From the IMG/VR virus record IMGVR_UViG_3300032287_000965, positions 1 through 64,000 of that record: a stretch of 64,000 nt of DNA; one strand, written 5' to 3'. The position numbers and the translations under genes were made by a program. Positions 1-64,000 of this stretch are shown here, in pieces. The number at the start of each line of letters is the position of its first letter. The stretch's first letter is position 1. The notes under the pieces are model-generated. The model ran no database searches. It was not told the origin of the DNA and worked only from the letters and a program-made list of their open reading frames with translations. The DNA is from a virus.

Positions 1-115
1 CGCGAATAGCGACAGTGCCGGTTCCGTTGAAGTTGACCCAAGCTTTTGCCAAGCCATCAATCGTCGGTTGCCCGCCTGATGGATTCGTTACTGTAGTGAC
101 TCGTAGTGTGCTCAT
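1..115 (-). CDS. Tail-fibre-like repeat protein, third tandem copy (partial, cut by window edge)
   Basis: Only the first 38 codons are inside the window. They begin MSTLRVTT and continue into AKAWVNFNGTGTVAIR, the same module as the two genes upstream of it. The start codon overlaps the stop of the preceding gene as ATGA, so it is translationally coupled. It is probably a small tail-fibre or receptor-contact protein. The role is inferred from the conserved NFNG module, which I know from many phage fibre proteins, and from its place at the distal end of the structural genes. Confidence 0.75.
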   Translation of the reverse strand, partial: MSTLRVTTVTNPSGGQPTIDGLAKAWVNFNGTGTVAIR

Positions 116-501
116 CGGAATATTCCAACGCAGATAATAGCTTGGTCTTCTGCTACAAGCGCAACGCTGGTGTTTAAGTACCCCATTCGTATGCGGGCAT
201 TACTTGTTGCAAGACTAAATATAAGGCTGGCTCTACCCGTAGCGCCAAAAGCAGAATTAACCCAGTTAATTTGGTTTACTAAAGCATAGTTTGCATCAGT
301 CATAGCATTCGTAAAATTAACTGTGTAGTCCCCAGTACCGTTATCCGTAATCGAACTTACGTTAAAACTCGCCCGAATAGCAACGGTTGATTCGCCGTTA
401 AAATTCACCCATGCCTTGGCGCTACCGTTAATCACGGTCTCAGACGGAACCGATGAGGAACCTGTCTGGTTTGATATGGTGGTTAGTCTTAGTGTGCTCA
501 T
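112..501 (-). CDS. Tail-fibre-like repeat protein, second tandem copy
   Basis: A 129-residue protein starting MSTLRLTT, with the module KAWVNFNG...VSSITDNGTGDYTVNFT at about residues 29-64. The second half differs from its neighbour copy, the usual pattern for fibre proteins with a conserved base and a variable tip. It lies 5 bp after the first copy and overlaps the start of the third. No enzymatic motif is visible. Virion function is inferred from position and module. Confidence 0.75.
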   Translation of the reverse strand: MSTLRLTTISNQTGSSSVPSETVINGSAKAWVNFNGESTVAIRASFNVSSITDNGTGDYTVNFTNAMTDANYALVNQINWVNSAFGATGRASLIFSLATSNARIRMGYLNTSVALVAEDQAIICVGIFR

Positions 502-506
502 GGTTT

Positions 507-860
507 TTAGCGGATTATTGACACGAGAGCAAAAGACACATCTGCGGTTGCGCTAGAAGCGTTTAAAAAATCTACTCTTACTGCCGATGTTGTTGGTGGT
601 GTGTCATTAGCTACCGTACCCCACGCTACATAACTTCCAGCGTCGTGTGTGCCAGTTACATTTGCACAATAATTAGCATCCGCCATAGCCACAGTAAAGT
701 TAACCGTATAAGTTCCAGTACCATTATCCGTAATCGAACTCACATTCCCGCTACCACGTATCGCAACCGTGCCTGTGCCGTTAAAGTTAACCCAAGCCTT
801 CGCCGTGTAGACCTCTACACCAGCCTGAGTTGCAATAGTCGTGACTCGTATGGTGCTCAT
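507..860 (-). CDS. Tail-fibre-like repeat protein, first tandem copy
   Basis: A 117-residue protein starting MSTIRVTT. It carries AKAWVNFNGTGTVAIR at about residues 20-35, then VSSITDNGTGTYTVNFT. The start overlaps the stop of the upstream fibre gene (ATGA). It is a paralogue of the next two genes downstream. The proline-poor, Ser/Thr/Gly-rich composition suits a beta-structured fibre. The receptor-binding role is inference. Confidence 0.75.
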   Translation of the reverse strand: MSTIRVTTIATQAGVEVYTAKAWVNFNGTGTVAIRGSGNVSSITDNGTGTYTVNFTVAMADANYCANVTGTHDAGSYVAWGTVANDTPPTTSAVRVDFLNASSATADVSFALVSIIR

Positions 861-1372
861 ACAATAGCCCAGTTTCCGCCAGTATCAATCGTCACCGTTA
901 CGCCTGTACCAATCGTAATCGGGCCTGAACTCATAGCGTTAGTTGTACTGCCAATCGTGCGGTTTGCTGTCACCGTCTGACCGTTCTCGTAAAAAATATT
1001 GTCCTGTGCGCCAGCAGCAGCCCAAGCCATATCACCACGTAAATAAGTCGAAGTGCTAGGTGTTCCTGTAGTTGCAAGCTGGTTTAACCCCACCGTACCC
1101 TGCGAAGGCGCAAAGGTTTGCAGCGTCGTACTCAAATACCGCACATACACATTGTTCGTTCCAGCAGACGGAGCCGGGGAGATTGTCAGCGTATTCCCAG
1201 ATACTGAGTAATTCGGTGGGTACTGAACGACATTATTAACGACAACCTGTATATCGTTCGTCGAATTAACGAGCCTTGACAGCGTGAAATTCGTAGCCGA
1301 ACCCGTTCCATTGAACGAATCCGTTCCGGAGATAAAGCTCTGTGTCGTTGGAGTTGAGCCAAGGTACGCCAT
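857..1372 (-). CDS. Short tail-fibre / fibre-adaptor protein
   Basis: 171 residues beginning MAYLGSTPTTQSF. The N-terminal half has the motif FNGTGSATNFTLSR, then a beta-rich segment with VVVNNVVQYPPNYSV and NNVYVRYLSTT, typical of the virion-attachment part of phage fibre proteins. The C-terminal half ends in TIGTGVTVTIDTGGNWAIV, a common fibre trimerisation-like ending. It starts at the stop codon of the upstream gene and overlaps the next one, so it is tightly coupled. It probably links the tail to the small fibre modules downstream (inference). Confidence 0.7.
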   Translation of the reverse strand: MAYLGSTPTTQSFISGTDSFNGTGSATNFTLSRLVNSTNDIQVVVNNVVQYPPNYSVSGNTLTISPAPSAGTNNVYVRYLSTTLQTFAPSQGTVGLNQLATTGTPSTSTYLRGDMAWAAAGAQDNIFYENGQTVTANRTIGSTTNAMSSGPITIGTGVTVTIDTGGNWAIV

Positions 1373-1698
1373 TACGTTATTTCCAAATATGAAGCCACGA
1401 CATCGGCTGATGACGCAGCACTGGTCACTACCGCCAATACATCGGAAGACTGCAACACCACCTTCTGCTCACCCCCCACAACCACCAACGAGCCGCCTAC
1501 CGGCACTACAGCGGTCTCCACCAAATAATAATTAACCGCCGATCTGGTGATGTACACATCCGTTGTGATGGGTGAAGTCGTTGTATTTGCAACCGATAAA
1601 CCGATCAGCGTGGTTTGCGTTGCCGCCGGGCAGGTATAGATAGTCGCTGGTGATGTACCGACGTTTTTGCTTAAATTTGATTTAAAAGTATTTGCCAT
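1372..1698 (-). CDS. Conserved small virion protein
   Basis: 108 residues starting MANTFKSNLSKNVGTSP. The sequence alternates hydrophobic and Thr/Ser residues, with short beta-strand-like runs (TTLIGLSVANTT, DVYITRSAVNYYLV, GSLVVVGGEQKVVL). No catalytic motif or membrane segment is seen. It sits between two fibre-region genes with spacings of 0-3 bp. I recall similar proteins in tail regions of uncultured phages, but I cannot name the family. A small beta-sandwich structural protein is the best reading. Confidence 0.6.
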   Translation of the reverse strand: MANTFKSNLSKNVGTSPATIYTCPAATQTTLIGLSVANTTTSPITTDVYITRSAVNYYLVETAVVPVGGSLVVVGGEQKVVLQSSDVLAVVTSAASSADVVASYLEIT

Positions 1699-1701
1699 GA
1701 T

Positions 1702-2085
1702 TTATCCAAGCGCAATTGATAAGGCCACGGCTGTACCCGCCGGATCAAAGGGCGGCTCGTTTGCGGCGTTGTAGTACACAGCACGTTCGGACGGATACAC
1801 CACAAACACATCCTTGGTTCCCGCAGAGAAAGTCACTTTGGTCGTACCCCCCGCGCTGGAGGAGAGAACCGTGTCCCTGCTTAGTGTTGTACCAGATGAA
1901 GTGTATGTGCCGATGCCCACTTCCCACTCGGAAGTGCCCTGACCTGCAATGGTGTAATAGGTGACGTTGCCGTTGCCAACAGCGGCAAAAGACTGAAAGC
2001 CAACGACGGCTCCGCCAAGCGTGACTGTGCCTGTACCGGCTGTGGTCGTGGTCTCTCTAACGCGATCTGCAAGAACAAGCGCCAT
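1702..2085 (-). CDS. Conserved tail-region protein
   Basis: 127 residues beginning MALVLADRVRETTTTAGTGTV, followed by GFQSFAAVGNGNVTYYTI and WEVGIGTYTSSGTTLSRDTV. This block is common in phage tail-fibre regions, either alone or as the N-terminal part of fibres. The protein is beta-rich and has no enzyme motif. It lies 3 bp from the next gene downstream. Virion function is inferred from the family resemblance and the neighbourhood. Confidence 0.65.
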   Translation of the reverse strand: MALVLADRVRETTTTAGTGTVTLGGAVVGFQSFAAVGNGNVTYYTIAGQGTSEWEVGIGTYTSSGTTLSRDTVLSSSAGGTTKVTFSAGTKDVFVVYPSERAVYYNAANEPPFDPAGTAVALSIALG

Positions 2086-2097
2086 GCCCTACTCCCA

Positions 2098-2676
2098 TTA
2101 CGGTGCTTCCAGAGTGAAGGTGTACGTCACATTCAGTGTATCGCCAGAGGCCAAGATACGGTCGCCGCCTGTAAAGTCACTTGCTGAGAACAGCGTACCG
2201 GTGGTGCCGCCCTTGGTGTTGTTCGTGGTCAGAAACGCACCTGCCACAGTTGTTGCACCATTGATCGAGAACGAAGTCGCGGTTGTCGCAATCACCGAAG
2301 GGTCAGCCAACGTAGCTGTACCAAACGTCACTGTTGGGCGGTTGGCGTTGGAGTAAGTTGTATCTTCCGTCCAACCAAGGTGCGAAGACATGGTGTCCGA
2401 CGCAGAGAACGATGTGCCCGATCCGGGACCGGTAATCAGACCCAGATACCAGACGGCGGTGTAGCTAGTGCCAGCGAAGAAGGTGTTGTTCATCAACTGC
2501 AAGCCAGAGTTGACCACCAAATTGGGGAACGTATCACGCCACTTCTCAACACCGTCAGCGCCGATACATACCACGGTATATACGCCAGATGCGCCCAGAC
2601 CTTCGCGCAGTCCTTTGTTTGTGATGACCGTAGCATCCACGCTATCAGCTACGTTGGATTTCTCTTTTGTGCTCAT
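2098..2676 (-). CDS. Putative tail structural protein
   Basis: 192 residues. The N-terminal part (about 1-35) is charged; then come VYTVVCIGADGVEKWRDTF and NLVVNSGLQLMNNTFF, a signature I associate with phage tail proteins next to fibres. The remainder is Ser/Thr/Gly-rich and likely all-beta (WYLGLITGPGSGTSF, TVTFGTATLADPSV). An ATG start is supported by a GAGG-type ribosome site. It lies 9 bp from the upstream gene. The exact role is unknown. Confidence 0.6.
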   Translation of the reverse strand: MSTKEKSNVADSVDATVITNKGLREGLGASGVYTVVCIGADGVEKWRDTFPNLVVNSGLQLMNNTFFAGTSYTAVWYLGLITGPGSGTSFSASDTMSSHLGWTEDTTYSNANRPTVTFGTATLADPSVIATTATSFSINGATTVAGAFLTTNNTKGGTTGTLFSASDFTGGDRILASGDTLNVTYTFTLEAP

Positions 2677-2685
2677 GACTACCTC

Positions 2686-3120
2686 TCAAGGAAAACGAAT
2701 TAGCGCCGTCGTCGCTGAATTAACAGGCATCGTGACGGTATTGTTGGTTGAAGTAAACGTCTTGTCCGAACCAAAATCCAGAACAGCCACTGACTTGTTG
2801 CTACGAGTTACGTTATAGATCAAAGCGCCACGGGCGGTAAAGTTGGCACCGGGCCATGACACGTTGTTAAAGTCCACATATACCGTGCCTGCGTTGGGAC
2901 CAGTCGTTTGTGTACTGATCGTTGCTCCCGTTACTGCAACCCCACCTGCCACATAACCTGTACCCGTTACTTCGTTCGTCGCCGTATACGCAGTGGTCAG
3001 TGGGCCGATATCGGAGAACGCAGTGTACAGCGCCATCTTCAACGTATCAGTCGCCAAGTTCTGCCCCGCCTGAAGCATATCTTGCTTAAAGCTGTTTGTA
3101 AGGCCTTGTTGGATCGCCAT
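2686..3120 (-). CDS. Putative tail structural protein
   Basis: 144 residues. The start MAIQQGLTNSFKQDML and the segment LKMALYTAFSDIGPLTTAYT are typical of a small virion protein often found beside the adaptor genes. The later part, FNNVSWPGANFTARGALIYN, is the conserved core. The start codon overlaps the stop of the upstream adaptor gene. A beta-rich tail component is inferred; no enzymatic residues are seen. Confidence 0.65.
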   Translation of the reverse strand: MAIQQGLTNSFKQDMLQAGQNLATDTLKMALYTAFSDIGPLTTAYTATNEVTGTGYVAGGVAVTGATISTQTTGPNAGTVYVDFNNVSWPGANFTARGALIYNVTRSNKSVAVLDFGSDKTFTSTNNTVTMPVNSATTALIRFP

Positions 3121-3839
3121 TACGGATTCACCTTAATCTTAGCCTGACCATCACGGTAAGCATCACCACGCTCAAGCCCGGTACCCAGACGATTCAACTG
3201 ACCCATAGCTTCATCGTACTTAGTTTTATACGCCAGCATCATATCCTGCTCACCCTTCAAGAAGATGTAGGCTTCAAGCAACGCGCCATACAGCAGAACC
3301 GGCGAGTAGTTGTCGCCAAGCCATGTGCGCCCGTCAGCCGCCACCGTGATTGACTCAGGGTAGTAGTTGTAGTGCAGCTCTATCGTATACACCGCGTCTG
3401 GCGTGGGGCCAAGGATAAAACTTAACTCGTCCGTAATAACGCTGGTCACAACGGTAGGTCCAAACAGAGCGTAATACCGTGGGATGCCTGATTCGGTTGG
3501 GTTAGGGTACGCTGCGCGGATGAAGTTCACATCCTTGTTCAGCAAGTACTCGTAATTACCCGTAGCGTCAATCACTGCCATCGAAAACACCGACAGAAAG
3601 TCGGATGGGCAGGACAAATACTTGTTGCCTGATGTGGTCAAGCCTGTGACGTTCTTACGTAGCGGAGGAACCTGAACGCTGTTATATATGCGCTCTTCAG
3701 CTTGCGTAATAAATCCGTTGATCTGCTCAGTGCCATCAGACGTAGTCGTGCCTGTACCTGCTACGTTCGTCCACGTATTAGACGGGAAGTCGTTTTGCAG
3801 GTAGTTCTTAACCGCAATGAACAGTTCGTTGTACGTCAT
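3120..3839 (-). CDS. Phage adaptor protein (SU10-adaptor-like)
   Basis: 239 residues. The N-terminal helix region contains FITQAEERIYNSVQVPPLRKN, followed by a beta region (YLSCPSDFLSVFSMAVID, IPRYYALFG, FILGPTPDAVYTIELHYNYYP). The C-terminal helix begins WLGDNYSPVLLYGALLEAY and ends in a Tyr/Lys-rich stretch. This layout matches the head-to-tail adaptor family that I recall as SU10_adaptor. It probably forms a ring under the portal. It follows the gp4-like gene and small proteins in the late operon. Confidence 0.75.
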   Translation of the reverse strand: MTYNELFIAVKNYLQNDFPSNTWTNVAGTGTTTSDGTEQINGFITQAEERIYNSVQVPPLRKNVTGLTTSGNKYLSCPSDFLSVFSMAVIDATGNYEYLLNKDVNFIRAAYPNPTESGIPRYYALFGPTVVTSVITDELSFILGPTPDAVYTIELHYNYYPESITVAADGRTWLGDNYSPVLLYGALLEAYIFLKGEQDMMLAYKTKYDEAMGQLNRLGTGLERGDAYRDGQAKIKVNP

Positions 3840-3841
3840 GA

Positions 3842-4102
3842 TTAACCCATCGGACCACGAGCCATCGTGCCTTTAGTAGCTGCGCCTGTGCCACGGATTT
3901 TGATACCGGTGGTTTTGGTTTCTTTGTAGTTGCCCTTGGAAAGGCCGGCCACTGAAATGTTCATGTCGTCCATGCACTTGGCACCTGATGCGCCTTTGGA
4001 TGGTTCTGCTTTAACTTGTTTGCCGTCCATAGTATGTGGCTCCGCGTAAACAGCAGCTTGGCCTACTTCTTTGCCGCCCTGCTTTTGTGAAAATTTAGCC
4101 AT
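3842..4102 (-). CDS. Small conserved virion-region protein
   Basis: 86 residues from the ATG at 4102; a TTG two codons upstream is less likely because the upstream gene ends there. The sequence starts MAKFSQKQGGKEVGQAAVY, contains EPHTMDGK, and ends with GIKIRGTGAATKGTMARGPM. It is Lys/Gly-rich with a single Cys. Similar small proteins sit between adaptor genes in many uncultured phages. The function is unknown. The basic charge could suit a DNA-contacting or internal component (inference). Confidence 0.7.
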   Translation of the reverse strand: MAKFSQKQGGKEVGQAAVYAEPHTMDGKQVKAEPSKGASGAKCMDDMNISVAGLSKGNYKETKTTGIKIRGTGAATKGTMARGPMG

Positions 4103-4104
4103 AA

Positions 4105-4278
4105 TCAACCCGATTTTTGATTAGCCGCACGCGCTAGATTACGGCCCATGGACTTCATTGCGTCAGTAGTGACACCGCCCTTGGCCATTTTGTGCATACG
4201 CTTCTCGTGGCCTTTGACCGCCTTCTTGGCAATCTTTTCCATGAGTGGTTTGTCCTTCTTAATGTCTTCGTGTTTCAT
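4105..4278 (-). CDS. Small basic protein (57 aa)
   Basis: A 57-residue frame with an ATG preceded by an AGGAG site. It reads MKHEDIKKDKPLMEKIAKKA, then KGHEKRMHKMAKGGVTTDAM and a helical end NLARAANQKSG. It is strongly basic and probably helical. The gap between its neighbours is exactly filled by this frame, and it carries the KGGV signature seen in several nearby proteins. Function unknown. Confidence 0.7.
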   Translation of the reverse strand: MKHEDIKKDKPLMEKIAKKAVKGHEKRMHKMAKGGVTTDAMKSMGRNLARAANQKSG

Positions 4279-4286
4279 ATAAACTC

Positions 4287-4709
4287 CTATGTAATCGTTA
4301 CTGTACCCACAACTCCGGCAGATACCAAGTAGTTTGGTGTCAGCCCCGCATCATTGGCGCTGGCTCCGCCCACTGGCCTCCAGCCCCACTGAAACACCCG
4401 GCTACCGCCTGACGGATCGCCATTCTCATTTATGCCGGTACCCACCGTCTCTGTCAACTGCAACCCTGTGTAACCTGCTTGGTAGTAACTCAAGTCAGGC
4501 CGGGGGTCCCGCAGACCTTGCGGGTCATCCACTGGGTACATACCCAACTGAAGCTGCGGTTGATCTGGGTCCCAACAAGTGGGGCACACCAGCAAGTTAT
4601 ACGTCTTGGTCTTCAAGACCTGCTTCTTCAGTTCCTTGAGCTTATACCGCTGGCCACACCGGTCGCACTCTGCAATGGCATGTTTGCCCGACGCAAACCT
4701 ATTGCCCAT
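4287..4709 (-). CDS. Zinc-ribbon virion-region protein
   Basis: 140 residues. C15-x2-C18 (ECDRCGQ) and C42-x2-C45 (VCPTCWD) form a four-cysteine zinc ribbon, followed by DPDQPQLQLGMYPVDDPQGLRDPRPD, which I know as a conserved region in phage proteins beside the gp4-like adaptor. The C-terminal part is Gly-rich, with WGWRPVGGAS. It overlaps neither neighbour, with spacings of 2 and 8 bp. It could be a structural plug or an assembly factor; the precise role is unknown. Confidence 0.7.
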   Translation of the reverse strand: MGNRFASGKHAIAECDRCGQRYKLKELKKQVLKTKTYNLLVCPTCWDPDQPQLQLGMYPVDDPQGLRDPRPDLSYYQAGYTGLQLTETVGTGINENGDPSGGSRVFQWGWRPVGGASANDAGLTPNYLVSAGVVGTVTIT

Positions 4710-4711
4710 GG

Positions 4712-5659
4712 TTAGCCACCACCAATAAAGTACTGTCTTGGGACAAACCGTACAGCCGCCCGATCCTGATCTTCATTTGCCGCGTTGTTCCATGCCTCGT
4801 CATACTGCGCCTTCAAGACATCCAGCCGTGCCAGACCTTCTGGGACTTTTAGCGCAATGTAGTACGCCAAACCTGCTGCCAAGCAGGGGATAAAACGAAA
4901 CGGTACATCCATGGTTTTAGTGCCGCCCGTACCTGCATCCTGAATACGGCGCATACGCCAGTAAACGAACTGGTAGGTATAGGCGCTGTCTGGGGTTGGC
5001 CAGACGGTAATGCTCTGCTTTTGTACGGCGTATATGGCCGCGCTTACCAAGTGCGCTGTTGCCGTTGTATTGTCCTGCCCGCGTGTGCAGTTAAGCAAGT
5101 ACGCAGGGTTGCCGTTTTCCGCAGGTTGAGTCTGATTAAACCCAATCAACTCTGTGCCGATGCGAATGAAGCCAGCAGTTGGGATGCCTGCCAGCGAAGT
5201 CACAGGGATGGTTGTAGCTGTTGCCGAGATGCCTGCTTGCAACGTACCCACAAGTAAGGACTCACTACCCGACAGACGCTGCACCCAAACCTGAATCGGA
5301 CGGCCTTGAATCAGCTTGTTGGGGATGGTGGCGTAAGTTGAAACTGAAATGCGGGTGATCGTCAGATCCGCTTGGTTGTTTGGCTGGTTGGCGTTAGTGC
5401 GAATAACATGGTCAAGCAAATCAACAGTATCGTCAGGAAGTGCATACGTTGGTTGCCCCTGTGTCAAAGTAATCGTGTTCTGCTCGAACGTCCACATGTT
5501 CACGCCACGGTTTGCCCAATCGGCAAAAAGGAGGTTCAACGACCTCCGGGCTGTACGCAGATCATAACCAGTACGCAACTGACTCCCGGCGCGTTCGAAC
5601 GCCTCCTCAACCATTTCGTTGAGGTCAAGATTAAAGCTGGCTGTACCGGATGTGGTCAT
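4712..5659 (-). CDS. P22 gp4-like head-tail adaptor / tail accessory protein
   Basis: 315 residues. The N-terminal helical part contains MVEEAFERAGSQLRTGYDL and ARRSLNLLFADWANRGVNMW, as in gp4-type adaptors. A beta region follows with TLTQGQPTYALPDDTVDLLD, a central insert with repeated Thr/Ala strands (about 135-200), then PDSAYTYQFVYWRMRRIQD and a C-terminal helix. The family binds below the portal and closes the packaged head. The position downstream of capsid genes and next to a zinc-ribbon protein supports this. An internal insertion may enlarge it relative to P22 gp4. Confidence 0.7.
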   Translation of the reverse strand: MTTSGTASFNLDLNEMVEEAFERAGSQLRTGYDLRTARRSLNLLFADWANRGVNMWTFEQNTITLTQGQPTYALPDDTVDLLDHVIRTNANQPNNQADLTITRISVSTYATIPNKLIQGRPIQVWVQRLSGSESLLVGTLQAGISATATTIPVTSLAGIPTAGFIRIGTELIGFNQTQPAENGNPAYLLNCTRGQDNTTATAHLVSAAIYAVQKQSITVWPTPDSAYTYQFVYWRMRRIQDAGTGGTKTMDVPFRFIPCLAAGLAYYIALKVPEGLARLDVLKAQYDEAWNNAANEDQDRAAVRFVPRQYFIGGG

Positions 5660-5892
5660 TATCTAAACCCTGCTGTTTTCTTTGCAATGCCTTTAGGCTG
5701 CGCTACGAACTGCTTGCCTGCTTTCTTCCCTGCCCGCTTTGCCTTCGTCGTGGCGGCATACTCGGCTGGGCTTAACGCCTTAATCGCCTTTTCCGGCAGG
5801 TACCGCTCACCGGTCTTTGACGACGGCTTTCCGCTTTTGGTTCGCCATTTCTGGTCTCCCCAGTTTTTCAACGACTGTTGCGGGGCTTTCAT
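5659..5892 (-). CDS. Small basic conserved phage protein
   Basis: 77 residues, Lys-rich. It contains WGDQKWRTKSGKPSSKTGER, then YLPEKAIKALSPAEYAATTK and KQFVAQPKGIAKKTAGFR. This is a family I recall from many aquatic phages, with no known function. It starts inside the stop of the upstream gene (ATGA). It is one of a run of small basic proteins between the adaptors and the capsid. Nucleic-acid contact in the head is possible but unproven. Confidence 0.7.
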   Translation of the reverse strand: MKAPQQSLKNWGDQKWRTKSGKPSSKTGERYLPEKAIKALSPAEYAATTKAKRAGKKAGKQFVAQPKGIAKKTAGFR

Positions 5893-6491
5893 CGCATCTT
5901 ACCTCGTGTTTTACCGCGCTGCGCTATTCCGTCTGCGCGAGATGATGCTGACTTTACAGCACCCCCCTTGTTCATTTTTTCTGCGTCTTTAAACCGTACT
6001 GCTTTACCTTCTGGCACTTTGCTTCTGGGTACGCGCATGGTAACAACACCCTCACCACCTTTCCATTCCCTGCCAAACTTACCAACTTTATCGCCGCCAC
6101 TCCACCACTTCTCATCGCCCGCACCGTATTTGGGTTTTGGGTTTCTCTCAAAATATCCAGATTTTTTTGCTGCTTCATATTCCGCTTGCGACATATTTCT
6201 GTACGCGTGCGTAATATCTTTATCACTAGTCGGCATACGGACTGGAGAACTTTTTAACCGCAGCCCCTCTGATGTAACAACTTGGTTTCTAACATAAGGG
6301 CGCGTTGCCATTTCTGCGGTGCTCAATGCCCTTTTCCCCAAACCCAAACCAATTAAATCTTCTGGGCCTACAGGAGATGCTTCTAACGCTTGCTCACGCT
6401 CAAGTTGCCGACGGTATGCTGGGTCACGCATATCCCGTGATGGCATATCCATCACTGATCCCCCATCGTCAAATCTTTTGCGCTTTTTCAC
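5889..6491 (-). CDS. Conserved virion-region protein, possible ADP-ribosyltransferase-like fold, with SRADGIAQRGKTRGK tail
   Basis: About 200 residues from a GTG at 6491, two bases past the upstream stop; earlier in-frame starts would lie inside that gene. The start reads KKRKRFDDGGSVMDMPSRD. The middle has THAYRNMSQAEYEAAKKSGY, then GAGDEKWWSGGDKVGKFGR and VVTMRVPRSKVPEGKAV. The order Arg, then an aromatic/Ser region, then a beta strand loosely resembles small ADP-ribosyltransferase folds, but I cannot place the final Glu pair with confidence. The C-terminus carries a basic tag shared with two neighbours. Confidence 0.6.
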   Translation of the reverse strand: MKKRKRFDDGGSVMDMPSRDMRDPAYRRQLEREQALEASPVGPEDLIGLGLGKRALSTAEMATRPYVRNQVVTSEGLRLKSSPVRMPTSDKDITHAYRNMSQAEYEAAKKSGYFERNPKPKYGAGDEKWWSGGDKVGKFGREWKGGEGVVTMRVPRSKVPEGKAVRFKDAEKMNKGGAVKSASSRADGIAQRGKTRGKMR

Positions 6492-6492
6492 T

Positions 6493-6768
6493 TTAGTCTC
6501 TGTACCCACCACCAGCAGCCTTGTACTTCTTAGCCACCAACTGCGCTTTACGGGCTGACCACTGACCAGCACCGGTACCTTGAGTTGCTGCGGACTTTAC
6601 CTGCGACACGATCTTCTTGCGAAGTTCTGGCTTGGTGTAGTTACCAGCAGCATTAACCTTCCCACCTTCTTTGTATTGCGTAAAGTCGGTGTCATCCCGA
6701 CGGGCTTTTTTCTTCCCGCCGGGCATTTTGGAAGGGCTGATTGCGCCCATACCGCGTGAGGCCATCAT
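6493..6768 (-). CDS. DUF5872-like small basic protein
   Basis: 91 residues. The C-terminal half, NYTKPELRKKIVSQVKSA followed by GQWSARKAQLVAKKYKAAGGGY, matches a domain found in phages and giant algal viruses. I remember it as DUF5872; the number is from memory. The N-terminal part is basic (PGGKKKARRDDTDF) and carries KEGGKVNAAG. It starts within the stop codon of the upstream gene. Function unknown. Very basic, so DNA or capsid contact is possible. Confidence 0.7.
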   Translation of the reverse strand: MMASRGMGAISPSKMPGGKKKARRDDTDFTQYKEGGKVNAAGNYTKPELRKKIVSQVKSAATQGTGAGQWSARKAQLVAKKYKAAGGGYRD

Positions 6769-7091
6769 CAGACCACCCTACCTTTCGTTTTACCGCGCTG
6801 GGCAATACCATCTGCACGGGAAGAAGCCGACTTGACTGAGCCGCCTTTTTTAAACCCTCCTTGGTCTCTCAGCCGAGTTGCCTCCCCGCTATCGTAGAGT
6901 TCACGCTCTTTACGATTACGCATATCTTGTTCCTGATTTGCACGCTCGTTTTTTAGCCATTCAGGAAGAGGCGTCATGTCTCTTTCTTTTGGCGCTACTT
7001 TAGCGGGTAGCTTTGTTGCTGTCGATCTGACAGTGCCAGAAGCGTTTGTTTTGCTTCTGGCAGGGATGTTTTCGTAAGGTTTATCAGCCAT
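6768..7091 (-). CDS. Small basic protein with SRADGIAQRGKTKGR tail
   Basis: 107 residues. The N-terminal two thirds are Lys/Pro/Arg-rich without a recognisable fold (NIPARSKTNASGTVRSTATK). The last 28 residues read GGFKKGGSVKSASSR followed by ADGIAQRGKTKGRVV. Nearly the same tail ends the protein encoded at 5889-6491, and a related one ends the protein at 7104-7475. It is part of a tightly spaced run of basic genes. Function unknown. Confidence 0.65.
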   Translation of the reverse strand: MADKPYENIPARSKTNASGTVRSTATKLPAKVAPKERDMTPLPEWLKNERANQEQDMRNRKERELYDSGEATRLRDQGGFKKGGSVKSASSRADGIAQRGKTKGRVV

Positions 7092-7103
7092 TACGGCCTC
7101 CTA

Positions 7104-7475
7104 TTAGCAGTAGCCGCCGCTCTTCATGCCTTTACCGCCTGCCATAACGATCTGCTTGCCTTTGGTTTTGCCTTTGGTAGCAATACCATCACGGCTGGGA
7201 GCAGCAGTTTTAACTTTACCCATGGAGGTCATACCGCCAGTTGCCATCTTTTTGACCTTGCCGCCTTTTTTCATACCGCTAATTGCTTTGCGCTTTGCAT
7301 CGTCCATGTCCATGGAACGCATTTTGGATTCTGTAACTGGTTTGACTGGCATACCGCCTCCTGATTTAGTGAATTCGCGCCCTACGCTCATCGGTACGCC
7401 AACCTTCTTGGCAAAAGACGGGCTGTGAGCGACAGCCCGCATAAACTTTCCCTGCTTCTTACTGACCGCTGGCAT
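7104..7475 (-). CDS. Small basic protein with SRDGIATKGKTKGK tail
   Basis: 123 residues, very rich in Lys, Gly and Met. The N-terminal part MPAVSKKQGKFMRAVAHSP and FAKKVGVPMSVGREF is a conserved block I know from many aquatic phages. The C-terminal half has KKGGKVKKMATGGMTSMGKV and APSRDGIATKGKTKGKQ. It overlaps the upstream gene by 17 bp. It shares the GG.V and SR.DGIA..GKTKG motifs with neighbours. No catalytic residues are seen. Confidence 0.65.
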   Translation of the reverse strand: MPAVSKKQGKFMRAVAHSPSFAKKVGVPMSVGREFTKSGGGMPVKPVTESKMRSMDMDDAKRKAISGMKKGGKVKKMATGGMTSMGKVKTAAPSRDGIATKGKTKGKQIVMAGGKGMKSGGYC

Positions 7476-7710
7476 GGAAACGTTCCACTATACGGTCAAG
7501 TTTTTCTTCAATCCTGTCAAAACGACGATTGACTTCATTGGTCAACTCTTTCATATCGTTGCGCGGGACGTACTCCTTTGCAACCTCTGTTTTAAAGTCA
7601 GCCAATGATTCTTTCGTTGCTTTTGCGGAATTAAGCGCGTCTTTCAAGAACCACCCCACAATACCGAGTAGAAAATAAAGGGCGCCAACTAAAAAACCTA
7701 TTACGTCCAT
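7459..7710 (-). CDS. Small membrane protein with coiled coil
   Basis: 83 residues from the ATG at 7710, with a GGAAG site lying in the end of the upstream gene. Residues 3-22 (VIGFLVGALYFLLGIVGWFL) form one transmembrane segment. The rest is an amphipathic coiled coil (NEVNRRFDRIEEKLDRIVER). It resembles small phage membrane proteins annotated as haemolysin XhlA-like or holin-associated, but it sits with virion genes and a separate holin is present at 60637-60915. A membrane-associated accessory role is inferred. Confidence 0.6.
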   Translation of the reverse strand: MDVIGFLVGALYFLLGIVGWFLKDALNSAKATKESLADFKTEVAKEYVPRNDMKELTNEVNRRFDRIEEKLDRIVERFHASGQ

Positions 7711-7712
7711 GA

Positions 7713-7967
7713 TTAGCACTTCCAAGCTCTTAGCGATTTGTTAATACGGCTATTCGGGTCGTTCGCGGTTTTCGACGAAGTGAGCTTCTTTTTCATTCCA
7801 GACATCCGGGCGCAGAACGATTTTTTCCTTGCGCCGCCTTCCGGCTGGGGGGCTTTCAACCCCGGCTTCCCCGGATTCGCTGCGTTGTAGGAGGCGCGCC
7901 CTTTGGCGTTTAGACCACCCTTGGGATTCTTGCCCTCTTTCCTTGTCCATGCTGGTGATTTAGCCAT
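7713..7967 (-). CDS. DUF6321-like basic protein
   Basis: 84 residues, starting MAKSPAWTRKEGKNPKGGLN, then AKGRASYNAANPGKPGLKAP and KKSFCARMSGMKKKL, ending NSRINKSLRAWKC. This pattern is a well-conserved small phage family that I recall as DUF6321. It has a Cys in the middle and a Cys at the very end. The strong positive charge suggests binding to DNA or to an acidic partner. It is packed 2 bp after the gene upstream. Confidence 0.75.
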   Translation of the reverse strand: MAKSPAWTRKEGKNPKGGLNAKGRASYNAANPGKPGLKAPQPEGGARKKSFCARMSGMKKKLTSSKTANDPNSRINKSLRAWKC

Positions 7968-7968
7968 T

Positions 7969-8760
7969 TTAGCCCTGCATGTAGTTTTGAACTAAGAGAA
8001 CGATGAACATCGAAGAAACACCGTTGTTATTGGAACTAGCAAGTGCTGTTGCCTCAAGTGTAGTCTTCTCTGGGATTTCAAGCGGGTACTCAAACACATA
8101 GTCCGCTACACCATTATTGACAGTCGTGACTGCGGCAGTGCGACGAATATTGTCGGTGCCACGGGTTAAAAGTCGTCCCTCAACTTGGGCGGACCCACCT
8201 GCTTGACCCGCCGAAAACAAACCCTGAGACACATACCCCGTATACCCTGCTGGGATGGTGTAGCTGCCCGTGATCGTAGTGTTGTAGTCAAACTTAATGA
8301 TGTCGTAGGTGGTCGCAGGGACACCAGCAGTCACAGTACCTGTGCCGATATAAATGTCACCTGCGGCACTGTTTCCAGAACCTGCCGTTAATACATAAGC
8401 ATAGTTAACCCGAAGCAGCGACGCAGTCATCGTCACGGCCGTTTGTCCGTTCAGCGTGACGGTCTCTGTGACTTCGTTGTAATTAGCGTCAAGACCCTGC
8501 ACAACGACCGTGCGGGCACCTGTGCCTGCGGCTGTATCGTTAGCGCTGGTAGAGCTGACCTTCATCTGCAAAGCAGCCGCAGGGAAAGTAATTAAACTAG
8601 CCAGAGGCCAAACCGATACTTGAGCCGTGTCTACATCAGAATTGAATCCAAAGACAGTGACATTTCTGTGCCCCTGAATTTGACCACGAGAGACTTGCAA
8701 CTCAAACGGCTCGTACGTACCTACTTGGGTTATAGAACGCCAAGTTCCAATATTAGCCAT
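7969..8760 (-). CDS. Putative virion structural protein
   Basis: 263 residues, MANIGTWRSITQVGTYEPF at the start. It is nearly all beta-strand by composition, with TARTVVVQGLDANYNEVTETV-like Big/Ig-type stretches at about 85-105 and a C-terminal YVFEYPLEIPEKTTLEATA. The family occurs just downstream of capsid genes in related phages. It could be a head fibre, decoration or tail component. It is separated by 14 bp from the upstream gene. No enzymatic motif. Confidence 0.65.
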   Translation of the reverse strand: MANIGTWRSITQVGTYEPFELQVSRGQIQGHRNVTVFGFNSDVDTAQVSVWPLASLITFPAAALQMKVSSTSANDTAAGTGARTVVVQGLDANYNEVTETVTLNGQTAVTMTASLLRVNYAYVLTAGSGNSAAGDIYIGTGTVTAGVPATTYDIIKFDYNTTITGSYTIPAGYTGYVSQGLFSAGQAGGSAQVEGRLLTRGTDNIRRTAAVTTVNNGVADYVFEYPLEIPEKTTLEATALASSNNNGVSSMFIVLLVQNYMQG

Positions 8761-8774
8761 AACAGGCTCCTCAA

Positions 8775-9269
8775 TTAGTCGTTCTGTTGGCCTAGCAATG
8801 GATCGGTAACGTAGTATATGATTTTACCGCTAATATTACCGCCAGTAGCTGCCGAAGCCCCTGCACGACCAGTGATATACACTAGCTCAGTTGCCGACAT
8901 AACAGCGTTAAGCGAAGTGCCCGCAGTAGCCGAAGCCCAGTTAAAGACCTGCTTACCAGCATCAGCATCCGACTCGTTCAATAGAGCTTGTGGCGAAGCA
9001 GTGCCGGTGGTGTAGAGCGTAAAACCCATATCAAACGTTGGGGTAGTGCCGCCAGTACCTGCGGCGTTAGCGTTGATCTGCAAAATAACTGCGTTAGCGG
9101 GGAGAATAACGTTTGCTGCATTAGCAGCGGAAGAGACTTTAGCGTTGCCTGAAGCTTGAGTTGCCGAAAAATAAAACTCAGCAACCATAACGCCGGAGCC
9201 ACAATATGCGGTGCGAGTTTGATCGCCGCCGCCCGAACGCCAGATACTTTGGGTAGTAGAAAGTGCCAT
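8775..9269 (-). CDS. Putative virion structural protein
   Basis: 164 residues, Ala/Ser/Thr/Gly-rich, with predicted beta strands (VMVAEFYFSAT, VILPANAVILQINANAAGT, ISGKIIYYVTDPLLG). It is the first gene after the capsid terminator, so it probably depends on read-through or on its own promoter in the 138-bp gap. It may decorate the capsid or form part of a head fibre. I do not recognise the family precisely. Confidence 0.6.
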   Translation of the reverse strand: MALSTTQSIWRSGGGDQTRTAYCGSGVMVAEFYFSATQASGNAKVSSAANAANVILPANAVILQINANAAGTGGTTPTFDMGFTLYTTGTASPQALLNESDADAGKQVFNWASATAGTSLNAVMSATELVYITGRAGASAATGGNISGKIIYYVTDPLLGQQND

Positions 9270-9376
9270 TTGAATTTTCCCTCATGCGGTTAGGTGCGAC
9301 GATCTGCATGAAGTCAGGCGGGGGGCCTGTTCGATCGCACCGGGTATCCCCCGGAATTCTGTACTTTATATACTAA

Positions 9377-9404
9377 AAAAGGGGAGCCGTAAAGCTCCCC
9401 TTTT
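9377..9404 (-). terminator. Rho-independent terminator after the capsid gene
   Basis: An 11-bp stem (AAAAGGGGAGC / GCTCCCCTTTT) with a 6-nt loop. On the minus strand it is followed by a T run. It lies 4 bp beyond the capsid stop codon. It would set the level of capsid transcript relative to the downstream structural genes. Confidence 0.9.
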
Positions 9405-9407
9405 GTC

Positions 9408-10322
9408 TTACGCGCCTGCGGAACCGAACATACCCAATGGGTCTGACCAGCCGAAGGAATAACGCTCACGAGCCTTGTAACGGACGTTGCCGGTATCAAA
9501 ATCTCCGTCCATTTTTGTATCCAGCGGGGCACGAATGAAGTGCTTCATGCCGTTTGGAACGTCGGTGGTCAGGAACCAAGCATTGGTGTCGGTCAGGAAG
9601 TGGTTAATTGTATAACCCTCTGGGATCGAACCGTTGTTCTTGATTGCGTTGATATCGTTGTCGTTGGTACCGACACGCAGGCTGGTTTCGAGCAGACGAG
9701 TTGCAACGAATTGCAGGCTCGGCGGAACGACCAGTTTACGTGGGCGGGCAGCGATCAGCAGACCACGTTCGTCAGTCCACGCAGCGATTTGAATCACAGC
9801 GTTTTCCAGCGAAGTTTCGTTCAAGTCAGCAGCAGTCGAAGGAATGTTGCTGTTGAAGCCGCCGTTTACCAGTGGGTGCGAAGCCGAGAACAGAGGTACG
9901 CCATCGCCGCCGTAGTACTGAGCAGAGTTGGTGAAGCCGTTGTTCAGGATTGCAGCCGCTTTGACCTGCTTGGTGTAGGCCATTGAACGAGCCAGAGCCT
10001 TGGTGTAACGAGCAGACAAGCTGTCGTACAGGTTATCTTCAATCGCTTCTTCAGTGATCGAGAAACCTTGGGCGATAGTCTCGTGGTTGTATCGAGCAGT
10101 CCAAGCTTCCTGTGCATTGTCGTACGCAATCGCAGAACCTTCGTTCTTGACTGGTGCGGCAGTAAAGCCAGACAGCTTGGTTTCTTCTTCGAACGAACGC
10201 TCGGAAGTCTCTGTTTCGTAGATTTCCTTGCTTTCTTCACCGTAACGTGCGTACTCCAGACCAAACAAAGCATTCAGACCGGGGAGCAGTTCTTTAAGTA
10301 GTTGTGCGCGTGAAATAGCCAT
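9408..10322 (-). CDS. Major capsid protein
   Basis: 304 residues starting MAISRAQLLKELLPGLNALF. The N-arm is acidic (EESKEIYETETSERSFEEET). The body contains VKNEGSAIAYDNAQEAW, then FSITEEAIEDNLYDSLSARY, the typical E-loop to P-domain transition of HK97-fold capsids of this group. The C-terminal part has VRYKARERYSFGWSDPLGMF, a standard ending in this family. It is followed at once by a strong terminator and preceded by decoration and scaffold genes, as expected for a capsid gene. Confidence 0.9.
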   Translation of the reverse strand: MAISRAQLLKELLPGLNALFGLEYARYGEESKEIYETETSERSFEEETKLSGFTAAPVKNEGSAIAYDNAQEAWTARYNHETIAQGFSITEEAIEDNLYDSLSARYTKALARSMAYTKQVKAAAILNNGFTNSAQYYGGDGVPLFSASHPLVNGGFNSNIPSTAADLNETSLENAVIQIAAWTDERGLLIAARPRKLVVPPSLQFVATRLLETSLRVGTNDNDINAIKNNGSIPEGYTINHFLTDTNAWFLTTDVPNGMKHFIRAPLDTKMDGDFDTGNVRYKARERYSFGWSDPLGMFGSAGA

Positions 10323-10333
10323 GATTTAGCTCC

Positions 10334-10975
10334 TTATACACCAGTGGCGTTGTAATACGAGTGGTAGCCGAAGTTGAACTTAACGATCACTTCAACAAAA
10401 CCAGACGAGGTTGCGGTGTCAGGCACCATGTCTACTACACGCATTGGCAGGGAAGTCGTTACGCCGTTAGCGTAGATGCCGATACGAGAGTTGCCAGTCG
10501 TGGTCGAGCCAGTGTTCAACACCAGAACCACGTTGTTGCCCAGAGTGGACTGAGACAGTGCCACAGGGACCAAACCGGTACCGTCAGCAGTATCGCCAAC
10601 CGATACGACCTTGTAAAGCTGGTCAGGATCGTCAGCAATGTACGCTTCAGCATCAGTTACGCCAGAAGCGAAACCGGGCCAGTACTGGGAGAAAGTCAAT
10701 TGTTTAGTTACTGGGTTGGTGTAAGTGCATCCGAGGAATACACCGACAACACCTGCAACTGGGGAAGATTCAGTGTCCAGAGTGGAAACGATAACTGTAC
10801 CGCTCGAAGCCAGCTGAACTACGTCGCCGTTGAAAATAGCGGTGTTGTAGTTAACTGCCGAAGTAGCGATAGGAAGTTGACGAGTCGCACCAGCAAACAC
10901 CTGACCACCAATCAAATTGATTGGCTTTAGCCCGTAGGGGGCAGCGATTGTTGGATAAGGCGCAGTTTGTGCCAT
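10334..10975 (-). CDS. Probable capsid decoration / head-associated protein
   Basis: 213 residues. The start MAQTAPYPTIAAPYGLKP and the run INLIGGQVFAGATRQLPI are a pattern I associate with proteins encoded immediately before the capsid gene in podovirus-like phages. The rest is beta-rich and ends FNFGYHSYYNATGV. Length and position fit a decoration (cement) protein. The assignment relies on context. Confidence 0.65.
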   Translation of the reverse strand: MAQTAPYPTIAAPYGLKPINLIGGQVFAGATRQLPIATSAVNYNTAIFNGDVVQLASSGTVIVSTLDTESSPVAGVVGVFLGCTYTNPVTKQLTFSQYWPGFASGVTDAEAYIADDPDQLYKVVSVGDTADGTGLVPVALSQSTLGNNVVLVLNTGSTTTGNSRIGIYANGVTTSLPMRVVDMVPDTATSSGFVEVIVKFNFGYHSYYNATGV

Positions 10976-11001
10976 GATTTAACTCCTAGTTAATAAAAAG
11001 A

Positions 11002-11436
11002 CTACTTATTACCTTTACCAAAAGATGTCGTTGACTTACGTTCGTTGAACAAAGGCATCCGCGCATCACTCTGGCGCATAAACGAATTGTCCACGGCTTC
11101 GATGTTGTTCTCAGACTGCTTCTGGTAGTGGTTGTTTCTTGCTTCCACCATCTCAGTCGGCATCTTGCACAACAGCAGCCCACCATGGGAGACTTCACCT
11201 TTTTCGTTTGCCGGAAGCATAAGCTCCGGATGATCTTCCGCTTTGACCGGCACCCAGCCTTCACGCATACGCATGGAGAAATTCGGGGAGGCTACACCGT
11301 TAATGTGGGTTGCTACCCACCGGTAAGACCAGCCCGGTTCTGGGGTTGGATCAGGCAGTGCTGAAGGTGGTACATAAACAGCACGTGCGGTTTTATCGCG
11401 TGAAACGAGATCACGAGGAGTGCGAGTATCGGCCAT
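11002..11436 (-). CDS. Conserved head-region protein
   Basis: 144 residues. It has PPSALPDPTPEPGWSYRWV, then HINGVASPNFSMRMREGWVP and HPELMLPANEKGEVSHGGLL. This conserved block occurs between scaffold and capsid genes in many uncultured phages. The C-terminal 40 residues are charged and possibly helical. Probably an assembly factor or minor head protein; no enzyme motif is seen. It is spaced 1 bp from the scaffold gene. Confidence 0.7.
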   Translation of the reverse strand: MADTRTPRDLVSRDKTARAVYVPPSALPDPTPEPGWSYRWVATHINGVASPNFSMRMREGWVPVKAEDHPELMLPANEKGEVSHGGLLLCKMPTEMVEARNNHYQKQSENNIEAVDNSFMRQSDARMPLFNERKSTTSFGKGNK

Positions 11437-11437
11437 C

Positions 11438-12424
11438 TTAAATCTCCAATTTAGCTACTTCAGCAGCGTACTGCTGCGGGGTTAGTCCATACTTTTTAGC
11501 CAAGGCAAGTTGCCGTTGGGACAGTTGGATTTTCTTTGTTCCAGACGAACGAGACGCTGGAGCAACCACAGCCGCAGGTTTTTTTGGAGCCTCGGATTGA
11601 ACCTGTATAGGTTCTGGCGTTTTCTCAGCATTCCCGCCAAATAGTTCGGGGAACGTCTTCTGCATGCGCCCATCGATTTGGGCGAAGTATTCATCGTCAC
11701 GAGGATCTACCCCGGAATTGACTAGCTTGTGATGCAGCCCTAGTGCGTAGCTGGTGTATTCTTCGAACCCCGGTTGACCGTACCACTGGTTTTTTGCCTG
11801 CCAGCGCAGCGTCTTTTCGTCCGGTTCAACTTGTGCGGGTTGAGATGGTTCTCTTTGTACAACAGGCTCATCGTCTTGTAAAGGGGTTGGACGATAATTT
11901 TTTGCTTGATCAAATCTAACCTTAGCTTCCATCAAGGCTTCTTGAGCCGCAATAATAGCGTCGGTGTCAAATGACTCTTGGGCATCTTTAAACTGACGGC
12001 GGGCTGCTTGCAACTGCGCTTCAGCCGCATCTTTGGCCGTATTAGCAAAGACTTCCTGACCGTAATTGACCGTCTGCTTGAGCTTTTTGTTCTCTTCAGA
12101 CAGGTACGTCATGAGCTTATCCATCTCCTGCTTTTCTCGCAGAAGGGCTTCTTTCATCCGGCGCTCGTCATGACGGGCATGTGTTAACTCTTTAATACGA
12201 GTCTGCACTTTCTCCGAATAGTTTTCGATTTCGTCGTCAGTCGGGTCTGCCACCTCTTTGTCCAATGGCTTGCGGCCACGGTCTTTTGCGGGGGTATCAT
12301 CAACTATTTCAATTTCGACATCCTCTCCGGCATCGGTATCGGCCTGAGTGACTACGGAATCGTCTTCTTGAGCAACGACTTTCTTACCGTCGTCCTCGTC
12401 CGGAAACTTATAATTATCTAACAT
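11438..12424 (-). CDS. Scaffolding protein
   Basis: 328 residues, strongly acidic at the N-terminus (about residues 1-70), a long coiled coil through about 75-190 (EKVQTRIKELTHARHDERRM, EAQLQAARRQFKDAQESF), and a basic C-terminus with KKIQLSQRQLALAKKYGLTP. Acidic helix plus a basic C-terminal capsid-binding end is the classic scaffold layout. Its place between portal and capsid genes agrees. It should act inside the procapsid and leave during maturation. Confidence 0.85.
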   Translation of the reverse strand: MLDNYKFPDEDDGKKVVAQEDDSVVTQADTDAGEDVEIEIVDDTPAKDRGRKPLDKEVADPTDDEIENYSEKVQTRIKELTHARHDERRMKEALLREKQEMDKLMTYLSEENKKLKQTVNYGQEVFANTAKDAAEAQLQAARRQFKDAQESFDTDAIIAAQEALMEAKVRFDQAKNYRPTPLQDDEPVVQREPSQPAQVEPDEKTLRWQAKNQWYGQPGFEEYTSYALGLHHKLVNSGVDPRDDEYFAQIDGRMQKTFPELFGGNAEKTPEPIQVQSEAPKKPAAVVAPASRSSGTKKIQLSQRQLALAKKYGLTPQQYAAEVAKLEI

Positions 12425-12436
12425 GTAACACTCCTA

Positions 12437-12865
12437 TTAAGCACGGGTAATACCGCGTGGATCATCCACGACCGCATCAATCTGGTCGTCATTCAGCAGG
12501 CGGAACTCTTTTCCATAAATCTTGAATCGAGTACCGGAGTAAGTACGTACCAACACAAAGTCGCCCGGTTTGCACCAAGGGCCATTTGGGAACTTATCTG
12601 TGTCTTTGTACGCATCGGGACCAACATCCAGCACAAACAAAATCGTGGTCGAGTGCTCTTCCTGACGCATGATCGACTCCGCTTTGACTAAGCTGGAGTT
12701 TTCAAACTTATCCGACACATCGGGAACGCCACAAAGAATCTTCCATCCTGTTGGCTTGGGCAACATACGCCCGCGCTCTTCAATAGGGATTTGCTCTGTT
12801 GGTTCTTCGACCTGTTGAATTGGCTCCGGCATTTGAATACCCGGAGGTAGTAATAGATCGCTCAT
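12437..12865 (-). CDS. GroES-like co-chaperonin
   Basis: 142 residues. After a disordered N-terminus with several Pro/Glu, the core reads LPKPTGWKILCGVPDVSDKF, then TILFVLDVGPDAYKD and PGDFVLVRTYSGTRFKIYGK, ending LLNDDQIDAVVDDP. This is the Cpn10 fold order, with the VLDVGPDAY and GDFV strands in place of the canonical GxGK and GDxV motifs. Phage GroES homologues work with host GroEL to fold the capsid. It lies between portal and scaffold, and it overlaps the preceding small gene. Confidence 0.8.
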   Translation of the reverse strand: MSDLLLPPGIQMPEPIQQVEEPTEQIPIEERGRMLPKPTGWKILCGVPDVSDKFENSSLVKAESIMRQEEHSTTILFVLDVGPDAYKDTDKFPNGPWCKPGDFVLVRTYSGTRFKIYGKEFRLLNDDQIDAVVDDPRGITRA

Positions 12866-13061
12866 CGTCTTCGTCCTCTTTGGTTGCTGCTTCTACAAGG
12901 TCAAGTAAATGTCGCTCTGCGAGGGCAAGACCCTGAATTACCCCGCAGAGTTTTTGATAAGAGGCGAAATCTGTGCAGACGCCATTTGCCATGTCGTCTG
13001 TGTAGTCATTCATGTCTTTGCGTATCTTGTCGCGTAGTACGCTTACGAAGTTGTGATCCAC
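12780..13061 (-). CDS. Small conserved portal-proximal protein
   Basis: 93 residues with a GTG start at 13061, which has GGAG seven bases upstream inside the portal stop region. The sequence is helical at the N-terminus (SVLRDKIRKDMNDYTDDMAN, ASYQKLCGVIQGLALAERHL) and Ser/Asn/Gly-rich at the end. It overlaps the co-chaperonin gene by 86 bp. I recall similar short helical proteins encoded next to the portal in related phages. The role is unknown. Confidence 0.65.
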   Translation of the reverse strand: MDHNFVSVLRDKIRKDMNDYTDDMANGVCTDFASYQKLCGVIQGLALAERHLLDLVEAATKEDEDDERSITTSGYSNAGANSTGRRTNRANPY

Positions 13062-15575
13062 TTATTCTCCTTTTGGTGGTTTATCCGTTTTCTTAAAAGT
13101 AGCCATGTGCTTTAACGCAGCCTGCTTGCGTTGGAAATCTGATTGATCTCTGGCCTTTTGTCCTTCCATACCAAGACGAACACCTTCTGCTTGTTGGGTT
13201 GCAGCAAGTTTTTGTTTGTCCATCTCAATCTGTGAAGCTGCTTTGAGGCCACCAAGTTGAATGTCCGCGTCGGTTTTTTGTTTGTCCAGTTCCAAACGTT
13301 GCGCTGCAAGCATGGCGTCTGCCTGAGCTTTCTGTTCTTTAATACCCACCTCACGCTCTTTAAGCTGCAATTCTTGCATCTGCATCTGAACCATCGGGTC
13401 CTGCATCTGCTGTTGCGCTTGTTGCTGCGCCACTTGCGCTTGGCTCTCTTGCAGTACTTGTTGTGCCGCCTGTGCCATCATCGCCGACAAAGCAATTTCC
13501 ATCTGTGGCGGCAGCTTCTCGTCTTCTGGTGGCAGAGCAATACCCATCTGCTGCTCGATCTTCTGACGATATGCATAAGCCACGTGTTCGGAAATGTGCG
13601 CCATCATCGCCGCTTGAATCTGCGGTGCTCTTGGGTTTTGTCCGACTAGTTCTTGAATCAACGGATCATTCATTGCAGACATGTGCACTTGAATGTGCGC
13701 CTGATGATCTTGGTAGAAGAACGCTTTGAGTGGTTTGCCTTTTAGCGCGGCCATGTTTTCTGCTACAGGATCGCGTGGCTTCTGGTCGTCTTCCAACGGC
13801 ACTAACTTTTCTGCATTCTTAATACCCAGCACTTCCAACATCTGACGGTGCAAGAATGGCAGGTCGTAAATATCCGGTGCCATCTGCGCCATCTGAATAA
13901 CGGCTTGGTACTGCACTACACGCTGCGACATCGTCGCTGCATTCGGATCACTGACAGGGATCAGGTCTACCTTGTCGTAGTCTTCACGCTTGGCTTTCTT
14001 ATTGCCGTACTCAGGTGTGTACTCGTAAGCTGGATCGGTGTAGTCACGGATGATTTCTTTAAGCAGCTTGAACTCGCGCTTTAGTGTGTAGTGCACACGC
14101 GCTTGTACTGCCGTCATGACTTTAAGCTGCCGCTCCAGCAGTGCTAACGTTGTTCCAACAGGAGCCTGCGCCGACATGTCGGAGACTTTCATATCCGCAG
14201 TCGCTGCAAAGCGACGGCCTTCGTCCACGATTGTGCCCAGCAGGTTGTAGAGAACTGTAGACGGTTCCTTGTATGGCAGAGGCAGAATGCTGTCGCGGAT
14301 GTTGCCGGATGCTACGTCCACATCACGCCACTCACCCGGAGCGATGGGTGTGTCGTCGCCCTTGATTCTCAAGCCTCTGGATTTTAATCCGCCGGGCAGG
14401 TTTGAAAGAGTACCTGCATCAACGAGCTGTCTCATCAACGAAGTCGCGTTCTTTGCAAAGCCGCCCACCAAATGGAACAAACCGAAGCCATACGCACCAA
14501 AGCCGGGGATGTACTGGTAGTGCACAAAGTGCTGACGCTTCAAACGCAGTGGGTCTTCGTGCTTCCAGTTTCTGCGAATGGCCAGAACTTCGTTGCTGCC
14601 TTTAATTAATGTGACGACGTATGGCAGCGCAATCTCTGTTGGCTCTTTGTCCTCATCAACATCTGCGTGTGGGTCGTCCTCAATATATAAGTCTACGTGG
14701 CACTCATACAGGGTGTATCTGTCGTCGTTCAAATCAGAGAAGCCGGTCTCTTTGTCTTTGGCTTTCTGAATGTCCTCTACCTTGCGATCGGGATCGCCCA
14801 ACTCAACATCACGGTAGAACCCTGCTTGCTGCAACTTGATGATCTCGTTCTTGGTCTTGCGCATCACGTGCGTGAAGCGATGGCAGGTGTCCATATCTGT
14901 TGCGCCGTACGGCAAAATGCCGTCTTCTGCTGGCACAAACATCGACACTTGGCGTCCCAAATTGGGATCATAGTAGACCTTCTTAAACGCCGAGCCGGTA
15001 GCAGGCAAGCTCCACAACATACGCTCATGCTCTGGGCGGTACTCCGACATGACTTCGGTCAACTCGAAGTTCATATCTTCTTCTACGCGCTGCGCTGCTT
15101 CTTTGATCTCTGGCGTCTCTTTACCGATGATCTTGGTACGCACAGGACCCTGCGCTGGGAATGTTTCTGAGATGGTCTCAGACTGAAAGCGTACAACTGC
15201 TTCGGAGAGCATGGGGTGAAACACGCCACACGCGCCTGACCATGGTTCTGTTCTCTCTTCTATCTGAAGACCAAGCAACTTAATGCCCTCGACGTACATC
15301 TTCTCCCACTCTTTGCGGGAGTTCTTATCGTTCTCAATGTCTTCCAAAAGCTCAGATGCCAGCGACTCAATCGCCCGGTCATCCAACTCTTCTGCCAGAT
15401 TGGCATCAAAGTCGTCTTCATCTTCGGCCTTCATTACGTCCAACTCAAAGCCCGGACCCTTGATGCTGACCGCTTCTGGGTCAACGATCTCGATCTCCAG
15501 CCCCGGTTCTTCGTCGTCAGTCTCCAACGCGCCCAACCCGGCGGGGGCTTGGTTTATTGCTTTATCGATTGGCAT
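13062..15575 (-). CDS. Portal protein (P22-like)
   Basis: 837 residues, longer than P22 gp1 (725). The body carries RKEWEKMYVEGIKLLGLQIE, then TEPWSGACGVFHPMLSEAVV, typical of podovirus portals, and later FGFGLFHLVGGF-like and GLKSRGLRIKGDDTPIAPGE segments. The last 200 residues are a Gln/Ala/Lys-rich coiled coil (VAQQQAQQQMQDPMVQMQMQ), like the P22 barrel. The portal forms the dodecameric DNA gate and terminase docking site. It lies directly after the terminase genes. Confidence 0.9.
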   Translation of the reverse strand: MPIDKAINQAPAGLGALETDDEEPGLEIEIVDPEAVSIKGPGFELDVMKAEDEDDFDANLAEELDDRAIESLASELLEDIENDKNSRKEWEKMYVEGIKLLGLQIEERTEPWSGACGVFHPMLSEAVVRFQSETISETFPAQGPVRTKIIGKETPEIKEAAQRVEEDMNFELTEVMSEYRPEHERMLWSLPATGSAFKKVYYDPNLGRQVSMFVPAEDGILPYGATDMDTCHRFTHVMRKTKNEIIKLQQAGFYRDVELGDPDRKVEDIQKAKDKETGFSDLNDDRYTLYECHVDLYIEDDPHADVDEDKEPTEIALPYVVTLIKGSNEVLAIRRNWKHEDPLRLKRQHFVHYQYIPGFGAYGFGLFHLVGGFAKNATSLMRQLVDAGTLSNLPGGLKSRGLRIKGDDTPIAPGEWRDVDVASGNIRDSILPLPYKEPSTVLYNLLGTIVDEGRRFAATADMKVSDMSAQAPVGTTLALLERQLKVMTAVQARVHYTLKREFKLLKEIIRDYTDPAYEYTPEYGNKKAKREDYDKVDLIPVSDPNAATMSQRVVQYQAVIQMAQMAPDIYDLPFLHRQMLEVLGIKNAEKLVPLEDDQKPRDPVAENMAALKGKPLKAFFYQDHQAHIQVHMSAMNDPLIQELVGQNPRAPQIQAAMMAHISEHVAYAYRQKIEQQMGIALPPEDEKLPPQMEIALSAMMAQAAQQVLQESQAQVAQQQAQQQMQDPMVQMQMQELQLKEREVGIKEQKAQADAMLAAQRLELDKQKTDADIQLGGLKAASQIEMDKQKLAATQQAEGVRLGMEGQKARDQSDFQRKQAALKHMATFKKTDKPPKGE

Positions 15576-15584
15576 GATTTGTCC

Positions 15585-17114
15585 TTAGTAGTACGCCGCT
15601 TTTCTGGCGCGGTGGTATATGGGTTCGTCTTTTTCGTCGGTATCAAGGGTAATGAACCCCCCTTGCCTAAAGCGTAGCAGTGCTTGCGACGTAGTATCCA
15701 CGAAGTCATCGTGTTCGCCAACCGGGAAGGCCGCTACTTCTTCGATAACTTCTCGTGCCCATCTGGTGTCGGGTGCCCAGACTTTGCCGCTGGTGAAGAG
15801 GTCGGCGACTGCGTTGAGTCGCACCATTTTGTCGTTGCCTCTGCTTGGGGAGAACTCCTGAACTGGAATACCCATTGCCCGAAGTTCTTGAATAAGCGGG
15901 GCACCTGCTGCCTTTTTCTCCACAATGAATGCATCGGGTTCCCATTCTTTATAGTGCTTCAACGCAGTTTGTTTTAAATCTGGAAACGCCATCCGCTCCT
16001 TGAACGCGTCCAACAGTATTAACTGTGGCGTGTCGTTCTCTTCTTCGTTGTACCAAATTCCCCACGTGGTGCAGGCTGAATAGTCGGAGTTGTTCTTGGT
16101 CTCAAAGGCCGTATCCCACGACTGAATAATGTATTCGCATTGCGGGGGGTCGTCACTTTCCCAGATGCGCCAGTGCTTGCGCGAGATGATGGCCGAGTTC
16201 TCTGAGGTGGGGCTTTGCATGTACTGGGCGTTCCAGTACCGGGGGTCGAGTGACGCCTTGACTTTCTTTAACTGCTCCAGCGGCCACTGCTCTGGCCACA
16301 GGCTTTTCTCGTTCTCGTCGTTCTCATTCAAGATGGCCGGGAGTTCTACGATCTCCCACGGCTCGGCATCCGGGTTTCTGGTCTGGTAGTCGATAAGCCG
16401 CCCGGTCAAGTCCAACAGCGACCATCTGGTCATAATGACAATAATTGCCCCACCGGGCATCAGACGTTGCAGGGGGCCTGTCTGAAACCAACTCCACGCC
16501 GTATCGAACGCGAGTCTTGAATTTGATTTAACGTCCTGTTCGCTATGCGGGTCATCAATAACAAATAAGTCAGCACCGCGACCAGCCAAAGCACCACCGA
16601 CACCCGCTGCGTAATACTGACCTCCGGCTCCGGTACTCCACTTTCCTGCTGCTTTCTGGTCATCTGCAATCCGCGTATCTGGGTAAAGTTCTTGGTACTC
16701 TTCTGACTCAATCAGGTTTCGCACCCGCCGTCCAAAGTCTTCCGACAAGCCCGCCGTGTGGGTGCCCATGATGATCTTCTTGTCGGGGTACTTACCTAAA
16801 AAATAAGCTGGGAACAGGTAAGACGAGAACTCGGACTTACCGTGGCGTGGTGCGATATTGATAATGACCCGCTTCTTTTTGCCGCTGATCACATCCTCAA
16901 AGATCTTTGAGAGCTTCCGGTGGTGGGGGCCGATCTTAAATCCCGGATACACATGGGTGGCAAACCCAAGCATGGAGTCCCTACCGATTACTTTACTGGC
17001 GCGGGCAGCGCGTTCTTCCAAGTCGGCAAGTAGTTCTGCTTTTTCTCGGGGGGTTAGGGTTGGGAGGGCGCGTTGTAGCGCCGTTATCTCTTCAGGACTC
17101 AGTACTGGGTTCAT
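15585..17114 (-). CDS. terL: Terminase large subunit
   Basis: 509 residues. Walker A is APRHGKSE at 88-95, Walker B is DLFVIDDPH at 182-190 and motif III/coupling is MTRW at about 228-231. The RNase H-like nuclease has D333 (SWDTAF), E399 (FIVEKKAAG) and D470/D473 (HDDFVDTTSQAL). All catalytic residues are present. It packages DNA into the procapsid and cuts the concatemer. The ATG start overlaps the small subunit by 23 bp. The RHGKSE Walker A is a known variant of this terminase group. Confidence 0.95.
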   Translation of the reverse strand: MNPVLSPEEITALQRALPTLTPREKAELLADLEERAARASKVIGRDSMLGFATHVYPGFKIGPHHRKLSKIFEDVISGKKKRVIINIAPRHGKSEFSSYLFPAYFLGKYPDKKIIMGTHTAGLSEDFGRRVRNLIESEEYQELYPDTRIADDQKAAGKWSTGAGGQYYAAGVGGALAGRGADLFVIDDPHSEQDVKSNSRLAFDTAWSWFQTGPLQRLMPGGAIIVIMTRWSLLDLTGRLIDYQTRNPDAEPWEIVELPAILNENDENEKSLWPEQWPLEQLKKVKASLDPRYWNAQYMQSPTSENSAIISRKHWRIWESDDPPQCEYIIQSWDTAFETKNNSDYSACTTWGIWYNEEENDTPQLILLDAFKERMAFPDLKQTALKHYKEWEPDAFIVEKKAAGAPLIQELRAMGIPVQEFSPSRGNDKMVRLNAVADLFTSGKVWAPDTRWAREVIEEVAAFPVGEHDDFVDTTSQALLRFRQGGFITLDTDEKDEPIYHRARKAAYY

Positions 17115-17697
17115 TGTCTACACTTTGACATTCTATTTCTTCGACTTCTCTGACATCCGTGATGTCCACGATCTTGGCGAATTTACCCAGCTTTTCCTTG
17201 ATCCGCGCTTCCAGTTCAGCGTCGGACAACTCTGTCTTCTTAATCTCGATCTTCTCGGTGAACAGCCCCACTTCCGTGACTTTGCCCAGAAGCGCCAATG
17301 CTTTAAGCCTGACGCTGGCTGTCGGATGGTTGGTTTCTTCCAGTATCTTGGCCACCGTATACCCGCGTAGCTCCTTGGCCTGATTGATGAACTCCCAATC
17401 GTACGCCGTTAGCATTCCAACAAGGTGTTGTACCGCTGCGGGGGTTTTGATTTCAGCTAATGCAGCGCGGGAGTGCTCGTCGGGCTGGGCGGTGACGATA
17501 TTGGTGAAGGCCGTTCTGGCTGCTTGGGACTCCAACTCATTGGCGACCTCGTCGCTGGCCGCGCCCAGACTTTTTAACCAGTCGGCGGTATCTACTTTGG
17601 CATCTACCAAGTCTGCCGGAGCAGTTTTTTCAAGCGTGACGAAGCCAGCGGAGTCGTCGTCCACATCGGGGGTGAATTCTATTAGGTGATCCAACAT
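17092..17697 (-). CDS. Probable terminase small subunit
   Basis: 201 residues from the ATG at 17697, supported by AAGGGA upstream; a longer frame to 17757 lacks a good site. The protein is helical: ADWLKSLGAASDEVANELES, then TAYDWEFINQAKELRGYTVA and SDAELEARIKEKLGKFAKIV. It is first in the late operon and overlaps the large terminase gene, which is the normal place of the small subunit. I see no clear HTH. The assignment is from position, size and helical content. Confidence 0.65.
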   Translation of the reverse strand: MLDHLIEFTPDVDDDSAGFVTLEKTAPADLVDAKVDTADWLKSLGAASDEVANELESQAARTAFTNIVTAQPDEHSRAALAEIKTPAAVQHLVGMLTAYDWEFINQAKELRGYTVAKILEETNHPTASVRLKALALLGKVTEVGLFTEKIEIKKTELSDAELEARIKEKLGKFAKIVDITDVREVEEIECQSVDNEPSTES

Positions 17698-17808
17698 GCG
17701 CAGGTCCCTTGCGTACCTCGTTGCGCGGAGTGTATAGTGTGTAAAGCAAGTGCGCAAGTGGCAACTCTTGACATTTGCTTCTCCTTTGCTCGTCTCCGGG
17801 CATCTTTG

Positions 17809-17837
17809 GCCCCCGATCCCCCTCGGGGGCTTTTTTT
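17809..17837 (+). terminator. Rho-independent terminator, plus strand
   Basis: Stem GCCCCCGA / TCGGGGGC with a 6-nt loop, then seven T. It stops rightward transcription before the early promoter region. No plus-strand gene precedes it, so it may end a short untranslated RNA or block read-through antisense to the terminase genes. A TTGACA lies upstream at 17768-17773 without a good -10. Confidence 0.75.
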
Positions 17838-17846
17838 GGGCTGTGT

Positions 17847-17876
17847 TTGTCCAACGTTTGACAGTGTTGTTATAAT
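17847..17876 (+). promoter_or_regulatory. Candidate early promoter with overlapping 16-bp dyad
   Basis: TTGTCC (17847-17852), an 18-bp spacer and a perfect TATAAT (17871-17876) make a sigma70-like promoter facing the early genes. The -35 overlaps TGTCCAACGTTTGACA (17848-17863), a near-perfect palindrome. A closely related 16-mer lies at 34018-34033. A protein bound here would cover the -35, suggesting repression. Confidence 0.5.
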
Positions 17877-18050
17877 TTTTTTAATAATAGTGGGGGGTTT
17901 TGTAGTAGTGATGGAAAAGTTATCAAGGTGAAAACGAAAATAGTGGGGATGGTTACGGAATAGTGTTCTATGGCGACGGGTATGCCACCCCAAAAAAGGG
18001 GTCATGGGGGTACGGTGGGGTCGCAAAGTTGCCGAAATTGCACCGAAAAG

Positions 18051-18065
18051 GGGTCATTCTGACCC
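18051..18065. repeat. GGGTCA-N3-TGACCC dyad, copy 1
   Basis: GGGTCA TTC TGACCC, about 95 bp upstream of the first early gene. It has A-rich flanks on both sides and no T run, so it is not a standard terminator here. Member of an eight-copy family. Confidence 0.7.
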
Positions 18066-18159
18066 GAAAAAGGCTCTGGAAATGCCACACTTGCGATAAT
18101 GGCTCTACCAAATGGCGCTGTGCCACTGGTAAACACTCAATCAATCGAAAGGAATCACC

Positions 18160-18537
18160 ATGAACAAGCAGACACAAGCCAAAGTAAACACAATCGTATC
18201 CAAGTTTCTTGATGCATCAGACGATCTTGTCATAAGCCTGCACTCCGAAGGCTTGACCACAGACGCAGAGCAGAGACCGTACGTCATCGTTGCAGTATGC
18301 GCGAAATACACCGAAGGCAAAGGCTGGAATGAATCCGCGAGTGGCAAAGTCATGCTCGATACGAAGCACAAGCGCTATGAGTTCCTGAAGACCAAAGTGC
18401 GCGATGTCATGGCGGCACTGAAGGGCGAGACGCGTAGCGCGTCATCTGGCAAAACCGATCCGGTTGACGCGATTATCCGTGCCTTCAACAAGCTCGATGC
18501 GAAGCAACAGCGCGCCGTCATCAAGGCACTGGCTTGA
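18160..18537 (+). CDS. Unknown early protein
   Basis: 125 residues, start ATG after GAAAGGAATCACC. The N-terminal half is mixed alpha/beta with ISLHSEGLTTDAEQRPYVIV, and the C-terminal half is helical and basic (KRYEFLKTKVRDVMAALKGE, DAIIRAFNKLDAKQQRAVIK). It is the first gene of the early block and ends in a terminator-like hairpin three bases past its stop. Such first early genes often modify the host, but I see no motif that tells the function. Confidence 0.7.
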   Translation: MNKQTQAKVNTIVSKFLDASDDLVISLHSEGLTTDAEQRPYVIVAVCAKYTEGKGWNESASGKVMLDTKHKRYEFLKTKVRDVMAALKGETRSASSGKTDPVDAIIRAFNKLDAKQQRAVIKALA

Positions 18538-18540
18538 TTT

Positions 18541-18563
18541 CGGGTCAACGTGACCCGTTTTTT
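18541..18563 (+). terminator. GGGTCA dyad copy 2 with T run
   Basis: CGGGTCA ACG TGACCCG followed by six T. A 7-bp stem with a 3-nt loop right after the first early gene. It fits an intrinsic terminator or attenuator that leaves the first gene at a higher transcript level. Confidence 0.75.
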
Positions 18564-18634
18564 CCACGGGGCATCGGCGTGAGGTCTGGCTGGTGTTCCG
18601 TTATCTGTCTAACCACCACCGAAAGGCGTTAATC

Positions 18635-18832
18635 ATGAAATTCGCACATATCCCAAAAGCAGCGTACTCAATCGGGCAAGTCATCACCGTACACGGCAAG
18701 CCCATGCGTGTGGAAAGCTACACCCATACCGGAAAAAACGTAGTCGTACATTCATTGGAAGGCGCACCGCGCTTTGAGCGGATTGTCTGTATCTGTACAG
18801 ACGCGCAAGCCATTGAAGCCATTACAAACTAA
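18635..18832 (+). CDS. Unknown small early protein
   Basis: 65 residues from the ATG at 18635 with GAAAGG upstream. The sequence has YSIGQVITVHGKPMRVES, then YTHTGKNVVVHSLEG and ERIVCICTDAQA. It is mostly beta and resembles a small SH3-like barrel (inference from the GKPMRVE pattern). It is bounded on each side by members of the hairpin family. Function unknown. Confidence 0.65.
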   Translation: MKFAHIPKAAYSIGQVITVHGKPMRVESYTHTGKNVVVHSLEGAPRFERIVCICTDAQAIEAITN

Positions 18833-18839
18833 CCAAAAA

Positions 18840-18856
18840 CGGGTCAACCTGACCCG
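18840..18856. repeat. GGGTCA dyad, copy 3
   Basis: CGGGTCA ACC TGACCCG in the gap between two small genes. It is followed by AAAT and not by a T run, so it would be a weak terminator at best. Confidence 0.7.
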
Positions 18857-18880
18857 AAATTAACCCAAAGGAGCATCACC

Positions 18881-19093
18881 ATGGAATACGAAACAATGAA
18901 ATGCAAAGGCTTTTGGTTGCCGACTGACCCGACTGCGAAGGCTGTTGGAATTATGGACGTACTCATAGCCAGAGGTAGTTGGGACGAGGTAGAGGGCGCC
19001 GATGACGAGCGCATCTTCTACTACATGGACGGAGCTGAGTTACAGCGCGGGGATATTATCTCTGACGGCTTTGTTGTAATTGAAATTAACTAA
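18881..19093 (+). CDS. Unknown small early protein
   Basis: 70 residues, ATG after AAAGGAGCATCACC. It is acidic, with FWLPTDPTAKAVGIMDVLIA and DDERIFYYMDGAELQRGDII. No recognisable motif. It lies in the tandem series of short early genes with near-identical ribosome sites. Function unknown. Confidence 0.65.
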   Translation: MEYETMKCKGFWLPTDPTAKAVGIMDVLIARGSWDEVEGADDERIFYYMDGAELQRGDIISDGFVVIEIN

Positions 19094-19109
19094 CCAGAAA
19101 GGAATCATC

Positions 19110-19301
19110 ATGGAATACCAAAAATACACCCGCCATACCTTCAAGCGCCTGACAGCCGATGAAGTCCGAGAGTTCCGCGAACTACAAGAAGCCCAATCCA
19201 TTGCATGGATGACGGGCAACAAGAGCCGAGCCAAAGAACTGGGCAAAGTACTGGGCGAACTGCGTAACAGCAACCTCGCCTACCGCAACCTGTATGCGTA
19301 A
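19110..19301 (+). CDS. Unknown small helical early protein
   Basis: 63 residues from the ATG at 19110 (GAAAGGAATCATC upstream). It is helical and charged: FKRLTADEVREFRELQEAQS, then WMTGNKSRAKELGKVLGELR. A short helical hairpin is likely. It is followed by a GGGTCA dyad seven bases past the stop. No known family comes to mind. Confidence 0.65.
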   Translation: MEYQKYTRHTFKRLTADEVREFRELQEAQSIAWMTGNKSRAKELGKVLGELRNSNLAYRNLYA

Positions 19302-19308
19302 CCAAAAT

Positions 19309-19325
19309 CGGGTCAACCTGACCCG
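19309..19325. repeat. GGGTCA dyad, copy 4
   Basis: CGGGTCA ACC TGACCCG, with AAAAT before it and TTTAT after it. The same loop as copy 3. Its short T run makes it a possible weak terminator. Confidence 0.7.
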
Positions 19326-19353
19326 TTTATCCACCCCTGAAAGGAGCATCATC

Positions 19354-19503
19354 ATGAAAGACCAAACAACCATCGACAAAGTAGTAGCGCAACTTCAACA
19401 AGACATTGCCAGCGGTGACCTAACTGCGATTGAAGAACTGCTGCGCTTTGTGCCTGAGCAAAACCTGCTTGCGTACCTGCCCGAAATTACCCACAACCAC
19501 TGA
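19354..19503 (+). CDS. Unknown 49-residue early protein
   Basis: 49 residues, ATG at 19354 with GAAAGGAGCATCATC upstream. It is predicted helical (DKVVAQLQQDIASGDLTAIE, then ELLRFVPEQNLLAYLPE). This pattern of a short helical repeat ending in LLAYLPE is common in small phage proteins. Function unknown. Confidence 0.65.
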   Translation: MKDQTTIDKVVAQLQQDIASGDLTAIEELLRFVPEQNLLAYLPEITHNH

Positions 19504-19514
19504 AAGGAACCACC

Positions 19515-19721
19515 ATGAAACTAATCAAAGAATCCACAGGTATCGAAGTCAAGGCAGGAGACGTAGCGCACGACTTCAGGGGCGAAGCAGCCATCGTTAC
19601 AGGCTGGGCGTTGCCCAGACACGCAGGATCAACGGGGAGGGTTTACGTCAAAGAGATGGGAGACAGGGGATTCACAGGCGAGTACTACCCATCTGTATAC
19701 GGCATGAAATGGGTGGAATGA
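19515..19721 (+). CDS. Conserved small early protein
   Basis: 68 residues, ATG after GAAAGGAACCACC. It contains GDVAHDFRGEAAIVTGWALP, then RHAGSTGRVYVKEMG and YYPSVYGMKWVE. This combination (FRGE.A.VTGW..PRH.GSTGRV) is a conserved phage family of unknown function, probably a small beta-barrel. It is last in the first early cluster and is followed by a strong bidirectional terminator. Confidence 0.7.
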   Translation: MKLIKESTGIEVKAGDVAHDFRGEAAIVTGWALPRHAGSTGRVYVKEMGDRGFTGEYYPSVYGMKWVE

Positions 19722-19731
19722 AGATTACTAC

Positions 19732-19759
19732 AAAAAAGGGGTCAAAATGACCCCTTTTT
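19732..19759. terminator. GGGTCA dyad copy 5, bidirectional terminator
   Basis: AAAAAA GGGGTCA AAA TGACCCC TTTTT. A 7-bp GC-rich stem flanked by A and T tracts, so it works as an intrinsic terminator in both directions. It closes the first cluster of early genes. Confidence 0.85.
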
Positions 19760-20088
19760 CCACCTATCCATGATTACTACAAGTGGACAAGAAAAAAGAC
19801 AGCGAAAACGTAGCGCCATCAAGGCGTATCCCAAAAACAGGCACATACATACATCTATTTAAATATATATATATATATAGGAGAGTATTTGTATGTACGT
19901 GCGGAGAACGAAAAGCTTTTGTCTTTTTTGGTAAGCAGGGGCTTTCTTATTTCTCCATACCGATAGATAAACGAACCACTTCCTGTGCTCACCCGCACCC
20001 ACACTGCCAAAGCACTGTCCAAAAACTTGTCCGACTGTGTTAATCTTGGATACCGCCTTGGATACCACTATTAAAAAGGGTAGTAATC
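19760..20088. other. Non-coding gap with inverted repeat and TA tract
   Basis: About 330 bp without a convincing gene. A frame at 19783-20043 has low-complexity composition and no good ribosome site. The region holds a 12-bp inverted repeat around a TA tract (19841-19902) and a tandem repeat CTTGGATACC at 20045-20054 and 20057-20066, close to the next start codon. It is a candidate promoter or origin region. Confidence 0.6.
19841..19902. repeat. Inverted repeat around an AT-rich tract
   Basis: GCACATACATAC (19841-19852) and GTATGTACGTGC (19891-19902) form 12-bp arms with a single wobble. Between them lies a stretch that includes eight TA dinucleotides (19864-19879). An easily melted core inside an inverted repeat is typical of replication origins or strong cruciform sites. 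Confidence 0.6.
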
Positions 20089-20877
20089 ATGCATAAATGG
20101 ATGTACAGAGCCACGCAACGCAAGATCGACAGCGTACTACTGCGTAAATTCCCCGAGCAACACGACTTGCGAAACGGGGTTCGGAATGAGATACGGCAGG
20201 TCAAGAGCCAACGCCGAGCCGAGAAGATCGCAGCAACGCACCGGAAAAAACTCTGGGCAGTGTTACTGCGCGACTTAAATTATGAGTACAACAACATCAG
20301 GCAAGGCATCAAGTACGCCAAGACCCAGACACAGCCCGAAAGACTACTCGCCTTTGAGAGCTATTTGTTGATAGTAGAGAGGGTCAGGGATGAGATCGAG
20401 GCAGCGCAGGCAAACCCCGAAGTTCCCAAACCCACGCCCAGTGCGTACAGCCAGTGGATCAACGCCAAAGCCAAGCGGCAGATTCCCAACAACGGCATTC
20501 ACTGGACTGATTGGGTTCCAGCTGGGGTAAAGCTAAAAGCACTGGCACTGTTCGATGCCATACCGCATACGCCCAAAGCCAAGCGCAAGATACCGTTTCA
20601 AAGAACCCAACGCCCGATCAAGAACAACCCAGCACTCACCCGCCTGATAAAACGAACCGAGAAGGAGATCGCCTATGTGAAGCAGGAATTAGACATCGCC
20701 CCGACACACCCAGTAATACGCCTGAAGTACGCCCAAATGCAGAAGGCACTGGCACGGATGCATGAGATGAAACCAAGCGAAGCCGTGCCACACACGTGGC
20801 ATGGGGTGTACGGATACGACAAGGCAGAACTCGATGCCGCAAGGAAAGAAGTAAAAGAGAAACTAGATGTAGTATAA
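20089..20877 (+). CDS. Unknown basic early protein (262 aa)
   Basis: 262 residues. It is highly basic and helical: MYRATQRKIDSVLLRKFPEQ, then NGVRNEIRQVKSQRRAEKIA and a middle Pro-rich linker around 130-150. The second half has KAKRKIPFQRTQRPIKNNP and helical EKEIAYVKQELDIAP. It could bind nucleic acid, but there is no known motif. The start ATG is at 20089 after an AAAAAGGG stretch. It begins the second early cluster. Confidence 0.65.
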   Translation: MHKWMYRATQRKIDSVLLRKFPEQHDLRNGVRNEIRQVKSQRRAEKIAATHRKKLWAVLLRDLNYEYNNIRQGIKYAKTQTQPERLLAFESYLLIVERVRDEIEAAQANPEVPKPTPSAYSQWINAKAKRQIPNNGIHWTDWVPAGVKLKALALFDAIPHTPKAKRKIPFQRTQRPIKNNPALTRLIKRTEKEIAYVKQELDIAPTHPVIRLKYAQMQKALARMHEMKPSEAVPHTWHGVYGYDKAELDAARKEVKEKLDVV

Positions 20878-20898
20878 TCTAGATGTAGTGCAGCAAAA

Positions 20899-20915
20899 CG
20901 GGTCAGCCTGACCCG
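20899..20915. repeat. GGGTCA dyad, copy 6
   Basis: CGGGTCA GCC TGACCCG in the gap after the 262-residue gene. It is followed by AAAT rather than T, as in copy 3. Confidence 0.7.
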
Positions 20916-20943
20916 AAATTCAACCAACCGAAAGGAGCAACAC

Positions 20944-21201
20944 ATGAAGTATTACATTGGCAGGATCGAAGAAAGCAATGGCGGCATGGAGTACAACGAC
21001 CGCTTCCTGTTCACAACCAAGGGCAACCCAGACAAGTACGCCGACAAGGTAGCAATGGAGTGGCGCGGTTGTACTCGCGCAGACTGGGACAAGGAACACG
21101 ATGCGTACTGGTCTGACTGCACCCTGATCTGGGCGGGGGCAGTGAATGAAATCCCGAAGGAAGACTTCGCTGTCCTGAGTAAGTACATAGCCGTCCTGTA
21201 A
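20944..21201 (+). CDS. Unknown small early protein
   Basis: 85 residues, ATG after CGAAAGGAGCAACAC. It begins MKYYIGRIEESNGGMEYND and has RFLFTTKGNPDKYADKVAME, then a Trp-rich region WRGCTRADWDKEHDAYWSDC. The same kind of YxVxxxE...GxxE start occurs in the next gene, so the two may be distant relatives. Function unknown. Confidence 0.65.
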   Translation: MKYYIGRIEESNGGMEYNDRFLFTTKGNPDKYADKVAMEWRGCTRADWDKEHDAYWSDCTLIWAGAVNEIPKEDFAVLSKYIAVL

Positions 21202-21227
21202 CCACAACCAACCGAAAGGAGCAACAC

Positions 21228-21536
21228 ATGAGCCAGAGTTTTTATACCGTAGCCGTTTACATGGAAGACCGCGCATTCGGCGGGCACGAGGAGGGTGGCT
21301 GGTACTACGACACCGCCGAGCTATGCATGGAGCCTGAAGCAGCGCAGTACCTGCGAGGGTTTAGTGATGAGGGCGAGGCGTACACCTACGCTATTGACCT
21401 GCACAACATCCTGACCAAGTGGAACGAAGGCAGACCAGAGACGAGCAGCGTCTTATCCGAGGGCAGGTACGCAGCCATCGTCAGTGAAGGTATGCCCAAG
21501 CCCCACTACCCAGAAACAACACCACGCTATTCGTAA
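21228..21536 (+). CDS. Unknown small early protein
   Basis: 102 residues, ATG after CGAAAGGAGCAACAC. It is acidic: FYTVAVYMEDRAFGGHEEGG, then WYYDTAELCMEPEA and FSDEGEAYTYAIDLHNIL. I recall this family (VAVY..DRAYGGPEEGGWWYD) as a common phage early protein of unknown role. The pair with the previous gene suggests duplication. Confidence 0.65.
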   Translation: MSQSFYTVAVYMEDRAFGGHEEGGWYYDTAELCMEPEAAQYLRGFSDEGEAYTYAIDLHNILTKWNEGRPETSSVLSEGRYAAIVSEGMPKPHYPETTPRYS

Positions 21537-21548
21537 AGGAGCAACACC

Positions 21549-21770
21549 ATGAAATACACATCTGAACAACTATTCGCAGCAGCGCATGAGATGAGGAAGA
21601 CCGGCGGCAGTTTCGCAGCAGCCATAGCCAGTGCGTTCTTCCTTGCTGACTTGGGGAACCAAGCCATCCTACTCGATGCCTTCGGGCATCTGTTTGAGAA
21701 GTACATTCCGCTCGATGAGCGGCTCGATGCAGAGATGGCACAGGGTAATTGGTTCGCTGATCTACGGTAA
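21549..21770 (+). CDS. Unknown small early protein
   Basis: 73 residues, ATG after TAAAGGAGCAACACC. Helical, with EQLFAAAHEMRKTGGSFAAA, then IASAFFLADLGNQAILLDAF and HLFEKYIP. The FAAAIASAFF run is amphipathic rather than a real membrane segment. The family is found in many phages without a known role. It is followed by dyad copy 7. Confidence 0.65.
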   Translation: MKYTSEQLFAAAHEMRKTGGSFAAAIASAFFLADLGNQAILLDAFGHLFEKYIPLDERLDAEMAQGNWFADLR

Positions 21771-21777
21771 ACAAAAA

Positions 21778-21794
21778 CGGGTCGGCCTGACCCG
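21778..21794. repeat. GGGTCA dyad, copy 7 (with wobble)
   Basis: CGGGTCG GCC TGACCCG. One arm has G where the others have A, which still pairs with U in RNA as a wobble. This suggests selection on RNA pairing rather than only on a DNA site. Flanked by AAAAA and by TTATT. Confidence 0.7.
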
Positions 21795-21841
21795 TTATTC
21801 AGGCCATTCACTTAACGCAACACAACCCGAAAGGAAACACC

Positions 21842-23287
21842 ATGATTGACAATGACTATTGCGGCTATGACAAATGGGAATGGATGATGTCTCTGGCCAA
21901 CGTGCTGGAGGAACGCGCAAGGGTAGGTAACTACATCTTGATCAACGGCTGGGATGCCATGCCTGAGGACTACCAGCAACGACACCCTGACCGTGACCCT
22001 GCGCTGTACCGCCTGTGGTTTGGGCGTGAGCGTAGGAATGCACCGATGCACCCTGCTATCCGTGATGCAGTGCGCCAAGCACCACCCGCAAACTGGCATC
22101 TACTTGTGCTTGAGTGGGCACACGCATCCGACTCTGACCCTAGCCGTATCGCATACACAAGGTCAGACGCACACGGCGAGGCTGACAGGCAGACGGTGAC
22201 ATCCGTGGGCAAGTATCTTGCCCGTCACTTCCCTACTATGCCTGACCATGACCTGCGTAGTATCGTCATGCGCTACGGTGCTAACCGCTTCGAGCTATGG
22301 GATACGGTGGACAAGATCGTGGAGGCTGTGCAAGAGGGGCCGCACTCATGTATGTGCTGGCGTGACCTTGACCCCGGTGATACGCACCCTTACGAGACGT
22401 ATGACCCCAAGTATGGCTGGCGTATCGCAGTGCGTATCGATAGCAACAGCCTGATTACTGCGCGGTGCTTGGTCAATACGTTTAGTAATACGTTCGTGCG
22501 TTCCTACACACGCAAGGATGGGGCGTACTCGCACAGCGATGAGGCTATCGAGGTGTGGCTGCGTGACAAGGGCTTTGAGAAGTCCTGTGATTGGGTAGGT
22601 CTCAAGCTTGCCAAGATAACCAAGGGCAGGCACAGCGATGACTTCTGGGCGCCGTACATTGACGGTGACTGCAAGCTTGTCTCTGACAGGGGCAACTACC
22701 TGATGATTACCAACGATGGCGAGTACGAGTGTACCCGCACTGACGGTCATGCCGATGGCTCATCGCTTTGCACTTGCAGTGACTGCGGTGAGCGTCACGG
22801 TGAGGATGACATGACTGGCATCGGGTATCACGGCGATTCGATGGTGGGTTCGTGCTGCATCGACAGCTATACATATGTCATGGGGCGTAACGGTTGCGAG
22901 TACTACATACCAGAGAACGAGGCGGTGTACGTTGAGTCAACTGGCAATTACTATGACCCTGAGTGCCTGAGCCGCTATGACATCGTTGAGCTTGACTGCG
23001 GTGACTATGTCGAGTCGTGCGATGCGGTGTACCTTGAGGAGCGTGATATGTGGGTGTACGGCGATGATGACTGCGTTGTGTGGTGCGATGACCCAGGTGT
23101 GTATCAGCACCGTGATGACTGCGTTGAATTAGCAGAGGGCGGCTGGGCATTGGAGTCTGATGCATGGCAGTGTGACCATGACAAGAAGTGGTACATCAGC
23201 ATAGCCGATCAGTTCGAGACACCATGCGGCCTGACAGTACACGTAGACCATGCAGATGCATACGCAACCAACACAGAGGAGAACTAA
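21842..23287 (+). CDS. Cys- and Asp-rich protein with zinc-ribbon-like motifs, unknown
   Basis: 481 residues, ATG after GAAAGGAAACACC. The N-terminal half is mixed and helical, with KYLARHFPTMPDHDLRSIVM. The second half is acidic with CTCSDCGE (CxCxxC), then GSCCIDSYTYVMGRNGCEYY and repeated short segments of the type YVESxxx-Y/W-DxxC (DCGDYVESCDAVYLEERDMW). These look like repeated small metal-binding beta units. I do not know the function. The gene stops 2 bp before a metallopeptidase gene, so they are co-expressed. Confidence 0.6.
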   Translation: MIDNDYCGYDKWEWMMSLANVLEERARVGNYILINGWDAMPEDYQQRHPDRDPALYRLWFGRERRNAPMHPAIRDAVRQAPPANWHLLVLEWAHASDSDPSRIAYTRSDAHGEADRQTVTSVGKYLARHFPTMPDHDLRSIVMRYGANRFELWDTVDKIVEAVQEGPHSCMCWRDLDPGDTHPYETYDPKYGWRIAVRIDSNSLITARCLVNTFSNTFVRSYTRKDGAYSHSDEAIEVWLRDKGFEKSCDWVGLKLAKITKGRHSDDFWAPYIDGDCKLVSDRGNYLMITNDGEYECTRTDGHADGSSLCTCSDCGERHGEDDMTGIGYHGDSMVGSCCIDSYTYVMGRNGCEYYIPENEAVYVESTGNYYDPECLSRYDIVELDCGDYVESCDAVYLEERDMWVYGDDDCVVWCDDPGVYQHRDDCVELAEGGWALESDAWQCDHDKKWYISIADQFETPCGLTVHVDHADAYATNTEEN

Positions 23288-23288
23288 T

Positions 23289-24389
23289 ATGAAAGCAACT
23301 AACGTACTGGGCAAGGTATTGAACACCGCCCTATCCATCAAGCGCCCACATGGGTCAGCAACCAACGTCAGGTTTACGCAGTGGCTGCGTGAGCAACTGC
23401 CTCTTGAGCTTAACAAGGCTGCGTTCTATGACGGTGCAGGTAACCTACACGTAGACAACCGAGTCAACGCATCACACAAGACTCTATTCGTAGCACACGT
23501 GGACACTGTCCACCGCAACGAAGGCAAGAACAAGATCACCAAGACCAAGACACACTGGCGGGCTAAGGGTGACGTACTGGGTGCGGATGACGGTGCAGGT
23601 GTTGCGCTGTTGATGCATCTGATCTGGGGTGGTGTGCGTGGCTATTACATCTTCACGCAGGGTGAGGAGCGCGGTGGTGTAGGTGCAAGGTATCTGGCTG
23701 AGAAACAGCAAGACTTGTTGCGTGAGTTCGACAGAGCCATCGCCTTTGACAGAAGGGGGATAGATTCAGTCATCACGCATCAGGGTTGGGGTCGCTGCTG
23801 TTCTGATACGTTCGGCTCTGCCTTGGCTGACGCATTGATGGATGGGCATGACGCACTGATGATGTTGAACGATGACACGGGCGTGTACACAGATACCGCA
23901 GAGTTCACAGACATCATCCCCGAGTGCACCAACATCAGCGTGGGCTATGCCCGTGAGCATACGCAAGAGGAATCGCTTGACCTTGTGTATTACAACAACC
24001 TTGCTGCTGCTGTGCTGACGGTTGACTGGGATGCGCTGCCTGTTGAGCGTGACCCATCGGTGGTGGAACCCATGCAAGATGTAGGTACTTGGTGGCAGAG
24101 CTACAAGACCACGAGCCAGTACGCATACGACCCCACCGATGCCGAGCCTGACTACAGACGCGAGGATGCTATCGATGCCGTGCTCGATGCGCAGTATGGT
24201 CACTACGATGCGCTGGCCAATATGGTTGCCGAGTCTATCTGGCCTGACGATACAGGGCTGGCGCTACGGCATATGAACTTCAAGGGTCTCAAGCCTTCGT
24301 CACTTGACTGGGCGCTTGAGTGTCTGGAGCATGGCGAGGATGTGGACTTGATACTTGACTCGCTGTTTGATGAGTTGCACTTTGCATGA
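23289..24389 (+). CDS. Zinc metallopeptidase of clan MH (M20/M28-like)
   Basis: 366 residues from the ATG at 23289, with AGAGGAG upstream. A complete two-zinc ligand set is visible: H70-x-D72 (VAHVDTVH), D100-D101 (GADDGAG), E126-E127 (TQGEERGG), D154 (IAFDRRG) and H224 (REHTQEES). This order matches clan MH aminopeptidases and deacetylases such as M28, M20 and M42. The C-terminal 100 residues are acidic and unknown. It probably cleaves small peptides or amides in the host cytoplasm. Such enzymes are rare in phages. Confidence 0.75.
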   Translation: MKATNVLGKVLNTALSIKRPHGSATNVRFTQWLREQLPLELNKAAFYDGAGNLHVDNRVNASHKTLFVAHVDTVHRNEGKNKITKTKTHWRAKGDVLGADDGAGVALLMHLIWGGVRGYYIFTQGEERGGVGARYLAEKQQDLLREFDRAIAFDRRGIDSVITHQGWGRCCSDTFGSALADALMDGHDALMMLNDDTGVYTDTAEFTDIIPECTNISVGYAREHTQEESLDLVYYNNLAAAVLTVDWDALPVERDPSVVEPMQDVGTWWQSYKTTSQYAYDPTDAEPDYRREDAIDAVLDAQYGHYDALANMVAESIWPDDTGLALRHMNFKGLKPSSLDWALECLEHGEDVDLILDSLFDELHFA

Positions 24390-24398
24390 GTGTGTAAT

Positions 24399-24421
24399 GG
24401 GGTCACGTTGACCCCTTTTTT
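24399..24421 (+). terminator. GGGTCA dyad copy 8 with T run
   Basis: GGGGTCA CGT TGACCCC followed by six T. A strong intrinsic terminator after the metallopeptidase gene. It is the last member of the hairpin family and lies 15 bp before the next start. Confidence 0.85.
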
Positions 24422-24435
24422 AAAAGGAGAAGCAA

Positions 24436-24663
24436 GTGGAAGACAAACGTTTAAGAACCCATGCAGGTAAGTTCGAAGTGGTACTCAGCCCTGAAGAAAA
24501 CTTTGGGTACTTCGAACACGAGGACTACGGCGATGAGTGGGGTGGTGGCCTGTGGTTCGAGGGCAAGAGCCTGATTGACTACGATGGTGTGTATGAGTTG
24601 CCAAGCGAAGTCATTGCAGGTATTCGTGAACTGGGCTACATCGTAGCCCAAGAGTTTGAATAG
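24436..24663 (+). CDS. Unknown small early protein
   Basis: 75 residues with a GTG start, supported by AAAAGGAGAAGCAA. It is acidic: FEVVLSPEENFGYFEHEDYG, then WGGGLWFEGKSLIDYDGVYE and ELPSEVIAGIRELGYI. A small alpha/beta fold is likely. From this gene on, the ribosome site changes from GAAAGGAGCAACAC to AGGAGAAGCAA. Function unknown. Confidence 0.65.
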   Translation: MEDKRLRTHAGKFEVVLSPEENFGYFEHEDYGDEWGGGLWFEGKSLIDYDGVYELPSEVIAGIRELGYIVAQEFE

Positions 24664-24671
24664 GAGAAATC

Positions 24672-24866
24672 ATGAAACGTTTTATATTAGCTGTGGCCGT
24701 TGTACTTACAGGATGTGGCACGATGGACAATAAACCTGCGGTAGTCGCACAGGAGTTTGAAAGCTGCAAGATTTACTACGAAGCGGCCAAGCCACCAGTG
24801 GCAAACGTAACGGTGGTACGCCATAAGAAGAAACCCAAGAAGGAGGCCAACAATGGACAACAATGA
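24672..24866 (+). CDS. Small lipoprotein
   Basis: 64 residues. MKRFILAVAVVLTGC is a lipoprotein signal with the acylated Cys at position 15. The mature part has a second Cys and ends in a basic Lys-rich tail (KKKPKKEANNGQQ). It overlaps a 32-residue membrane protein by 14 bp. It is in the early block, far from the lysis genes, so a superinfection-exclusion or envelope-modifying role is possible (inference). Confidence 0.7.
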   Translation: MKRFILAVAVVLTGCGTMDNKPAVVAQEFESCKIYYEAAKPPVANVTVVRHKKKPKKEANNGQQ

Positions 24867-24951
24867 TTGGGATGAGGACGCACTGCTGACGATCTTCTGT
24901 GTGGTATGCCTCATAGGGCTACTGTTCTTTGTGTTCTTAGGTATCTTGTAG
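24853..24951 (+). CDS. 32-residue membrane protein
   Basis: ATG after a perfect AGGAGG. MDNNDWDEDALLTIF is an acidic N-terminus, followed by a hydrophobic segment CVVCLIGLLFFVFLGIL, a single membrane span. It overlaps the lipoprotein gene. Together they may form an envelope complex. Too short for family assignment. Confidence 0.6.
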   Translation: MDNNDWDEDALLTIFCVVCLIGLLFFVFLGIL

Positions 24952-24971
24952 GCGAAGTAGGCGCTAACCTA

Positions 24972-25000
24972 TTGACACACTACCCGTAGTACTTTACCTT
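24972..25000 (+). promoter_or_regulatory. Candidate promoter (TTGACA-17-TACCTT)
   Basis: A perfect TTGACA at 24972-24977, a 17-bp spacer and a weak TACCTT at 24995-25000, 32 bp before the next start codon. It could start a transcript for the replication genes after the terminator at 24399-24421. Confidence 0.4.
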
Positions 25001-25031
25001 TGACTTTCCTTTAACCCCATCTGGAGGGACT

Positions 25032-25289
25032 ATGCACGACAACACATTAGACAAGCAGTTCACAGAGAAGCCACGTGTCACGCCATACGACACAGGCAAG
25101 ATCAAGATCGGTGTGTACTACGAACCACCACGCCCAGTGCAGGATGAAGATGAGATCGCACTGCAAGACGCACTACTAGGTGGTGAGTGGAGACCCACTG
25201 CATCAGCTAAAACAAACTGGCAGATGGTGGCCTTTGTTGCAGGGGGCATCGTCATTTACGTACTCGGTATGTCACTTATGTTGAGGTAA
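25032..25289 (+). CDS. Small membrane-anchored protein
   Basis: 85 residues, ATG after GGAGGGACT. The N-terminal 60 residues are soluble and charged (VTPYDTGKIKIGVYYEPPRP), and the C-terminal segment MVAFVAGGIVIYVLGMSLML is a membrane span. It ends 3 bp before the next gene. Role unknown; tail-anchored topology is inferred from composition. Confidence 0.65.
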   Translation: MHDNTLDKQFTEKPRVTPYDTGKIKIGVYYEPPRPVQDEDEIALQDALLGGEWRPTASAKTNWQMVAFVAGGIVIYVLGMSLMLR

Positions 25290-25291
25290 TC

Positions 25292-25924
25292 ATGTCCAAC
25301 TTAGCCACTGCATTACAAATCGCACTAGCCAAAAAAACTGAACAGGAGAAGCAAATGCAAACACGTACAACTACACCAGAAGACATCAAGACCATCGCCA
25401 ACGCTTGGGCGAAAGAAGACCCACGGGATGACGCAAGACCTGCGCTGCCCCATGCGTTCAAGCCCACCAACAACGTCAGCCGTGAGACGTTCAATGCGGT
25501 GCGGGACAACCCACGACTGCAACACAAAGACATAGCCCGTATGCTGTCCAACCGTGGGTTCAATGCGGCTTCCATAGGCTCACTGCTCACGCAGATGCAC
25601 AACTGCGGCATGGTTGCAAGAGATGACAACGGGCGCTACACCGCACTACAACCTGAGTACACGCCAATCAAGGCAAGCAAGAAAAAGAAAGTGGCTGTGC
25701 CCGTAATCAAGAAGAAACAAACGAAGGCAGGCATCGCCGCGCTCAACACGCAGGATGGCGTGGAGAAGAAGCTGGTGACCATAACCCGGCGCACAGAGCC
25801 AGCCCCCGCTCCTATCACACCCACCGCTGTTGTCTTTGACCCAGAGCAGCTACTATCAACACTTTCTTTTGCCCAAGTCATGGCGCTGTACAAACGCATC
25901 AAGACCATGGTGGGAGAGGCATGA
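25292..25924 (+). CDS. Winged-helix-like early regulator, possible
   Basis: 210 residues from the ATG at 25292 (GAGG nearby); an alternative ATG at 25355 has the strong AGGAGAAGCAA site used by other genes here, giving 189 residues. A helical segment [20 protein letters not shown], then [20 protein letters not shown] and GRYTAL, reads as a winged-helix DNA-binding fold. After a basic linker ([19 protein letters not shown]) comes a helical C-terminus. It overlaps the sigma-like gene by ATGA, suggesting a joint regulatory role. Confidence 0.6.
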
Positions 25925-26523
25925 TGCAGACCAAAGACTATCGCGTAACGGTCAAGGTACGCAACGCTCGCATCATCAACGCGCTTGCAGAACGAGGGGA
26001 AGTGGTAGGGCAGATTGCGGCAACCAAGATCGGCATATCGTACGCGAAGCTCTTGGCGTTATCCAACATAACGCTATCGCCCATCGATGCAGAGGGCAAC
26101 ATCATCCCCGAAGTACTGAAGCTATGCGACTATCTCAATAAGATGCCGTTGGATTTGTTTTCTGTGGAACAGATTGTGCCATTGAAGACCAACACAGCGG
26201 AGTTGGATATGTCCATAGACGAGGTGGAGATGCTGATGCTACCTGCATCAGAACGGCAAGACCCTGCGCTACTGCTTGCAGATGGGCAGTCAAACCACGC
26301 AATCAGGTATGCACTGGAGACGTTGCCCCCCAGAGAAGCCAAGGTCTTGCAGTTACGCTTCGGCATTGACTGTGAAGAGCATACCTACGATGAGCTGGGG
26401 AAAGTCATGGGTATCAGTAAAGAGCGTGTGCGACAGATTGAAGCAAGCGCATTGCGTAAATTGCGACACCCGTACAGGTCAGATGCTTTGCGGCGGGCAG
26501 CGCCCATGTTAGGAGAGGCATGA
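25921..26523 (+). CDS. HTH plus sigma70 region 4 regulator
   Basis: 200 residues. The C-terminal part (about 128-184) is a clear sigma region 4: [20 protein letters not shown], then [20 protein letters not shown]. The N-terminal part (about 12-85) is a different HTH-like domain, [20 protein letters not shown] and [18 protein letters not shown], with LPLDLF-type ending. There is no region 2, so it cannot melt a promoter like a full sigma. It may redirect host polymerase as an anti-sigma-like or appropriator protein (inference). Overlaps both neighbours. Confidence 0.8.
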
Positions 26524-26684
26524 TGCGCTTCTGGGTCTATGATGACGAGGGGGTTTTGTTTCGCAAATTCCATGACCGGCATGAGGCAGAGAAGTTTGTT
26601 CAGCCGGGCTGGAAGCTTGTGACCAAGGCCAAGGAGAAAGAAGTTAAACCAACCGAAGCCACACATGGGAGGGCACTCTGGTGA
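26520..26684 (+). CDS. Unknown 54-residue protein
   Basis: 54 residues (start [20 protein letters not shown]), fully between the sigma-like gene and the next, with ATGA and GTGA overlaps at its ends. [19 protein letters not shown] follows. The pattern fits a small conserved phage protein whose start reads as a mixed beta/alpha unit. Function unknown. Confidence 0.7.
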
Positions 26685-26884
26685 GCAAACCAACACTGCG
26701 AGAACTCGCAGACTACCTTGACGACAATGCGCGTGGTGAGATGGACACCGAAGCGGCAGCAGCACTGCGCAAGCTTTCTGATCTGTTCAAGGTAGCGCAC
26801 GAGATGATAACAGCCAAGACGCATGAGGGCAGCAAAGCTGCTTACTGCGAGATGATTGACTTGATAAAGGGGAAGACAGAATGA
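26681..26884 (+). CDS. Unknown small helical protein
   Basis: 67 residues with a GTG start that overlaps the upstream stop (GTGA). It reads LRELADYLDDNARGEMDTEA, then AALRKLSDLFKVAHEMITA. Two or three helices are predicted. It is a common type of phage early protein. Function unknown. Confidence 0.65.
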   Translation: MSKPTLRELADYLDDNARGEMDTEAAAALRKLSDLFKVAHEMITAKTHEGSKAAYCEMIDLIKGKTE

Positions 26885-27093
26885 AAGCATTTCCAAACAT
26901 GACGGGCCAGCAGGGCATGGACTTACGCGATTACTTTGCGACAGCAGCGTTGCCTGTGGCGTTTAATATGGTCAAAGAAGTACACGCTATCTACCATAAG
27001 GAGTACGAGTGGGATTACGAAGACGATTGTGAAAACATAGCAGACGTAGCGTATTGCTTTGCGGATGCAATGATGAAAGCGAGGGCAGAATAA
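26881..27093 (+). CDS. Conserved small early protein (GMDLRDYFA family)
   Basis: 70 residues. The block GQQGMDLRDYFATAALPVAF is a widely conserved signature of small phage proteins, with a C-terminal helix ADVAYCFADAMMKARAE that is also typical. It overlaps both neighbours by a few bases (ATGA, TAATG). The biological role is not known to me. Confidence 0.75.
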   Translation: MKAFPNMTGQQGMDLRDYFATAALPVAFNMVKEVHAIYHKEYEWDYEDDCENIADVAYCFADAMMKARAE

Positions 27094-27296
27094 TGAGTGA
27101 AATACGTACATCACGACAGTTCATCGTGGACTTCCTTGAGAAGAACAAAGAACTCATGGGCGGTATCGAAGCGGTGCAGACACTGGACGGGAGAACCATA
27201 AACCTGAACAACATGACCGATGAAGAAGCCAAAGAAGCGGCTGAGATATTCATGGGTGTCGGCAATCCTACGCGCTTCGGTGCGCTTCTCAAATGA
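27093..27296 (+). CDS. Unknown small early protein
   Basis: 67 residues from the ATG at 27093, sharing TAATG with the upstream stop. It contains SRQFIVDFLEKNKELMGGIE and LNNMTDEEAKEAAEIFMGVG. Acidic and helical. A longer reading from 27054 would sit inside the upstream gene and lacks a site. Function unknown. Confidence 0.65.
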   Translation: MSEIRTSRQFIVDFLEKNKELMGGIEAVQTLDGRTINLNNMTDEEAKEAAEIFMGVGNPTRFGALLK

Positions 27297-27475
27297 GATG
27301 GTATGTCGCAGTAGCCGTGGGCTTCTATGTATGCGTTGCGTTGTTCTCTGTGTATTGGGGACATCGGGCGCTGACGCAGCCCACGAAGCTGCCTTGCGGT
27401 GTATCGGAGATCAGCCCGGATTTTGATAACGCACAGCGTGAGTTGTGCAGACAGATGAGAGGTCATAAGTTATGA
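27293..27475 (+). CDS. Small membrane protein
   Basis: 60 residues. MRWYVAVAVGFYVCVALFSV is an N-terminal membrane span; the remainder is soluble with two Cys (LPCGVSE, RELCRQM). The two Cys could form a disulfide in the periplasm. It overlaps the genes on both sides by 4 bp. An envelope-located early protein of unknown role. Confidence 0.6.
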   Translation: MRWYVAVAVGFYVCVALFSVYWGHRALTQPTKLPCGVSEISPDFDNAQRELCRQMRGHKL

Positions 27476-27696
27476 AGTGTCCAAGTTGTGCCAACAGTAA
27501 GATCGTTACCTACGACACGCGGCGTATTGAGGACATGGTAGTACGCAAGCGCAGGTGTTTGGCTTGTGATGATCGGTTCTACACGCTTGAGCAGTACATG
27601 TCGGAAGAAGAACTTGAAGAAGTCCAAGAGATAAGGAAGAAGCAAACACATGACCCCCGAAGCGAAAGTCAAAGCGAAGGTAAAGAAGCTGCTTGA
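27472..27696 (+). CDS. NrdR-like zinc-ribbon protein without ATP-cone
   Basis: 74 residues. C3-x2-C6 (KCPSCAN) and C29-x2-C32 (RCLACDDRFYTLE) match the zinc ribbon of NrdR, including the RRCLxCxxRFYTLE ending. The ATP-cone domain of NrdR (about 90 residues) is absent; the protein ends in an acidic stretch. NrdR represses ribonucleotide reductase genes; a ribbon-only phage form could bind NrdR boxes or mimic it (inference). Overlaps the nuclease gene by 47 bp. Confidence 0.75.
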   Translation: MKCPSCANSKIVTYDTRRIEDMVVRKRRCLACDDRFYTLEQYMSEEELEEVQEIRKKQTHDPRSESQSEGKEAA

Positions 27697-27958
27697 TGAG
27701 CTTCGCATTTACTACTTCTTCCCTGCTACGCATGGGTATGGGCGCTCTGGAGTACCTGACGTTGTCGGGTGCTTCATGGGTTTGTTCGTGGCCATCGAGT
27801 GCAAGGCAGGGAAGGGGCAGCTTACGGCTTTGCAGGAGCGGGAGATTGAAAGTATTAAAGAAGCAGGGGGCTTCGCTTTCGTTGCCCGTGAAGACAACAC
27901 AGATGAGCTAAGGAGGTTATTGACATGTCTGATCCAAGAGCTTTTGCCAAGCGATTAG
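27650..27958 (+). CDS. VRR-NUC domain nuclease
   Basis: 102 residues. The PD-(D/E)xK core is complete: D37 (GVPDVVG), E50-x-K52 (AIECKAG) and Q57 (GQLTALQ), with a final strand GGFAFVA. The short single-domain form is typical of phage VRR-NUC proteins, which cut branched DNA. It is probably used in recombination or before packaging. It starts inside the NrdR-like gene, preceded by GGAAGAAG. Confidence 0.85.
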   Translation: MTPEAKVKAKVKKLLDELRIYYFFPATHGYGRSGVPDVVGCFMGLFVAIECKAGKGQLTALQEREIESIKEAGGFAFVAREDNTDELRRLLTCLIQELLPSD

Positions 27959-28197
27959 AGGAGATGAATGAGGACGAGAGAGAACACTTTCGTAATCTGA
28001 TTGAAGCACTGGCAAAGTGTTACGGCAAAGATGCAGCACAGGGGGTGGTGATAATCTCGCTGCCAGACAGCCCGATACACGAAGTCATATCACTCAACGC
28101 AACCGACATGGAGACGCACAATCTAATCAAGTCAGTCGAAGATTACTTTGTGTTTGTAAACACGATGGATGCACCACCAAAAGAGCAGTTCAACTAA
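27925..28197 (+). CDS. Unknown small early protein
   Basis: 90 residues, ATG after a strong AAGGAGGT. Helical start (FAKRLEEMNEDEREHFRNLI), then a beta part GVVIISLPDSPIHEVISLNA and a helix SVEDYFVFVNTMD. It overlaps the nuclease gene by 34 bp and is followed by AAGGAGAAG for the next one. Function unknown. Confidence 0.65.
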   Translation: MSDPRAFAKRLEEMNEDEREHFRNLIEALAKCYGKDAAQGVVIISLPDSPIHEVISLNATDMETHNLIKSVEDYFVFVNTMDAPPKEQFN

Positions 28198-28212
28198 AAC
28201 AAGGAGAAGCAA

Positions 28213-28497
28213 ATGACTGAAGAATTTAACAAGTGGTGGGATTCAGACGCCGTGACACGTGACGCATCTTACGGCAGGTGGGACGCGGATAATATTCCCA
28301 AGAACAATCCGTATAGTGTAGACACCCCTGTCTACTGGGCATGGGAAGGATGGCAAGCGGCGTTGAAAGTAAAGCGCGAATGGCAGGGGCTGACGGATGG
28401 TGAGATTGACGCTTTGCATAAAAAAGATCGGGCATGGCCTCTGTATTCAAACATTGCCAGAGACATCGAAGCCAAGCTAAAGGAGAAGAACACATGA
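28213..28497 (+). CDS. Small conserved early protein with GLTDxEI module
   Basis: 94 residues, ATG after AAGGAGAAGCAA. It has YWAWEGWQAALKVKREWQGL, then TDGEIDALHKKDRAWPLYSN and ends IEAKLKEKNT. The AWEGWQAAL and GLTDGEI blocks occur in many phage small proteins as exchangeable units. The last residues come from bases that also hold the ribosome site of the next gene. Function unknown. Confidence 0.7.
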   Translation: MTEEFNKWWDSDAVTRDASYGRWDADNIPKNNPYSVDTPVYWAWEGWQAALKVKREWQGLTDGEIDALHKKDRAWPLYSNIARDIEAKLKEKNT

Positions 28498-28709
28498 GCG
28501 AATGTCCGAACTGCGAACGATACAAAGAGAGCGCCAAGAATTGGCGGCACAAAGCGTATGAGTTATCCGGTCACCCATTGCCGTGGGATCGTGGCGATAC
28601 ATGGGTAGGGCTGACGGATGAGGAAATAAAAGAAATACTGGACTGCGGCAGACCTGACTTAGTCAACATTAAAAAAGCAGAGCAAAAGCTGAAGGAGAAG
28701 AACACTTGA
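28494..28709 (+). CDS. Small protein with the same GLTDxEI module and a CxxC
   Basis: 71 residues from the ATG at 28494 (AAGGAGAAGAACAC upstream). The start SECPNCERYKESAKNWRHKA has C-x2-C, followed by WVGLTDEEIKEILDCGRPDL and EQKLKEKNT, matching the C-terminal part of the previous protein. The two are modular relatives. Its end overlaps the TTG start of the DNA polymerase. Confidence 0.7.
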   Translation: MSECPNCERYKESAKNWRHKAYELSGHPLPWDRGDTWVGLTDEEIKEILDCGRPDLVNIKKAEQKLKEKNT

Positions 28710-30679
28710 GTAAACCATACGAACGAATCATCGTACTTGACTTCGAGACTGCATGGGGGCGGGCTGTGAAGCTTGGCTTCTCTTGCCAGACGAACGAAGA
28801 GTACCTGCGTGACCCACGCTTCAAAGCATGGGGGTTGTGTTGGAAGGACTACGGTGACCCGTTACCTGCCACATGGGTACGTGGCCGTGACATCGAGAAG
28901 TGGGCGAAAGATTTTGACTGGAGTAAGACCGCAGTCGTTGCTCAGAACGCGCTGTTCGATGTGTCCATACTGGCGTGGGTGTACGGCTGTCATCCTGCGT
29001 TTATCTTTGACACGCTGTCCATGGGTCGTGCTGTGCGCGGTGTCGAGGCTGGCAACAGCTTGAAGAAGATGGCAGAGGACTTCGGTCTTGAGGCCAAGGG
29101 GCAGGGGCTGGCTTCGTCAGAGAACTACCTTGACGAGTTACCGTTCCACGTTGAGCAGGAGTTGGCGGATTACTGCCGCCATGATGTGTACCTGTGCGAA
29201 GAAATCTTTAAGCGTTTAGTCGATGGCTACCCTGCATCTGAGTTACGGTTAATCGACATGACGCTAAAGATGTACACCCAACCACGCTTGGTGCTCGATG
29301 AGCAGATGCTGTTCCAAGCCATTGAAGAAGAAAGGACAACACGTGAAGAACTTTTGGCGCGACTTAACGTGGACGATGCAACGCTGGCGAGTAACCCTAA
29401 GTTCGCGGATATTTTGGCTTCGCTGGGATGTGCAGTTCCATACAAGAAGAGTAAGACGACAGGTAAGCAGACGCTTGCACTTGCTAAGAATGACGCTATG
29501 TTCCAAGCACTATTGCATAGCGACAAAGAAGATGTCCGACTCTTATGCGAAGCACGACTGCGAGTTAAATCTACGACTGAGCGCACACGAGCGCAAAGAT
29601 TCTTAGACATCTCAAGCCGTGGTCCACTGCCCGTACCGCTTGCCTACTACGGTGCGACTACTGGGCGGTGGACGGCAGCCAAGGGGAGCGCAATCAACAT
29701 GCAGAACCTAAAGCGTGGCAGCTTCTTGCGCAAGGCGATCATGGCTCCTGATGGGTACGCACTGGTCGTGGGTGACTTGTCTCAGATCGAGCCGAGGGTG
29801 TTGGCATGGCTGTCGGACTACGACGAGATGCTGGGTATCTTCCGCGCAGGGGTAGACCCCTACGCTGCCTTCGGGGCGCAGATGTTTCGTATCCCTAACA
29901 TGACCAAGGACAGCCATCCAGAGCTACGGCAGAGCGCTAAGTCAGCGTTGCTTGGCTGTGGGTATGGGTTGGGTTGGGCAAGCTTTGCCAGCCAGTTGCT
30001 GACCGGCTTTCTGGGCGCTCCTCCTGTGCGATACGAGGCGACATTTGCCAGACAGTTGGGAGCTAACCAGAAACTTGCAGAAGAGTTTTTGAGTTGGCAG
30101 GACACCGAGGCCAAGCTGCGGGACATCCCCCACACATGTAGCTTGAAAGAGTTGGTGTATCACGCCATCGCAGCCAAGCGCATCATCGACATCTACCGCA
30201 AGACCGCCTACCCGGTTGTTTCCTTTTGGGAAATGTGTACAGGCTTGATCGAGCGCAGTCTTTACGGTGGCGAGGAGTTCGTGTATAAATGTCTAATCTT
30301 CCGTAAGGGCGAGATTGAATTGCCCAACGGAATGAAACTGCTTTATCCAGACTTACGCATCGAACCAGACGATAAAGGTAGGAGCCAGTGGGTATACGGG
30401 CCAGACGCTACCAAGTTGTACGCAGGTAAAGTAACAAACAATGTTACTCAGGCATTGGCACGTATTGTGATGACTGATGGGATGCTGCGGGTATCTAAAA
30501 GATACCCTGTGGTTGGCACCGTCCATGATGAACAGATCGCCATGGTGCCGGAAGGAGAAGCCGCTGAAGCCTTAGATTGGGTTTTGGCGCAGATGACTAT
30601 GGAGCCTTCATACATGCGGGGGATTCCGTTATCAGCAGATGGTGGTACACACAAGCGGTATGGCATGGCTAAGAACTAA
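28706..30679 (+). CDS. Family A DNA polymerase with 3'-5' exonuclease
   Basis: 657 residues with a TTG start preceded by GAAGGAGAAGAACAC. Exo I is LDFETAW (11-17), Exo II AQNALFDVSIL (79-89), Exo III YCRHDVYLCEE (156-166). Polymerase motif A is GDLSQIEPRVLAWL (356-369), motif B is R408-QSA-K412-SAL-L416-GCGYG, motif C is VHDEQ (606-610). The position equal to E. coli Phe762 is Leu416. Motif A has Pro in place of the usual Leu after QIE. It is the replicative polymerase, close in layout to T7 gp5. Confidence 0.95.
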   Translation: MSKPYERIIVLDFETAWGRAVKLGFSCQTNEEYLRDPRFKAWGLCWKDYGDPLPATWVRGRDIEKWAKDFDWSKTAVVAQNALFDVSILAWVYGCHPAFIFDTLSMGRAVRGVEAGNSLKKMAEDFGLEAKGQGLASSENYLDELPFHVEQELADYCRHDVYLCEEIFKRLVDGYPASELRLIDMTLKMYTQPRLVLDEQMLFQAIEEERTTREELLARLNVDDATLASNPKFADILASLGCAVPYKKSKTTGKQTLALAKNDAMFQALLHSDKEDVRLLCEARLRVKSTTERTRAQRFLDISSRGPLPVPLAYYGATTGRWTAAKGSAINMQNLKRGSFLRKAIMAPDGYALVVGDLSQIEPRVLAWLSDYDEMLGIFRAGVDPYAAFGAQMFRIPNMTKDSHPELRQSAKSALLGCGYGLGWASFASQLLTGFLGAPPVRYEATFARQLGANQKLAEEFLSWQDTEAKLRDIPHTCSLKELVYHAIAAKRIIDIYRKTAYPVVSFWEMCTGLIERSLYGGEEFVYKCLIFRKGEIELPNGMKLLYPDLRIEPDDKGRSQWVYGPDATKLYAGKVTNNVTQALARIVMTDGMLRVSKRYPVVGTVHDEQIAMVPEGEAAEALDWVLAQMTMEPSYMRGIPLSADGGTHKRYGMAKN

Positions 30680-30690
30680 AGGAGAAGCAA

Positions 30691-31020
30691 TTGGATAAAA
30701 CCAGAAAACAGAAGTTAGAGTTACCACGCAAGATCAGAGTAGGTAGGAAGCTGTACACCGTTGACATATTGGAGACGATGCTGAAAGACGGTGACATGGC
30801 GCGAGTGCATTACGACCGCAACCGTATTGAGCTTGGCAAGAAGAGCAGCGTCACTGGTAGGCGGTACTCAAGAAAAGAAATGAACGATTCGTTCTGGCAT
30901 GAGTTGGTACATGCCATCCTGTACGACATGGATGAGCACCGACTTAACCGCAACGAGAAGTTTGTTACCGAGTTTGCCCACCGGCTGTCAGAAGCCATTG
31001 ACTCTGCGAGGTTTGAATGA
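30691..31020 (+). CDS. HExxH metalloprotein (small phage peptidase-like)
   Basis: 109 residues, TTG start after AAGGAGAAGCAA. The motif H70-E71-x2-H74 lies in FWHELVHAILYDMDEH, as in SprT- or ImmA-like zinc proteins. A beta part before it contains RVHYDRNRIELGKK. The third ligand is probably downstream in the helix ENEKFVTEF-type region (E/H around 90-97; uncertain). A short metallopeptidase-like protein is common in phages with this replisome. The substrate is unknown. Confidence 0.75.
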   Translation: MDKTRKQKLELPRKIRVGRKLYTVDILETMLKDGDMARVHYDRNRIELGKKSSVTGRRYSRKEMNDSFWHELVHAILYDMDEHRLNRNEKFVTEFAHRLSEAIDSARFE

Positions 31021-31268
31021 TTACCGAAATTTACTACGATGAAGAAAATAAAAAAATAAGAATGGAAACGTACAGGGCGGTTGCAATTAAGCCGTATCCC
31101 AACAGCACCGAGGGTGCTTTCCCATTACACGCTAAAGACTGCCCACACAAGGGTGAAGTTTCCTGCTTTACACAAAGCTGGTCATCCGTCTGCGGTGGGT
31201 ACATGGGTCATGCAGGACTCGCGGTTATTCGTTGCCAAGAACCCTTGAGAGATACCGATGAAAAATAA
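31017..31268 (+). CDS. Unknown Cys-containing small protein
   Basis: 83 residues beginning MITEIYYDEENKKIRMETYR. The C-terminal half has HAKDCPHKGEVSCFTQSWSS, then VCGGYMGHAGLAVIRCQE, four Cys and two His in the order of a possible zinc site (C-P-H...C...C...H...C). It overlaps both neighbours. Function unknown. Confidence 0.65.
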   Translation: MITEIYYDEENKKIRMETYRAVAIKPYPNSTEGAFPLHAKDCPHKGEVSCFTQSWSSVCGGYMGHAGLAVIRCQEPLRDTDEK

Positions 31269-31926
31269 AGTCGTCTGGTCGCACAGTGCCTTGAAGGATT
31301 ACGAGGGCTGTGCCAAGCGTTACCAAGAAGTTCGTGTCTTGAAGAACTACCAGTTCAAAGAGACCGAGGCCACCAAGTACGGCACCGAACTTCACAAGGC
31401 AGCAGAGGACTACGTGCGGGATGGTACCCCCATCCCAGAGCAGTTCGCCTTCGTCAAAGACACGCTCGATGCATTGGTGGCCAAGCCGGGTAGGAAGCTA
31501 TGCGAATACCAGATGGCGCTGACCATTGACCTAAACCCATGCGGCTGGAAGGATGAGGCTGTGTGGGTCAGGGGTATCGCAGACTTACTGATTATTGATG
31601 ACGACAACCTAACAGCTTGGATTGTGGACTACAAGACAGGCAACAACAAATACCCAGACCGAGAGCAGTTAAAGCTCATGGCCATGATGGTGTTTGCGCA
31701 CTTCCCGCACATTCGCAAAGTGAATGCTGCGCTGTTGTTCGTAGTAAAGAATGACATGGTCAAGCTGAGTATGACCGTGGACGAAGCAGAACCCGCGTGG
31801 TGGGATTACAGAGAGCGCATCGCTCGTATCGAGCAGGCTCATGCAACAGGCGTATGGAACCCAAGACCTTCTCCACTATGCCCGTGGTGTCCTGTAACCA
31901 CCTGTGCCAACCATCCAAGGAGTTAA
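31258..31926 (+). CDS. Cas4/RecB-like PD-(D/E)xK nuclease with probable Fe-S cluster
   Basis: 222 residues. The nuclease core has H46 (GTELHKAAE), D109 (RGIADLLII), D124-x-K126 (VDYKTG) and a downstream Q (EQLKLMA). C18 (YEGCAKRYQ) together with C208, C211 and C216 (LCPWCPVTTC) gives the four Cys expected for a 4Fe-4S clasp as in Cas4 and AddB. It would resect DNA ends 5'-3' for recombination or concatemer processing. It lies between polymerase and helicase genes, not beside any CRISPR feature. Confidence 0.85.
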   Translation: MKNKVVWSHSALKDYEGCAKRYQEVRVLKNYQFKETEATKYGTELHKAAEDYVRDGTPIPEQFAFVKDTLDALVAKPGRKLCEYQMALTIDLNPCGWKDEAVWVRGIADLLIIDDDNLTAWIVDYKTGNNKYPDREQLKLMAMMVFAHFPHIRKVNAALLFVVKNDMVKLSMTVDEAEPAWWDYRERIARIEQAHATGVWNPRPSPLCPWCPVTTCANHPRS

Positions 31927-31928
31927 TT

Positions 31929-32183
31929 ATGTTTAGTTGTGGCTGCGAAGTAGAACATATGAGTATTGATTTCAACAGCAACACCGGTTCTTTGCACGTA
32001 TCAGAAGGACAAACACCCAACATACAACAAACAGCACAGGCTTTTGTTGCGATAGATGAAAACATAAAGCGAATTAATGTTTATGTGGATGGCGTGTTAG
32101 ACGTAGTACTTCTATACATACCCGCGCACAATTCATGGGTTGCCACTCCCCCAACTCAACCAGTTTTTGGAGAAATTAAATGA
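31929..32183 (+). CDS. Unknown small protein
   Basis: 84 residues from the ATG at 31929, two bases after the upstream stop. It has FSCGCEVEHMSIDFNSNTGS, then HVSEGQTPNIQQTAQAFVAI and VDGVLDVVLLYIP. Beta-rich with a C-x-C near the start. The A/T content is slightly higher than its neighbours. Function unknown. Confidence 0.6.
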   Translation: MFSCGCEVEHMSIDFNSNTGSLHVSEGQTPNIQQTAQAFVAIDENIKRINVYVDGVLDVVLLYIPAHNSWVATPPTQPVFGEIK

Positions 32184-32410
32184 CACGCAACTACAAGTCC
32201 GAGTACGAAAACTACCACGGCAAGCCAGAGCAAGTTAAAAACCGTGCCGAGCGAGTCAAAGCTAGGCGCATGATGGAGAAGACGGGCGCTGTTACTAAAG
32301 GTGATGGCAAAGATGTAGACCACAAGAAGCCGCTGCGTTCAGGCGGCACAACCACAAAGAGCAACCTCAGAGTTCGCAGCAAGTCAGCAAACAGAAGTGA
32401 TAATAAATAG
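32180..32410 (+). CDS. Short HNH-type nuclease-like protein
   Basis: 76 residues, very basic. The signature GKDVDHKKPLRSGGTTTKSN followed by LRVRSKSANRS is the core of small phage HNH proteins (DVDH for the first H, N in SNL, R in the last turn). The N-terminal KSEYENYHGKPEQVKNRAE is also conserved. It probably nicks DNA; some relatives assist terminase. It overlaps the upstream gene by ATGA. Confidence 0.7.
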   Translation: MTRNYKSEYENYHGKPEQVKNRAERVKARRMMEKTGAVTKGDGKDVDHKKPLRSGGTTTKSNLRVRSKSANRSDNK

Positions 32411-32419
32411 GGGAAGTAA

Positions 32420-33982
32420 ATGCAGATCGTCGATAACAAAGCGTTGCTCTTTCGCACTCGCAACCCCGATAAGTATCGGGTAATTCCTAAACATAAAATA
32501 CTCAACAAAAGCGCTGACGGTACATCAGAAATCGCTGTTTACTGGGGGCTAGATGAAGTACGTGTACTCAAGAATCTCGGTGTCAAAAATGTCCCGTCGC
32601 CAATTACTCGTCGGTATGCTTGGCCCGGAAAGTATAAACCTATGGCACACCAGATTGAAACGGCGGCGTTTCTCACTATGCATAAGAAGGCGTTTGTGTT
32701 CTCGGAGCCGGGAACTGGCAAGACTCTATCGGCTCTTTGGGCGGCGGACTACTTGATGCAACGTGGGGATGTACGGCGCTGTCTCATTCTGTGCCCGCTC
32801 TCCATCATGCAGTCAGCATGGCTAGGTGACTTGAACAACAGCATCATCCATCGCTCTGCCGTTATCGCGCACCACGCGCAAGCTAGTCGCCGTATCGAGA
32901 TGGTTCAGCAAGACTACGAGTTCGTGATCGCTAACTACGATGGCTTGAATCTTATTGCGGATGAGATCATCAACGATGGTCGCTTTGATCTAATCATTGT
33001 CGATGAAGCCAACGCATACAAGACCATGACCACCAAGCGTTGGAAGGCGTTGAAGTCTATTGTCGGACCCAACACCCACCTGTGGATGATGACGGGTACG
33101 CCAGCATCGCAGTCACCTGCGGATGCGTACGGCTTGGCGCGTCTGGTCAACCCTGATGGTGTGCCTAAGTTCTTCACAGGCTGGCGCGATAAGGTCATGA
33201 ACAAAGTCACGCAGTTTAAGTGGGTGCCCAAGGCCAGCGCAGCGCAGGATGTTCACGAAGCCTTGCAGCCCGCCATACGCTTTACCAAAGAGCAGTGCCT
33301 TGACTTGCCACCAGTACTCACCATGACGCGAGAGGTACCACTGACACCACAGCAAGCCAAGTACTACAACCTGCTGAAGGAACGCATGATGGTGCAAGCA
33401 GCAGGGGAGACCATCACTGCTGTGAATGCCGCTGCCGGGGTATCTAAGCTCTTGCAAATATCATGCGGTGCAGCATACACGGACGACAAAGAAGTCATTG
33501 AGTTCGATGCTGCCCCACGCCTCTCAGTGCTGGAGGAAATACTGGAAGAGACCTCGCGCAAGGTCATCATCTTCGCTTTGTTCCGCAGCACCATCAGCAC
33601 CATACACACGCACTTGCTCAAAAGAAACATCACTGCCGAGGTCATCCACGGTGACATCACACCGCCCAAACGCGCAGACATTATTCGACGTTTCCAGACA
33701 GAGAAAGACCCACGAGTGCTTGTCATGCAGCCTCAAGCAACTGCACACGGTATCACTCTGACTGCGGCTGACACGGTGGTGTTCTTCGGTCCGTTGATGT
33801 CTGTTGAACAATATATCCAGTGCATCGCACGGGCTGACCGCAAGGGGCAGAACTCAGACAAAGTCACTGTCATTCACATTCAAGGCAGTCCGATTGAGAA
33901 GCGTATGTTCAAGGCGCTGGAGGGCAAGGTCACAGATAACACTCTGTTAACGGAGATGTTCAACGCTGAAATAAAAACGTGA
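32420..33982 (+). CDS. SNF2-family DEAD-like helicase/translocase
   Basis: 520 residues, ATG after GGGGAAG. Walker A is SEPGTGKT (95-102), motif II is VDEAN (194-198), motif III MTGTPAS about 222-228. The second RecA domain has FALFRSTIST, IHGDITPPKRADIIRRFQ and the arginine motif QCIARADRKGQNSDKV. SNF2-like enzymes of this short phage type remodel protein-DNA complexes or branch-migrate DNA at forks. The DEAN form of motif II is a mild variant of DEAH. It lies among replication genes. Confidence 0.9.
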   Translation: MQIVDNKALLFRTRNPDKYRVIPKHKILNKSADGTSEIAVYWGLDEVRVLKNLGVKNVPSPITRRYAWPGKYKPMAHQIETAAFLTMHKKAFVFSEPGTGKTLSALWAADYLMQRGDVRRCLILCPLSIMQSAWLGDLNNSIIHRSAVIAHHAQASRRIEMVQQDYEFVIANYDGLNLIADEIINDGRFDLIIVDEANAYKTMTTKRWKALKSIVGPNTHLWMMTGTPASQSPADAYGLARLVNPDGVPKFFTGWRDKVMNKVTQFKWVPKASAAQDVHEALQPAIRFTKEQCLDLPPVLTMTREVPLTPQQAKYYNLLKERMMVQAAGETITAVNAAAGVSKLLQISCGAAYTDDKEVIEFDAAPRLSVLEEILEETSRKVIIFALFRSTISTIHTHLLKRNITAEVIHGDITPPKRADIIRRFQTEKDPRVLVMQPQATAHGITLTAADTVVFFGPLMSVEQYIQCIARADRKGQNSDKVTVIHIQGSPIEKRMFKALEGKVTDNTLLTEMFNAEIKT

Positions 33983-34017
33983 AAGGGGGTTGCAATCAAA
34001 ACCAAACCACAGTAATC

Positions 34018-34033
34018 TGTCAAACGCTAGACA
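34018..34033. promoter_or_regulatory. Second copy of the 16-bp operator-like dyad
   Basis: TGTCAAACGCTAGACA matches the reverse complement of the dyad at 17848-17863 at 14 of 16 positions, with identical TGTC/GACA outer arms. It lies in the 70-bp gap before the gene at 34053. It is probably bound by the same phage or host regulator. Confidence 0.55.
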
Positions 34034-34052
34034 AAAACAATAGGAGAAGCAA

Positions 34053-34457
34053 ATGAGTGACGAGATCATTCCGCTGGATAAACTCGCAAAAATTTATCGC
34101 AAGATAAAGACGGAGATCGACACGCTGACGCAAGAGTACGACACCAAGTTGGAACAACTCAAAGCACAGCAAGACGAACTTCGTTTCGCAATGAAAGACC
34201 AGATGAAAGCGCTTGGCGTCAAGTCGGTCAACACCACCTTCGGTACCGTGTCATTGGTAAACAAAACCCGTTACAACACACAGGACTGGGACTCGTTCAA
34301 GAAGTTCATCATCGAGCACGATGTCGTTGACCTGTTGGAGAAACGGATTGCGCAAGCCAACATGGCGCGGTTCCTTGAAGAAAATCCGGCGCTTGTACCA
34401 CCCGGATTAAACGCGTACACGGACTTCGAAGTTCGTGTGACTAAACCTACTAAGTGA
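34053..34457 (+). CDS. Conserved coiled-coil replication-region protein
   Basis: 134 residues, ATG after AGGAGAAGCAA. The N-terminal half is a coiled coil (KIYRKIKTEIDTLTQEYDTK, then LEQLKAQQDELRFAMKDQMK). The rest has KSVNTTFGTVSLVNKTRYNT and VRVTKPTK, a conserved C-terminus I know from many phages. The layout of coiled coil plus small beta domain recalls Gam or Gp157-type proteins, but it is not proven. It overlaps the next gene by GTGA or, with the ATG at 34466, stops 8 bp before it. Confidence 0.7.
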   Translation: MSDEIIPLDKLAKIYRKIKTEIDTLTQEYDTKLEQLKAQQDELRFAMKDQMKALGVKSVNTTFGTVSLVNKTRYNTQDWDSFKKFIIEHDVVDLLEKRIAQANMARFLEENPALVPPGLNAYTDFEVRVTKPTK

Positions 34458-34465
34458 GAATCTAT

Positions 34466-35419
34466 ATGTCCGATCTAACTGTATTCAATCCCGCACAAGT
34501 ACCCGACTTCGCACGTAACAACGAACTGTCTGAAACCGCACTGGCTCTTACCGGTGGTGGCACTGGTGGTAGCGTCAAGCGCATCTCGATCAAGGGCGGC
34601 GTGTTCCGTCTGGTGTCGGGTGGTAAAGAGATTGCTGCCATCGAAGACCGTCACCTCGATGTGATTATCGTCAAAGCCGCACCCAAGGTCAGCCGTATTT
34701 TTTACGCTGGTGCATACGATAAGGATGCTGCCGCTGCTGCGCCTGACTGCTGGTCTAACGATGGTGAGAAGCCTGATGCTGGTGCGAGAAACAAACAAGC
34801 GCAGACCTGCCTGTCGTGCCCACAGAACCAAGCCGGTTCGGGTCAGGGTAATAGCCGCGCTTGCCGTTATCAGCAGCGTCTGGCTGTGGTGTTGGAGAAC
34901 AACCCCGGCGGTGATGTCATGCAGTTGACGTTGCCAGCGACATCGGTGTTCGGTAAGGAAGACGGCGACAAGCGTCCGCTTCAGGCATTTGCGCGTCATC
35001 TGGCCTTGTCCAACCCGCCGATCAACCCAGAGCAGATCGTTACCCGCATGAAGTTCGATACCAAAGCGGAGTCACCCAAGCTGTTCTTTGCTCCGATCCG
35101 TTGGTTGACCAATGACGAGTACGCCGTGGTCAAGACGCAAGCTGACAGCACTGACGCACAACGTGCAGTCGTGATGACTGTGGCGCAGACAGATGGCGTG
35201 AAATCAAACGCTGCCCCTGCTCTGCCGGGTAAAGCACCTGTTGTTGAGGCTGAAGAGGAAGCACCAGCACCCAAGGCCAAGACCGCTAAGAAGAAAGCCG
35301 AAGTCGTTGAAGAAGACGAGTCCGAGCCAGAAGTTCGTAAGGATGCTGCGAAGCCATCCGCTGTGCCTGAGAAGAAGGGCAAGCTGGCCGACATCGTGGC
35401 TGACTGGGACGACGAGTAA
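34466..35419 (+). CDS. Probable single-stranded DNA-binding protein with zinc site
   Basis: 317 residues from the ATG at 34466 (a GTG at 34454 is an alternative start). A beta region (SVKRISIKGGVFRLVSGGKE) is followed by four Cys, C95, C115, C118 and C133 (CWSNDG, TCLSCPQ, RACRYQQ), in an arrangement like the zinc site of gp32-type proteins. The C-terminal 80 residues are Ala/Lys/Glu-rich, ending DIVADWDDE, an acidic tail typical of phage SSBs. It coats ssDNA during replication (inference). It lies between two replication clusters. Confidence 0.65.
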   Translation: MSDLTVFNPAQVPDFARNNELSETALALTGGGTGGSVKRISIKGGVFRLVSGGKEIAAIEDRHLDVIIVKAAPKVSRIFYAGAYDKDAAAAAPDCWSNDGEKPDAGARNKQAQTCLSCPQNQAGSGQGNSRACRYQQRLAVVLENNPGGDVMQLTLPATSVFGKEDGDKRPLQAFARHLALSNPPINPEQIVTRMKFDTKAESPKLFFAPIRWLTNDEYAVVKTQADSTDAQRAVVMTVAQTDGVKSNAAPALPGKAPVVEAEEEAPAPKAKTAKKKAEVVEEDESEPEVRKDAAKPSAVPEKKGKLADIVADWDDE

Positions 35420-35509
35420 GTTCATGGGGGAAAGCGGATGCTGTGTGCGCCACGCCGGTAAATAACTGGATGTAATGCGGCACAGACGCAGCGAGTACCC
35501 CACCCAATA

Positions 35510-35555
35510 GCCCAGCCGGAGGTGGCGCTAATAACACCGGCAGCGGGGGCTGGGC
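35510..35555 (+). other. Structured non-coding element
   Basis: In the 196-bp gap between 35420 and 35615. An 8-bp stem GCCCAGCC (35510-35517) / GGCTGGGC (35548-35555) encloses a 4-bp GGTG/CACC stem with a 10-nt loop. There is no T run, so it is not a plain terminator. It may be an RNA element or a DNA-binding site. The rest of the gap shows no gene or strong promoter. Confidence 0.5.
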
Positions 35556-35615
35556 ATCCTTTCGGAAAGTTTCACAGGCTCAGTGACCCCGCACTTCTAA
35601 CCACACATAAACCAC

Positions 35616-35897
35616 ATGGCCTACTCTCAAAAAATAATAGATGCCGTTGCAGCAGCGCCTAAGACACCGGGCAACCAGCTTGGGCGTTGGGCTATCTATT
35701 TGGAATTTCCTGTAACCAAGATTGCATACGTGCTTGGTGTGACACGACAGACTGTTTATAACTGGATGATGGGTAAGACCGAAGTGTTTGTCGGCTACCA
35801 AGATCGTGTCGAACTGATGCTAAAGATTATGCAGTCATCTAAAACCGCGGACGAAGCATGGAGAAGAATATGCAAAGAATACAACCTAAAGCCCTGA
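35616..35897 (+). CDS. HTH regulator
   Basis: 93 residues. The segment VTKIAYVLGVTRQTVYNWMM is a clear helix-turn-helix (recognition helix RQTVYNWM). The upstream RWAIYLEFP and downstream VELMLKIMQSSKTADEA complete a small DNA-binding domain. No strong ribosome site precedes the ATG at 35616, so expression is probably low or controlled by the structured element upstream. It is the only classic HTH in the window and so a candidate binder of the 16-bp dyads. Confidence 0.75.
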   Translation: MAYSQKIIDAVAAAPKTPGNQLGRWAIYLEFPVTKIAYVLGVTRQTVYNWMMGKTEVFVGYQDRVELMLKIMQSSKTADEAWRRICKEYNLKP

Positions 35898-36070
35898 CAG
35901 ATAAAGAACTCCTGAGCGCATCGCTCTTGATGTTTGAACCCGATGTCGGTATGCCCATCGACTTTCAGAAAGAACTTATTCGTCGCTTGGCTACGTTTGT
36001 TGAAGCGGCACAGATACGCGCAACAGACTACAAAACGTCAGACCCCAACCAGCTTCCGTTGTTCGACTAA
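35870..36070 (+). CDS. Unknown small protein
   Basis: 66 residues from the ATG at 35870, chosen because GGAGAAG lies 4-10 bases upstream; an ATG at 35858 is possible. It contains LTDKELLSASLLMFEPDVGM, then PIDFQKELIRRLATFVEAAQ and ends DPNQLPLFD. The LxLFD ending resembles a sliding-clamp-binding peptide (QLxLF). It overlaps the HTH gene by 28 bp. Function unknown. Confidence 0.65.
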   Translation: MQRIQPKALTDKELLSASLLMFEPDVGMPIDFQKELIRRLATFVEAAQIRATDYKTSDPNQLPLFD

Positions 36071-36087
36071 AACAATAAAGGATAACT

Positions 36088-39054
36088 ATGAACCCGCTTG
36101 ATTTTATGGCGGCGGTTCTCCCACCACCGGGTAACGGGTACTACTGCGTGGCGGAACTGACATCGAAGTACAAAGAGCACGTGTACAAGGAGACACTGGA
36201 GGAACTTGAGCAGACGATTGAAAGTTGCAAGCTGAATGGTTACGACACGTACTTCGCACTGGGGACATTTAAAAACCCTGATGACCGCACCGCACCCAAT
36301 GTGGAGATGGTCAAGTGCATCGCTATTGATGTGGACTGTAACCACCCGCTGGACTTGCCGGATGCAAGCGGCGTAATCAAACAGAAGGGCTACCCGTCTC
36401 CCAAGGCTGGGTTCGAAGCCATCATGGCGTTCATCGATGAGGTCGGCCTGTCAGGTCTTGGCCAGCCTTGGTTCGTCCATTCGGGCGGTGGGGTACACGC
36501 ATACTGGCCGTTGAAAGAAGCGTTGCCCAAGTCGGTGTGGAAGCCGGTGGCCGAGCAGTTCAAGCGCCTGTGCTTCTCCAAGAAGCTGGCTATTGACGCG
36601 ACTGTGACGGGCGACGCCTCACGTATCCTGCGGGTGCCGGGGACGATCAATAACGGGGTCAAAAGCGGCAAGAAGGTGCGTGGGGTAACTAACGTGCGCT
36701 TCATGAACGAGGGGGACTTGTTCGACATCGAGGACATCAAGGCGCTGGTCACCAAGCATCTGGCCGGTACCCCCTACGAGTCCAAGCCCACACCCCCGGC
36801 CAACGTGGTCGAGCTTCCCGGTCAACGCCCAACTCTGCCCGCCAATACGGAAACCACAGGCACCAGCGTCAAGCTGTTCGAGAACTCAGTGACTAAGTTT
36901 CGCAAGATATTTGATCGTACCAAGCAGGGCACAGGCTGCGGTCAGCTTGCATACTACATGGAGAATGCCGAGCAGGATGGCATGGAGCCGCTGTGGCGTG
37001 GGTTGCTGTCGATAGCGCAGAAGTGCGAGGAAGCGCCCAAGGCGGTCATCTGGCTGTCTCAGCTTCACCCATATGACGAAGACCGGATGAACACCAAGCT
37101 GCGGGAGATCAAAGGTCCGTACCCCTGCACTAAGTTTGACTCCGAGAACCCCGGCATATGCACATCCTGTACACATTGGGGCAAGATCACCAACCCGCTG
37201 GCATTGGGGCGCGAGTATGCGGTTGAGGTAGCGCCCAAAGAGATCGACGTGCAGGTGGAGAACGAGGCGTATGCCCGCAAGGTGCTGCGTCCTGAACCAC
37301 CCAAGGGCTACGCCTATGGCAAGCAGGGCGGGGTGTTCATCGAGAAGGACGATGAGGACGCTAACGGCAACAAGATCAAGCGCCAGATCATGCTGATCCC
37401 CTACGACTTGTTCCCTGTGGACATCCTGAACTCCGGGGGCGAACACACGGTACACATGATGGCGATCAGGAACGGCAACCCCAACACCATCACCATTCCC
37501 CAGAAGAGTATCGTCAGTAAGGATGAGACCATGAAGCACCTTGCCAACCAGAACATTCTGGCGTCCTTCGGCTCAGGTAACGACAAGAACCTGTACGACT
37601 ACGTCCGTGCCTGTGTGGAGAAGGTAAGCGTTGAGAAGCGCACAGTCAGTGTGCCCACCAGCTACGGCTGGCAGGAGGACGATACGTTCGTCTTTGCCGG
37701 GAAGATATACACGCCCACTGGTCAGATCGAAGTGCCCATGGAAGGGCTGGAGAACATCGTTGCCAACACCAAACCCACCGGCTCAATCGAGCAGTGGCGG
37801 GCGGTCATCAACCTGTTCATCCAGAAGAAGATGTGGCAGCACGTGTGCATCATGCTGGCAGGAGCAGGTGGCCCGCTTATGCGCTTCACAGGCATTTACG
37901 GTATGACGTTCCACTGCGGCTCAACCAACTCCGGTACAGGTAAATCGTTGGCGCTGGAGGCTGCGGCTTCTGTCTGGGGTCACCCGGTGCACTACCGTAC
38001 CAGTAAAGGTACGTCTCCTGTGGCCATGCAACAGCGCTTGGGTCTCTTGCATAGCATCCCCCTGATAACGGATGAGATCACCGCGAAGAACCGGAAAGAC
38101 TTTGGGTGGTTCTCCGAGTTCGTACTGGACATGACCAACGGGCGGGGCAAGGAGCGTATGGAGTCTGGCTCCAACAAGGAGCGTATGAACTTGTCCACGT
38201 GGATGGACACGGCCATCATGTCTTCCAACACGTACGTGGTGGACTACTTCACAGGCGCTCAATCCCACTCTGCGGAAGGCGAACTGCGGCGTGTGCTTGA
38301 GTTTGCAATGAATGATGTACTTACATGGGAACCACATGAGATTGAGATCATTAAGTCGTTGGCGGATAATTACGCGGTCGCAGGGCACATGCTCGTCGAG
38401 TATATGGTCCAGAATCTGGACAAGATTAAAGAGTTGGTTCCGCAAGTAGTCAGGCGTATGTATGGTGAGTACCGTGCTACCAATGATGAGCGTTTCTGGA
38501 TGGCGGCTATTGGCGCTGCGGTGGCCGCAGGGATTCTGTTTTCCGATGAGCACTGCGGTGCAATCAACATCCCGATGCAGCCTGTGTTGGATACGTTCGG
38601 CAACGCCGTGCGGTACATGCGTAATGCCATCAACACCGGCACACGCTCTGCTGAGGATGTGCTGAACTCATTTACTCAGGAGTACTACGGCAATTTCATT
38701 ATTGTGAAGTTCAACTCAACTGACGGTGTGCTGGCAGAGCTTGGCAACGGTGGGGCGATTGATGCGTCCACAACCCGAACCAAGATCATGGGGCGCATCG
38801 AGCATGGCGCGACTGTCGGGTTCACGGACTACTACATCGAGGAGCGATTATTAAAAGCGTTCTGCTCCACCATGAGCTTCGGCTACGCCGACTTCAAGAA
38901 GTATTTGGAAGAGCAGTTCATGGTGTCGTACATGCCCAAGAAAGACATGACCGCCAAAACCAAAGGACCACCGATGCGTGTGTCCGTCATGAAGATAACC
39001 AGACGTTCCGATGAAGAAGACTTTACAGGTAACGTACCCTTGGTCGCAGCTTAA
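36088..39054 (+). CDS. PrimPol-helicase (AEP primase plus DUF927-like helicase)
   Basis: 988 residues. The N-terminal archaeo-eukaryotic-type primase has the catalytic D81-x-D83 (CIAIDVDCN), SGGGVHAYW at 132-140 and D170/D176 before RILRVPGTINNG. A central part has a Cys pair (GICTSCTHWG). The C-terminal motor has Walker A STNSGTGKS (612-620), Walker B-like LITDEI and a downstream sensor region MDTAIMSSNT. It primes and unwinds DNA at the fork. The separate SNF2 protein suggests this one is the replicative helicase. Confidence 0.85.
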   Translation: MNPLDFMAAVLPPPGNGYYCVAELTSKYKEHVYKETLEELEQTIESCKLNGYDTYFALGTFKNPDDRTAPNVEMVKCIAIDVDCNHPLDLPDASGVIKQKGYPSPKAGFEAIMAFIDEVGLSGLGQPWFVHSGGGVHAYWPLKEALPKSVWKPVAEQFKRLCFSKKLAIDATVTGDASRILRVPGTINNGVKSGKKVRGVTNVRFMNEGDLFDIEDIKALVTKHLAGTPYESKPTPPANVVELPGQRPTLPANTETTGTSVKLFENSVTKFRKIFDRTKQGTGCGQLAYYMENAEQDGMEPLWRGLLSIAQKCEEAPKAVIWLSQLHPYDEDRMNTKLREIKGPYPCTKFDSENPGICTSCTHWGKITNPLALGREYAVEVAPKEIDVQVENEAYARKVLRPEPPKGYAYGKQGGVFIEKDDEDANGNKIKRQIMLIPYDLFPVDILNSGGEHTVHMMAIRNGNPNTITIPQKSIVSKDETMKHLANQNILASFGSGNDKNLYDYVRACVEKVSVEKRTVSVPTSYGWQEDDTFVFAGKIYTPTGQIEVPMEGLENIVANTKPTGSIEQWRAVINLFIQKKMWQHVCIMLAGAGGPLMRFTGIYGMTFHCGSTNSGTGKSLALEAAASVWGHPVHYRTSKGTSPVAMQQRLGLLHSIPLITDEITAKNRKDFGWFSEFVLDMTNGRGKERMESGSNKERMNLSTWMDTAIMSSNTYVVDYFTGAQSHSAEGELRRVLEFAMNDVLTWEPHEIEIIKSLADNYAVAGHMLVEYMVQNLDKIKELVPQVVRRMYGEYRATNDERFWMAAIGAAVAAGILFSDEHCGAINIPMQPVLDTFGNAVRYMRNAINTGTRSAEDVLNSFTQEYYGNFIIVKFNSTDGVLAELGNGGAIDASTTRTKIMGRIEHGATVGFTDYYIEERLLKAFCSTMSFGYADFKKYLEEQFMVSYMPKKDMTAKTKGPPMRVSVMKITRRSDEEDFTGNVPLVAA

Positions 39055-39202
39055 ACGTGGGCAGGGGTTCTTCGTCCCTTGTCTGGACACGGAGGCCGTC
39101 ATACAAGACGGCCTCCGCAAAGCTTTAGCTCACCGCATCTTCCACGCCAAGGCCAGCGTGGGAGTAAAGAACGGCCTTGTCGGGGTCTGGTTTAGTCGGT
39201 GA
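39011..39202 (+). CDS. Small conserved phage protein overlapping the PrimPol end
   Basis: 63 residues. It starts in another frame within the last 44 bases of the primase gene and ends 11 bp inside the convergent giant gene. It reads VTYPWSQLKRGQGFFVPCLD, then GLRKALAHRIFHAKASVGVK and NGLVGVWFSR. This YPWxxLKxGxGFFVPxLD pattern belongs to a small conserved phage family of unknown role. The conserved pattern argues that it is real despite the overlaps. Confidence 0.75.
   Translation: MKKTLQVTYPWSQLKRGQGFFVPCLDTEAVIQDGLRKALAHRIFHAKASVGVKNGLVGVWFSR
39091..39116. terminator. Hairpin at the convergent operon junction
   Basis: A perfect 10-bp stem GGAGGCCGTC / GACGGCCTCC with a 6-nt loop, 37 bp past the primase stop and within the 63-residue gene. 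No T run follows on either strand, so it may be a factor-assisted terminator, a polymerase collision block or a transcript-stability element. Confidence 0.55.
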
Positions 39203-42200
39203 CCGACAGGAACTTTTCAACATAGTTGTTGCGAATCTTATCAATCTGCTCAACCCGCTTAGTCTTATCTTCTTCTGACATAAACGGATTGGCAATTACA
39301 TCGCGGCGCAGTTTCGACAGTTCGCCCACCTTCTGTTGCACAGTGCCTGACAACGAAGCGTAAATTACTTTGTTGCGGTACTCATCCAAAAACTCACGGG
39401 CTTGATCCCGCTTGCCTTCTGTCAGCAACCTACCGAATGTCCCCTTGGCTTGCTGAATCTCCAACATACGCTCGTACCCTGCATCCAACGTGCCCCGGCC
39501 TTCAACCGGCTGGAACATACCGCCAATGAACGGCGTGTCGTGCATCTTCTTGGTGGGCTTCGCTACTTCAGCAGCTTCCGTATTCAACAGCGGGTTGGCC
39601 AATGACACCAACGCAATACCCAAAGAACCCGTGTAGCCACGTGTCAGATGATCCCAACCGATTGGCGTGATGCCTGCATCACCCGTGATGCCGCCCAGCA
39701 ACTTGGCAAGTTCAGTCGTGGACTCACGATAGCGTTCGGTTGGCAGCATGGTTTTGACCTCGCGCTGCGACTCGATGTCACCGGCAAAGAACGACTTACC
39801 CAGATACAACTCAACAACGGGCTTGACCGCTTGCGGCAGACTGAGCGGGTTCGACAGCGCCACCAGCTTACCCATACCCTTGGTGATGTCCTCTGACTTC
39901 CTATCGTCAGCGCCCATATTGAACACCGCCTCCGGCAACGCTTTGAACAGGTAGCCCAATTCAAATGGGATAGGCACCTTCAGCGGCTCTTCTTCGCCCG
40001 GAATATAAACAAACCAGTTAGCCAGACGCTCTTCAGGCTTGGCGTTTTTGTACGCTTCGTCATCTTGCATCATGGCGGCGTACGCCATCGTGCCTGCGGC
40101 CAGCAGCAACCCGCGTTGGAAAAGCTTCTTGCGAATCTCAAGCTGCTCATTAAACGGCATCTCGCCTTTGAATGCACGGTACAGAACGTCGAGACCCTGA
40201 ATCTGCGCATTGAAGAACGGGATCATGACACTCAGCGCTTGCATACTGGGAGACAAACCACGACGGCTAAAGTTCATCGACTCCAGCGTACGCAGCAGCG
40301 CCTCCATCTCCGACATGCCTTTGGCAATCGAATCTTTATAAACAACCGCACGAGTAGCAGCATCGCCTTGCATCGCAAACGCATCAGCACGAGCCATTAG
40401 TTTTGCCCAGCCCGGTTTCCCCGCTGTTATGTCACGCAAGGCTTTGTCCATATCGCGCTGGTCGCCAGTAAAGACGTTACTGGATATGGCACCAGAGGCC
40501 ATAAGCTTGCGCTCTACTTCGCTGCGCCCGGCCACCATACTGGAAAGTTCCTTGAACGAATTCAAGATCGGCACACCGCTAGTTCCTGTGGTCATCCATG
40601 CAGTCAGCGGATCACGGATAGCCTGCTTCAAGGCGTATGCTGGGTTGCGAGTCACGAACTTACGCAGGATGTCGGCAGGCATACCCATCGCCTTGATCGC
40701 AAACGGCAGCGTGGTCTTGATACCTTCCATACCTTTGACGATCAGATCAGCTGGGATGCCAAAATCGTTGCTGTCAATCACCGCAAAGTGATCTTCGCCC
40801 TTGACTTTGAAGCGCACGGTGTTGGGGCCAGAAGGACCACTACCTTCATCCAGTGTGCTGGCAATACCCAGCTTGCGCAGGAGGAACGCAGAGTCCTTGA
40901 CCATCTGGTTACGCAAAGCCATGTTCGTCAGCATGAACGTGTTCTGCACGGCGCTGGTAAAGATCGGCATGATCTGGTCGTTGCTGCCCACCAGTTGCTG
41001 AAGCTCTGGCTCATCCTTGATATTACCAATACGAACAGGACGCTCTTTGTCCACCATCAGTTCAACAACGTCGCCGTTCATGCGGTAGAACGGTACATAA
41101 GGCAACGCCTTCAATTCAGCGGCTTGCTTCTGCGACATAGCGCCAGTCTGCACAAGGAAATCTACCAAGCCGTTGTTGTACTCCTGATAGATTCTATTGG
41201 CTTCAACGAACGCATCTTTGGCTTGCGGGTTCTGCTTCAGATACGCCATGACTTCAGCGTGTTCTGCTTTAGACCGAGCAGGGTCTTTCAGGTTCAGCTT
41301 CTCCCAGCCCACCTTCTCAGCGCGAAGACCTGCAATATATGCGGTCAGCATCGCTTCGGCTTGGGTGTCGTTCTTGATGCCGGACTTCGACAGGGCTTCT
41401 GCCACCTTAATCATGTTAGCGCCGGGACGGCTTTCGTAAATGTAGCCCTTACCGTCATCCAGTTTTTTCAAATGCAAAGAACCACTGGTCAGCGCCTGAG
41501 TCGCATACTGGCTGCGCTGCTCACCAAAACGAAGGTAGTACTCACCCTGTGTCGCTTCCAGCGAACTGATAAGCCCCTCGTCCTTACCCTTCTTGAACGC
41601 CTCAGACAACGCAGCAAAGCGGTCAACAAACTGCACCCGGCCTGTCAGACCAAGGATGTTGCCCATCAGGGTATCTTTTGTTGACTTCGACTTACCAACA
41701 AACGACGAGGCCATATCTGTTGGCTCTTCTTTCGACCGGAAAGAAAAGAAACCCGGCTTCTCTTCCTGAACGCCAACGTCCTTGGGGGCGTAGCGTGGCT
41801 GTTCTGGAACCTCAACATAGTCAGCGTCAACAACTGTTTCTTCTTGCTTTAATTCCGGTGCAGTCAACTCACCAACCATAAGCGGCTCAAACTGTATGTT
41901 CTTTTTGGCTACGCCAACCGAAGCCAAAGCTTCTTTTATTTTTTTAATAACATTATTTAGTTCGGGCAAGTCACGGTTTGTTATCAACGAACGCAGTTGA
42001 AACTGCAAAACGCCTTCTGCATCTATTCCAGTACTGGGCGTCCCAAAGTATTCTTCTTGCCGTTCCAATCGAGTGTCAAAATTAGCATTAAATTTTGCAA
42101 AATCATTTGGCGTCATTAATTTAAACAGTTCTTTGGCAAACGATTGCATTTGCTTTGCCACAGAATAATAAGCGTCTTCACCAAAATCTTTAATAGCACT

Positions 42201-45200
42201 AACCACAAGCGCGCTGTCTTCCGGGGTAGTAATGCTACCGTCCCTGTTTAAAACAACTTGACGTTTAACGCTGTACACATCTGCGGGAATAGTAGTTGAA
42301 AATAAATCAAAAGTTGCATCTACTATTTTTCTTGTGTTAGGTTCGTTATCTATTACATCAATTTGAGTTACATCTGGCGCTATCAAATGCAGCGTGTTAC
42401 CGCCAGCATTAAGTGTTAAACGATTAATACGTGCGTCGCCATCCAACAATAAAGTAGCGTAGTCTCTCGAAGATTCAACAAACTGTATTTGCGTTCCATC
42501 TGCCACACTTAGTGTTGGCATTACGGGGTCTTCGCCACGAACAAGCACTTCAGTTATGCTTTTAACTTTAGGCAAAATAAGCGCGTCTTCGGTTTGTCCC
42601 ATGTACACATGCTTTACCTGAACAAGTTGGGTAAACTCAATGTTATTTTTTGCCGCAAAGTTAATAGTGCCCAGCGCTTTAACATCTGTTATTTTTGTTG
42701 CAAACGATACGTGGCCGTCGGAAATTCTGCGTAGTGCTTTGTACACATACGCAATTTTTTCTTCTGGCGTCTTTCCACGAGGCAACAAAAGTGTTCGACC
42801 ACTAATTTGAATGCTTTCTGCTTTTTGAGCTACTGCATCAGCGGCAATTTTTTTAAAAATTTTATCCGCTTGCTCTTGTATGCTATCCCGTTGAGCAGTA
42901 CTAAAATACGGCGCTGGAAGACTGACTGACACAACCCCGTTTGCATCATTGCGATCCCCGGTTAAAGTCAAAGAGTCCATAAAAAAGTGGCCTTCTTTAT
43001 ACGCATTAACGGCAGAGCGCACAAAAACATCATCTACTTTACGCACTACTTTTTCTGACACATACGTGCCGTAACCAAACATTGGAAGATCCTGTAAAAA
43101 ACCTGTTGTAATTTTAGTTTTTGAATCTTCTAACGCCTCAGCCATGTGTTGTTTTGTCGTACTGTCTGCGGCTTTAAAGAAACGAACGGTTTGTTCTGGA
43201 GTTAGAGTTCCTTCGGTTTGTATTGCATCAAGCATTACTTTTCTAAACTCAACGCCATCCAAATAGTCTTGGCTGCCAGCAAAACTTCTCTTCTTTAAAA
43301 AATCAGAAGCTATTTTTTGTTGCGCATCAGACAAAGATTGGTTGGGTGTATTTCCGCGAATCTCCCCGATTGATGTTGTACCATTCATTCGAATGGCGAC
43401 TTCTGGCACACCGTTACTGTAGTAAATGTAAAAATCGCCTCTGTTCAACTGTTCTTTTGCAGTACCGACATCTCTACCGGTACACCACGAAGTACCCGCC
43501 GCTCCCGCGTTGAGAGCTACTGCTGCATCATAGTCGTCGGCCTGCGCAAACTTCTTCCAACCCTGCTTGCCAAGATTTAATTGTTTGTTGCGATCCGCCC
43601 GTTTTTGCAACCCATCAAGGAACGCATCTTTCAGTCCTTTGCCAGCGCGAAGCTCTTCAATAATTGCGTTGGCGGAGTCATGCCCAATCACAGCAACAGG
43701 GTGAAGGTTGTCATCGGATATGGTTACGAGTTTTAACCGCCCGTTTTTATCCGCTATAACACTGTACTTAGACGCAGCTTTAGCCACCAACGCCTGTTCT
43801 GCCAGCGTGTAATCTGGGTTTTGACGTAAGTACTCCGTTAAATCTATGATGTCTTGAATTCGTTTTTTATTAACGTCATCCGCCTCAAGCATTTGATCGG
43901 ACGGGTCCATTGATGCATACGCAATTACTTGCGGGTCAGCGGTAAAAAAGTCTTCTACGTTTGACGCGTCGTACTGTCTGCCATCAGGCATACGACTAAA
44001 AGAATCCCAATTAATAGCGGTAACAAATGCCTGTTTTATGTAGTCTTCCGGATGTGTGTTCATCATGGCAAGATAACCCGCCGCTAAACGATCCACATCT
44101 TCTGGCGTACGGTCTTTCTGTTTGATCTCAGGACCAAACTGTTCCGCAAACTGCTTCATCGAGTTACTACCGGTGTGCAGCGCCGCAATGTCTTTGGCTG
44201 AGTACTTCCTACTGACCGGTTTTTCAGCACGACCAATCTTGCTGCTGGAAGGAATCATCAACAGATCAACAGCTTTGAGCGCATTGCCCAGCATGTTCTC
44301 TGGAATCTTCACGCCAAGCATACGCAGGATGACGCTCTTCAGACCTTCCCACAGGCTGGAGCCTTTCCACTTCTTATTGCGCAGTTGCTCTTGTAGGTTC
44401 CTGTTCGAGAAGACTTCAGCAGCAAACTCGGACAGGCTGCTCTTGGCGTTGGCGCTGGTGATCTTGGGGTCGTTCTTGATCGCGTTGTACATTGCAAGCA
44501 GTTCGCGCTTGGCGGCAATCTGCTCTTTGGTCAGCATGCTGTCCGGCATCTGGATCACGCGCTCGACAGCAGCGTGGGTGGCCTCGTGCAACAGAACTTC
44601 TTGAGACAGACCGCCATTGCGTGACAACTGAATCTGGGTGCTGATGGCTTCGCCCAGTACTTCCTTGCCTTCTGAATCAAACAGTTTGTCTTTAAGGACA
44701 ATGTCCGTAGCGTCTAGCATACCGGCCAGACGCGCCGCAACCACACGATTTATTTCAGATGCCTTGGGGTCATTGGCAATGCTGCGCAATACACCAGCGA
44801 GGTTGTTCGCCTCCAGCATCTTGACTTGTTCAGGCGATAAGTCGGGGCTTTCAACTTCCACACCACGGGCAAACTTGCCTTGTTCTTTCTCTCTTGCTTC
44901 AACTTCCTTTATTACTTTTTCTTGGGCGGCTTTAGTCATCGCCACCTGCATGGCGGTGCCTTTAGCTTCTTTGGCGGCTCGTGCTCTTTGGGTACGCTCA
45001 CGGGCTTCTTGACGTTGTTGATAGTCAAAGGCCTCCCCTTTAGCTTCAGACTGTCCTGCTTCAAAAGCTTCTTGACGACGTTGCGATGCCGACTTGCTTT
45101 CTTCCGAACTGGTACGCATACTGCCCAGCTTGGCAATCTTACGAGTAACTTGCGGAGTGCGTAGGTCTTTAACTTCCTGTTTACCCGCAGCAACCGTTTC

Positions 45201-48200
45201 GCTGTACTCTTCTTGTGCTTTAGCAACAGCCGCTTTGAACTCAGGCGCAGCTTTACCAAGTTCCGCTGCTTTGGCTTGCAAGTCTGCAAGGACAGGCGCT
45301 TCGTATGCGCGGAAGGCAGCCAGCTTTTCGTTAGCCGCTTTAACAAAGCTGGCTTCAGCGGTTTTGTACCGTTCGTTTTTTGGCGTCTTAACATTTATTA
45401 AGTGCGCTTCAAGGCTGTTTACTTTCTTATCAGCCTTTTCTTTCTCTATCGGATTCTCATCCGGCACAGCATCACGCACTGCAATCGCCGTTTTTAATTC
45501 TTGTTCAACACGAGCAATCTCTTTTGGGTCCGTATACTTTTCTTTCAACGCAGCCAACTTCTCCTGACCGCCGGTAAGAAATTTGTTGTACTTGTCAGCG
45601 CGATTCTTTAGTTCTTTTAAACGCGGCGCAGCGTACGCAGTATAGGCTTCAGTCTTCTCACCAAGCTCTTTGGCAATCTTTTCTTTGTCAACCTTCACCT
45701 TACCCGCTTGCACTTTGGCGGCGGTCTTAACTTGTCTGGATGTATCACGCGCAGACTTGCCCAGCTTCTCCAGTTCTTCCTGCTTCTGGCGGGGAGTCTT
45801 AATTGTTGGCTCACCCTTGGTGCCTTCAACAGGCGCAAACTCACCTGTCGTCTTGTACAGCTTGGCTAGTTCAGCATCAAGCTGCTGACGGTACTTTGCT
45901 ACCTCATCAAACTTATTCTGGTACTTGGCTTTTGCTTTTTCTACTTGCTGTTTCTTCTTGGCAATCTTGTCGGCAGGCGCTTTTGCTTTCTTCAGCGCAG
46001 TAAGCTGCTCTTCACGGGCATTGTAGTCATCCCACAGATCGTGCAGTTGCTGGAGAAGTGAGCGAACCTGAACCTTCTTGCCGTTGACTGTACGAGAACG
46101 AGGCGCTTCCACAATGTTGCGCAGACGAAGAATCTCTTTAGCCGCTTCTTCCGATACCGAAAACTCCACGCGCTCGTCACCCACCGTAGCTTCGTACGTG
46201 TCGTAGTTCTTTTCCCGACGCAAGATACCGCCGATGCGGTTTTTCAACAGTTCGTAGATTTCTTCACGCGGGGTCAGCTTCGAGTGCTGGGCGTTAAACG
46301 CAGCACGGTCGGCCTTACGGCGTAGCTCAAGAACACGATCTATCGTCTTCTGGTCGTTATTATTGATTGCCGTATTGAGCAGGTTGAAGTTGCCGTACAG
46401 CTCGTCGCTGCTAAACTGGCCTTCAAGCTTTTCTTTTACTGCTTTTGTTGGCTTGCCTTCTTTTAAGGCACCAATCTCGTTCTCAAGCTGCCGTACTCGC
46501 ATCAAAGCTTCGTGCTTTTGATCTTCGTGTTTATTACGGTTGTACGCATCCATTGGCCGCGTATCTTTTTGCAGCAAGGCGTTTAGTTCTTCCCGCCGTG
46601 TAGCCAACACACTCTCGCGCTGGGCAACAGCTTTCTTTGCTGCTGCGCCTAGTACTGCCTGATCTGGGCGCTCTGGTCCTTGTCCTGCCTGCTCAAGTTC
46701 TGTGGCTGTGTACTCGTCGCCCTTCTCTGTCTTGAACTTCAAGACTTCCTCGGACTTAGGCTGCGCCTCGTCCGCCCCAAACATCGGAATCTGTTCACCT
46801 GCTGGGGTTTCTTTGACGCGCAGCATATCCTGCTTCTTGCGGAAGGACTCTTCGGCTACAGCGCGTTGGGCTTTTAACTTCTCAAGCTGCTTCTCTGCTT
46901 TTTCAACAGCATCGTAGTCGCGCACATCGGCGCGGCTCATCTCACTGATGGTGTTCTGTAGCTTGGCAATCTTGGCGTCGATGGCCTTTAAGGTCTTGGC
47001 CTGTGTGCCTTCAATCTCTTCACGGGACTCGGTAAAGCCGCCAAGCTCCTCGATCTTGGCTTTAAGCGCCTTGGCTTTGGCTTCATTATCGCGGTATTCC
47101 GCGATCAAACTACGCGCCACATCGTCTTCACCAGCAGTACGGGCAGCTTCAATCTTCTCAGCCAACGGATCTAACGAGGCATTCAGCGTCTCGTAGCTGT
47201 CCATCAGCTTGTAGACATCGTACTTCTCTGGCGGTGCGGGCAGCATTCTGGTGGGTGGGGTGTACCCAAGCTGCGGCAGTTGCTCTGGCGCAGGTAGCGC
47301 CAGTAGTTCTTGGTTGCCTGCGGGTTGCAGTGCGTCCAGTTCCGATACGGGTGCTTCAGGCGGAATCTCAGGCCGAGGTTGTACAGGGGTTCTTCCAACG
47401 CCTTCCAACATGCTGCCGGGGATTGACAACGCACCACCAAGGACAGCGCCGCCCACGAAGCTGTCGAAGTATTCTTTACGGGCTTCTGGGTCATTGATTG
47501 CCAGCCCTGCTTGCAGGCGCTCCAGTACTTGCTGCCCAACTTCGGTACCGCCTTCTACACCCGCCGCTGTAAACGCAGGGGTGATGTACTTTTGCACAAT
47601 ACCCGCAGCTTCTTTATTGCCGATCTGCACCCCGGCACTGCTAAAAATTTTGCGGATACCGGGGATATAGCGGAAGCCAATTACATCAAGGGCGGCTTGT
47701 GGCACCGCAGTAATGGCGGCTTTGCCAAACTCAAGGTCTTCAGGCCGTGCACCTCTTTCAAGCTGGCGTGTCAGGTTCGAGCCAGTAAACTGCCCTGCGG
47801 ATGCCAAGCCAGACAAACCAAGCGCTGCTGGTACTCCCAGAGGCGCTGCTGCTAAACCTACGCCCAAAGGCGCGGCCATGTACGGCAACGAGCCGCCCAG
47901 AACACTCTTAAAAAACTCAAACGGCTGGTCTGTAAACTCTGGCGTGAAGGCAATTTGTGCAGCTTTTTTGCGGTGCGCGGCAGCGGACTCAGCCGCACCT
48001 TCTACGCCAAACCCCGCCAGAAACGCATCTTTATCGCCCAGCAGGCGCTCGATGCCCGCTCTGAAGTTGGCTTTAAGTCCCGACTGAGGCTGCGGTACGG
48101 GTTCTTCGACAACAGGCGGCGTAGTTAACCTGCGCAGTTCGTCTGCCAGTATTTGCGCATTTTCCGTATCACCGGCTTCATGCGCCTTCAAAAACGCACG

Positions 48201-48224
48201 TTCAAGCTGTCGAAGAGTTGTCAT
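39192..48224 (-). CDS. Giant polyvalent internal virion protein (3010 aa)
   Basis: 3010 residues, read from ATG at 48224. The N-terminus (LRQLERAFLKAHEAGDTENA) matches the start of polyvalent proteins. Residues about 110-160 are hydrophobic and Gly-rich, suited to membrane insertion. A long Lys/Glu/Ala coiled coil covers about 340-1100. A zinc peptidase motif H1213-EAT-H1217 follows. Residues about 1361-2118 are an AT-rich insert with GTSWCTG (1577-1583) and a solenoid-like region. The end has an LPD38-like domain (KQAIRDPLTAWMTTG, then IPFFNAQIQGLDVLYRAF). Such proteins travel inside the capsid and enter the host (inference from family). Confidence 0.8.
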   Translation of the reverse strand: MTTLRQLERAFLKAHEAGDTENAQILADELRRLTTPPVVEEPVPQPQSGLKANFRAGIERLLGDKDAFLAGFGVEGAAESAAAHRKKAAQIAFTPEFTDQPFEFFKSVLGGSLPYMAAPLGVGLAAAPLGVPAALGLSGLASAGQFTGSNLTRQLERGARPEDLEFGKAAITAVPQAALDVIGFRYIPGIRKIFSSAGVQIGNKEAAGIVQKYITPAFTAAGVEGGTEVGQQVLERLQAGLAINDPEARKEYFDSFVGGAVLGGALSIPGSMLEGVGRTPVQPRPEIPPEAPVSELDALQPAGNQELLALPAPEQLPQLGYTPPTRMLPAPPEKYDVYKLMDSYETLNASLDPLAEKIEAARTAGEDDVARSLIAEYRDNEAKAKALKAKIEELGGFTESREEIEGTQAKTLKAIDAKIAKLQNTISEMSRADVRDYDAVEKAEKQLEKLKAQRAVAEESFRKKQDMLRVKETPAGEQIPMFGADEAQPKSEEVLKFKTEKGDEYTATELEQAGQGPERPDQAVLGAAAKKAVAQRESVLATRREELNALLQKDTRPMDAYNRNKHEDQKHEALMRVRQLENEIGALKEGKPTKAVKEKLEGQFSSDELYGNFNLLNTAINNNDQKTIDRVLELRRKADRAAFNAQHSKLTPREEIYELLKNRIGGILRREKNYDTYEATVGDERVEFSVSEEAAKEILRLRNIVEAPRSRTVNGKKVQVRSLLQQLHDLWDDYNAREEQLTALKKAKAPADKIAKKKQQVEKAKAKYQNKFDEVAKYRQQLDAELAKLYKTTGEFAPVEGTKGEPTIKTPRQKQEELEKLGKSARDTSRQVKTAAKVQAGKVKVDKEKIAKELGEKTEAYTAYAAPRLKELKNRADKYNKFLTGGQEKLAALKEKYTDPKEIARVEQELKTAIAVRDAVPDENPIEKEKADKKVNSLEAHLINVKTPKNERYKTAEASFVKAANEKLAAFRAYEAPVLADLQAKAAELGKAAPEFKAAVAKAQEEYSETVAAGKQEVKDLRTPQVTRKIAKLGSMRTSSEESKSASQRRQEAFEAGQSEAKGEAFDYQQRQEARERTQRARAAKEAKGTAMQVAMTKAAQEKVIKEVEAREKEQGKFARGVEVESPDLSPEQVKMLEANNLAGVLRSIANDPKASEINRVVAARLAGMLDATDIVLKDKLFDSEGKEVLGEAISTQIQLSRNGGLSQEVLLHEATHAAVERVIQMPDSMLTKEQIAAKRELLAMYNAIKNDPKITSANAKSSLSEFAAEVFSNRNLQEQLRNKKWKGSSLWEGLKSVILRMLGVKIPENMLGNALKAVDLLMIPSSSKIGRAEKPVSRKYSAKDIAALHTGSNSMKQFAEQFGPEIKQKDRTPEDVDRLAAGYLAMMNTHPEDYIKQAFVTAINWDSFSRMPDGRQYDASNVEDFFTADPQVIAYASMDPSDQMLEADDVNKKRIQDIIDLTEYLRQNPDYTLAEQALVAKAASKYSVIADKNGRLKLVTISDDNLHPVAVIGHDSANAIIEELRAGKGLKDAFLDGLQKRADRNKQLNLGKQGWKKFAQADDYDAAVALNAGAAGTSWCTGRDVGTAKEQLNRGDFYIYYSNGVPEVAIRMNGTTSIGEIRGNTPNQSLSDAQQKIASDFLKKRSFAGSQDYLDGVEFRKVMLDAIQTEGTLTPEQTVRFFKAADSTTKQHMAEALEDSKTKITTGFLQDLPMFGYGTYVSEKVVRKVDDVFVRSAVNAYKEGHFFMDSLTLTGDRNDANGVVSVSLPAPYFSTAQRDSIQEQADKIFKKIAADAVAQKAESIQISGRTLLLPRGKTPEEKIAYVYKALRRISDGHVSFATKITDVKALGTINFAAKNNIEFTQLVQVKHVYMGQTEDALILPKVKSITEVLVRGEDPVMPTLSVADGTQIQFVESSRDYATLLLDGDARINRLTLNAGGNTLHLIAPDVTQIDVIDNEPNTRKIVDATFDLFSTTIPADVYSVKRQVVLNRDGSITTPEDSALVVSAIKDFGEDAYYSVAKQMQSFAKELFKLMTPNDFAKFNANFDTRLERQEEYFGTPSTGIDAEGVLQFQLRSLITNRDLPELNNVIKKIKEALASVGVAKKNIQFEPLMVGELTAPELKQEETVVDADYVEVPEQPRYAPKDVGVQEEKPGFFSFRSKEEPTDMASSFVGKSKSTKDTLMGNILGLTGRVQFVDRFAALSEAFKKGKDEGLISSLEATQGEYYLRFGEQRSQYATQALTSGSLHLKKLDDGKGYIYESRPGANMIKVAEALSKSGIKNDTQAEAMLTAYIAGLRAEKVGWEKLNLKDPARSKAEHAEVMAYLKQNPQAKDAFVEANRIYQEYNNGLVDFLVQTGAMSQKQAAELKALPYVPFYRMNGDVVELMVDKERPVRIGNIKDEPELQQLVGSNDQIMPIFTSAVQNTFMLTNMALRNQMVKDSAFLLRKLGIASTLDEGSGPSGPNTVRFKVKGEDHFAVIDSNDFGIPADLIVKGMEGIKTTLPFAIKAMGMPADILRKFVTRNPAYALKQAIRDPLTAWMTTGTSGVPILNSFKELSSMVAGRSEVERKLMASGAISSNVFTGDQRDMDKALRDITAGKPGWAKLMARADAFAMQGDAATRAVVYKDSIAKGMSEMEALLRTLESMNFSRRGLSPSMQALSVMIPFFNAQIQGLDVLYRAFKGEMPFNEQLEIRKKLFQRGLLLAAGTMAYAAMMQDDEAYKNAKPEERLANWFVYIPGEEEPLKVPIPFELGYLFKALPEAVFNMGADDRKSEDITKGMGKLVALSNPLSLPQAVKPVVELYLGKSFFAGDIESQREVKTMLPTERYRESTTELAKLLGGITGDAGITPIGWDHLTRGYTGSLGIALVSLANPLLNTEAAEVAKPTKKMHDTPFIGGMFQPVEGRGTLDAGYERMLEIQQAKGTFGRLLTEGKRDQAREFLDEYRNKVIYASLSGTVQQKVGELSKLRRDVIANPFMSEEDKTKRVEQIDKIRNNYVEKFLSVTD

Positions 48225-48231
48225 AGTTTTA

Positions 48232-51200
48232 CTAGTATTGTTTCAATACATCCTGCGCTTTCGGAGATATTGTATATCCGCCTACGCCATTTGCGCGCAA
48301 GTAGTCTTCTTCGGTTGGGTACTGAGCACGGAATTCTGGCCCCCTTATTGGATCATTTGCGTACGTTTGATACGCTTTAATGTACGCAGCCCGGCTCTTA
48401 AACCCGCTGATTTCTTCGTACGCATCCGCAAAACCAATATTGCGATCTTTAGCGTATTGGGTAATAACCGCTTCTTCGCCGGTTGGCCGACCCATCACCT
48501 CTGTTTGTTTTCCAAGATACTTACCGTACACCTCTCTAAATGCCTGATCAGCCGCCAGTTTCGAGCGATCAATACGCGACTGCAAGGTAGCAAGCCCAGA
48601 ACGACCAACGTTAGAAGCCAACTGCGACAACTCCCCACCCGGCTGTCCCGGCTGCGCCATCATCATGTTCAAGCCCAGCGTCAAGATGTCTTCGTTTGAG
48701 AAGCCCGTGGTTCGCGGCGCTACTTCAGGTAAAGGTGGCGCTATTATTTGTTCTGCAACTTTCTTGGCTTCTTGTACGGGGGTAGTGTCGGGGCGTGGTT
48801 TGATACCGCGAGTGTATTCATCGGGGTAAGCATCATCCCGTAAAAAAGCGTCTGAATACTCCGGTTTTTCCGGAGGTGTTGTACTGCTAAAGTCTGTACC
48901 GCCAGAAAGTACGCGCTTGGGAGTTATAGTTGGAGTTATAGCTTTAGCAGTACTAATAGCCCGATTAAGTCCCGGATGCGCAGCTAACCACGACGCAAAA
49001 GCGCCGGGTTTGGTTTTGTCGTATCCCGCACGAGCAGCTTCAGCTTGCTGCAAACGACGGTTAGCGGCTTCACTTGTTCTGGTGTCTTCAAGCAAACCAC
49101 GAATACCCGCTGTTTTATTTGGTATAAATGTCGGAGTTTCAGGTAATACCGCTTTGCCGTCAGGCCCAACTTTTATTGAGGTATCTGGCGCAGGCGCTTC
49201 CAAACGTGGCGCTTCAACTTTTTTCTCTGCTGCAGCTGCTTCGGTTCTAAGTTGGGCAATGCCTTCGTCTGTAGGCGCTGCTGGTTTTTCTTTCTTTGGC
49301 ATGTTGTCTTGTACTTGCCATTTGCCGCTCTTGGCTTTTCCAAGAAGCGGAACAATCACCAGCGCGTTGTCAAGCGCAAGCTGTGCAGCTTCTTCGTTCA
49401 TGCCGTACTTTTTAGCAATACCACGAACGCCCAGTGAAGGTAGGGACATAATAATGCTAAGTGGGTCTTTGCGGTAGGCAGGGTCGTTCTCAACACCAAA
49501 CCATTTACCCGAACGCAAATACCCCGCAGCTTGAACTATTGGGTGCTCCCCCGCCGCTTGCGCCGCTTCTTCAAACGTATATTGCTTACCAACAGGGGCG
49601 TTGTAGTAGTTCCGCATTACGAGGTCTGCAAGCGCTTCGGGAATACCCAAGACCACATCGGCCATACCGGCCCCCAGCGCCAGAGGTATGTTTTTAGAAG
49701 AAGGCGCTGCGGGTGTATTGCTTGGGGTGCCAAAAATTAGCGCACCGGTCATTGGGTCGTAAACAGCGTCGTCTCTTTCTGCGGCTTTTGCTTTGGGGGC
49801 AGGCTTGGCCTCTGTCACTACTGGTGCTGGTGCTGGTGCTGGTGCTGGTGCTGGTGCTGGCCTTGTTTGGTTATACGTTGCAGGCGTTTGTTGTACTACT
49901 TCCGCTGCATTAGCAGATGGAATGAGTGATGTTATACCCCCTGCGTCTGGTTTTGCGTTGCGGTTTTGTGGCGCAGTTATTTTGGGTTCGTACGTTGCCG
50001 CTGTAGTTTGTTCTACACGTTCGGGCGCGGGTGCGGGTTGAGTTTTATTGACCGCAGCCGGTGCAAATTTTGGCATAGCGACATAGTGTACTGGGTCCCC
50101 TTTAGGGTCTGGCCTGTACAGGCCGTGCTTCCGCATAAAAGACTCAGGAACTGAGGTAGAAACATCCGCAGCGTTCATGTGAAAAACTTCACGCCCCGGA
50201 TAATTTGCCGGATTAATAGGCGTAAAAACTTTCTCGGAACCCGGACCGCCTTTTTGTTTTTTGTTACTCAGCCCTTGCTGTTCATAACGGGTACGCCCCA
50301 TACTGGTAATTGGCAATTCTTTGCCGTACAGTTTTTTATAATCTGCTTGGGCGGCTTCTAAACGAGTGTAAAACTCTTCGTCTATTGGTGGGATTGCCGG
50401 AAAAGTTTGCTTGTTTGCCGGCGCAGTACTAGTCACACCAGCCGCGCCAGCTTTACTGAATGGCAGTACGTCAAACAGACGTTCTCCCAAAGTTCTTTCT
50501 TTTTGTTGCTGAGGTTGATTTTGCGCAGGTTGGTTCTGCGCTTGTTGAGTAGACGGCTGCGTCAAGATTGCTTCAACTTGTGGCTTATAACGCGGATTTT
50601 GACCGGTTGCTTTACCAATAGTACTGCCCGGAAGGCTTGCCCACTGACGAGCAGCTTTTGCTTTTGCTGCGTCAAAGTTGCCTTTAACAATGTCTTGCAA
50701 AGCGCCGATATCTTTCAAGATACCAATAGCTGCACGTTTCTGGTTTTCTAATGAAAAATCAGTCAGCCCCAGTTTCTTTCTTTGGTAATCCCAAGTCTTG
50801 CTCATTATCTGAAACATACCAGCGGCATCACTCCTATCGCCTTTCTTGTTAAAGACAACAGATTGGCGTGGGTGATCGTCAAAGCCTTTAAATTCTTTAA
50901 ACCCAACAAGCTGATTAGCTTTTGGGCTACCTTCATACGCATTGAGATACCGCAAAAACTTATCGACGTTCGGGTCTTGCAGGTAAGCGTCTGGATTAAA
51001 CTTCTCACCACCCTTTGTGCCGCCTGCCATATTGACAGTGCCACCTTCAGCGTAGCCAGCAATGCCTCCATCGGCCATCGTGGCAATGTTTTGCGCAGGT
51101 AATACACCGATACCTTGATCTTCAGGCATGGTGTCTTGATCCATCATCGCAACTTCTTGATCGGCTATAGTAGGCTTTGGACCACCTTGCTGCATCTTCC

Positions 51201-51348
51201 CGCTTTGGCGAAGCTGTTGACGACGCTTGGATTCGGACGCTGCCAGCGGCAATATATACGGGTCATCCTTGTGCATACGCGCATACTGCGCCAACTGCGC
51301 ATCCGACATATCTGCCAGACGGGAAGTAATCTGCTGAACATTAAACAT
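48232..51348 (-). CDS. Internal virion protein with two peptidoglycan hydrolase domains
   Basis: 1038 residues. A lambda R-type transglycosylase domain spans about 130-245, with E139 (NAYEGSPK) as probable catalytic Glu and AAGMFQIMSKTWDYQRK. A peptidase M15-like domain spans about 320-425, with H390, D395 (VFHMNAADV) and H421 (DPVHYVAM) as zinc ligands. Pro/Ala linkers include a (GGTGCT)n-coded AP repeat near 49815-49860. The start has MADGGIAGYAEGG, common in internal virion proteins. It probably opens the cell wall during DNA entry. Confidence 0.8.
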   Translation of the reverse strand: MFNVQQITSRLADMSDAQLAQYARMHKDDPYILPLAASESKRRQQLRQSGKMQQGGPKPTIADQEVAMMDQDTMPEDQGIGVLPAQNIATMADGGIAGYAEGGTVNMAGGTKGGEKFNPDAYLQDPNVDKFLRYLNAYEGSPKANQLVGFKEFKGFDDHPRQSVVFNKKGDRSDAAGMFQIMSKTWDYQRKKLGLTDFSLENQKRAAIGILKDIGALQDIVKGNFDAAKAKAARQWASLPGSTIGKATGQNPRYKPQVEAILTQPSTQQAQNQPAQNQPQQQKERTLGERLFDVLPFSKAGAAGVTSTAPANKQTFPAIPPIDEEFYTRLEAAQADYKKLYGKELPITSMGRTRYEQQGLSNKKQKGGPGSEKVFTPINPANYPGREVFHMNAADVSTSVPESFMRKHGLYRPDPKGDPVHYVAMPKFAPAAVNKTQPAPAPERVEQTTAATYEPKITAPQNRNAKPDAGGITSLIPSANAAEVVQQTPATYNQTRPAPAPAPAPAPAPVVTEAKPAPKAKAAERDDAVYDPMTGALIFGTPSNTPAAPSSKNIPLALGAGMADVVLGIPEALADLVMRNYYNAPVGKQYTFEEAAQAAGEHPIVQAAGYLRSGKWFGVENDPAYRKDPLSIIMSLPSLGVRGIAKKYGMNEEAAQLALDNALVIVPLLGKAKSGKWQVQDNMPKKEKPAAPTDEGIAQLRTEAAAAEKKVEAPRLEAPAPDTSIKVGPDGKAVLPETPTFIPNKTAGIRGLLEDTRTSEAANRRLQQAEAARAGYDKTKPGAFASWLAAHPGLNRAISTAKAITPTITPKRVLSGGTDFSSTTPPEKPEYSDAFLRDDAYPDEYTRGIKPRPDTTPVQEAKKVAEQIIAPPLPEVAPRTTGFSNEDILTLGLNMMMAQPGQPGGELSQLASNVGRSGLATLQSRIDRSKLAADQAFREVYGKYLGKQTEVMGRPTGEEAVITQYAKDRNIGFADAYEEISGFKSRAAYIKAYQTYANDPIRGPEFRAQYPTEEDYLRANGVGGYTISPKAQDVLKQY

Positions 51349-51350
51349 GA

Positions 51351-52439
51351 TTAACCCTTTTCCATATCGTGCAGAAGCAACTCTGCCAAACCTGCGGGGA
51401 TGTCTTTATCTCTAACCGCACCGCCTTCAGCGCCAAACACAGGGTTCTTTCCGCCAAACAAACCGTAGGCTGTCAGCCCCAAACCGCCAATCTGTGACAG
51501 CATAGAAGGCGGCGCTTGATATTGAACCTGACTCTGCTGCCCCAACGGCACACCACGCAGGATGTCCGACATGAACGACAACTGCTGCTGCGGGTAGCCG
51601 CGCTGGGTAAGGAAGTCTTGATAGGCTTGAGTAAGTCCTTGCTGCTCTAAAGCTTGCTGCTGGGCACCGGCGGCTGACTGCGCTTGGATTGCTCCCTGCT
51701 GTTGGCCGAACTGAGTTTGACCCAACTGACCCAACGTATTTGCGCCTTGTAGTGCTTGACCATAACCACGAAGCCCTAAATCAGCACCAAACTGCTGTGC
51801 TTGACGGGCTTGTTCAAACGCAGTCTGCATACCTTTGCCGTAGATGTCGGCTTGCTGCTGACCTAAATTGCGCTGGCGTTCAGCTTCTACAATAGCCGAG
51901 CGGGCACCACCAAAAGCACCACGTTGTACGGCTTGTGCTTGGTTCTGTTGACCTAGTATGTTTGACTGCCGTGCAGCTTCTCTTAGCTGCGGAGCCATGG
52001 CGTTTTCCATGTACGGCGACATGTACGACTGCATAGCGTAGGGGTTCGTAGCCTGTTGTGCGTACTGCCGACCTGCACCGAGACTGCCAAGCCCTGCCTG
52101 TCCTGCTAACTGTGTACCAATTCCCAACTGCTGCGCGGGGGCAAGATTGGCTGCGGATTGCTGCGCTTGTTCTTGTAATGGGGTAAAGCCCGCAGTTCGC
52201 TGCCCACCGTAAGCTTGATATGGAGTCTCCGAAAACGCTTCGGCCTTGCCCAACATACGTTCAACATACGGACGCGCATATTCAGGAATCGTCGTTGTAG
52301 TTTGCGTAGTATTAGTAGGCTGAGACTGCCCGCCACCACCGCCTTGAGGTTTAATCTTACGGTCGCCCGTATGTTTAAAGGCTTCTTCTGGCAAGTCAGG
52401 TATGCCAGCTAGTGCCATTGCGCGGTTGTTGAATCTCAT
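51351..52439 (-). CDS. Gln/Ala-rich internal virion protein
   Basis: 362 residues. After a Gly/Gln linker (KPQGGGGGQSQP) come helical Gln/Ala repeats (GFTPLQEQAQQSAANLAP, LGQQNQAQAVQRGAFGGARS, RQRNLGQQQADIYGKGMQTA). The C-terminus has SMLSQIGGLGLTAYGLFGGK, a possible membrane-active helix, and AEGGAVRDKD. This corresponds in place and composition to T7 gp14-like internal core proteins. The gene overlaps its neighbour by 4 bp. Confidence 0.75.
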   Translation of the reverse strand: MRFNNRAMALAGIPDLPEEAFKHTGDRKIKPQGGGGGQSQPTNTTQTTTTIPEYARPYVERMLGKAEAFSETPYQAYGGQRTAGFTPLQEQAQQSAANLAPAQQLGIGTQLAGQAGLGSLGAGRQYAQQATNPYAMQSYMSPYMENAMAPQLREAARQSNILGQQNQAQAVQRGAFGGARSAIVEAERQRNLGQQQADIYGKGMQTAFEQARQAQQFGADLGLRGYGQALQGANTLGQLGQTQFGQQQGAIQAQSAAGAQQQALEQQGLTQAYQDFLTQRGYPQQQLSFMSDILRGVPLGQQSQVQYQAPPSMLSQIGGLGLTAYGLFGGKNPVFGAEGGAVRDKDIPAGLAELLLHDMEKG

Positions 52440-52843
52440 AATTTTTCCCTCATCACCTGATGGGTGTTGGTCATGCCCATTTTTTCGTACATCTGAACCA
52501 GCGTACCTTTAGCCCAGCACTGTGTGGTTGTAGCGCCCATTAGGCGCATCCAGTTTTTAGCTTCTTCAAACACGTGCGGGCGGACGATGCCTTTGCCGCC
52601 CATCAAATTCACATGCGCTACGCGCTCACGCGGGTAGTCAATAATGTCTACCGTTACAGCACCAGTAATACCCTCGTCTGGCTCATCCCAGATCAACAAG
52701 TAAGTACGCCCAGTACGAACAGCAAACTCAACTTGTTCAATCGTAATTAGTTCTGGGTCTAAATCAATTGCACGTTGCAACATTGGTGCAGCGATTGGCC
52801 ACACTTGCGGTAACTGCGCCGGGGTAATTTGATAAAGCGCCAT
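52436..52843 (-). CDS. GNAT-like internal virion protein
   Basis: 135 residues, MALYQITPAQLPQVWPIAAP at the start. The order of strands and helices (GRTYLLIWDEPDEGITGAVT, then RERVAHVNLMGGKGIVRPHV and MRLMGATTTQCWAKGTLVQM, YEKMGMTN) follows a GNAT fold, including the final motif with a helix before the last strand. T7 gp13-type proteins near the internal core genes have such a fold. The acetyl-CoA-binding Q/RxxGxG/A is not clear, so it may be structural. Confidence 0.65.
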   Translation of the reverse strand: MALYQITPAQLPQVWPIAAPMLQRAIDLDPELITIEQVEFAVRTGRTYLLIWDEPDEGITGAVTVDIIDYPRERVAHVNLMGGKGIVRPHVFEEAKNWMRLMGATTTQCWAKGTLVQMYEKMGMTNTHQVMREKL

Positions 52844-52845
52844 GA

Positions 52846-54627
52846 TTACGCTGGCAAATGCTTATCTGTTTTACTATCAACAGCTACTTTCTTTTTGCCT
52901 ATGCTTTTCTTCCGCGCTTTTTGCACACGATCCATCATCGCGTAAAGCTTTCGCGCACCCGCTTCAGTGCTGCCGTTACCAAGCTCCGAAACAATTCTGG
53001 CAGGCACGACAAATTCTCCATCAGCAAGACGGGCAGGCTGGCGATTACCAATAGAAGCAGGAATAGAATCAGAAACACCATCACCCGGACCTCTCAACAA
53101 ACGCCCACCATCAGAGTAATCCCCAAGGGTTGATTCGCCCCCAACGTTACCACCTCTAGCGTAACCACCGTAACCACCCAACTGCTGGTTCATGTAGTCG
53201 TAAAAATCCTCAAGCCCCAGTTGCTGCTCGGGCGTTTGATACGCAGGGACATTAATAGGTGTGGCAGAGCGCTGTGCTTGCATCGGACCCATGGCAGGGT
53301 TAGCAATACCGCCAGACACCCTGTTTCCGCCCCCAGTTTGCGTGAACTGCATAGTCTTTGGGTCGTACGAGAATGTAGGTAGTGGCGCAGTTGGCGCGGT
53401 TGATCGGCTTCCGCCTGCAAGTTCGGCGCGTGTTTGATTCTCAGGGTTTACATGGCCGGGGTTGGTACCAAGAACAGGACGGCCATACTGAGTTTCTCCG
53501 CCACCCGCAAACCGTGGTTCCCCAGTATAAGTGCTTACCCCGGCGTCGGCTGATGGGGAAATCACATTGGTAGCTTCAGGGCGCTGCATCGCGGGGTTAG
53601 AGTACATTGGCGTTTGCAGGTTTGCCTGCGGGTACCCTGTATTTGCACCGACAGCATTCATTGCTGCCATCTGCTCTATTGGTCCGCCCACGGCTAAACT
53701 TACTATGCCGCCAGTAGCCGCTTTGTATGGCTCGCCAGCAATAAACTGCTCATTAAAATAGTTACGCTCACTCGAATCCTGCATTGGGCTAACCGCATAC
53801 GCTTCAGGGCGTTGAGTGCGCTCGTACGTATATGGGCGAATCATTGATTTATCTTCAGGTTTTGCCACGCCTTTTTGCTTAAGCAGTTCATTTGCGGCAA
53901 GCGCTGCCATTCCTGCTGTAGCGTAGGGGTGCTGCTCTGCGTAGTCCTTTACGTCTTGGAACGAACCGATGTTGCCAAGGTTTTGTAAGAAGTTTTGATT
54001 TGGGCGGATGCCTTTACCTATGATGTCGGCGGCTTCAACAGGAGTAGGGTTGGACAGGCTTGGGTACTTTAGGCCAGATGTCTGTAACCCCCTAAACCCA
54101 GCTTCGCTAAATCCGGGAGTTGTTTGCTGTATTACGTTAGGCGCTATTGTTCCCGCTTTATCAGCTAATAGAGTTTCTGCCGCAAACGGTTTAGCAAGCG
54201 GTGGAGAATTAGCCAAAAACTTAGCGCCCATCTGCGACATAGGGTTTGCAAGCCCGCCAGCCATGTTCTGTGCAGCAGCATTTTGGAAAGCAAGATTAGT
54301 AGCTTGCTGCGCCGCTGCGTTTTGAACTCCTGCGCCAATTACTTTGCCTTTTAACGCTTCCAACCCCGCTGATTGGAGCATAGATGGCCCCATAGCCTGA
54401 GCCGTTGCAGCGGGGGCTACAGAAGCCATAATAGGCGCAGCAGAAGCGCCAAGCCCACTGGTCAACGCAGGAGCAGCGCCAGCCATAAAGTTAGAGAAAA
54501 TGCCCGCACCACCAGCCAATTTTGTGCCTAATGCAAGACCAGTTCCAAGAGCGCCAACACCAGCACCAACAGCGGCACCAGTCCCAAGAGCCGTAGTCGC
54601 AGCGGCGGCAGGAAGCAAAGCAGGCAT
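52846..54627 (-). CDS. Internal virion protein with conserved C-terminal SDSIPA module
   Basis: 593 residues. The N-terminal 130 residues are Ala/Gly-rich and hydrophobic (GTGAAVGAGVGALGTGLALG), likely membrane-active. The middle is low complexity, rich in Gly, Asn, Pro. The C-terminal module GPGDGVSDSIPASIGNRQPA, then RLADGEFVVPARIVSELGNG and KLYAMMDRVQKARKK, is widespread in phage internal or tail proteins. It probably acts in DNA ejection across the envelope (inference). Confidence 0.75.
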   Translation of the reverse strand: MPALLPAAAATTALGTGAAVGAGVGALGTGLALGTKLAGGAGIFSNFMAGAAPALTSGLGASAAPIMASVAPAATAQAMGPSMLQSAGLEALKGKVIGAGVQNAAAQQATNLAFQNAAAQNMAGGLANPMSQMGAKFLANSPPLAKPFAAETLLADKAGTIAPNVIQQTTPGFSEAGFRGLQTSGLKYPSLSNPTPVEAADIIGKGIRPNQNFLQNLGNIGSFQDVKDYAEQHPYATAGMAALAANELLKQKGVAKPEDKSMIRPYTYERTQRPEAYAVSPMQDSSERNYFNEQFIAGEPYKAATGGIVSLAVGGPIEQMAAMNAVGANTGYPQANLQTPMYSNPAMQRPEATNVISPSADAGVSTYTGEPRFAGGGETQYGRPVLGTNPGHVNPENQTRAELAGGSRSTAPTAPLPTFSYDPKTMQFTQTGGGNRVSGGIANPAMGPMQAQRSATPINVPAYQTPEQQLGLEDFYDYMNQQLGGYGGYARGGNVGGESTLGDYSDGGRLLRGPGDGVSDSIPASIGNRQPARLADGEFVVPARIVSELGNGSTEAGARKLYAMMDRVQKARKKSIGKKKVAVDSKTDKHLPA

Positions 54628-54628
54628 G

Positions 54629-54928
54629 TTAAATCTCCTTCTTCATCAGTACGAGGCCCATGTTTTGCCCATACTCGTGTAATCCGAACATTGCGATAAG
54701 TTTACGCGCTTTTGTGTCATTTTCAAAAGGTGTTGCGTATACTTCATTGTAGCCTTCGGCTTTTAGCCCCGGCGCAACTACGTTAACAAAAATACTACGG
54801 TATTTCTTAAACTTGGAAGGTGACCACGCTCCCGGTGTTATGTTCAAGTGCAGCGCCACTTTATTAATCTCTGACAAGTAATCGCAGAGAAAGCACACGT
54901 CCTCGTCTTCGTACAGCGTCTCTCTCAT
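54629..54928 (-). CDS. GNAT-fold-like small virion-region protein
   Basis: 99 residues. Start MRETLYEDEDVCFLCDYLS; the core has KKYRSIFVNVVAPGLKAEGY, then NEVYATPFENDTKARKLIAM and FGLHEYGQNMGLVLMKKE. The final strand-helix-strand (ENDTKARKLIAMFGL) resembles the C-terminal half of a GNAT fold, as does the gene at 52436-52843. The two flank the large internal protein. Catalysis is unproven. Confidence 0.6.
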   Translation of the reverse strand: MRETLYEDEDVCFLCDYLSEINKVALHLNITPGAWSPSKFKKYRSIFVNVVAPGLKAEGYNEVYATPFENDTKARKLIAMFGLHEYGQNMGLVLMKKEI

Positions 54929-55239
54929 GGCACGATTTTCAGTGCGTACGTCGTCGTGTCGTAGTAAATATCCCCAGTCCTTAGCTTGCCAGCACCAAAC
55001 TCCACACTGGTTGGGCAGCTTATTTCGCGCAATCCCGTAGCGGGATTTACCTGACTCAAGTTCAACGCGGCTACTACCGTATTGGCATCAGGGCGACTTG
55101 TGGATGCTGCGCTTGGGCCGGGGTTATCCAACTGGGCAAAGTATTGCCGTAAGATGTTGTGTACTGTATCCGCGTACGCCCGGTCGTATTCGACGGGGGC
55201 AAGGGGCAGCGCCGGACTTCTGGTGGTTCCTGTGGACAT
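54925..55239 (-). CDS. Small conserved tail-region protein
   Basis: 104 residues. PLAPVEYDRAYADTVHNILR followed by QYFAQLDNPGPS is a conserved N-terminal helix block seen in phage proteins encoded next to the stabilisation protein. The second half is beta-rich (GDIYYDTTTYALKIVP). It shares an ATGA-type overlap with its downstream neighbour and lies 2 bp after the upstream gene. Role unknown. Confidence 0.65.
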   Translation of the reverse strand: MSTGTTRSPALPLAPVEYDRAYADTVHNILRQYFAQLDNPGPSAASTSRPDANTVVAALNLSQVNPATGLREISCPTSVEFGAGKLRTGDIYYDTTTYALKIVP

Positions 55240-55241
55240 AC

Positions 55242-57149
55242 TTATCTCCTACCGTCAGGCCGCACATCAATACGGGGCACACCCAACTGCCACTGCGTAC
55301 CGATCGAATTTGACTCCACCTTAAACGCCATCTGTCTGCCACGGATGCGGGAGTAAATAATCTCCGTGAACTGCTGCACGTTGTAGGTAGTCGTCCCAGC
55401 GTAGCTTTGCGCTGAGGTTACCGTGGGGTTGTCCGCAACACCATAGTTTGAGCCGGGGTTCTGGCGTGGGCGCACCGTGAAGTTTACCACCGGGTTGTTT
55501 GTTGTCTCCCCGGTTGTGCTCGAACCGTCAAACGTAATATCCGGGATGATGCGCCAGACGAAGCCGTAGTTGTGGCCGTCACCAATATCAAAGTCCGAAG
55601 ACTGCACGTAGGCATTAATAGCACTGGGCGGGTTAGTACTACCGTCGTCCACCGCCGCTTCGTGGTACACAAGGATATTGCCAGCCGTTGCCGCTGTCGG
55701 GTACGGACGCAGGGGCGAATCCAACCAAGCCGTACGATCTAAGGTGCCGTAATACCAGACCCGGTCAAGGTAGTTAAAGATGACGTAGCGGTCGATGACA
55801 GTCGAGTTCTTAGAGCAGTAGTTCCACCAGACTTCTGAGTAGCCCTCGTTGGTGCCAGCATTGAACTGCGCTTCCTGATCCCGGTTAATATCATTGAAGA
55901 TATAAGTACGCACCGAGCAAGGCAGTGTCTCAACCCGACCAGAGTAAGCATAGAACTTATCCACGCCCATCCAGTACACCACACCGTTGGCTGTCGCCAT
56001 AGCATTTGGGGAGGCGATTGAGATATTGTCGGCGAGCAGGGTGAAGCCGTACACAAACGGTGGCCCAAGATACTGCATCGAGTAAATAGCAGCGTCCGTC
56101 CATACCACGATTTCTTGACGAGTTTGCAATGCTCCAACAATTGTAGAACCGTGAGACAGGCGGTAACTACCCGCTTGGTTTGTTGCAGATGGCGTCCAGT
56201 CGGTGTAGCTTTCCTGTGCAGTCCAGCGGATAAGCAGCGGGTCTATGGCTGTTGTGCCATAAGCGCCGTAGTCGTTACATCCAAACGCAATAACAATCCG
56301 CGAGGTGTCAGACACCATAATCTCGTTAATCAAAGCCGGAACGTCCGTGCCAGACACCAAAGAGCCGCGAGTACCATAGGCAGGAGTTGCGCCACCACCG
56401 GGTTGCCACAAGTAAAGAGCGCCGCCACGTGGCGAGAACAGCAAGTCTTCGCCAAAGTTGGACTGGCTCCACAGGCGCAACTGCAAACCAAAACCTGTAG
56501 TAAAGCCTGAACCCCAAGAGCCGCGTGACCAAGCGCCCGTGCCCCAGCCAGTGCCGATGGTGTAAGTGGCAAAGCCCGTATTGATCTGATAGGCAATCGT
56601 TATTGTTGAAGCGGAGTTGCTTCCGGTTGTAGCAGTAGCCAACGTAACTGTATAGACCGTACCTGAAGTAACAGTCGCAATCTGGTACTCACCATTAACA
56701 TTCACACCACCAATCGTACCGGCACCTGCTATGGTGACAAAGTCATTAACCTGCAAGTTATCTGCGGCGCTGTCTGAAACAGTTAATACCGTACCGCTGG
56801 CAGTAAGCGTGATCGTAGAAGCATTAACTACAGGGGGGCCAGCAGAAGGTGTGTTGCCGTTTATTTCACGTAAGGGCGTGATGTCGTAGTAAGTACCGCC
56901 GTCTTCGATGTAGAACTTCAGGTTGGTGCCAACACCCATCAGGTTGTAGCTTCTAAGCGTTACCCAATTCCACAACGAGCGGCACACACCAAGGAAAGTG
57001 TTATACGACAGCGCAGCCCAGCCACCGATCTTCTCAGGGTAGCCAGAACGAAAACGCACCTTGTCGCAGTCGTAGTAGCCGCCCTCGTTAGAAAGCGTTG
57101 TGCCTTCGCGGTTTACGCCGGGGCGGAACTGTAGCTGTTGTAGTGGCAT
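55242..57149 (-). CDS. Tail stabilisation / nozzle-like protein
   Basis: 635 residues from the ATG at 57149 (GTGGAAGAC site). The start MPLQQLQFRPGVNREGTTLS, then NEGGYYDCDKVRFRSGYPEK, is the mark of a family I remember as P22 gp10-like packaged DNA stabilisation proteins. Residues about 110-165 form an inserted Thr-rich beta domain. The main body has repeated beta-propeller-like segments (TAIDPLLIRWTAQESYTDW, VVYWMGVDKFYAYSGRVETL). It probably plugs the tail channel. Confidence 0.75.
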   Translation of the reverse strand: MPLQQLQFRPGVNREGTTLSNEGGYYDCDKVRFRSGYPEKIGGWAALSYNTFLGVCRSLWNWVTLRSYNLMGVGTNLKFYIEDGGTYYDITPLREINGNTPSAGPPVVNASTITLTASGTVLTVSDSAADNLQVNDFVTIAGAGTIGGVNVNGEYQIATVTSGTVYTVTLATATTGSNSASTITIAYQINTGFATYTIGTGWGTGAWSRGSWGSGFTTGFGLQLRLWSQSNFGEDLLFSPRGGALYLWQPGGGATPAYGTRGSLVSGTDVPALINEIMVSDTSRIVIAFGCNDYGAYGTTAIDPLLIRWTAQESYTDWTPSATNQAGSYRLSHGSTIVGALQTRQEIVVWTDAAIYSMQYLGPPFVYGFTLLADNISIASPNAMATANGVVYWMGVDKFYAYSGRVETLPCSVRTYIFNDINRDQEAQFNAGTNEGYSEVWWNYCSKNSTVIDRYVIFNYLDRVWYYGTLDRTAWLDSPLRPYPTAATAGNILVYHEAAVDDGSTNPPSAINAYVQSSDFDIGDGHNYGFVWRIIPDITFDGSSTTGETTNNPVVNFTVRPRQNPGSNYGVADNPTVTSAQSYAGTTTYNVQQFTEIIYSRIRGRQMAFKVESNSIGTQWQLGVPRIDVRPDGRR

Positions 57150-57151
57150 GG

Positions 57152-57880
57152 TTATGTCTTCCACACGTAAAATGTTACGCCACCTATTGCGTACGTAGCT
57201 ATAGGCTCCCAGTCAGGGTAGCAGTAATCGCCAGATATAACGATCTTTCCCGGCGCAAGCTTTTTGATGCTGGGTAGTGCTGCTTCGCACAGTGGACGCC
57301 CAAGGTACATATAAATCACCGTATACGGCGTCAAGTCCGCGCTAACCAAATCGCCTTCTATAAACGTAACGGGAGTGTTAGCAAGCTCGGCTTCAATCTG
57401 GCTTTGTCTGTACAACACAGGATTAACTTCCACGCCTGTTGCCTGCATACCGCACTTAGCGGCTGCAATAGCAACGCGCCCATTACCACACCCAAGGTCC
57501 ACAAACTTATCCGACGCACTTAACTTAAGATTGCTAAACAGCGTACTAACCGCATCAGCGGGGGAAGGAGAAAAGCCTATGTAGATTGGCGGTTTATTTG
57601 TTGAGACCCATGTATAAGACTCTTCGTCCAACACGTACGTGAAACCGTCGTGCGGCATAGGCTCCAAAAACACATCGCGCTCAGAGACATACTGATACCC
57701 AATACCTGCAAACTGCCTACGAAAAACCCCGGAATAGCTAGTCTGCTTCCAGTTAGTATCAGCGCCCAGTAAGGCACGGCAAAACTCAACACCCGCCTCT
57801 TCAGTGGGGGCATCCTCATCACTAACTACGATGACTTGAAGTACGTAGTTGTTGTCGTCAAGCTGTGCAAAATGCGCCAT
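57152..57880 (-). CDS. Virion-type domain fused to a SAM-dependent methyltransferase
   Basis: 242 residues. Residues 1-95 match a tail-region domain common in phages (MAHFAQLDDNNYVLQVIVVS, later FAGIGYQYVSERDVFLEP and TYVLDEESYTWV). Residues about 105-242 are a class I methyltransferase with motif I VDLGCGNGR (127-135) and motif II GVEVNP (149-154), then the FIEGDL and LAPGKIVISGDY strands. The usual protein ends after the first domain. The target could be a virion protein, a small molecule or host protein; it is unknown. Same strand and close spacing to tail genes. Confidence 0.8.
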   Translation of the reverse strand: MAHFAQLDDNNYVLQVIVVSDEDAPTEEAGVEFCRALLGADTNWKQTSYSGVFRRQFAGIGYQYVSERDVFLEPMPHDGFTYVLDEESYTWVSTNKPPIYIGFSPSPADAVSTLFSNLKLSASDKFVDLGCGNGRVAIAAAKCGMQATGVEVNPVLYRQSQIEAELANTPVTFIEGDLVSADLTPYTVIYMYLGRPLCEAALPSIKKLAPGKIVISGDYCYPDWEPIATYAIGGVTFYVWKT

Positions 57881-57882
57881 AG

Positions 57883-58680
57883 TTAGACCGTAAAAGTTCC
57901 AGACGAAGTGAATGTGTGCACCACGTAACCGGGGCGAGAAGATGTGCTTATGTTGCCGCCCGACGCTCTAGGCACCAAACCGACATAAGCGATGATTACT
58001 ACGCCGCTACCGCCCGATCCAGCACTACCGCCTTCTGTAGCACCACCACCGCCACCACCAAGATTAGCGCCACCACCGCCACCGTTAGCATTGCGCCACC
58101 CGCCTGTACCACGTCCGTAGGTTGTGGGGCTTGACCATGAACCGCCATCAGAGCCGCTGGAGCCGCTACCACCACCTGCATATCCTACGCTTGAACCTGT
58201 GATGGAATAATCAAGACCGACACCACCTATACCGCCGGGAGAAGTAAACGCCTGACCTTGTGGGCCCCCGCCAACTGCACCTGCCCCGCCACCACCGCCG
58301 CCGGGCGTATAGTGATTACCAGTAGCTGAACCGCCAGCATTACCTTGCCCTGCTGTGCCTGAACCAGCGGTAGGGAAGTTAGTACTAGTACCGCCACCAC
58401 CCGAACCGCCGCTCCCGCCACGTCCATTACCACCGCCTATTGCTGTGTAGCCAAACCCCGTAGTATTACTACCATTAGAGTCTGACCCACCCCCGCCACC
58501 TACGACAATGGAATACGCCCCAGAAGCAATAGCCAAACTGGAGTTGTAAATTAGACCGCCCGCACCGCCACCGCCACCACCATCAGCACCGTTTCTAGCC
58601 CCGCCACCACCTCCCGCAATGATTAATACTTCTGCGGTGATGGGTAGTTTTGTGCCGAATAAAAGTGCAGCGATGCCCAT
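57883..58680 (-). CDS. Glycine-rich tail-tip protein
   Basis: 265 residues. After a short start (MGIAALLFGTKLPITAEVLI) the sequence has many Gly runs separated by variable loops (GGGGGARNGADGGGGGGAGG, GGGNGRGGSGGSGGGG), and ends with a beta part SRPGYVVHTFTSSGTFTV. This is the layout of T-even gp38-like adhesins, where Gly stretches form a polyglycine type II core and the loops contact receptors. It shares TAATG with the upstream fibre. Expected to define host range. Confidence 0.75.
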   Translation of the reverse strand: MGIAALLFGTKLPITAEVLIIAGGGGGARNGADGGGGGGAGGLIYNSSLAIASGAYSIVVGGGGGSDSNGSNTTGFGYTAIGGGNGRGGSGGSGGGGTSTNFPTAGSGTAGQGNAGGSATGNHYTPGGGGGGAGAVGGGPQGQAFTSPGGIGGVGLDYSITGSSVGYAGGGSGSSGSDGGSWSSPTTYGRGTGGWRNANGGGGGANLGGGGGGATEGGSAGSGGSGVVIIAYVGLVPRASGGNISTSSRPGYVVHTFTSSGTFTV

Positions 58681-59648
58681 TAGGAGACTCCAGCGCCTGT
58701 TATAACGAAGGTATTACTTGCGATACACAGCACCGTGCAGAGGCCATAGCCACCCAGAGTCCGATTGCCTGTCAAGCCCGAAGAAGCCAGCGTCATGGTT
58801 GTACCGCCGCCTTGAGTGATGGTCTGGCTAGAGCCTGAGTTGTTATAGATAGCCACCGCTTGCCCTGCGCTAAACACACCTGACGGTACCGTGACGCCAC
58901 CTGTCGTAATAGACACAACTTGACCTGCATCCCCAACAACCAATGTATATCCAGTAGTTTTATTCTGTACCGGTAGATTGCGCACGTTACCGATGGTGTC
59001 AGCAATGCTTGTCATGCCAGACATGGTGCCGCCGGTTATAGCTACGTTGTTAGCGTTTTGGGTGGACATGGTACCCAGCGCACTAGTGGTTGCCGTAACG
59101 AACGCCGTAGTCGCAGCCTTGGTCGTGTTGTCTCCGGGGGACTGAGTTACGAACGTCGCATTGCCCGCAACCGAGAAGTCTCCTGTAACCGTAGCGTTGC
59201 CGCCAAAGCTCATGTTGTTTACGAAATGGTTTAGCTGCTCCACCACGTTGGTGCCGTCTGCACGAAGAAGCACTGACTTGCCTGTTGGAATAGCTACGCC
59301 TGTACCCGCTGCTGTGGTATTACCAATAACGGTCGAGCAATACACAGTGGCTGTGTAGCCTGACGGGTTGGTAACTAAGTACAGCTTGGTTACCGGTGGT
59401 ACGTACACAGCAAAGTTGGCACCGGTGGTTGTAGTTAGGCTGAGAGCCGCGCACCGTGCTTGGTCAGCTGCGCCATTCTGAGCAGTCAGCGCTTGGTTTG
59501 CGGAAGTGACTGAGACCGATGCCAAACCCGAGATAGCGTCTTCGATAATGACACCAAGGTTGTCGTTGGTGATCGTGCCCCACGTACCGGTCTTCTCACC
59601 GTTGGCAATCAGTTCAATCCGTAGATCGGGGGAGTATGTACTTGGCAT
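58680..59648 (-). CDS. Tail fibre protein
   Basis: 322 residues from the ATG at 59648 (AAAGGAAATACG). The start STYSPDLRIELIANGEKTGT, then WGTITNDNLGVIIEDAISG, is the standard opening of a class of phage fibres. Residues about 170-210 have SFGGNATVTGDFSVAGNATF and the NTTKAATTAFV motif, typical of fibre shafts. The C-terminal part is Gly/Thr-rich. The glycine-rich protein directly downstream probably caps it. Confidence 0.8.
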   Translation of the reverse strand: MPSTYSPDLRIELIANGEKTGTWGTITNDNLGVIIEDAISGLASVSVTSANQALTAQNGAADQARCAALSLTTTTGANFAVYVPPVTKLYLVTNPSGYTATVYCSTVIGNTTAAGTGVAIPTGKSVLLRADGTNVVEQLNHFVNNMSFGGNATVTGDFSVAGNATFVTQSPGDNTTKAATTAFVTATTSALGTMSTQNANNVAITGGTMSGMTSIADTIGNVRNLPVQNKTTGYTLVVGDAGQVVSITTGGVTVPSGVFSAGQAVAIYNNSGSSQTITQGGGTTMTLASSGLTGNRTLGGYGLCTVLCIASNTFVITGAGVS

Positions 59649-59659
59649 CGTATTTCCTT

Positions 59660-60172
59660 TTAGGCAATCATGGTTTCCGCGTGGGTTTTGGCTTCTGCCA
59701 CACGACGCAGCCATCCTTTACCGAACGTGCCAAACGTAGGCAGACTGCGGTAAAACGCTTCCTTTTCTGCACTGAATTTTGCCACTAATTCGCTCTGATT
59801 GGCATCTTTTAATGACTGCATAGTTTTGGGGCCGATAGCACCGTCCGGCGTTGTGCCAATTGCTTTCTGCATTGTCTTAATTGCACGACCGGGACCTGCG
59901 TTAATTGCAAAGTCGAACATCAGGTAGTCCAGACCATCCGGCAGATCGTCAGCCTTGACCGCATCCCAGTACTTCTTCTTGTACATCGGGCCTACCGTCT
60001 CAGGTGTCAGAGCGCGCATTGCCTTTTCGTCAACAGCATGGCCTACCCATTCTTCCCAGACTTTCTTGGTCACGCCCAGATTGGTCATGCCGCCGGGGTC
60101 TTTTGGATGATTTACGAAGCCACCCTCGTGCTTCAGGATAGCGTTAAGGGCTTCTTGGAAGTTCTCTTTCAT
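59660..60172 (-). CDS. Endolysin, GH108 muramidase with peptidoglycan-binding domain
   Basis: 170 residues. The N-terminal catalytic part has E16 in HEGGFVNHPKDPGGMTNLGV, the hallmark of GH108. The middle YLMFDFAINAGPGRAIKTMQ and the C-terminal IGTTPDGAIGPKTMQSLKD belong to a PG_binding_3 domain. It lacks a signal peptide, so it needs the holin to reach the wall. It lies in the lysis cassette next to Rz/Rz1 and holin. Confidence 0.9.
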   Translation of the reverse strand: MKENFQEALNAILKHEGGFVNHPKDPGGMTNLGVTKKVWEEWVGHAVDEKAMRALTPETVGPMYKKKYWDAVKADDLPDGLDYLMFDFAINAGPGRAIKTMQKAIGTTPDGAIGPKTMQSLKDANQSELVAKFSAEKEAFYRSLPTFGTFGKGWLRRVAEAKTHAETMIA

Positions 60173-60644
60173 TTCTCAGTATCTCCTGACAAGCTTTTAA
60201 TTGGTGGGCGATTTCGTCGGCGTCTGCTGCGATGGCGATAAGAGCTTCCGCAGCCTCTCCTGAAAGTCGGGCTTTCGTTCCTCCATGATCGCTGCTGGTA
60301 CTGGGGGAAGCACTGGGCACGGCGTTACTATGGTCTGGACACGCGGCGTCGATGAACAACCCGTCAGTACGAGCAGTATTAACCAACTTAGTGCGCTCCA
60401 CTTCAACAGTTCTAACTTTATCGACATAAACCTTCTCCACTCTGTTTTGTGTGTTTGCCAGCAAGTGCTCATACTCGGCTACCTTAGCTTGCTCTGCTGC
60501 CAGCACCTTGCCAGCTTCAATAGCGGCTGCGGCCTTCTCTTTCTCCCAGTCAGCCTTGGTTACCTGCACACCCGTATGATGCCCGTAGAAGTAAGAGCAG
60601 ATGACAAGCACCAGAGCGCCGACAATCACATAAGGATTAGGCAT
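60144..60644 (-). CDS. i-spanin (Rz-like)
   Basis: 166 residues from the ATG at 60644. VIVGALVLVICSYFYGHHTG is an N-terminal membrane anchor; then a long periplasmic coiled coil (WEKEKAAAAIEAGKVLAAEQ, then VAEYEHLLANTQNRVEKVY). The C-terminal half is less ordered with two Cys. It encloses the o-spanin gene in another frame, as in lambda. It fuses inner and outer membranes at the end of lysis. It overlaps the endolysin by 29 bp and the holin by 8. Confidence 0.85.
   Translation of the reverse strand: MPNPYVIVGALVLVICSYFYGHHTGVQVTKADWEKEKAAAAIEAGKVLAAEQAKVAEYEHLLANTQNRVEKVYVDKVRTVEVERTKLVNTARTDGLFIDAACPDHSNAVPSASPSTSSDHGGTKARLSGEAAEALIAIAADADEIAHQLKACQEILRNERELPRSP
60197..60427 (-). CDS. o-spanin (Rz1-like), nested in the i-spanin gene
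   Basis: 76 residues from the ATG at 60427, with GGAGAAGG seven bases upstream. ALSWLILLVLTGC is a lipoprotein signal with the lipobox LTGC; the mature part is Pro-rich (CPVLPPVPAA) as usual for Rz1. It lies wholly inside the i-spanin gene in another frame. The pair bridges inner and outer membranes, so the host is Gram-negative. Confidence 0.85.
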   Translation of the reverse strand: MSIKLELLKWSALSWLILLVLTGCSSTPRVQTIVTPCPVLPPVPAAIMEERKPDFQERLRKLLSPSQQTPTKSPTN

Positions 60645-60915
60645 TTTCTTCTTTCCCGGCTTTGATTGACTCGATCTTTTCCTGACCACGCGTCCAAGCA
60701 GAGATGCCCAAAATTGCCATAAACGTAATGTGGATGAATCCGCCCGACTGCAAGGTCAAGGAAGTCCACTCACGGAAAGCGTCGTTAGCCGCTTGCGTCT
60801 CCCAGAACTGCACAACCGTCCACAGGATCGGAAACAGCACAAAGTCGCACAGGCAAATAATCATGTAAGTGATCGCCATCATCGGACGCCACTTAGTCGT
60901 CATCCAGTCATTCAT
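60637..60915 (-). CDS. Holin
   Basis: 92 residues. Two or three membrane segments are visible: MMAITYMIICLCDFVLFPIL at about 12-31, a further stretch about 31-40, and FIHITFMAILGISAW at about 60-74. The C-terminus is charged (EKIESIKAGKEENA). Its size, topology and place between spanin and small membrane gene fit a class of 3-TM phage holins. It opens the inner membrane for the endolysin. Confidence 0.8.
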   Translation of the reverse strand: MNDWMTTKWRPMMAITYMIICLCDFVLFPILWTVVQFWETQAANDAFREWTSLTLQSGGFIHITFMAILGISAWTRGQEKIESIKAGKEENA

Positions 60916-61163
60916 TCTTCACCCCTCATTTCCCGTAGAACTTTTAAACGTAATTCTTTCATCTTGCGGGTCTCTTGCTCCGCACGGTACAACGCGTTGT
61001 TCATGTCCATGTACATCACCCCCATCACAGGCAGCGCAATAACTAACACAAAACACAAGACCAGAACGGCGACGAGGAGTGCCCACGGTACGTCTGACTC
61101 AGGCGGAGGAGGATTAGGACTCCTACGTACCACGCCACGACGAAAAGGATTGCTCCAACCCAT
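60912..61163 (-). CDS. Small membrane protein of the lysis cassette
   Basis: 83 residues. A Pro-rich N-terminus (RRSPNPPPPESDVP) is followed by one membrane segment ALLVAVLVLCFVLVIALPVM and a charged helix ALYRAEQETRKMKELRLKVL. It overlaps the next gene upstream by 121 bp in another frame and the holin by 4 bp. It could be a second holin or antiholin. Role unproven. Confidence 0.6.
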   Translation of the reverse strand: MGWSNPFRRGVVRRSPNPPPPESDVPWALLVAVLVLCFVLVIALPVMGVMYMDMNNALYRAEQETRKMKELRLKVLREMRGEE

Positions 61164-61753
61164 ACCGCTTCTTCTTTCCTTTTTCTGATCCGCCTGCGTC
61201 TTTGCGCCGCTTCGATCTGCAACCTTGCTGTCTCACGCTTATGTGCCTCGTCCTGCTCAACAACAATCTTCTGCCACATCTTCTCGTACTTGCCCCACAG
61301 GTCGCCTAGTTCCGCTGGCGCTTTGTAGACCATCGTCTCACGCAATTCAGCTAACATCGCATCCAGCCTTGACCGTATGATGACGCGCACTAACGCCCGC
61401 TTGCCAATCGACTCTGTGCCTGTGTACACCTGCTGCGCTTCTGCTTCCTGCTGGATAAAGACCTTACCAATCTTGTCGTACTCATCCATTAACGCACCCA
61501 GATCGTTACCTATCTGGATAAACACATCGTTCGGGTCAGCCTTGCCTATCTCTTGCACCCGCTGCACTTCTTCGTTGTACTGAATCTTCTGTGCGTTCGT
61601 CGGATTCTGAATCTTGCCGAACTGCGTCTTTAAATCGTCCAGTACATCTTTTACTTCCCCCGCTGCGCCCTTAATGTCCTTGTATAGCTGGCATCCTTTC
61701 TTAACCGCCGCGACAGCAGCGTTGGCAGCAGCTAGGAGCGTTAGTGGGTCCAC
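61043..61753 (-). CDS. Conserved lysis-adjacent protein with C-terminal membrane segment
   Basis: 236 residues. The N-terminal part (MDPLTLLAAANAAVAAVKKG, then QLYKDIKGAAGEVKDVLDDL) is amphipathic and helical. A long helical middle runs to about 190. It ends in a basic stretch (RRRRIRKRKEE) and a membrane segment VGAILFVVAWYVGVLILLRL. Such proteins occur beside holins or tail genes in related phages. Its last 121 bp are shared with the next gene in another frame. Confidence 0.65.
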   Translation of the reverse strand: MDPLTLLAAANAAVAAVKKGCQLYKDIKGAAGEVKDVLDDLKTQFGKIQNPTNAQKIQYNEEVQRVQEIGKADPNDVFIQIGNDLGALMDEYDKIGKVFIQQEAEAQQVYTGTESIGKRALVRVIIRSRLDAMLAELRETMVYKAPAELGDLWGKYEKMWQKIVVEQDEAHKRETARLQIEAAQRRRRIRKRKEEAVWVGAILFVVAWYVGVLILLRLSQTYRGHSSSPFWSCVLC

Positions 61754-61757
61754 ATCA

Positions 61758-62483
61758 TCAAATCGTATCTATCTTGGTCCAGCCCGGTGGCATGTCTGTG
61801 TCAATCACCACCCAGCCAGAGTTTGTGTTTGAGTTAATTACCTGCCAGTTCACCGTCTGACTGTCGTCGATCAACTCCCACAATAGGCGCTGGACGATGG
61901 AGTCAAACGCTTGAGCTGTCTCTGCAACAACTGCTACGGCAACAATATTATTTACCACAGAAGCAACCGCCGTTGCAGTTTCCGATATGAACGCTACAGC
62001 AGTTAAGATGTTAGTAACAGAGTCAGAGGCGTTTGCTGTTTCTGCTGTGGCGGCTACTGCGTCTACTGTGCTCGTCGGTGTGTCAGTCAAATCCGCTACT
62101 TCAGCACAGACAACGCTTTGTACCGACCCGGCAGACGTAATGGTATCCGACACCTGCGAGTACACATCAATGTTTGCCACAGCGACGAGCGTATTGGTAA
62201 CGGCATCTACACCCTGCAATATCTCGGCAATTGCGGCTAGTGCGTCCAGCGTGTTGACAACTGTGTCTGTGCCTTCGGCTGTTTCTGCGATGTTGACCGG
62301 GATTGTAGCTACACCCACCAAAGAGTCTGCGCCTTGTGCCGTTTCGCTTATGCTGACCGGAATTGTAGATACCCCTGCGACCGCGTCTTGTGCCTGTGCC
62401 GTTTCAGAAACGTCAAGGTTCCACGTACGTGCAGCCGCCGTAGCAAATGGGGTAGTACAAAACGCGCTGTCAGCGAATAGCAT
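61758..62483 (-). CDS. Repeat-containing tail-fibre-like protein
   Basis: 241 residues. At least seven degenerate units of about 20-25 residues of the type (S/A)ETAxAxDxVxxxxxxxA (VSETAQAQDAVAGVSTIPVS, ISETAQGADSLVGVATIPVN, IAETAEGTDTVVNTLDALAA). The C-terminus ends with an aromatic, Trp-containing stretch (VNWQVINSNTNSGWVVIDTD, PPGWTKID). The repeats suit a fibre shaft and the end a tip. It shares TAATG with a small gene upstream. Confidence 0.7.
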   Translation of the reverse strand: MLFADSAFCTTPFATAAARTWNLDVSETAQAQDAVAGVSTIPVSISETAQGADSLVGVATIPVNIAETAEGTDTVVNTLDALAAIAEILQGVDAVTNTLVAVANIDVYSQVSDTITSAGSVQSVVCAEVADLTDTPTSTVDAVAATAETANASDSVTNILTAVAFISETATAVASVVNNIVAVAVVAETAQAFDSIVQRLLWELIDDSQTVNWQVINSNTNSGWVVIDTDMPPGWTKIDTI

Positions 62484-62623
62484 TAGTCCTCCGCTGGCTC
62501 CGGTACGTTGCCTTCTTCAATCCACTTTAAATACGCTTGGTAATCCGTGTTGGCTGGATCGAAGGGGATAAAAGCGTTGTCTAACAGACGTTGCACTGTG
62601 TTGTATTGGGTTAGTTTGTACAT
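62483..62623 (-). CDS. Small fibre-region protein (46 aa)
   Basis: 46 residues: MYKLTQYNTVQRLLDNAFIP, FDPANTDYQAYLKWIEEGN and a C-terminal PEPAED. The YxxYLxWIxxGNxPxPA pattern is common in short phage proteins following tail-fibre genes. It fills the gap exactly, with TAA/ATG contacts to both neighbours. It may be a fibre chaperone (inference). Confidence 0.7.
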   Translation of the reverse strand: MYKLTQYNTVQRLLDNAFIPFDPANTDYQAYLKWIEEGNVPEPAED

Positions 62624-63673
62624 TTATAGCTCCGCTGCAAACGTCATTTTTCCTGAGTTATTTGAATATAAAACCATTGCTCCAGTAGCAGAAGCCTGTG
62701 TTTGGAATGACCATGTTGACCCATCAGCTCCTAATGCTACAGGTTGCCCACAATTTGTAACAGCAAAAGTACCGCTAATAGTCATCGTAGGGGAAGTTCG
62801 CATTTGTACTGGAAATTGATACTGATTACCAACGTATGAACCAGAAGTTGTGTAACTCCGCAAAGTTATAGAATTTAAATCACCTGTATTTCCGCCAACT
62901 TGTTGATAGTACCTCTGACACAACGCCAACTCCGTACCATACGGCCTGTAGTCAAAGCTGGTGGCTGTGCTGCCTTTTTCGAGTTGTACGCCGGTGATGT
63001 AGAAGGTGGCTCCGTTGGTTCCGACTACACTGGTTGCGCCAGTTGCAGATGAATAGTTAGCTCCTGCCCATGTACCTGCTGTTCCGCTATATGTGGAGCC
63101 AACACCCAAACCAAAATATACGTTGATGCCTATACCATTAGTGGTCAGCCAAGTACCTGACGTATCACCAGCAATAGTCACTGTCTTATATTCAAATGTG
63201 TTAGCCGCTGATATTGTGTATGTAAATGGATATGACCTTGAACCATCTGCGTTTCCAACCGAACCACCAAAAGTTCCAGTTAAAGAAGAACGAACCCAAA
63301 ATGACAATGTAACGGTAGCCGCACTTGCAGTACCCCAAGCTAAATCTGCTACATTAAGCCCTTCAATTCGTTGGTCAATAAAGAATATGTCACCAGCAGC
63401 AATTGAATATGCGCTTAATGATGTAACGCCAAGATATTTTGTAAAACCTGCTGGTGGCGTAACAGAACCTGCGTTTTGCTGCACTGAATATTTAGATGCT
63501 TGCGTTAATCCAGCAAACCACCTATCCACCAAATACTGCCCGTTCGTCGGTGTCACACTCGCCCCAGCATTGCGCTGGTCAATCACCATCGCACCGTTAA
63601 TAATCCGGTTCTTGAAGCCGTAATACTGCGCGTTGGAGTCGAGCAGTCCGGGGGAGACGGTTGTTAATGCCAT
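62624..63673 (-). CDS. Tail fibre / receptor-binding protein
   Basis: 349 residues. The start has FKNRIINGAMVIDQRNAGAS, then TNGQYLVDRWFAGLT, a well-known signature of phage fibre proteins with a carbohydrate-binding-like jelly-roll body (TLSFWVRSSLTGTFGGSVG, TVTIAGDTSGTWLTTNGIGI). The middle includes FYITGVQLEKGSTATSFDYR, typical for the end of the domain. It contributes to receptor contact. The start is 3 bp from the upstream gene. Confidence 0.8.
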   Translation of the reverse strand: MALTTVSPGLLDSNAQYYGFKNRIINGAMVIDQRNAGASVTPTNGQYLVDRWFAGLTQASKYSVQQNAGSVTPPAGFTKYLGVTSLSAYSIAAGDIFFIDQRIEGLNVADLAWGTASAATVTLSFWVRSSLTGTFGGSVGNADGSRSYPFTYTISAANTFEYKTVTIAGDTSGTWLTTNGIGINVYFGLGVGSTYSGTAGTWAGANYSSATGATSVVGTNGATFYITGVQLEKGSTATSFDYRPYGTELALCQRYYQQVGGNTGDLNSITLRSYTTSGSYVGNQYQFPVQMRTSPTMTISGTFAVTNCGQPVALGADGSTWSFQTQASATGAMVLYSNNSGKMTFAAEL

Positions 63674-63676
63674 GTT

Positions 63677-63940
63677 TTACTCCGGTTTCGGATACTTTGT
63701 CTTGACTGCATCAATCGCAGCTTTCCATGCGTCATAGCCGCCGTGGTACAACAGGTCGAACTGATCCGCGAATGACGGGTACTCTGCTGCGCGTTGGTAC
63801 TTGTACATGTTGGGGTCAACCCACGCATTGACTGCTGCTTCGTCAATTTCAACCTTGTTACCCTGCGCATCGAACGCGCCTGTGCCGTCATCAATTGTGA
63901 CTACGTTAGGGTAAAGCGCGTAAATAGCATCGTGATTCAT
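63677..63940 (-). CDS. XkdW-like tail-fibre-associated protein
   Basis: 87 residues. MNHDAIYALYPNVVTIDDGT at the start, followed by DAQGNKVEIDEAAVNAWVD, is the XkdW-like pattern (HDAIxxLYPNVV...VE.DEAAVxA). The end SFADQFDLLYHGGYDAWKAA is a common fibre-chaperone-like segment. It overlaps the upstream frame by ATGA. Expected to help fibre assembly. Confidence 0.75.
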   Translation of the reverse strand: MNHDAIYALYPNVVTIDDGTGAFDAQGNKVEIDEAAVNAWVDPNMYKYQRAAEYPSFADQFDLLYHGGYDAWKAAIDAVKTKYPKPE

Positions 63941-64000
63941 CCGGCAATCTCCATGACTACTATTGATGATACGCCTCGGGCGTCATAACTAACTGTGTTT
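63937..64000 (-). CDS. Tail-region protein, 3' end only (cut by window edge)
   Basis: The last 20 codons and stop of a gene that starts beyond the right edge. The visible end reads VSYDARGVSSIVVMEIAG, a beta-type ending usual for small tail proteins. The frame and the overlap with the next gene (ATGA) support it. It does not continue in frame into the partial gene at 1-115. Confidence 0.6.
   Translation of the reverse strand, partial: NTVSYDARGVSSIVVMEIAG

Follow-up and report, generated by a model that had tools for sequence, protein, structure and literature searches.

The viral DNA analysed here carries a single gene in which a domain of a tail-fibre-locus family, phrog_7759, is joined to a complete class I methyltransferase, and the same fusion was found in two other, independently assembled contigs. 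The catalytic half is shown by sequence matches and structural models to belong with the aKMT/FAM173 group, and its predicted SAM-binding site is intact. None of the annotated phages searched here has this combination, whose two halves are each of a known kind. As a tentative reading, based on sequence, models and analogy, the protein could be a methyltransferase associated with tail assembly, in which the N-terminal domain aims the enzyme at a fibre or tail protein and a lysine of that protein is methylated.

Organization of the fusion gene

The window, that is, the whole stretch of DNA that was analysed, comprises positions 1 to 64,000 of the IMG/VR record IMGVR_UViG_3300032287_000965, a 66,342-base viral contig. 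Genes of this contig encode a terminase, a portal, an SU10-like adaptor, a DNA-ejection-like protein, a family A DNA polymerase and an endolysin, which is consistent with a short-tailed phage as the source virus.

The fusion gene lies at 57152..57880 on the minus strand and encodes 242 amino acids followed by a stop codon. A preliminary description of this DNA had given these coordinates, which proved right; the gene is a single uninterrupted frame with 0 internal stops across 242 codons, and it starts 2 bases past the stop of the upstream gene at 57883-58680. Residues 1-95 (57596..57880, minus strand) form the N-terminal tail-locus domain, and residues 100-242 (57155..57583, minus strand) form a class I methyltransferase domain that is aKMT/FAM173-like in its model, PDB and fold matches. 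The claim that the two reside in one protein was borne out by the matches to phrog_7759 and to the PDB entries 5bxy and 5fa8 described below, and sequence alignment located the SAM-binding motif I, VDLGCGNGR, which had also been reported, at residues 127-135 (57476..57502, minus strand). The AlphaFold model of the fusion had a mean pLDDT of 92.9 and a pTM of 0.68, with pLDDT values mostly >87 in the N-terminal domain and a less confident stretch between the domains, at residues ~90-110.

The N-terminal domain

The phrog_7759 profile matched residues 1-95 with an E-value of 3.4e-27, over model positions 1-98 of 125. This is a small tail-fibre-locus family with members in cyanophage T4-GC616, pelagiphages and phage DSL-LC04, among others; a Pfam search with the domain gave no fitting family. 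The domain had been described as one that normally ends the protein. The match itself held up, but ordinary relatives extend beyond residue 95, since most are 116-147 aa long (139 distinct proteins, the best-scoring subset of >580 relatives). Most ordinary members have an extra W/Y-rich beta-hairpin, corresponding to residues 107-118 of the modelled L041, and an ordinary member modelled with a pLDDT of 93.7 showed a strand-helix-strand start followed by three hairpins. Two of these hairpins are kept in the fusion; the C-terminal W/Y hairpin is absent, and the methyltransferase takes the third position. Some short members, such as L027, likewise lack the C-terminal hairpin, and it is therefore a variable and not a defining feature of phrog_7759. 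Some phages carry the N-domain family twice within one tail region, as diverged copies that are sometimes immediate neighbours (L011 5569-5952, L003 3862-4287 and L016 5565-5960).

A Foldseek search of the PDB with the N-domain yielded no significant match. The highest query TM-score (0.38) was that of 7ypx_a, which ranked second by E-value (E 1.0, probability 0.60) and whose chain length of 162 residues marks it as Pam3 gp25. As a chaperone, Pam3 gp25 holds the fibre gp24 at its glycine-rich tip (PMC9608196). Sequence kinship between the N-domain and gp25 was considered and rejected: hhalign gave a probability of 0.7%, and 253 of 1768 shuffles scored as high. The collections searched contained no relatives of gp25 from which a stronger profile could be made, and no C-terminal helical trimerisation domain was seen in the models of the fusion or of an ordinary member. 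By analogy, the N-domain may work like a tail-fibre chaperone such as Pam3 gp25; we do not class it as one, because the sequence tests gave no support.

The methyltransferase domain

Residues 100-242 matched class I methyltransferase models. Their best PDB match by sequence was 5bxy from Salinibacter (E 2e-16), and aKMT, the protein-lysine methyltransferase of Sulfolobus, was matched through 5fa8 (E 2.7e-13) and 5jwj (E 4.3e-12); with Foldseek, 5bxy and aKMT took ranks 1-5. The best NCBIfam match was the archaeal protein-lysine methyltransferase model NF041081, with a score of 39.8 bits where the cut-off is 200. As this score is far below the cut-off, the enzyme is regarded as a distant relative of aKMT and not as an ortholog.

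The fusion keeps D128, G130, G132 and G134 of motif I, as well as the post-I acid E151. D128 aligns with Asp94 of human FAM173B, and the D94A substitution abolished the activity of that enzyme (PMC5828452). By residue count, G132 is the counterpart of Gly38 of aKMT, and G38R is the mutant used as inactive aKMT (PMC4639711). At other positions the phage proteins depart from their relatives. Residue 190 is Y in the phage clade and usually T in cellular relatives, while residue 217 is G where cellular relatives nearly always have H. In the window N133 replaces an invariant D, which L002, a second contig with the fusion, keeps; L002 in turn carries G135 instead of an invariant R. These departures, read from the sequence, suggest that substrate preference may have shifted from that of the cellular relatives.

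Free-standing methyltransferases of the same family are encoded in the viral contigs L164 (which has two), L169, L172 and L173, where a start that resembles a signal peptide and a short Cys-rich segment, for example CNNPYCAMCNR, come before the enzyme. An export-like signal is odd on a SAM-dependent enzyme. L173 looks viral because of the phage-like helicase and polymerase genes nearby. Another viral contig, L168, encodes a free-standing relative of 148 aa (5986-6432) with a DOT1-like Pfam match, directly before a 1241-aa gene without an assigned family.

Occurrence and evolution of the fusion

A search for the fusion in other genomes, as had been proposed, found it in two further contigs. In L002, a separate IMG/VR contig, the fusion is complete and 66% identical; a third contig, L163/L180, carries the first 162 residues at 63% identity before the contig ends. 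Gene order around the three fusions differs; in L002 the gene after the fusion is of the phrog_31104 type, and in the window it is a virion structural gene. Between the window and the other fusions, pairwise dN was about 0.25-0.32 and dS was at or near saturation in both halves, which indicates purifying selection on both. The three fused members clustered together in the methyltransferase tree (SH-aLRT 98) and also in the N-domain tree (support 100), where a single change of state was needed. The simplest reading of these sequences is that the fusion arose in one event. In the methyltransferase tree the phage group has a long stem and apparently groups with the viral L164/L168, a placement that a long-branch warning makes untrustworthy.

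The presence of the fusion in other contigs, the constraint seen on both halves and the single event in the trees together show that it is no artefact. A frameshift or assembly error between the halves, against which the preliminary description had cautioned, is ruled out by the one open frame and by the recurrence in three independently assembled contigs, and the probability that we leave to it is negligible.

The fusion is rare. Fused members made up 3 of the 139 distinct N-domain proteins, a proportion that is only indicative because the loci are the best-scoring subset of >580 relatives. The other members longer than 150 aa were two proteins of 165 aa, in which the hairpin motif is repeated and no enzyme is present. 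The fused methyltransferase was absent from all records of a 50,697-record phage collection, and a literature search of incomplete coverage turned up neither a methyltransferase fusion in phage tails nor tail-fibre lysine methylation. L004, L025 and L026, which gave matches to residues 1-219, were rejected as further fusions, the next gene being unrelated and alanine-rich (as read in L004 and L025).

The tail locus

Directly upstream of the fusion, at 57883..58680 on the minus strand, is a gene for a glycine-rich tail protein (34% Gly, one lysine) that matched PF21722 Gly_rich_2 (E 2.6e-11) and phrog_2295. It is preceded by a tail-region gene with a PHROGs match to phrog_31104 (58680..59714, minus strand). 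Directly downstream of the fusion lies a virion structural gene of phrog_3287 (55242..57149, minus strand), whose start is most likely the ATG ending at 57149; an upstream GTG accounts for the overlap in the open reading frame list. Going by position and by analogy with Greip, the product could be a gp10-like DNA-stabilisation protein.

A glycine-rich upstream neighbour is common in this family. Scoring a neighbour as glycine-rich at >=20% glycine, we found one in 109 of 131 distinct scorable N-domain genes (again from the best-scoring subset of >580 relatives). Against this stands a background in the N-domain loci: of their 877 frames of >=150 aa, 238 were glycine-rich, or ~17% without the direct neighbours. 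The enrichment is nonetheless strong. Two of the three fusions (window and L002) have a glycine-rich protein directly upstream, and the direct neighbour in L163 is not glycine-rich. The homolog of the window neighbour in L002 is 60% identical over 119 residues, a value to which compositional bias applies. The sole lysine is K11 in the window and K52 in L002, at positions without clear correspondence. With only one lysine in the glycine-rich neighbour, another tail protein could be the methylation target.

Genes for 2OG-Fe(II) oxygenases also occur near N-domain genes. One lies directly before the N-domain gene in phage DSL-LC04, at least one lies within 4 kb of it in S-SSM5, P-RSM4, S-MS29, S-RSM4 and HTVC033P, and none is annotated near it in Greip, Bellamy or HTVC025P. 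In the viral loci L209, L210, L239, L250 and L254 the oxygenase gene is directly upstream, and the fetched flanks of 15 of 160 viral N-domain loci contained one (best-scoring subset of >580; L163 not counted). Cyanophages carry many 2OG-Fe(II) oxygenase genes, with suggested roles in 2-oxoglutarate metabolism and DNA repair (PMC3037559). Since such genes are common throughout cyanophage genomes, the association is weak there, and a role of the nearby oxygenases as protein modifiers is one possibility among others. In L163, the two paralogous genes that precede the fusion directly (4663-5720) looked by eye like double-stranded beta-helix (2OG) oxygenases; family searches confirmed no oxygenase assignment for them.

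Elsewhere in the window, a 3010-codon gene at 39192-48224 (minus strand) lies next to ejection-type genes and has LPD38, near its C-terminus, as its sole Pfam match; its product may be a giant protein that is injected along with the DNA. Two small proteins of the tail/ejection cluster (52436-52843 and 54629-54928, minus strand) resembled GNAT acetyltransferases by eye; neither had a PHROGs match, and the first had no Pfam match.

Discussion

How might a methyltransferase serve a tail locus? The N-domain, usually encoded right after a glycine-rich tail protein, would act as an assembly factor by binding this fibre or adhesin, and the fused enzyme would thereby be directed to the fibre or to a neighbouring tail protein. 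One or more lysines of the target would be methylated before or during assembly, with a likely effect on how stable or soluble the target is or on receptor binding. Because aKMT is described as having no substrate-recognition domains (PMC4639711), the addition of a binding domain to such an enzyme would be understandable. In favour of methylation during assembly we counted the fusion in three contigs, the constraint, the aKMT kinship, the glycine-rich neighbour, the gp25 analogue and the 2OG genes; against it we counted the single lysine of the neighbour, residues 190 and 217, the neighbour in L163, and the sequence and fold tests with gp25. The preliminary description had suggested that fibre proteins may be modified during assembly, and this stands as plausible, favoured by the kinship with protein-lysine methyltransferases from which we infer lysine methylation. 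The more specific proposal, that the phage aims a built-in protein-lysine methyltransferase at its own fibre or adhesin and so methylates its receptor-binding machinery during assembly, is doubtful.

It is unlikely that the enzyme instead methylates a host protein inside the infected cell, with the tail-locus domain giving only late expression or stability. The cellular relatives act on cell proteins and are widespread in bacteria, aKMT methylates many proteins (PMC4639711), and free-standing relatives without the tail domain exist in viral contigs. Such a role, however, leaves unexplained both the fusion to this particular domain, kept in three divergent contigs, and its position in a tail gene cluster. 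We consider it quite unlikely that the enzyme works on RNA, a glycan, a small molecule or a protein residue other than lysine. Several observations would fit such a target: class I methyltransferases switch substrate readily, residues 190 and 217 are substituted in a clade that sits on a long stem, the NF041081 score is far below its cut-off, and the depositors of 5bxy, the nearest relative with a solved structure, labelled it an RNA methyltransferase. The relatives found here with a known function are, however, all protein-lysine methyltransferases.

The gene sits among tail and virion genes, and some fibre-assembly proteins, those of Mu and Ur-lambda, remain on the virion (PMC9608196). By the same token the fusion might be a virion part through which the methyltransferase reaches the cell surface or enters the cell during infection, but this is distinctly improbable. 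The enzyme requires SAM, to be found inside the cell, and mass spectrometry of Pam3 virions did not detect gp25, the weak structural analogue (PMC9608196); the earlier suggestion of carriage on the virion is unsupported. A catalytically dead methyltransferase serving as a structural substitute for the lost hairpin would fit its place in the protein and the motif positions that differ from cellular relatives. Conservation of the SAM-binding residues and constraint on the domain make this very improbable.

If methylation during tail assembly is correct, an enzyme built into a tail-assembly-locus protein would modify the tail fibres of phages, and receptor recognition would gain a layer that is invisible in genome sequence alone. 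It would also offer a handle on the function of phrog_7759, which is common in aquatic phages. Even with another target, the fusion gives this family a testable binding role.

Comparison with known systems

Among cellular enzymes, aKMT of Sulfolobus islandicus (5FA8, 5FAD and 5JWJ) shares the predicted fold of the fusion methyltransferase (TM-score 0.75-0.80 by target length) and is ~31% identical to it, with a P-x-P lead-in, motif I, the post-I acid and a C-terminal W in common. It differs from the phage clade at residues 190 and 217, and the phage enzyme scores far below the curated aKMT cut-off. Human FAM173A/ANT-KMT and FAM173B/ATPSc-KMT are linked to the fusion through aKMT, from the literature, and the cellular relatives found are not joined to a phage domain. 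The Salinibacter methyltransferase 5BXY is the best solved match by both sequence and fold (TM 0.83); it is free-standing, and its RNA methyltransferase label is that of the depositors.

Among phage proteins, ordinary phrog_7759 tail-locus proteins resemble residues 1-95 of the fusion and share its neighbourhood of tail-fibre genes, but they have the extra hairpin and no enzyme. The gene for Pam3 gp25 directly follows that for the fibre gp24 (PMC9608196), as the fusion gene follows a glycine-rich gene in the window and L002, though not in L163, and the N-domain bears a weak, non-significant fold resemblance to gp25. The fusion differs from tail-fibre chaperones such as Pam3 gp25 and Mu Tfa in having neither sequence support for such kinship nor a helical trimerisation domain, and gp25, for its part, has no fused enzyme.
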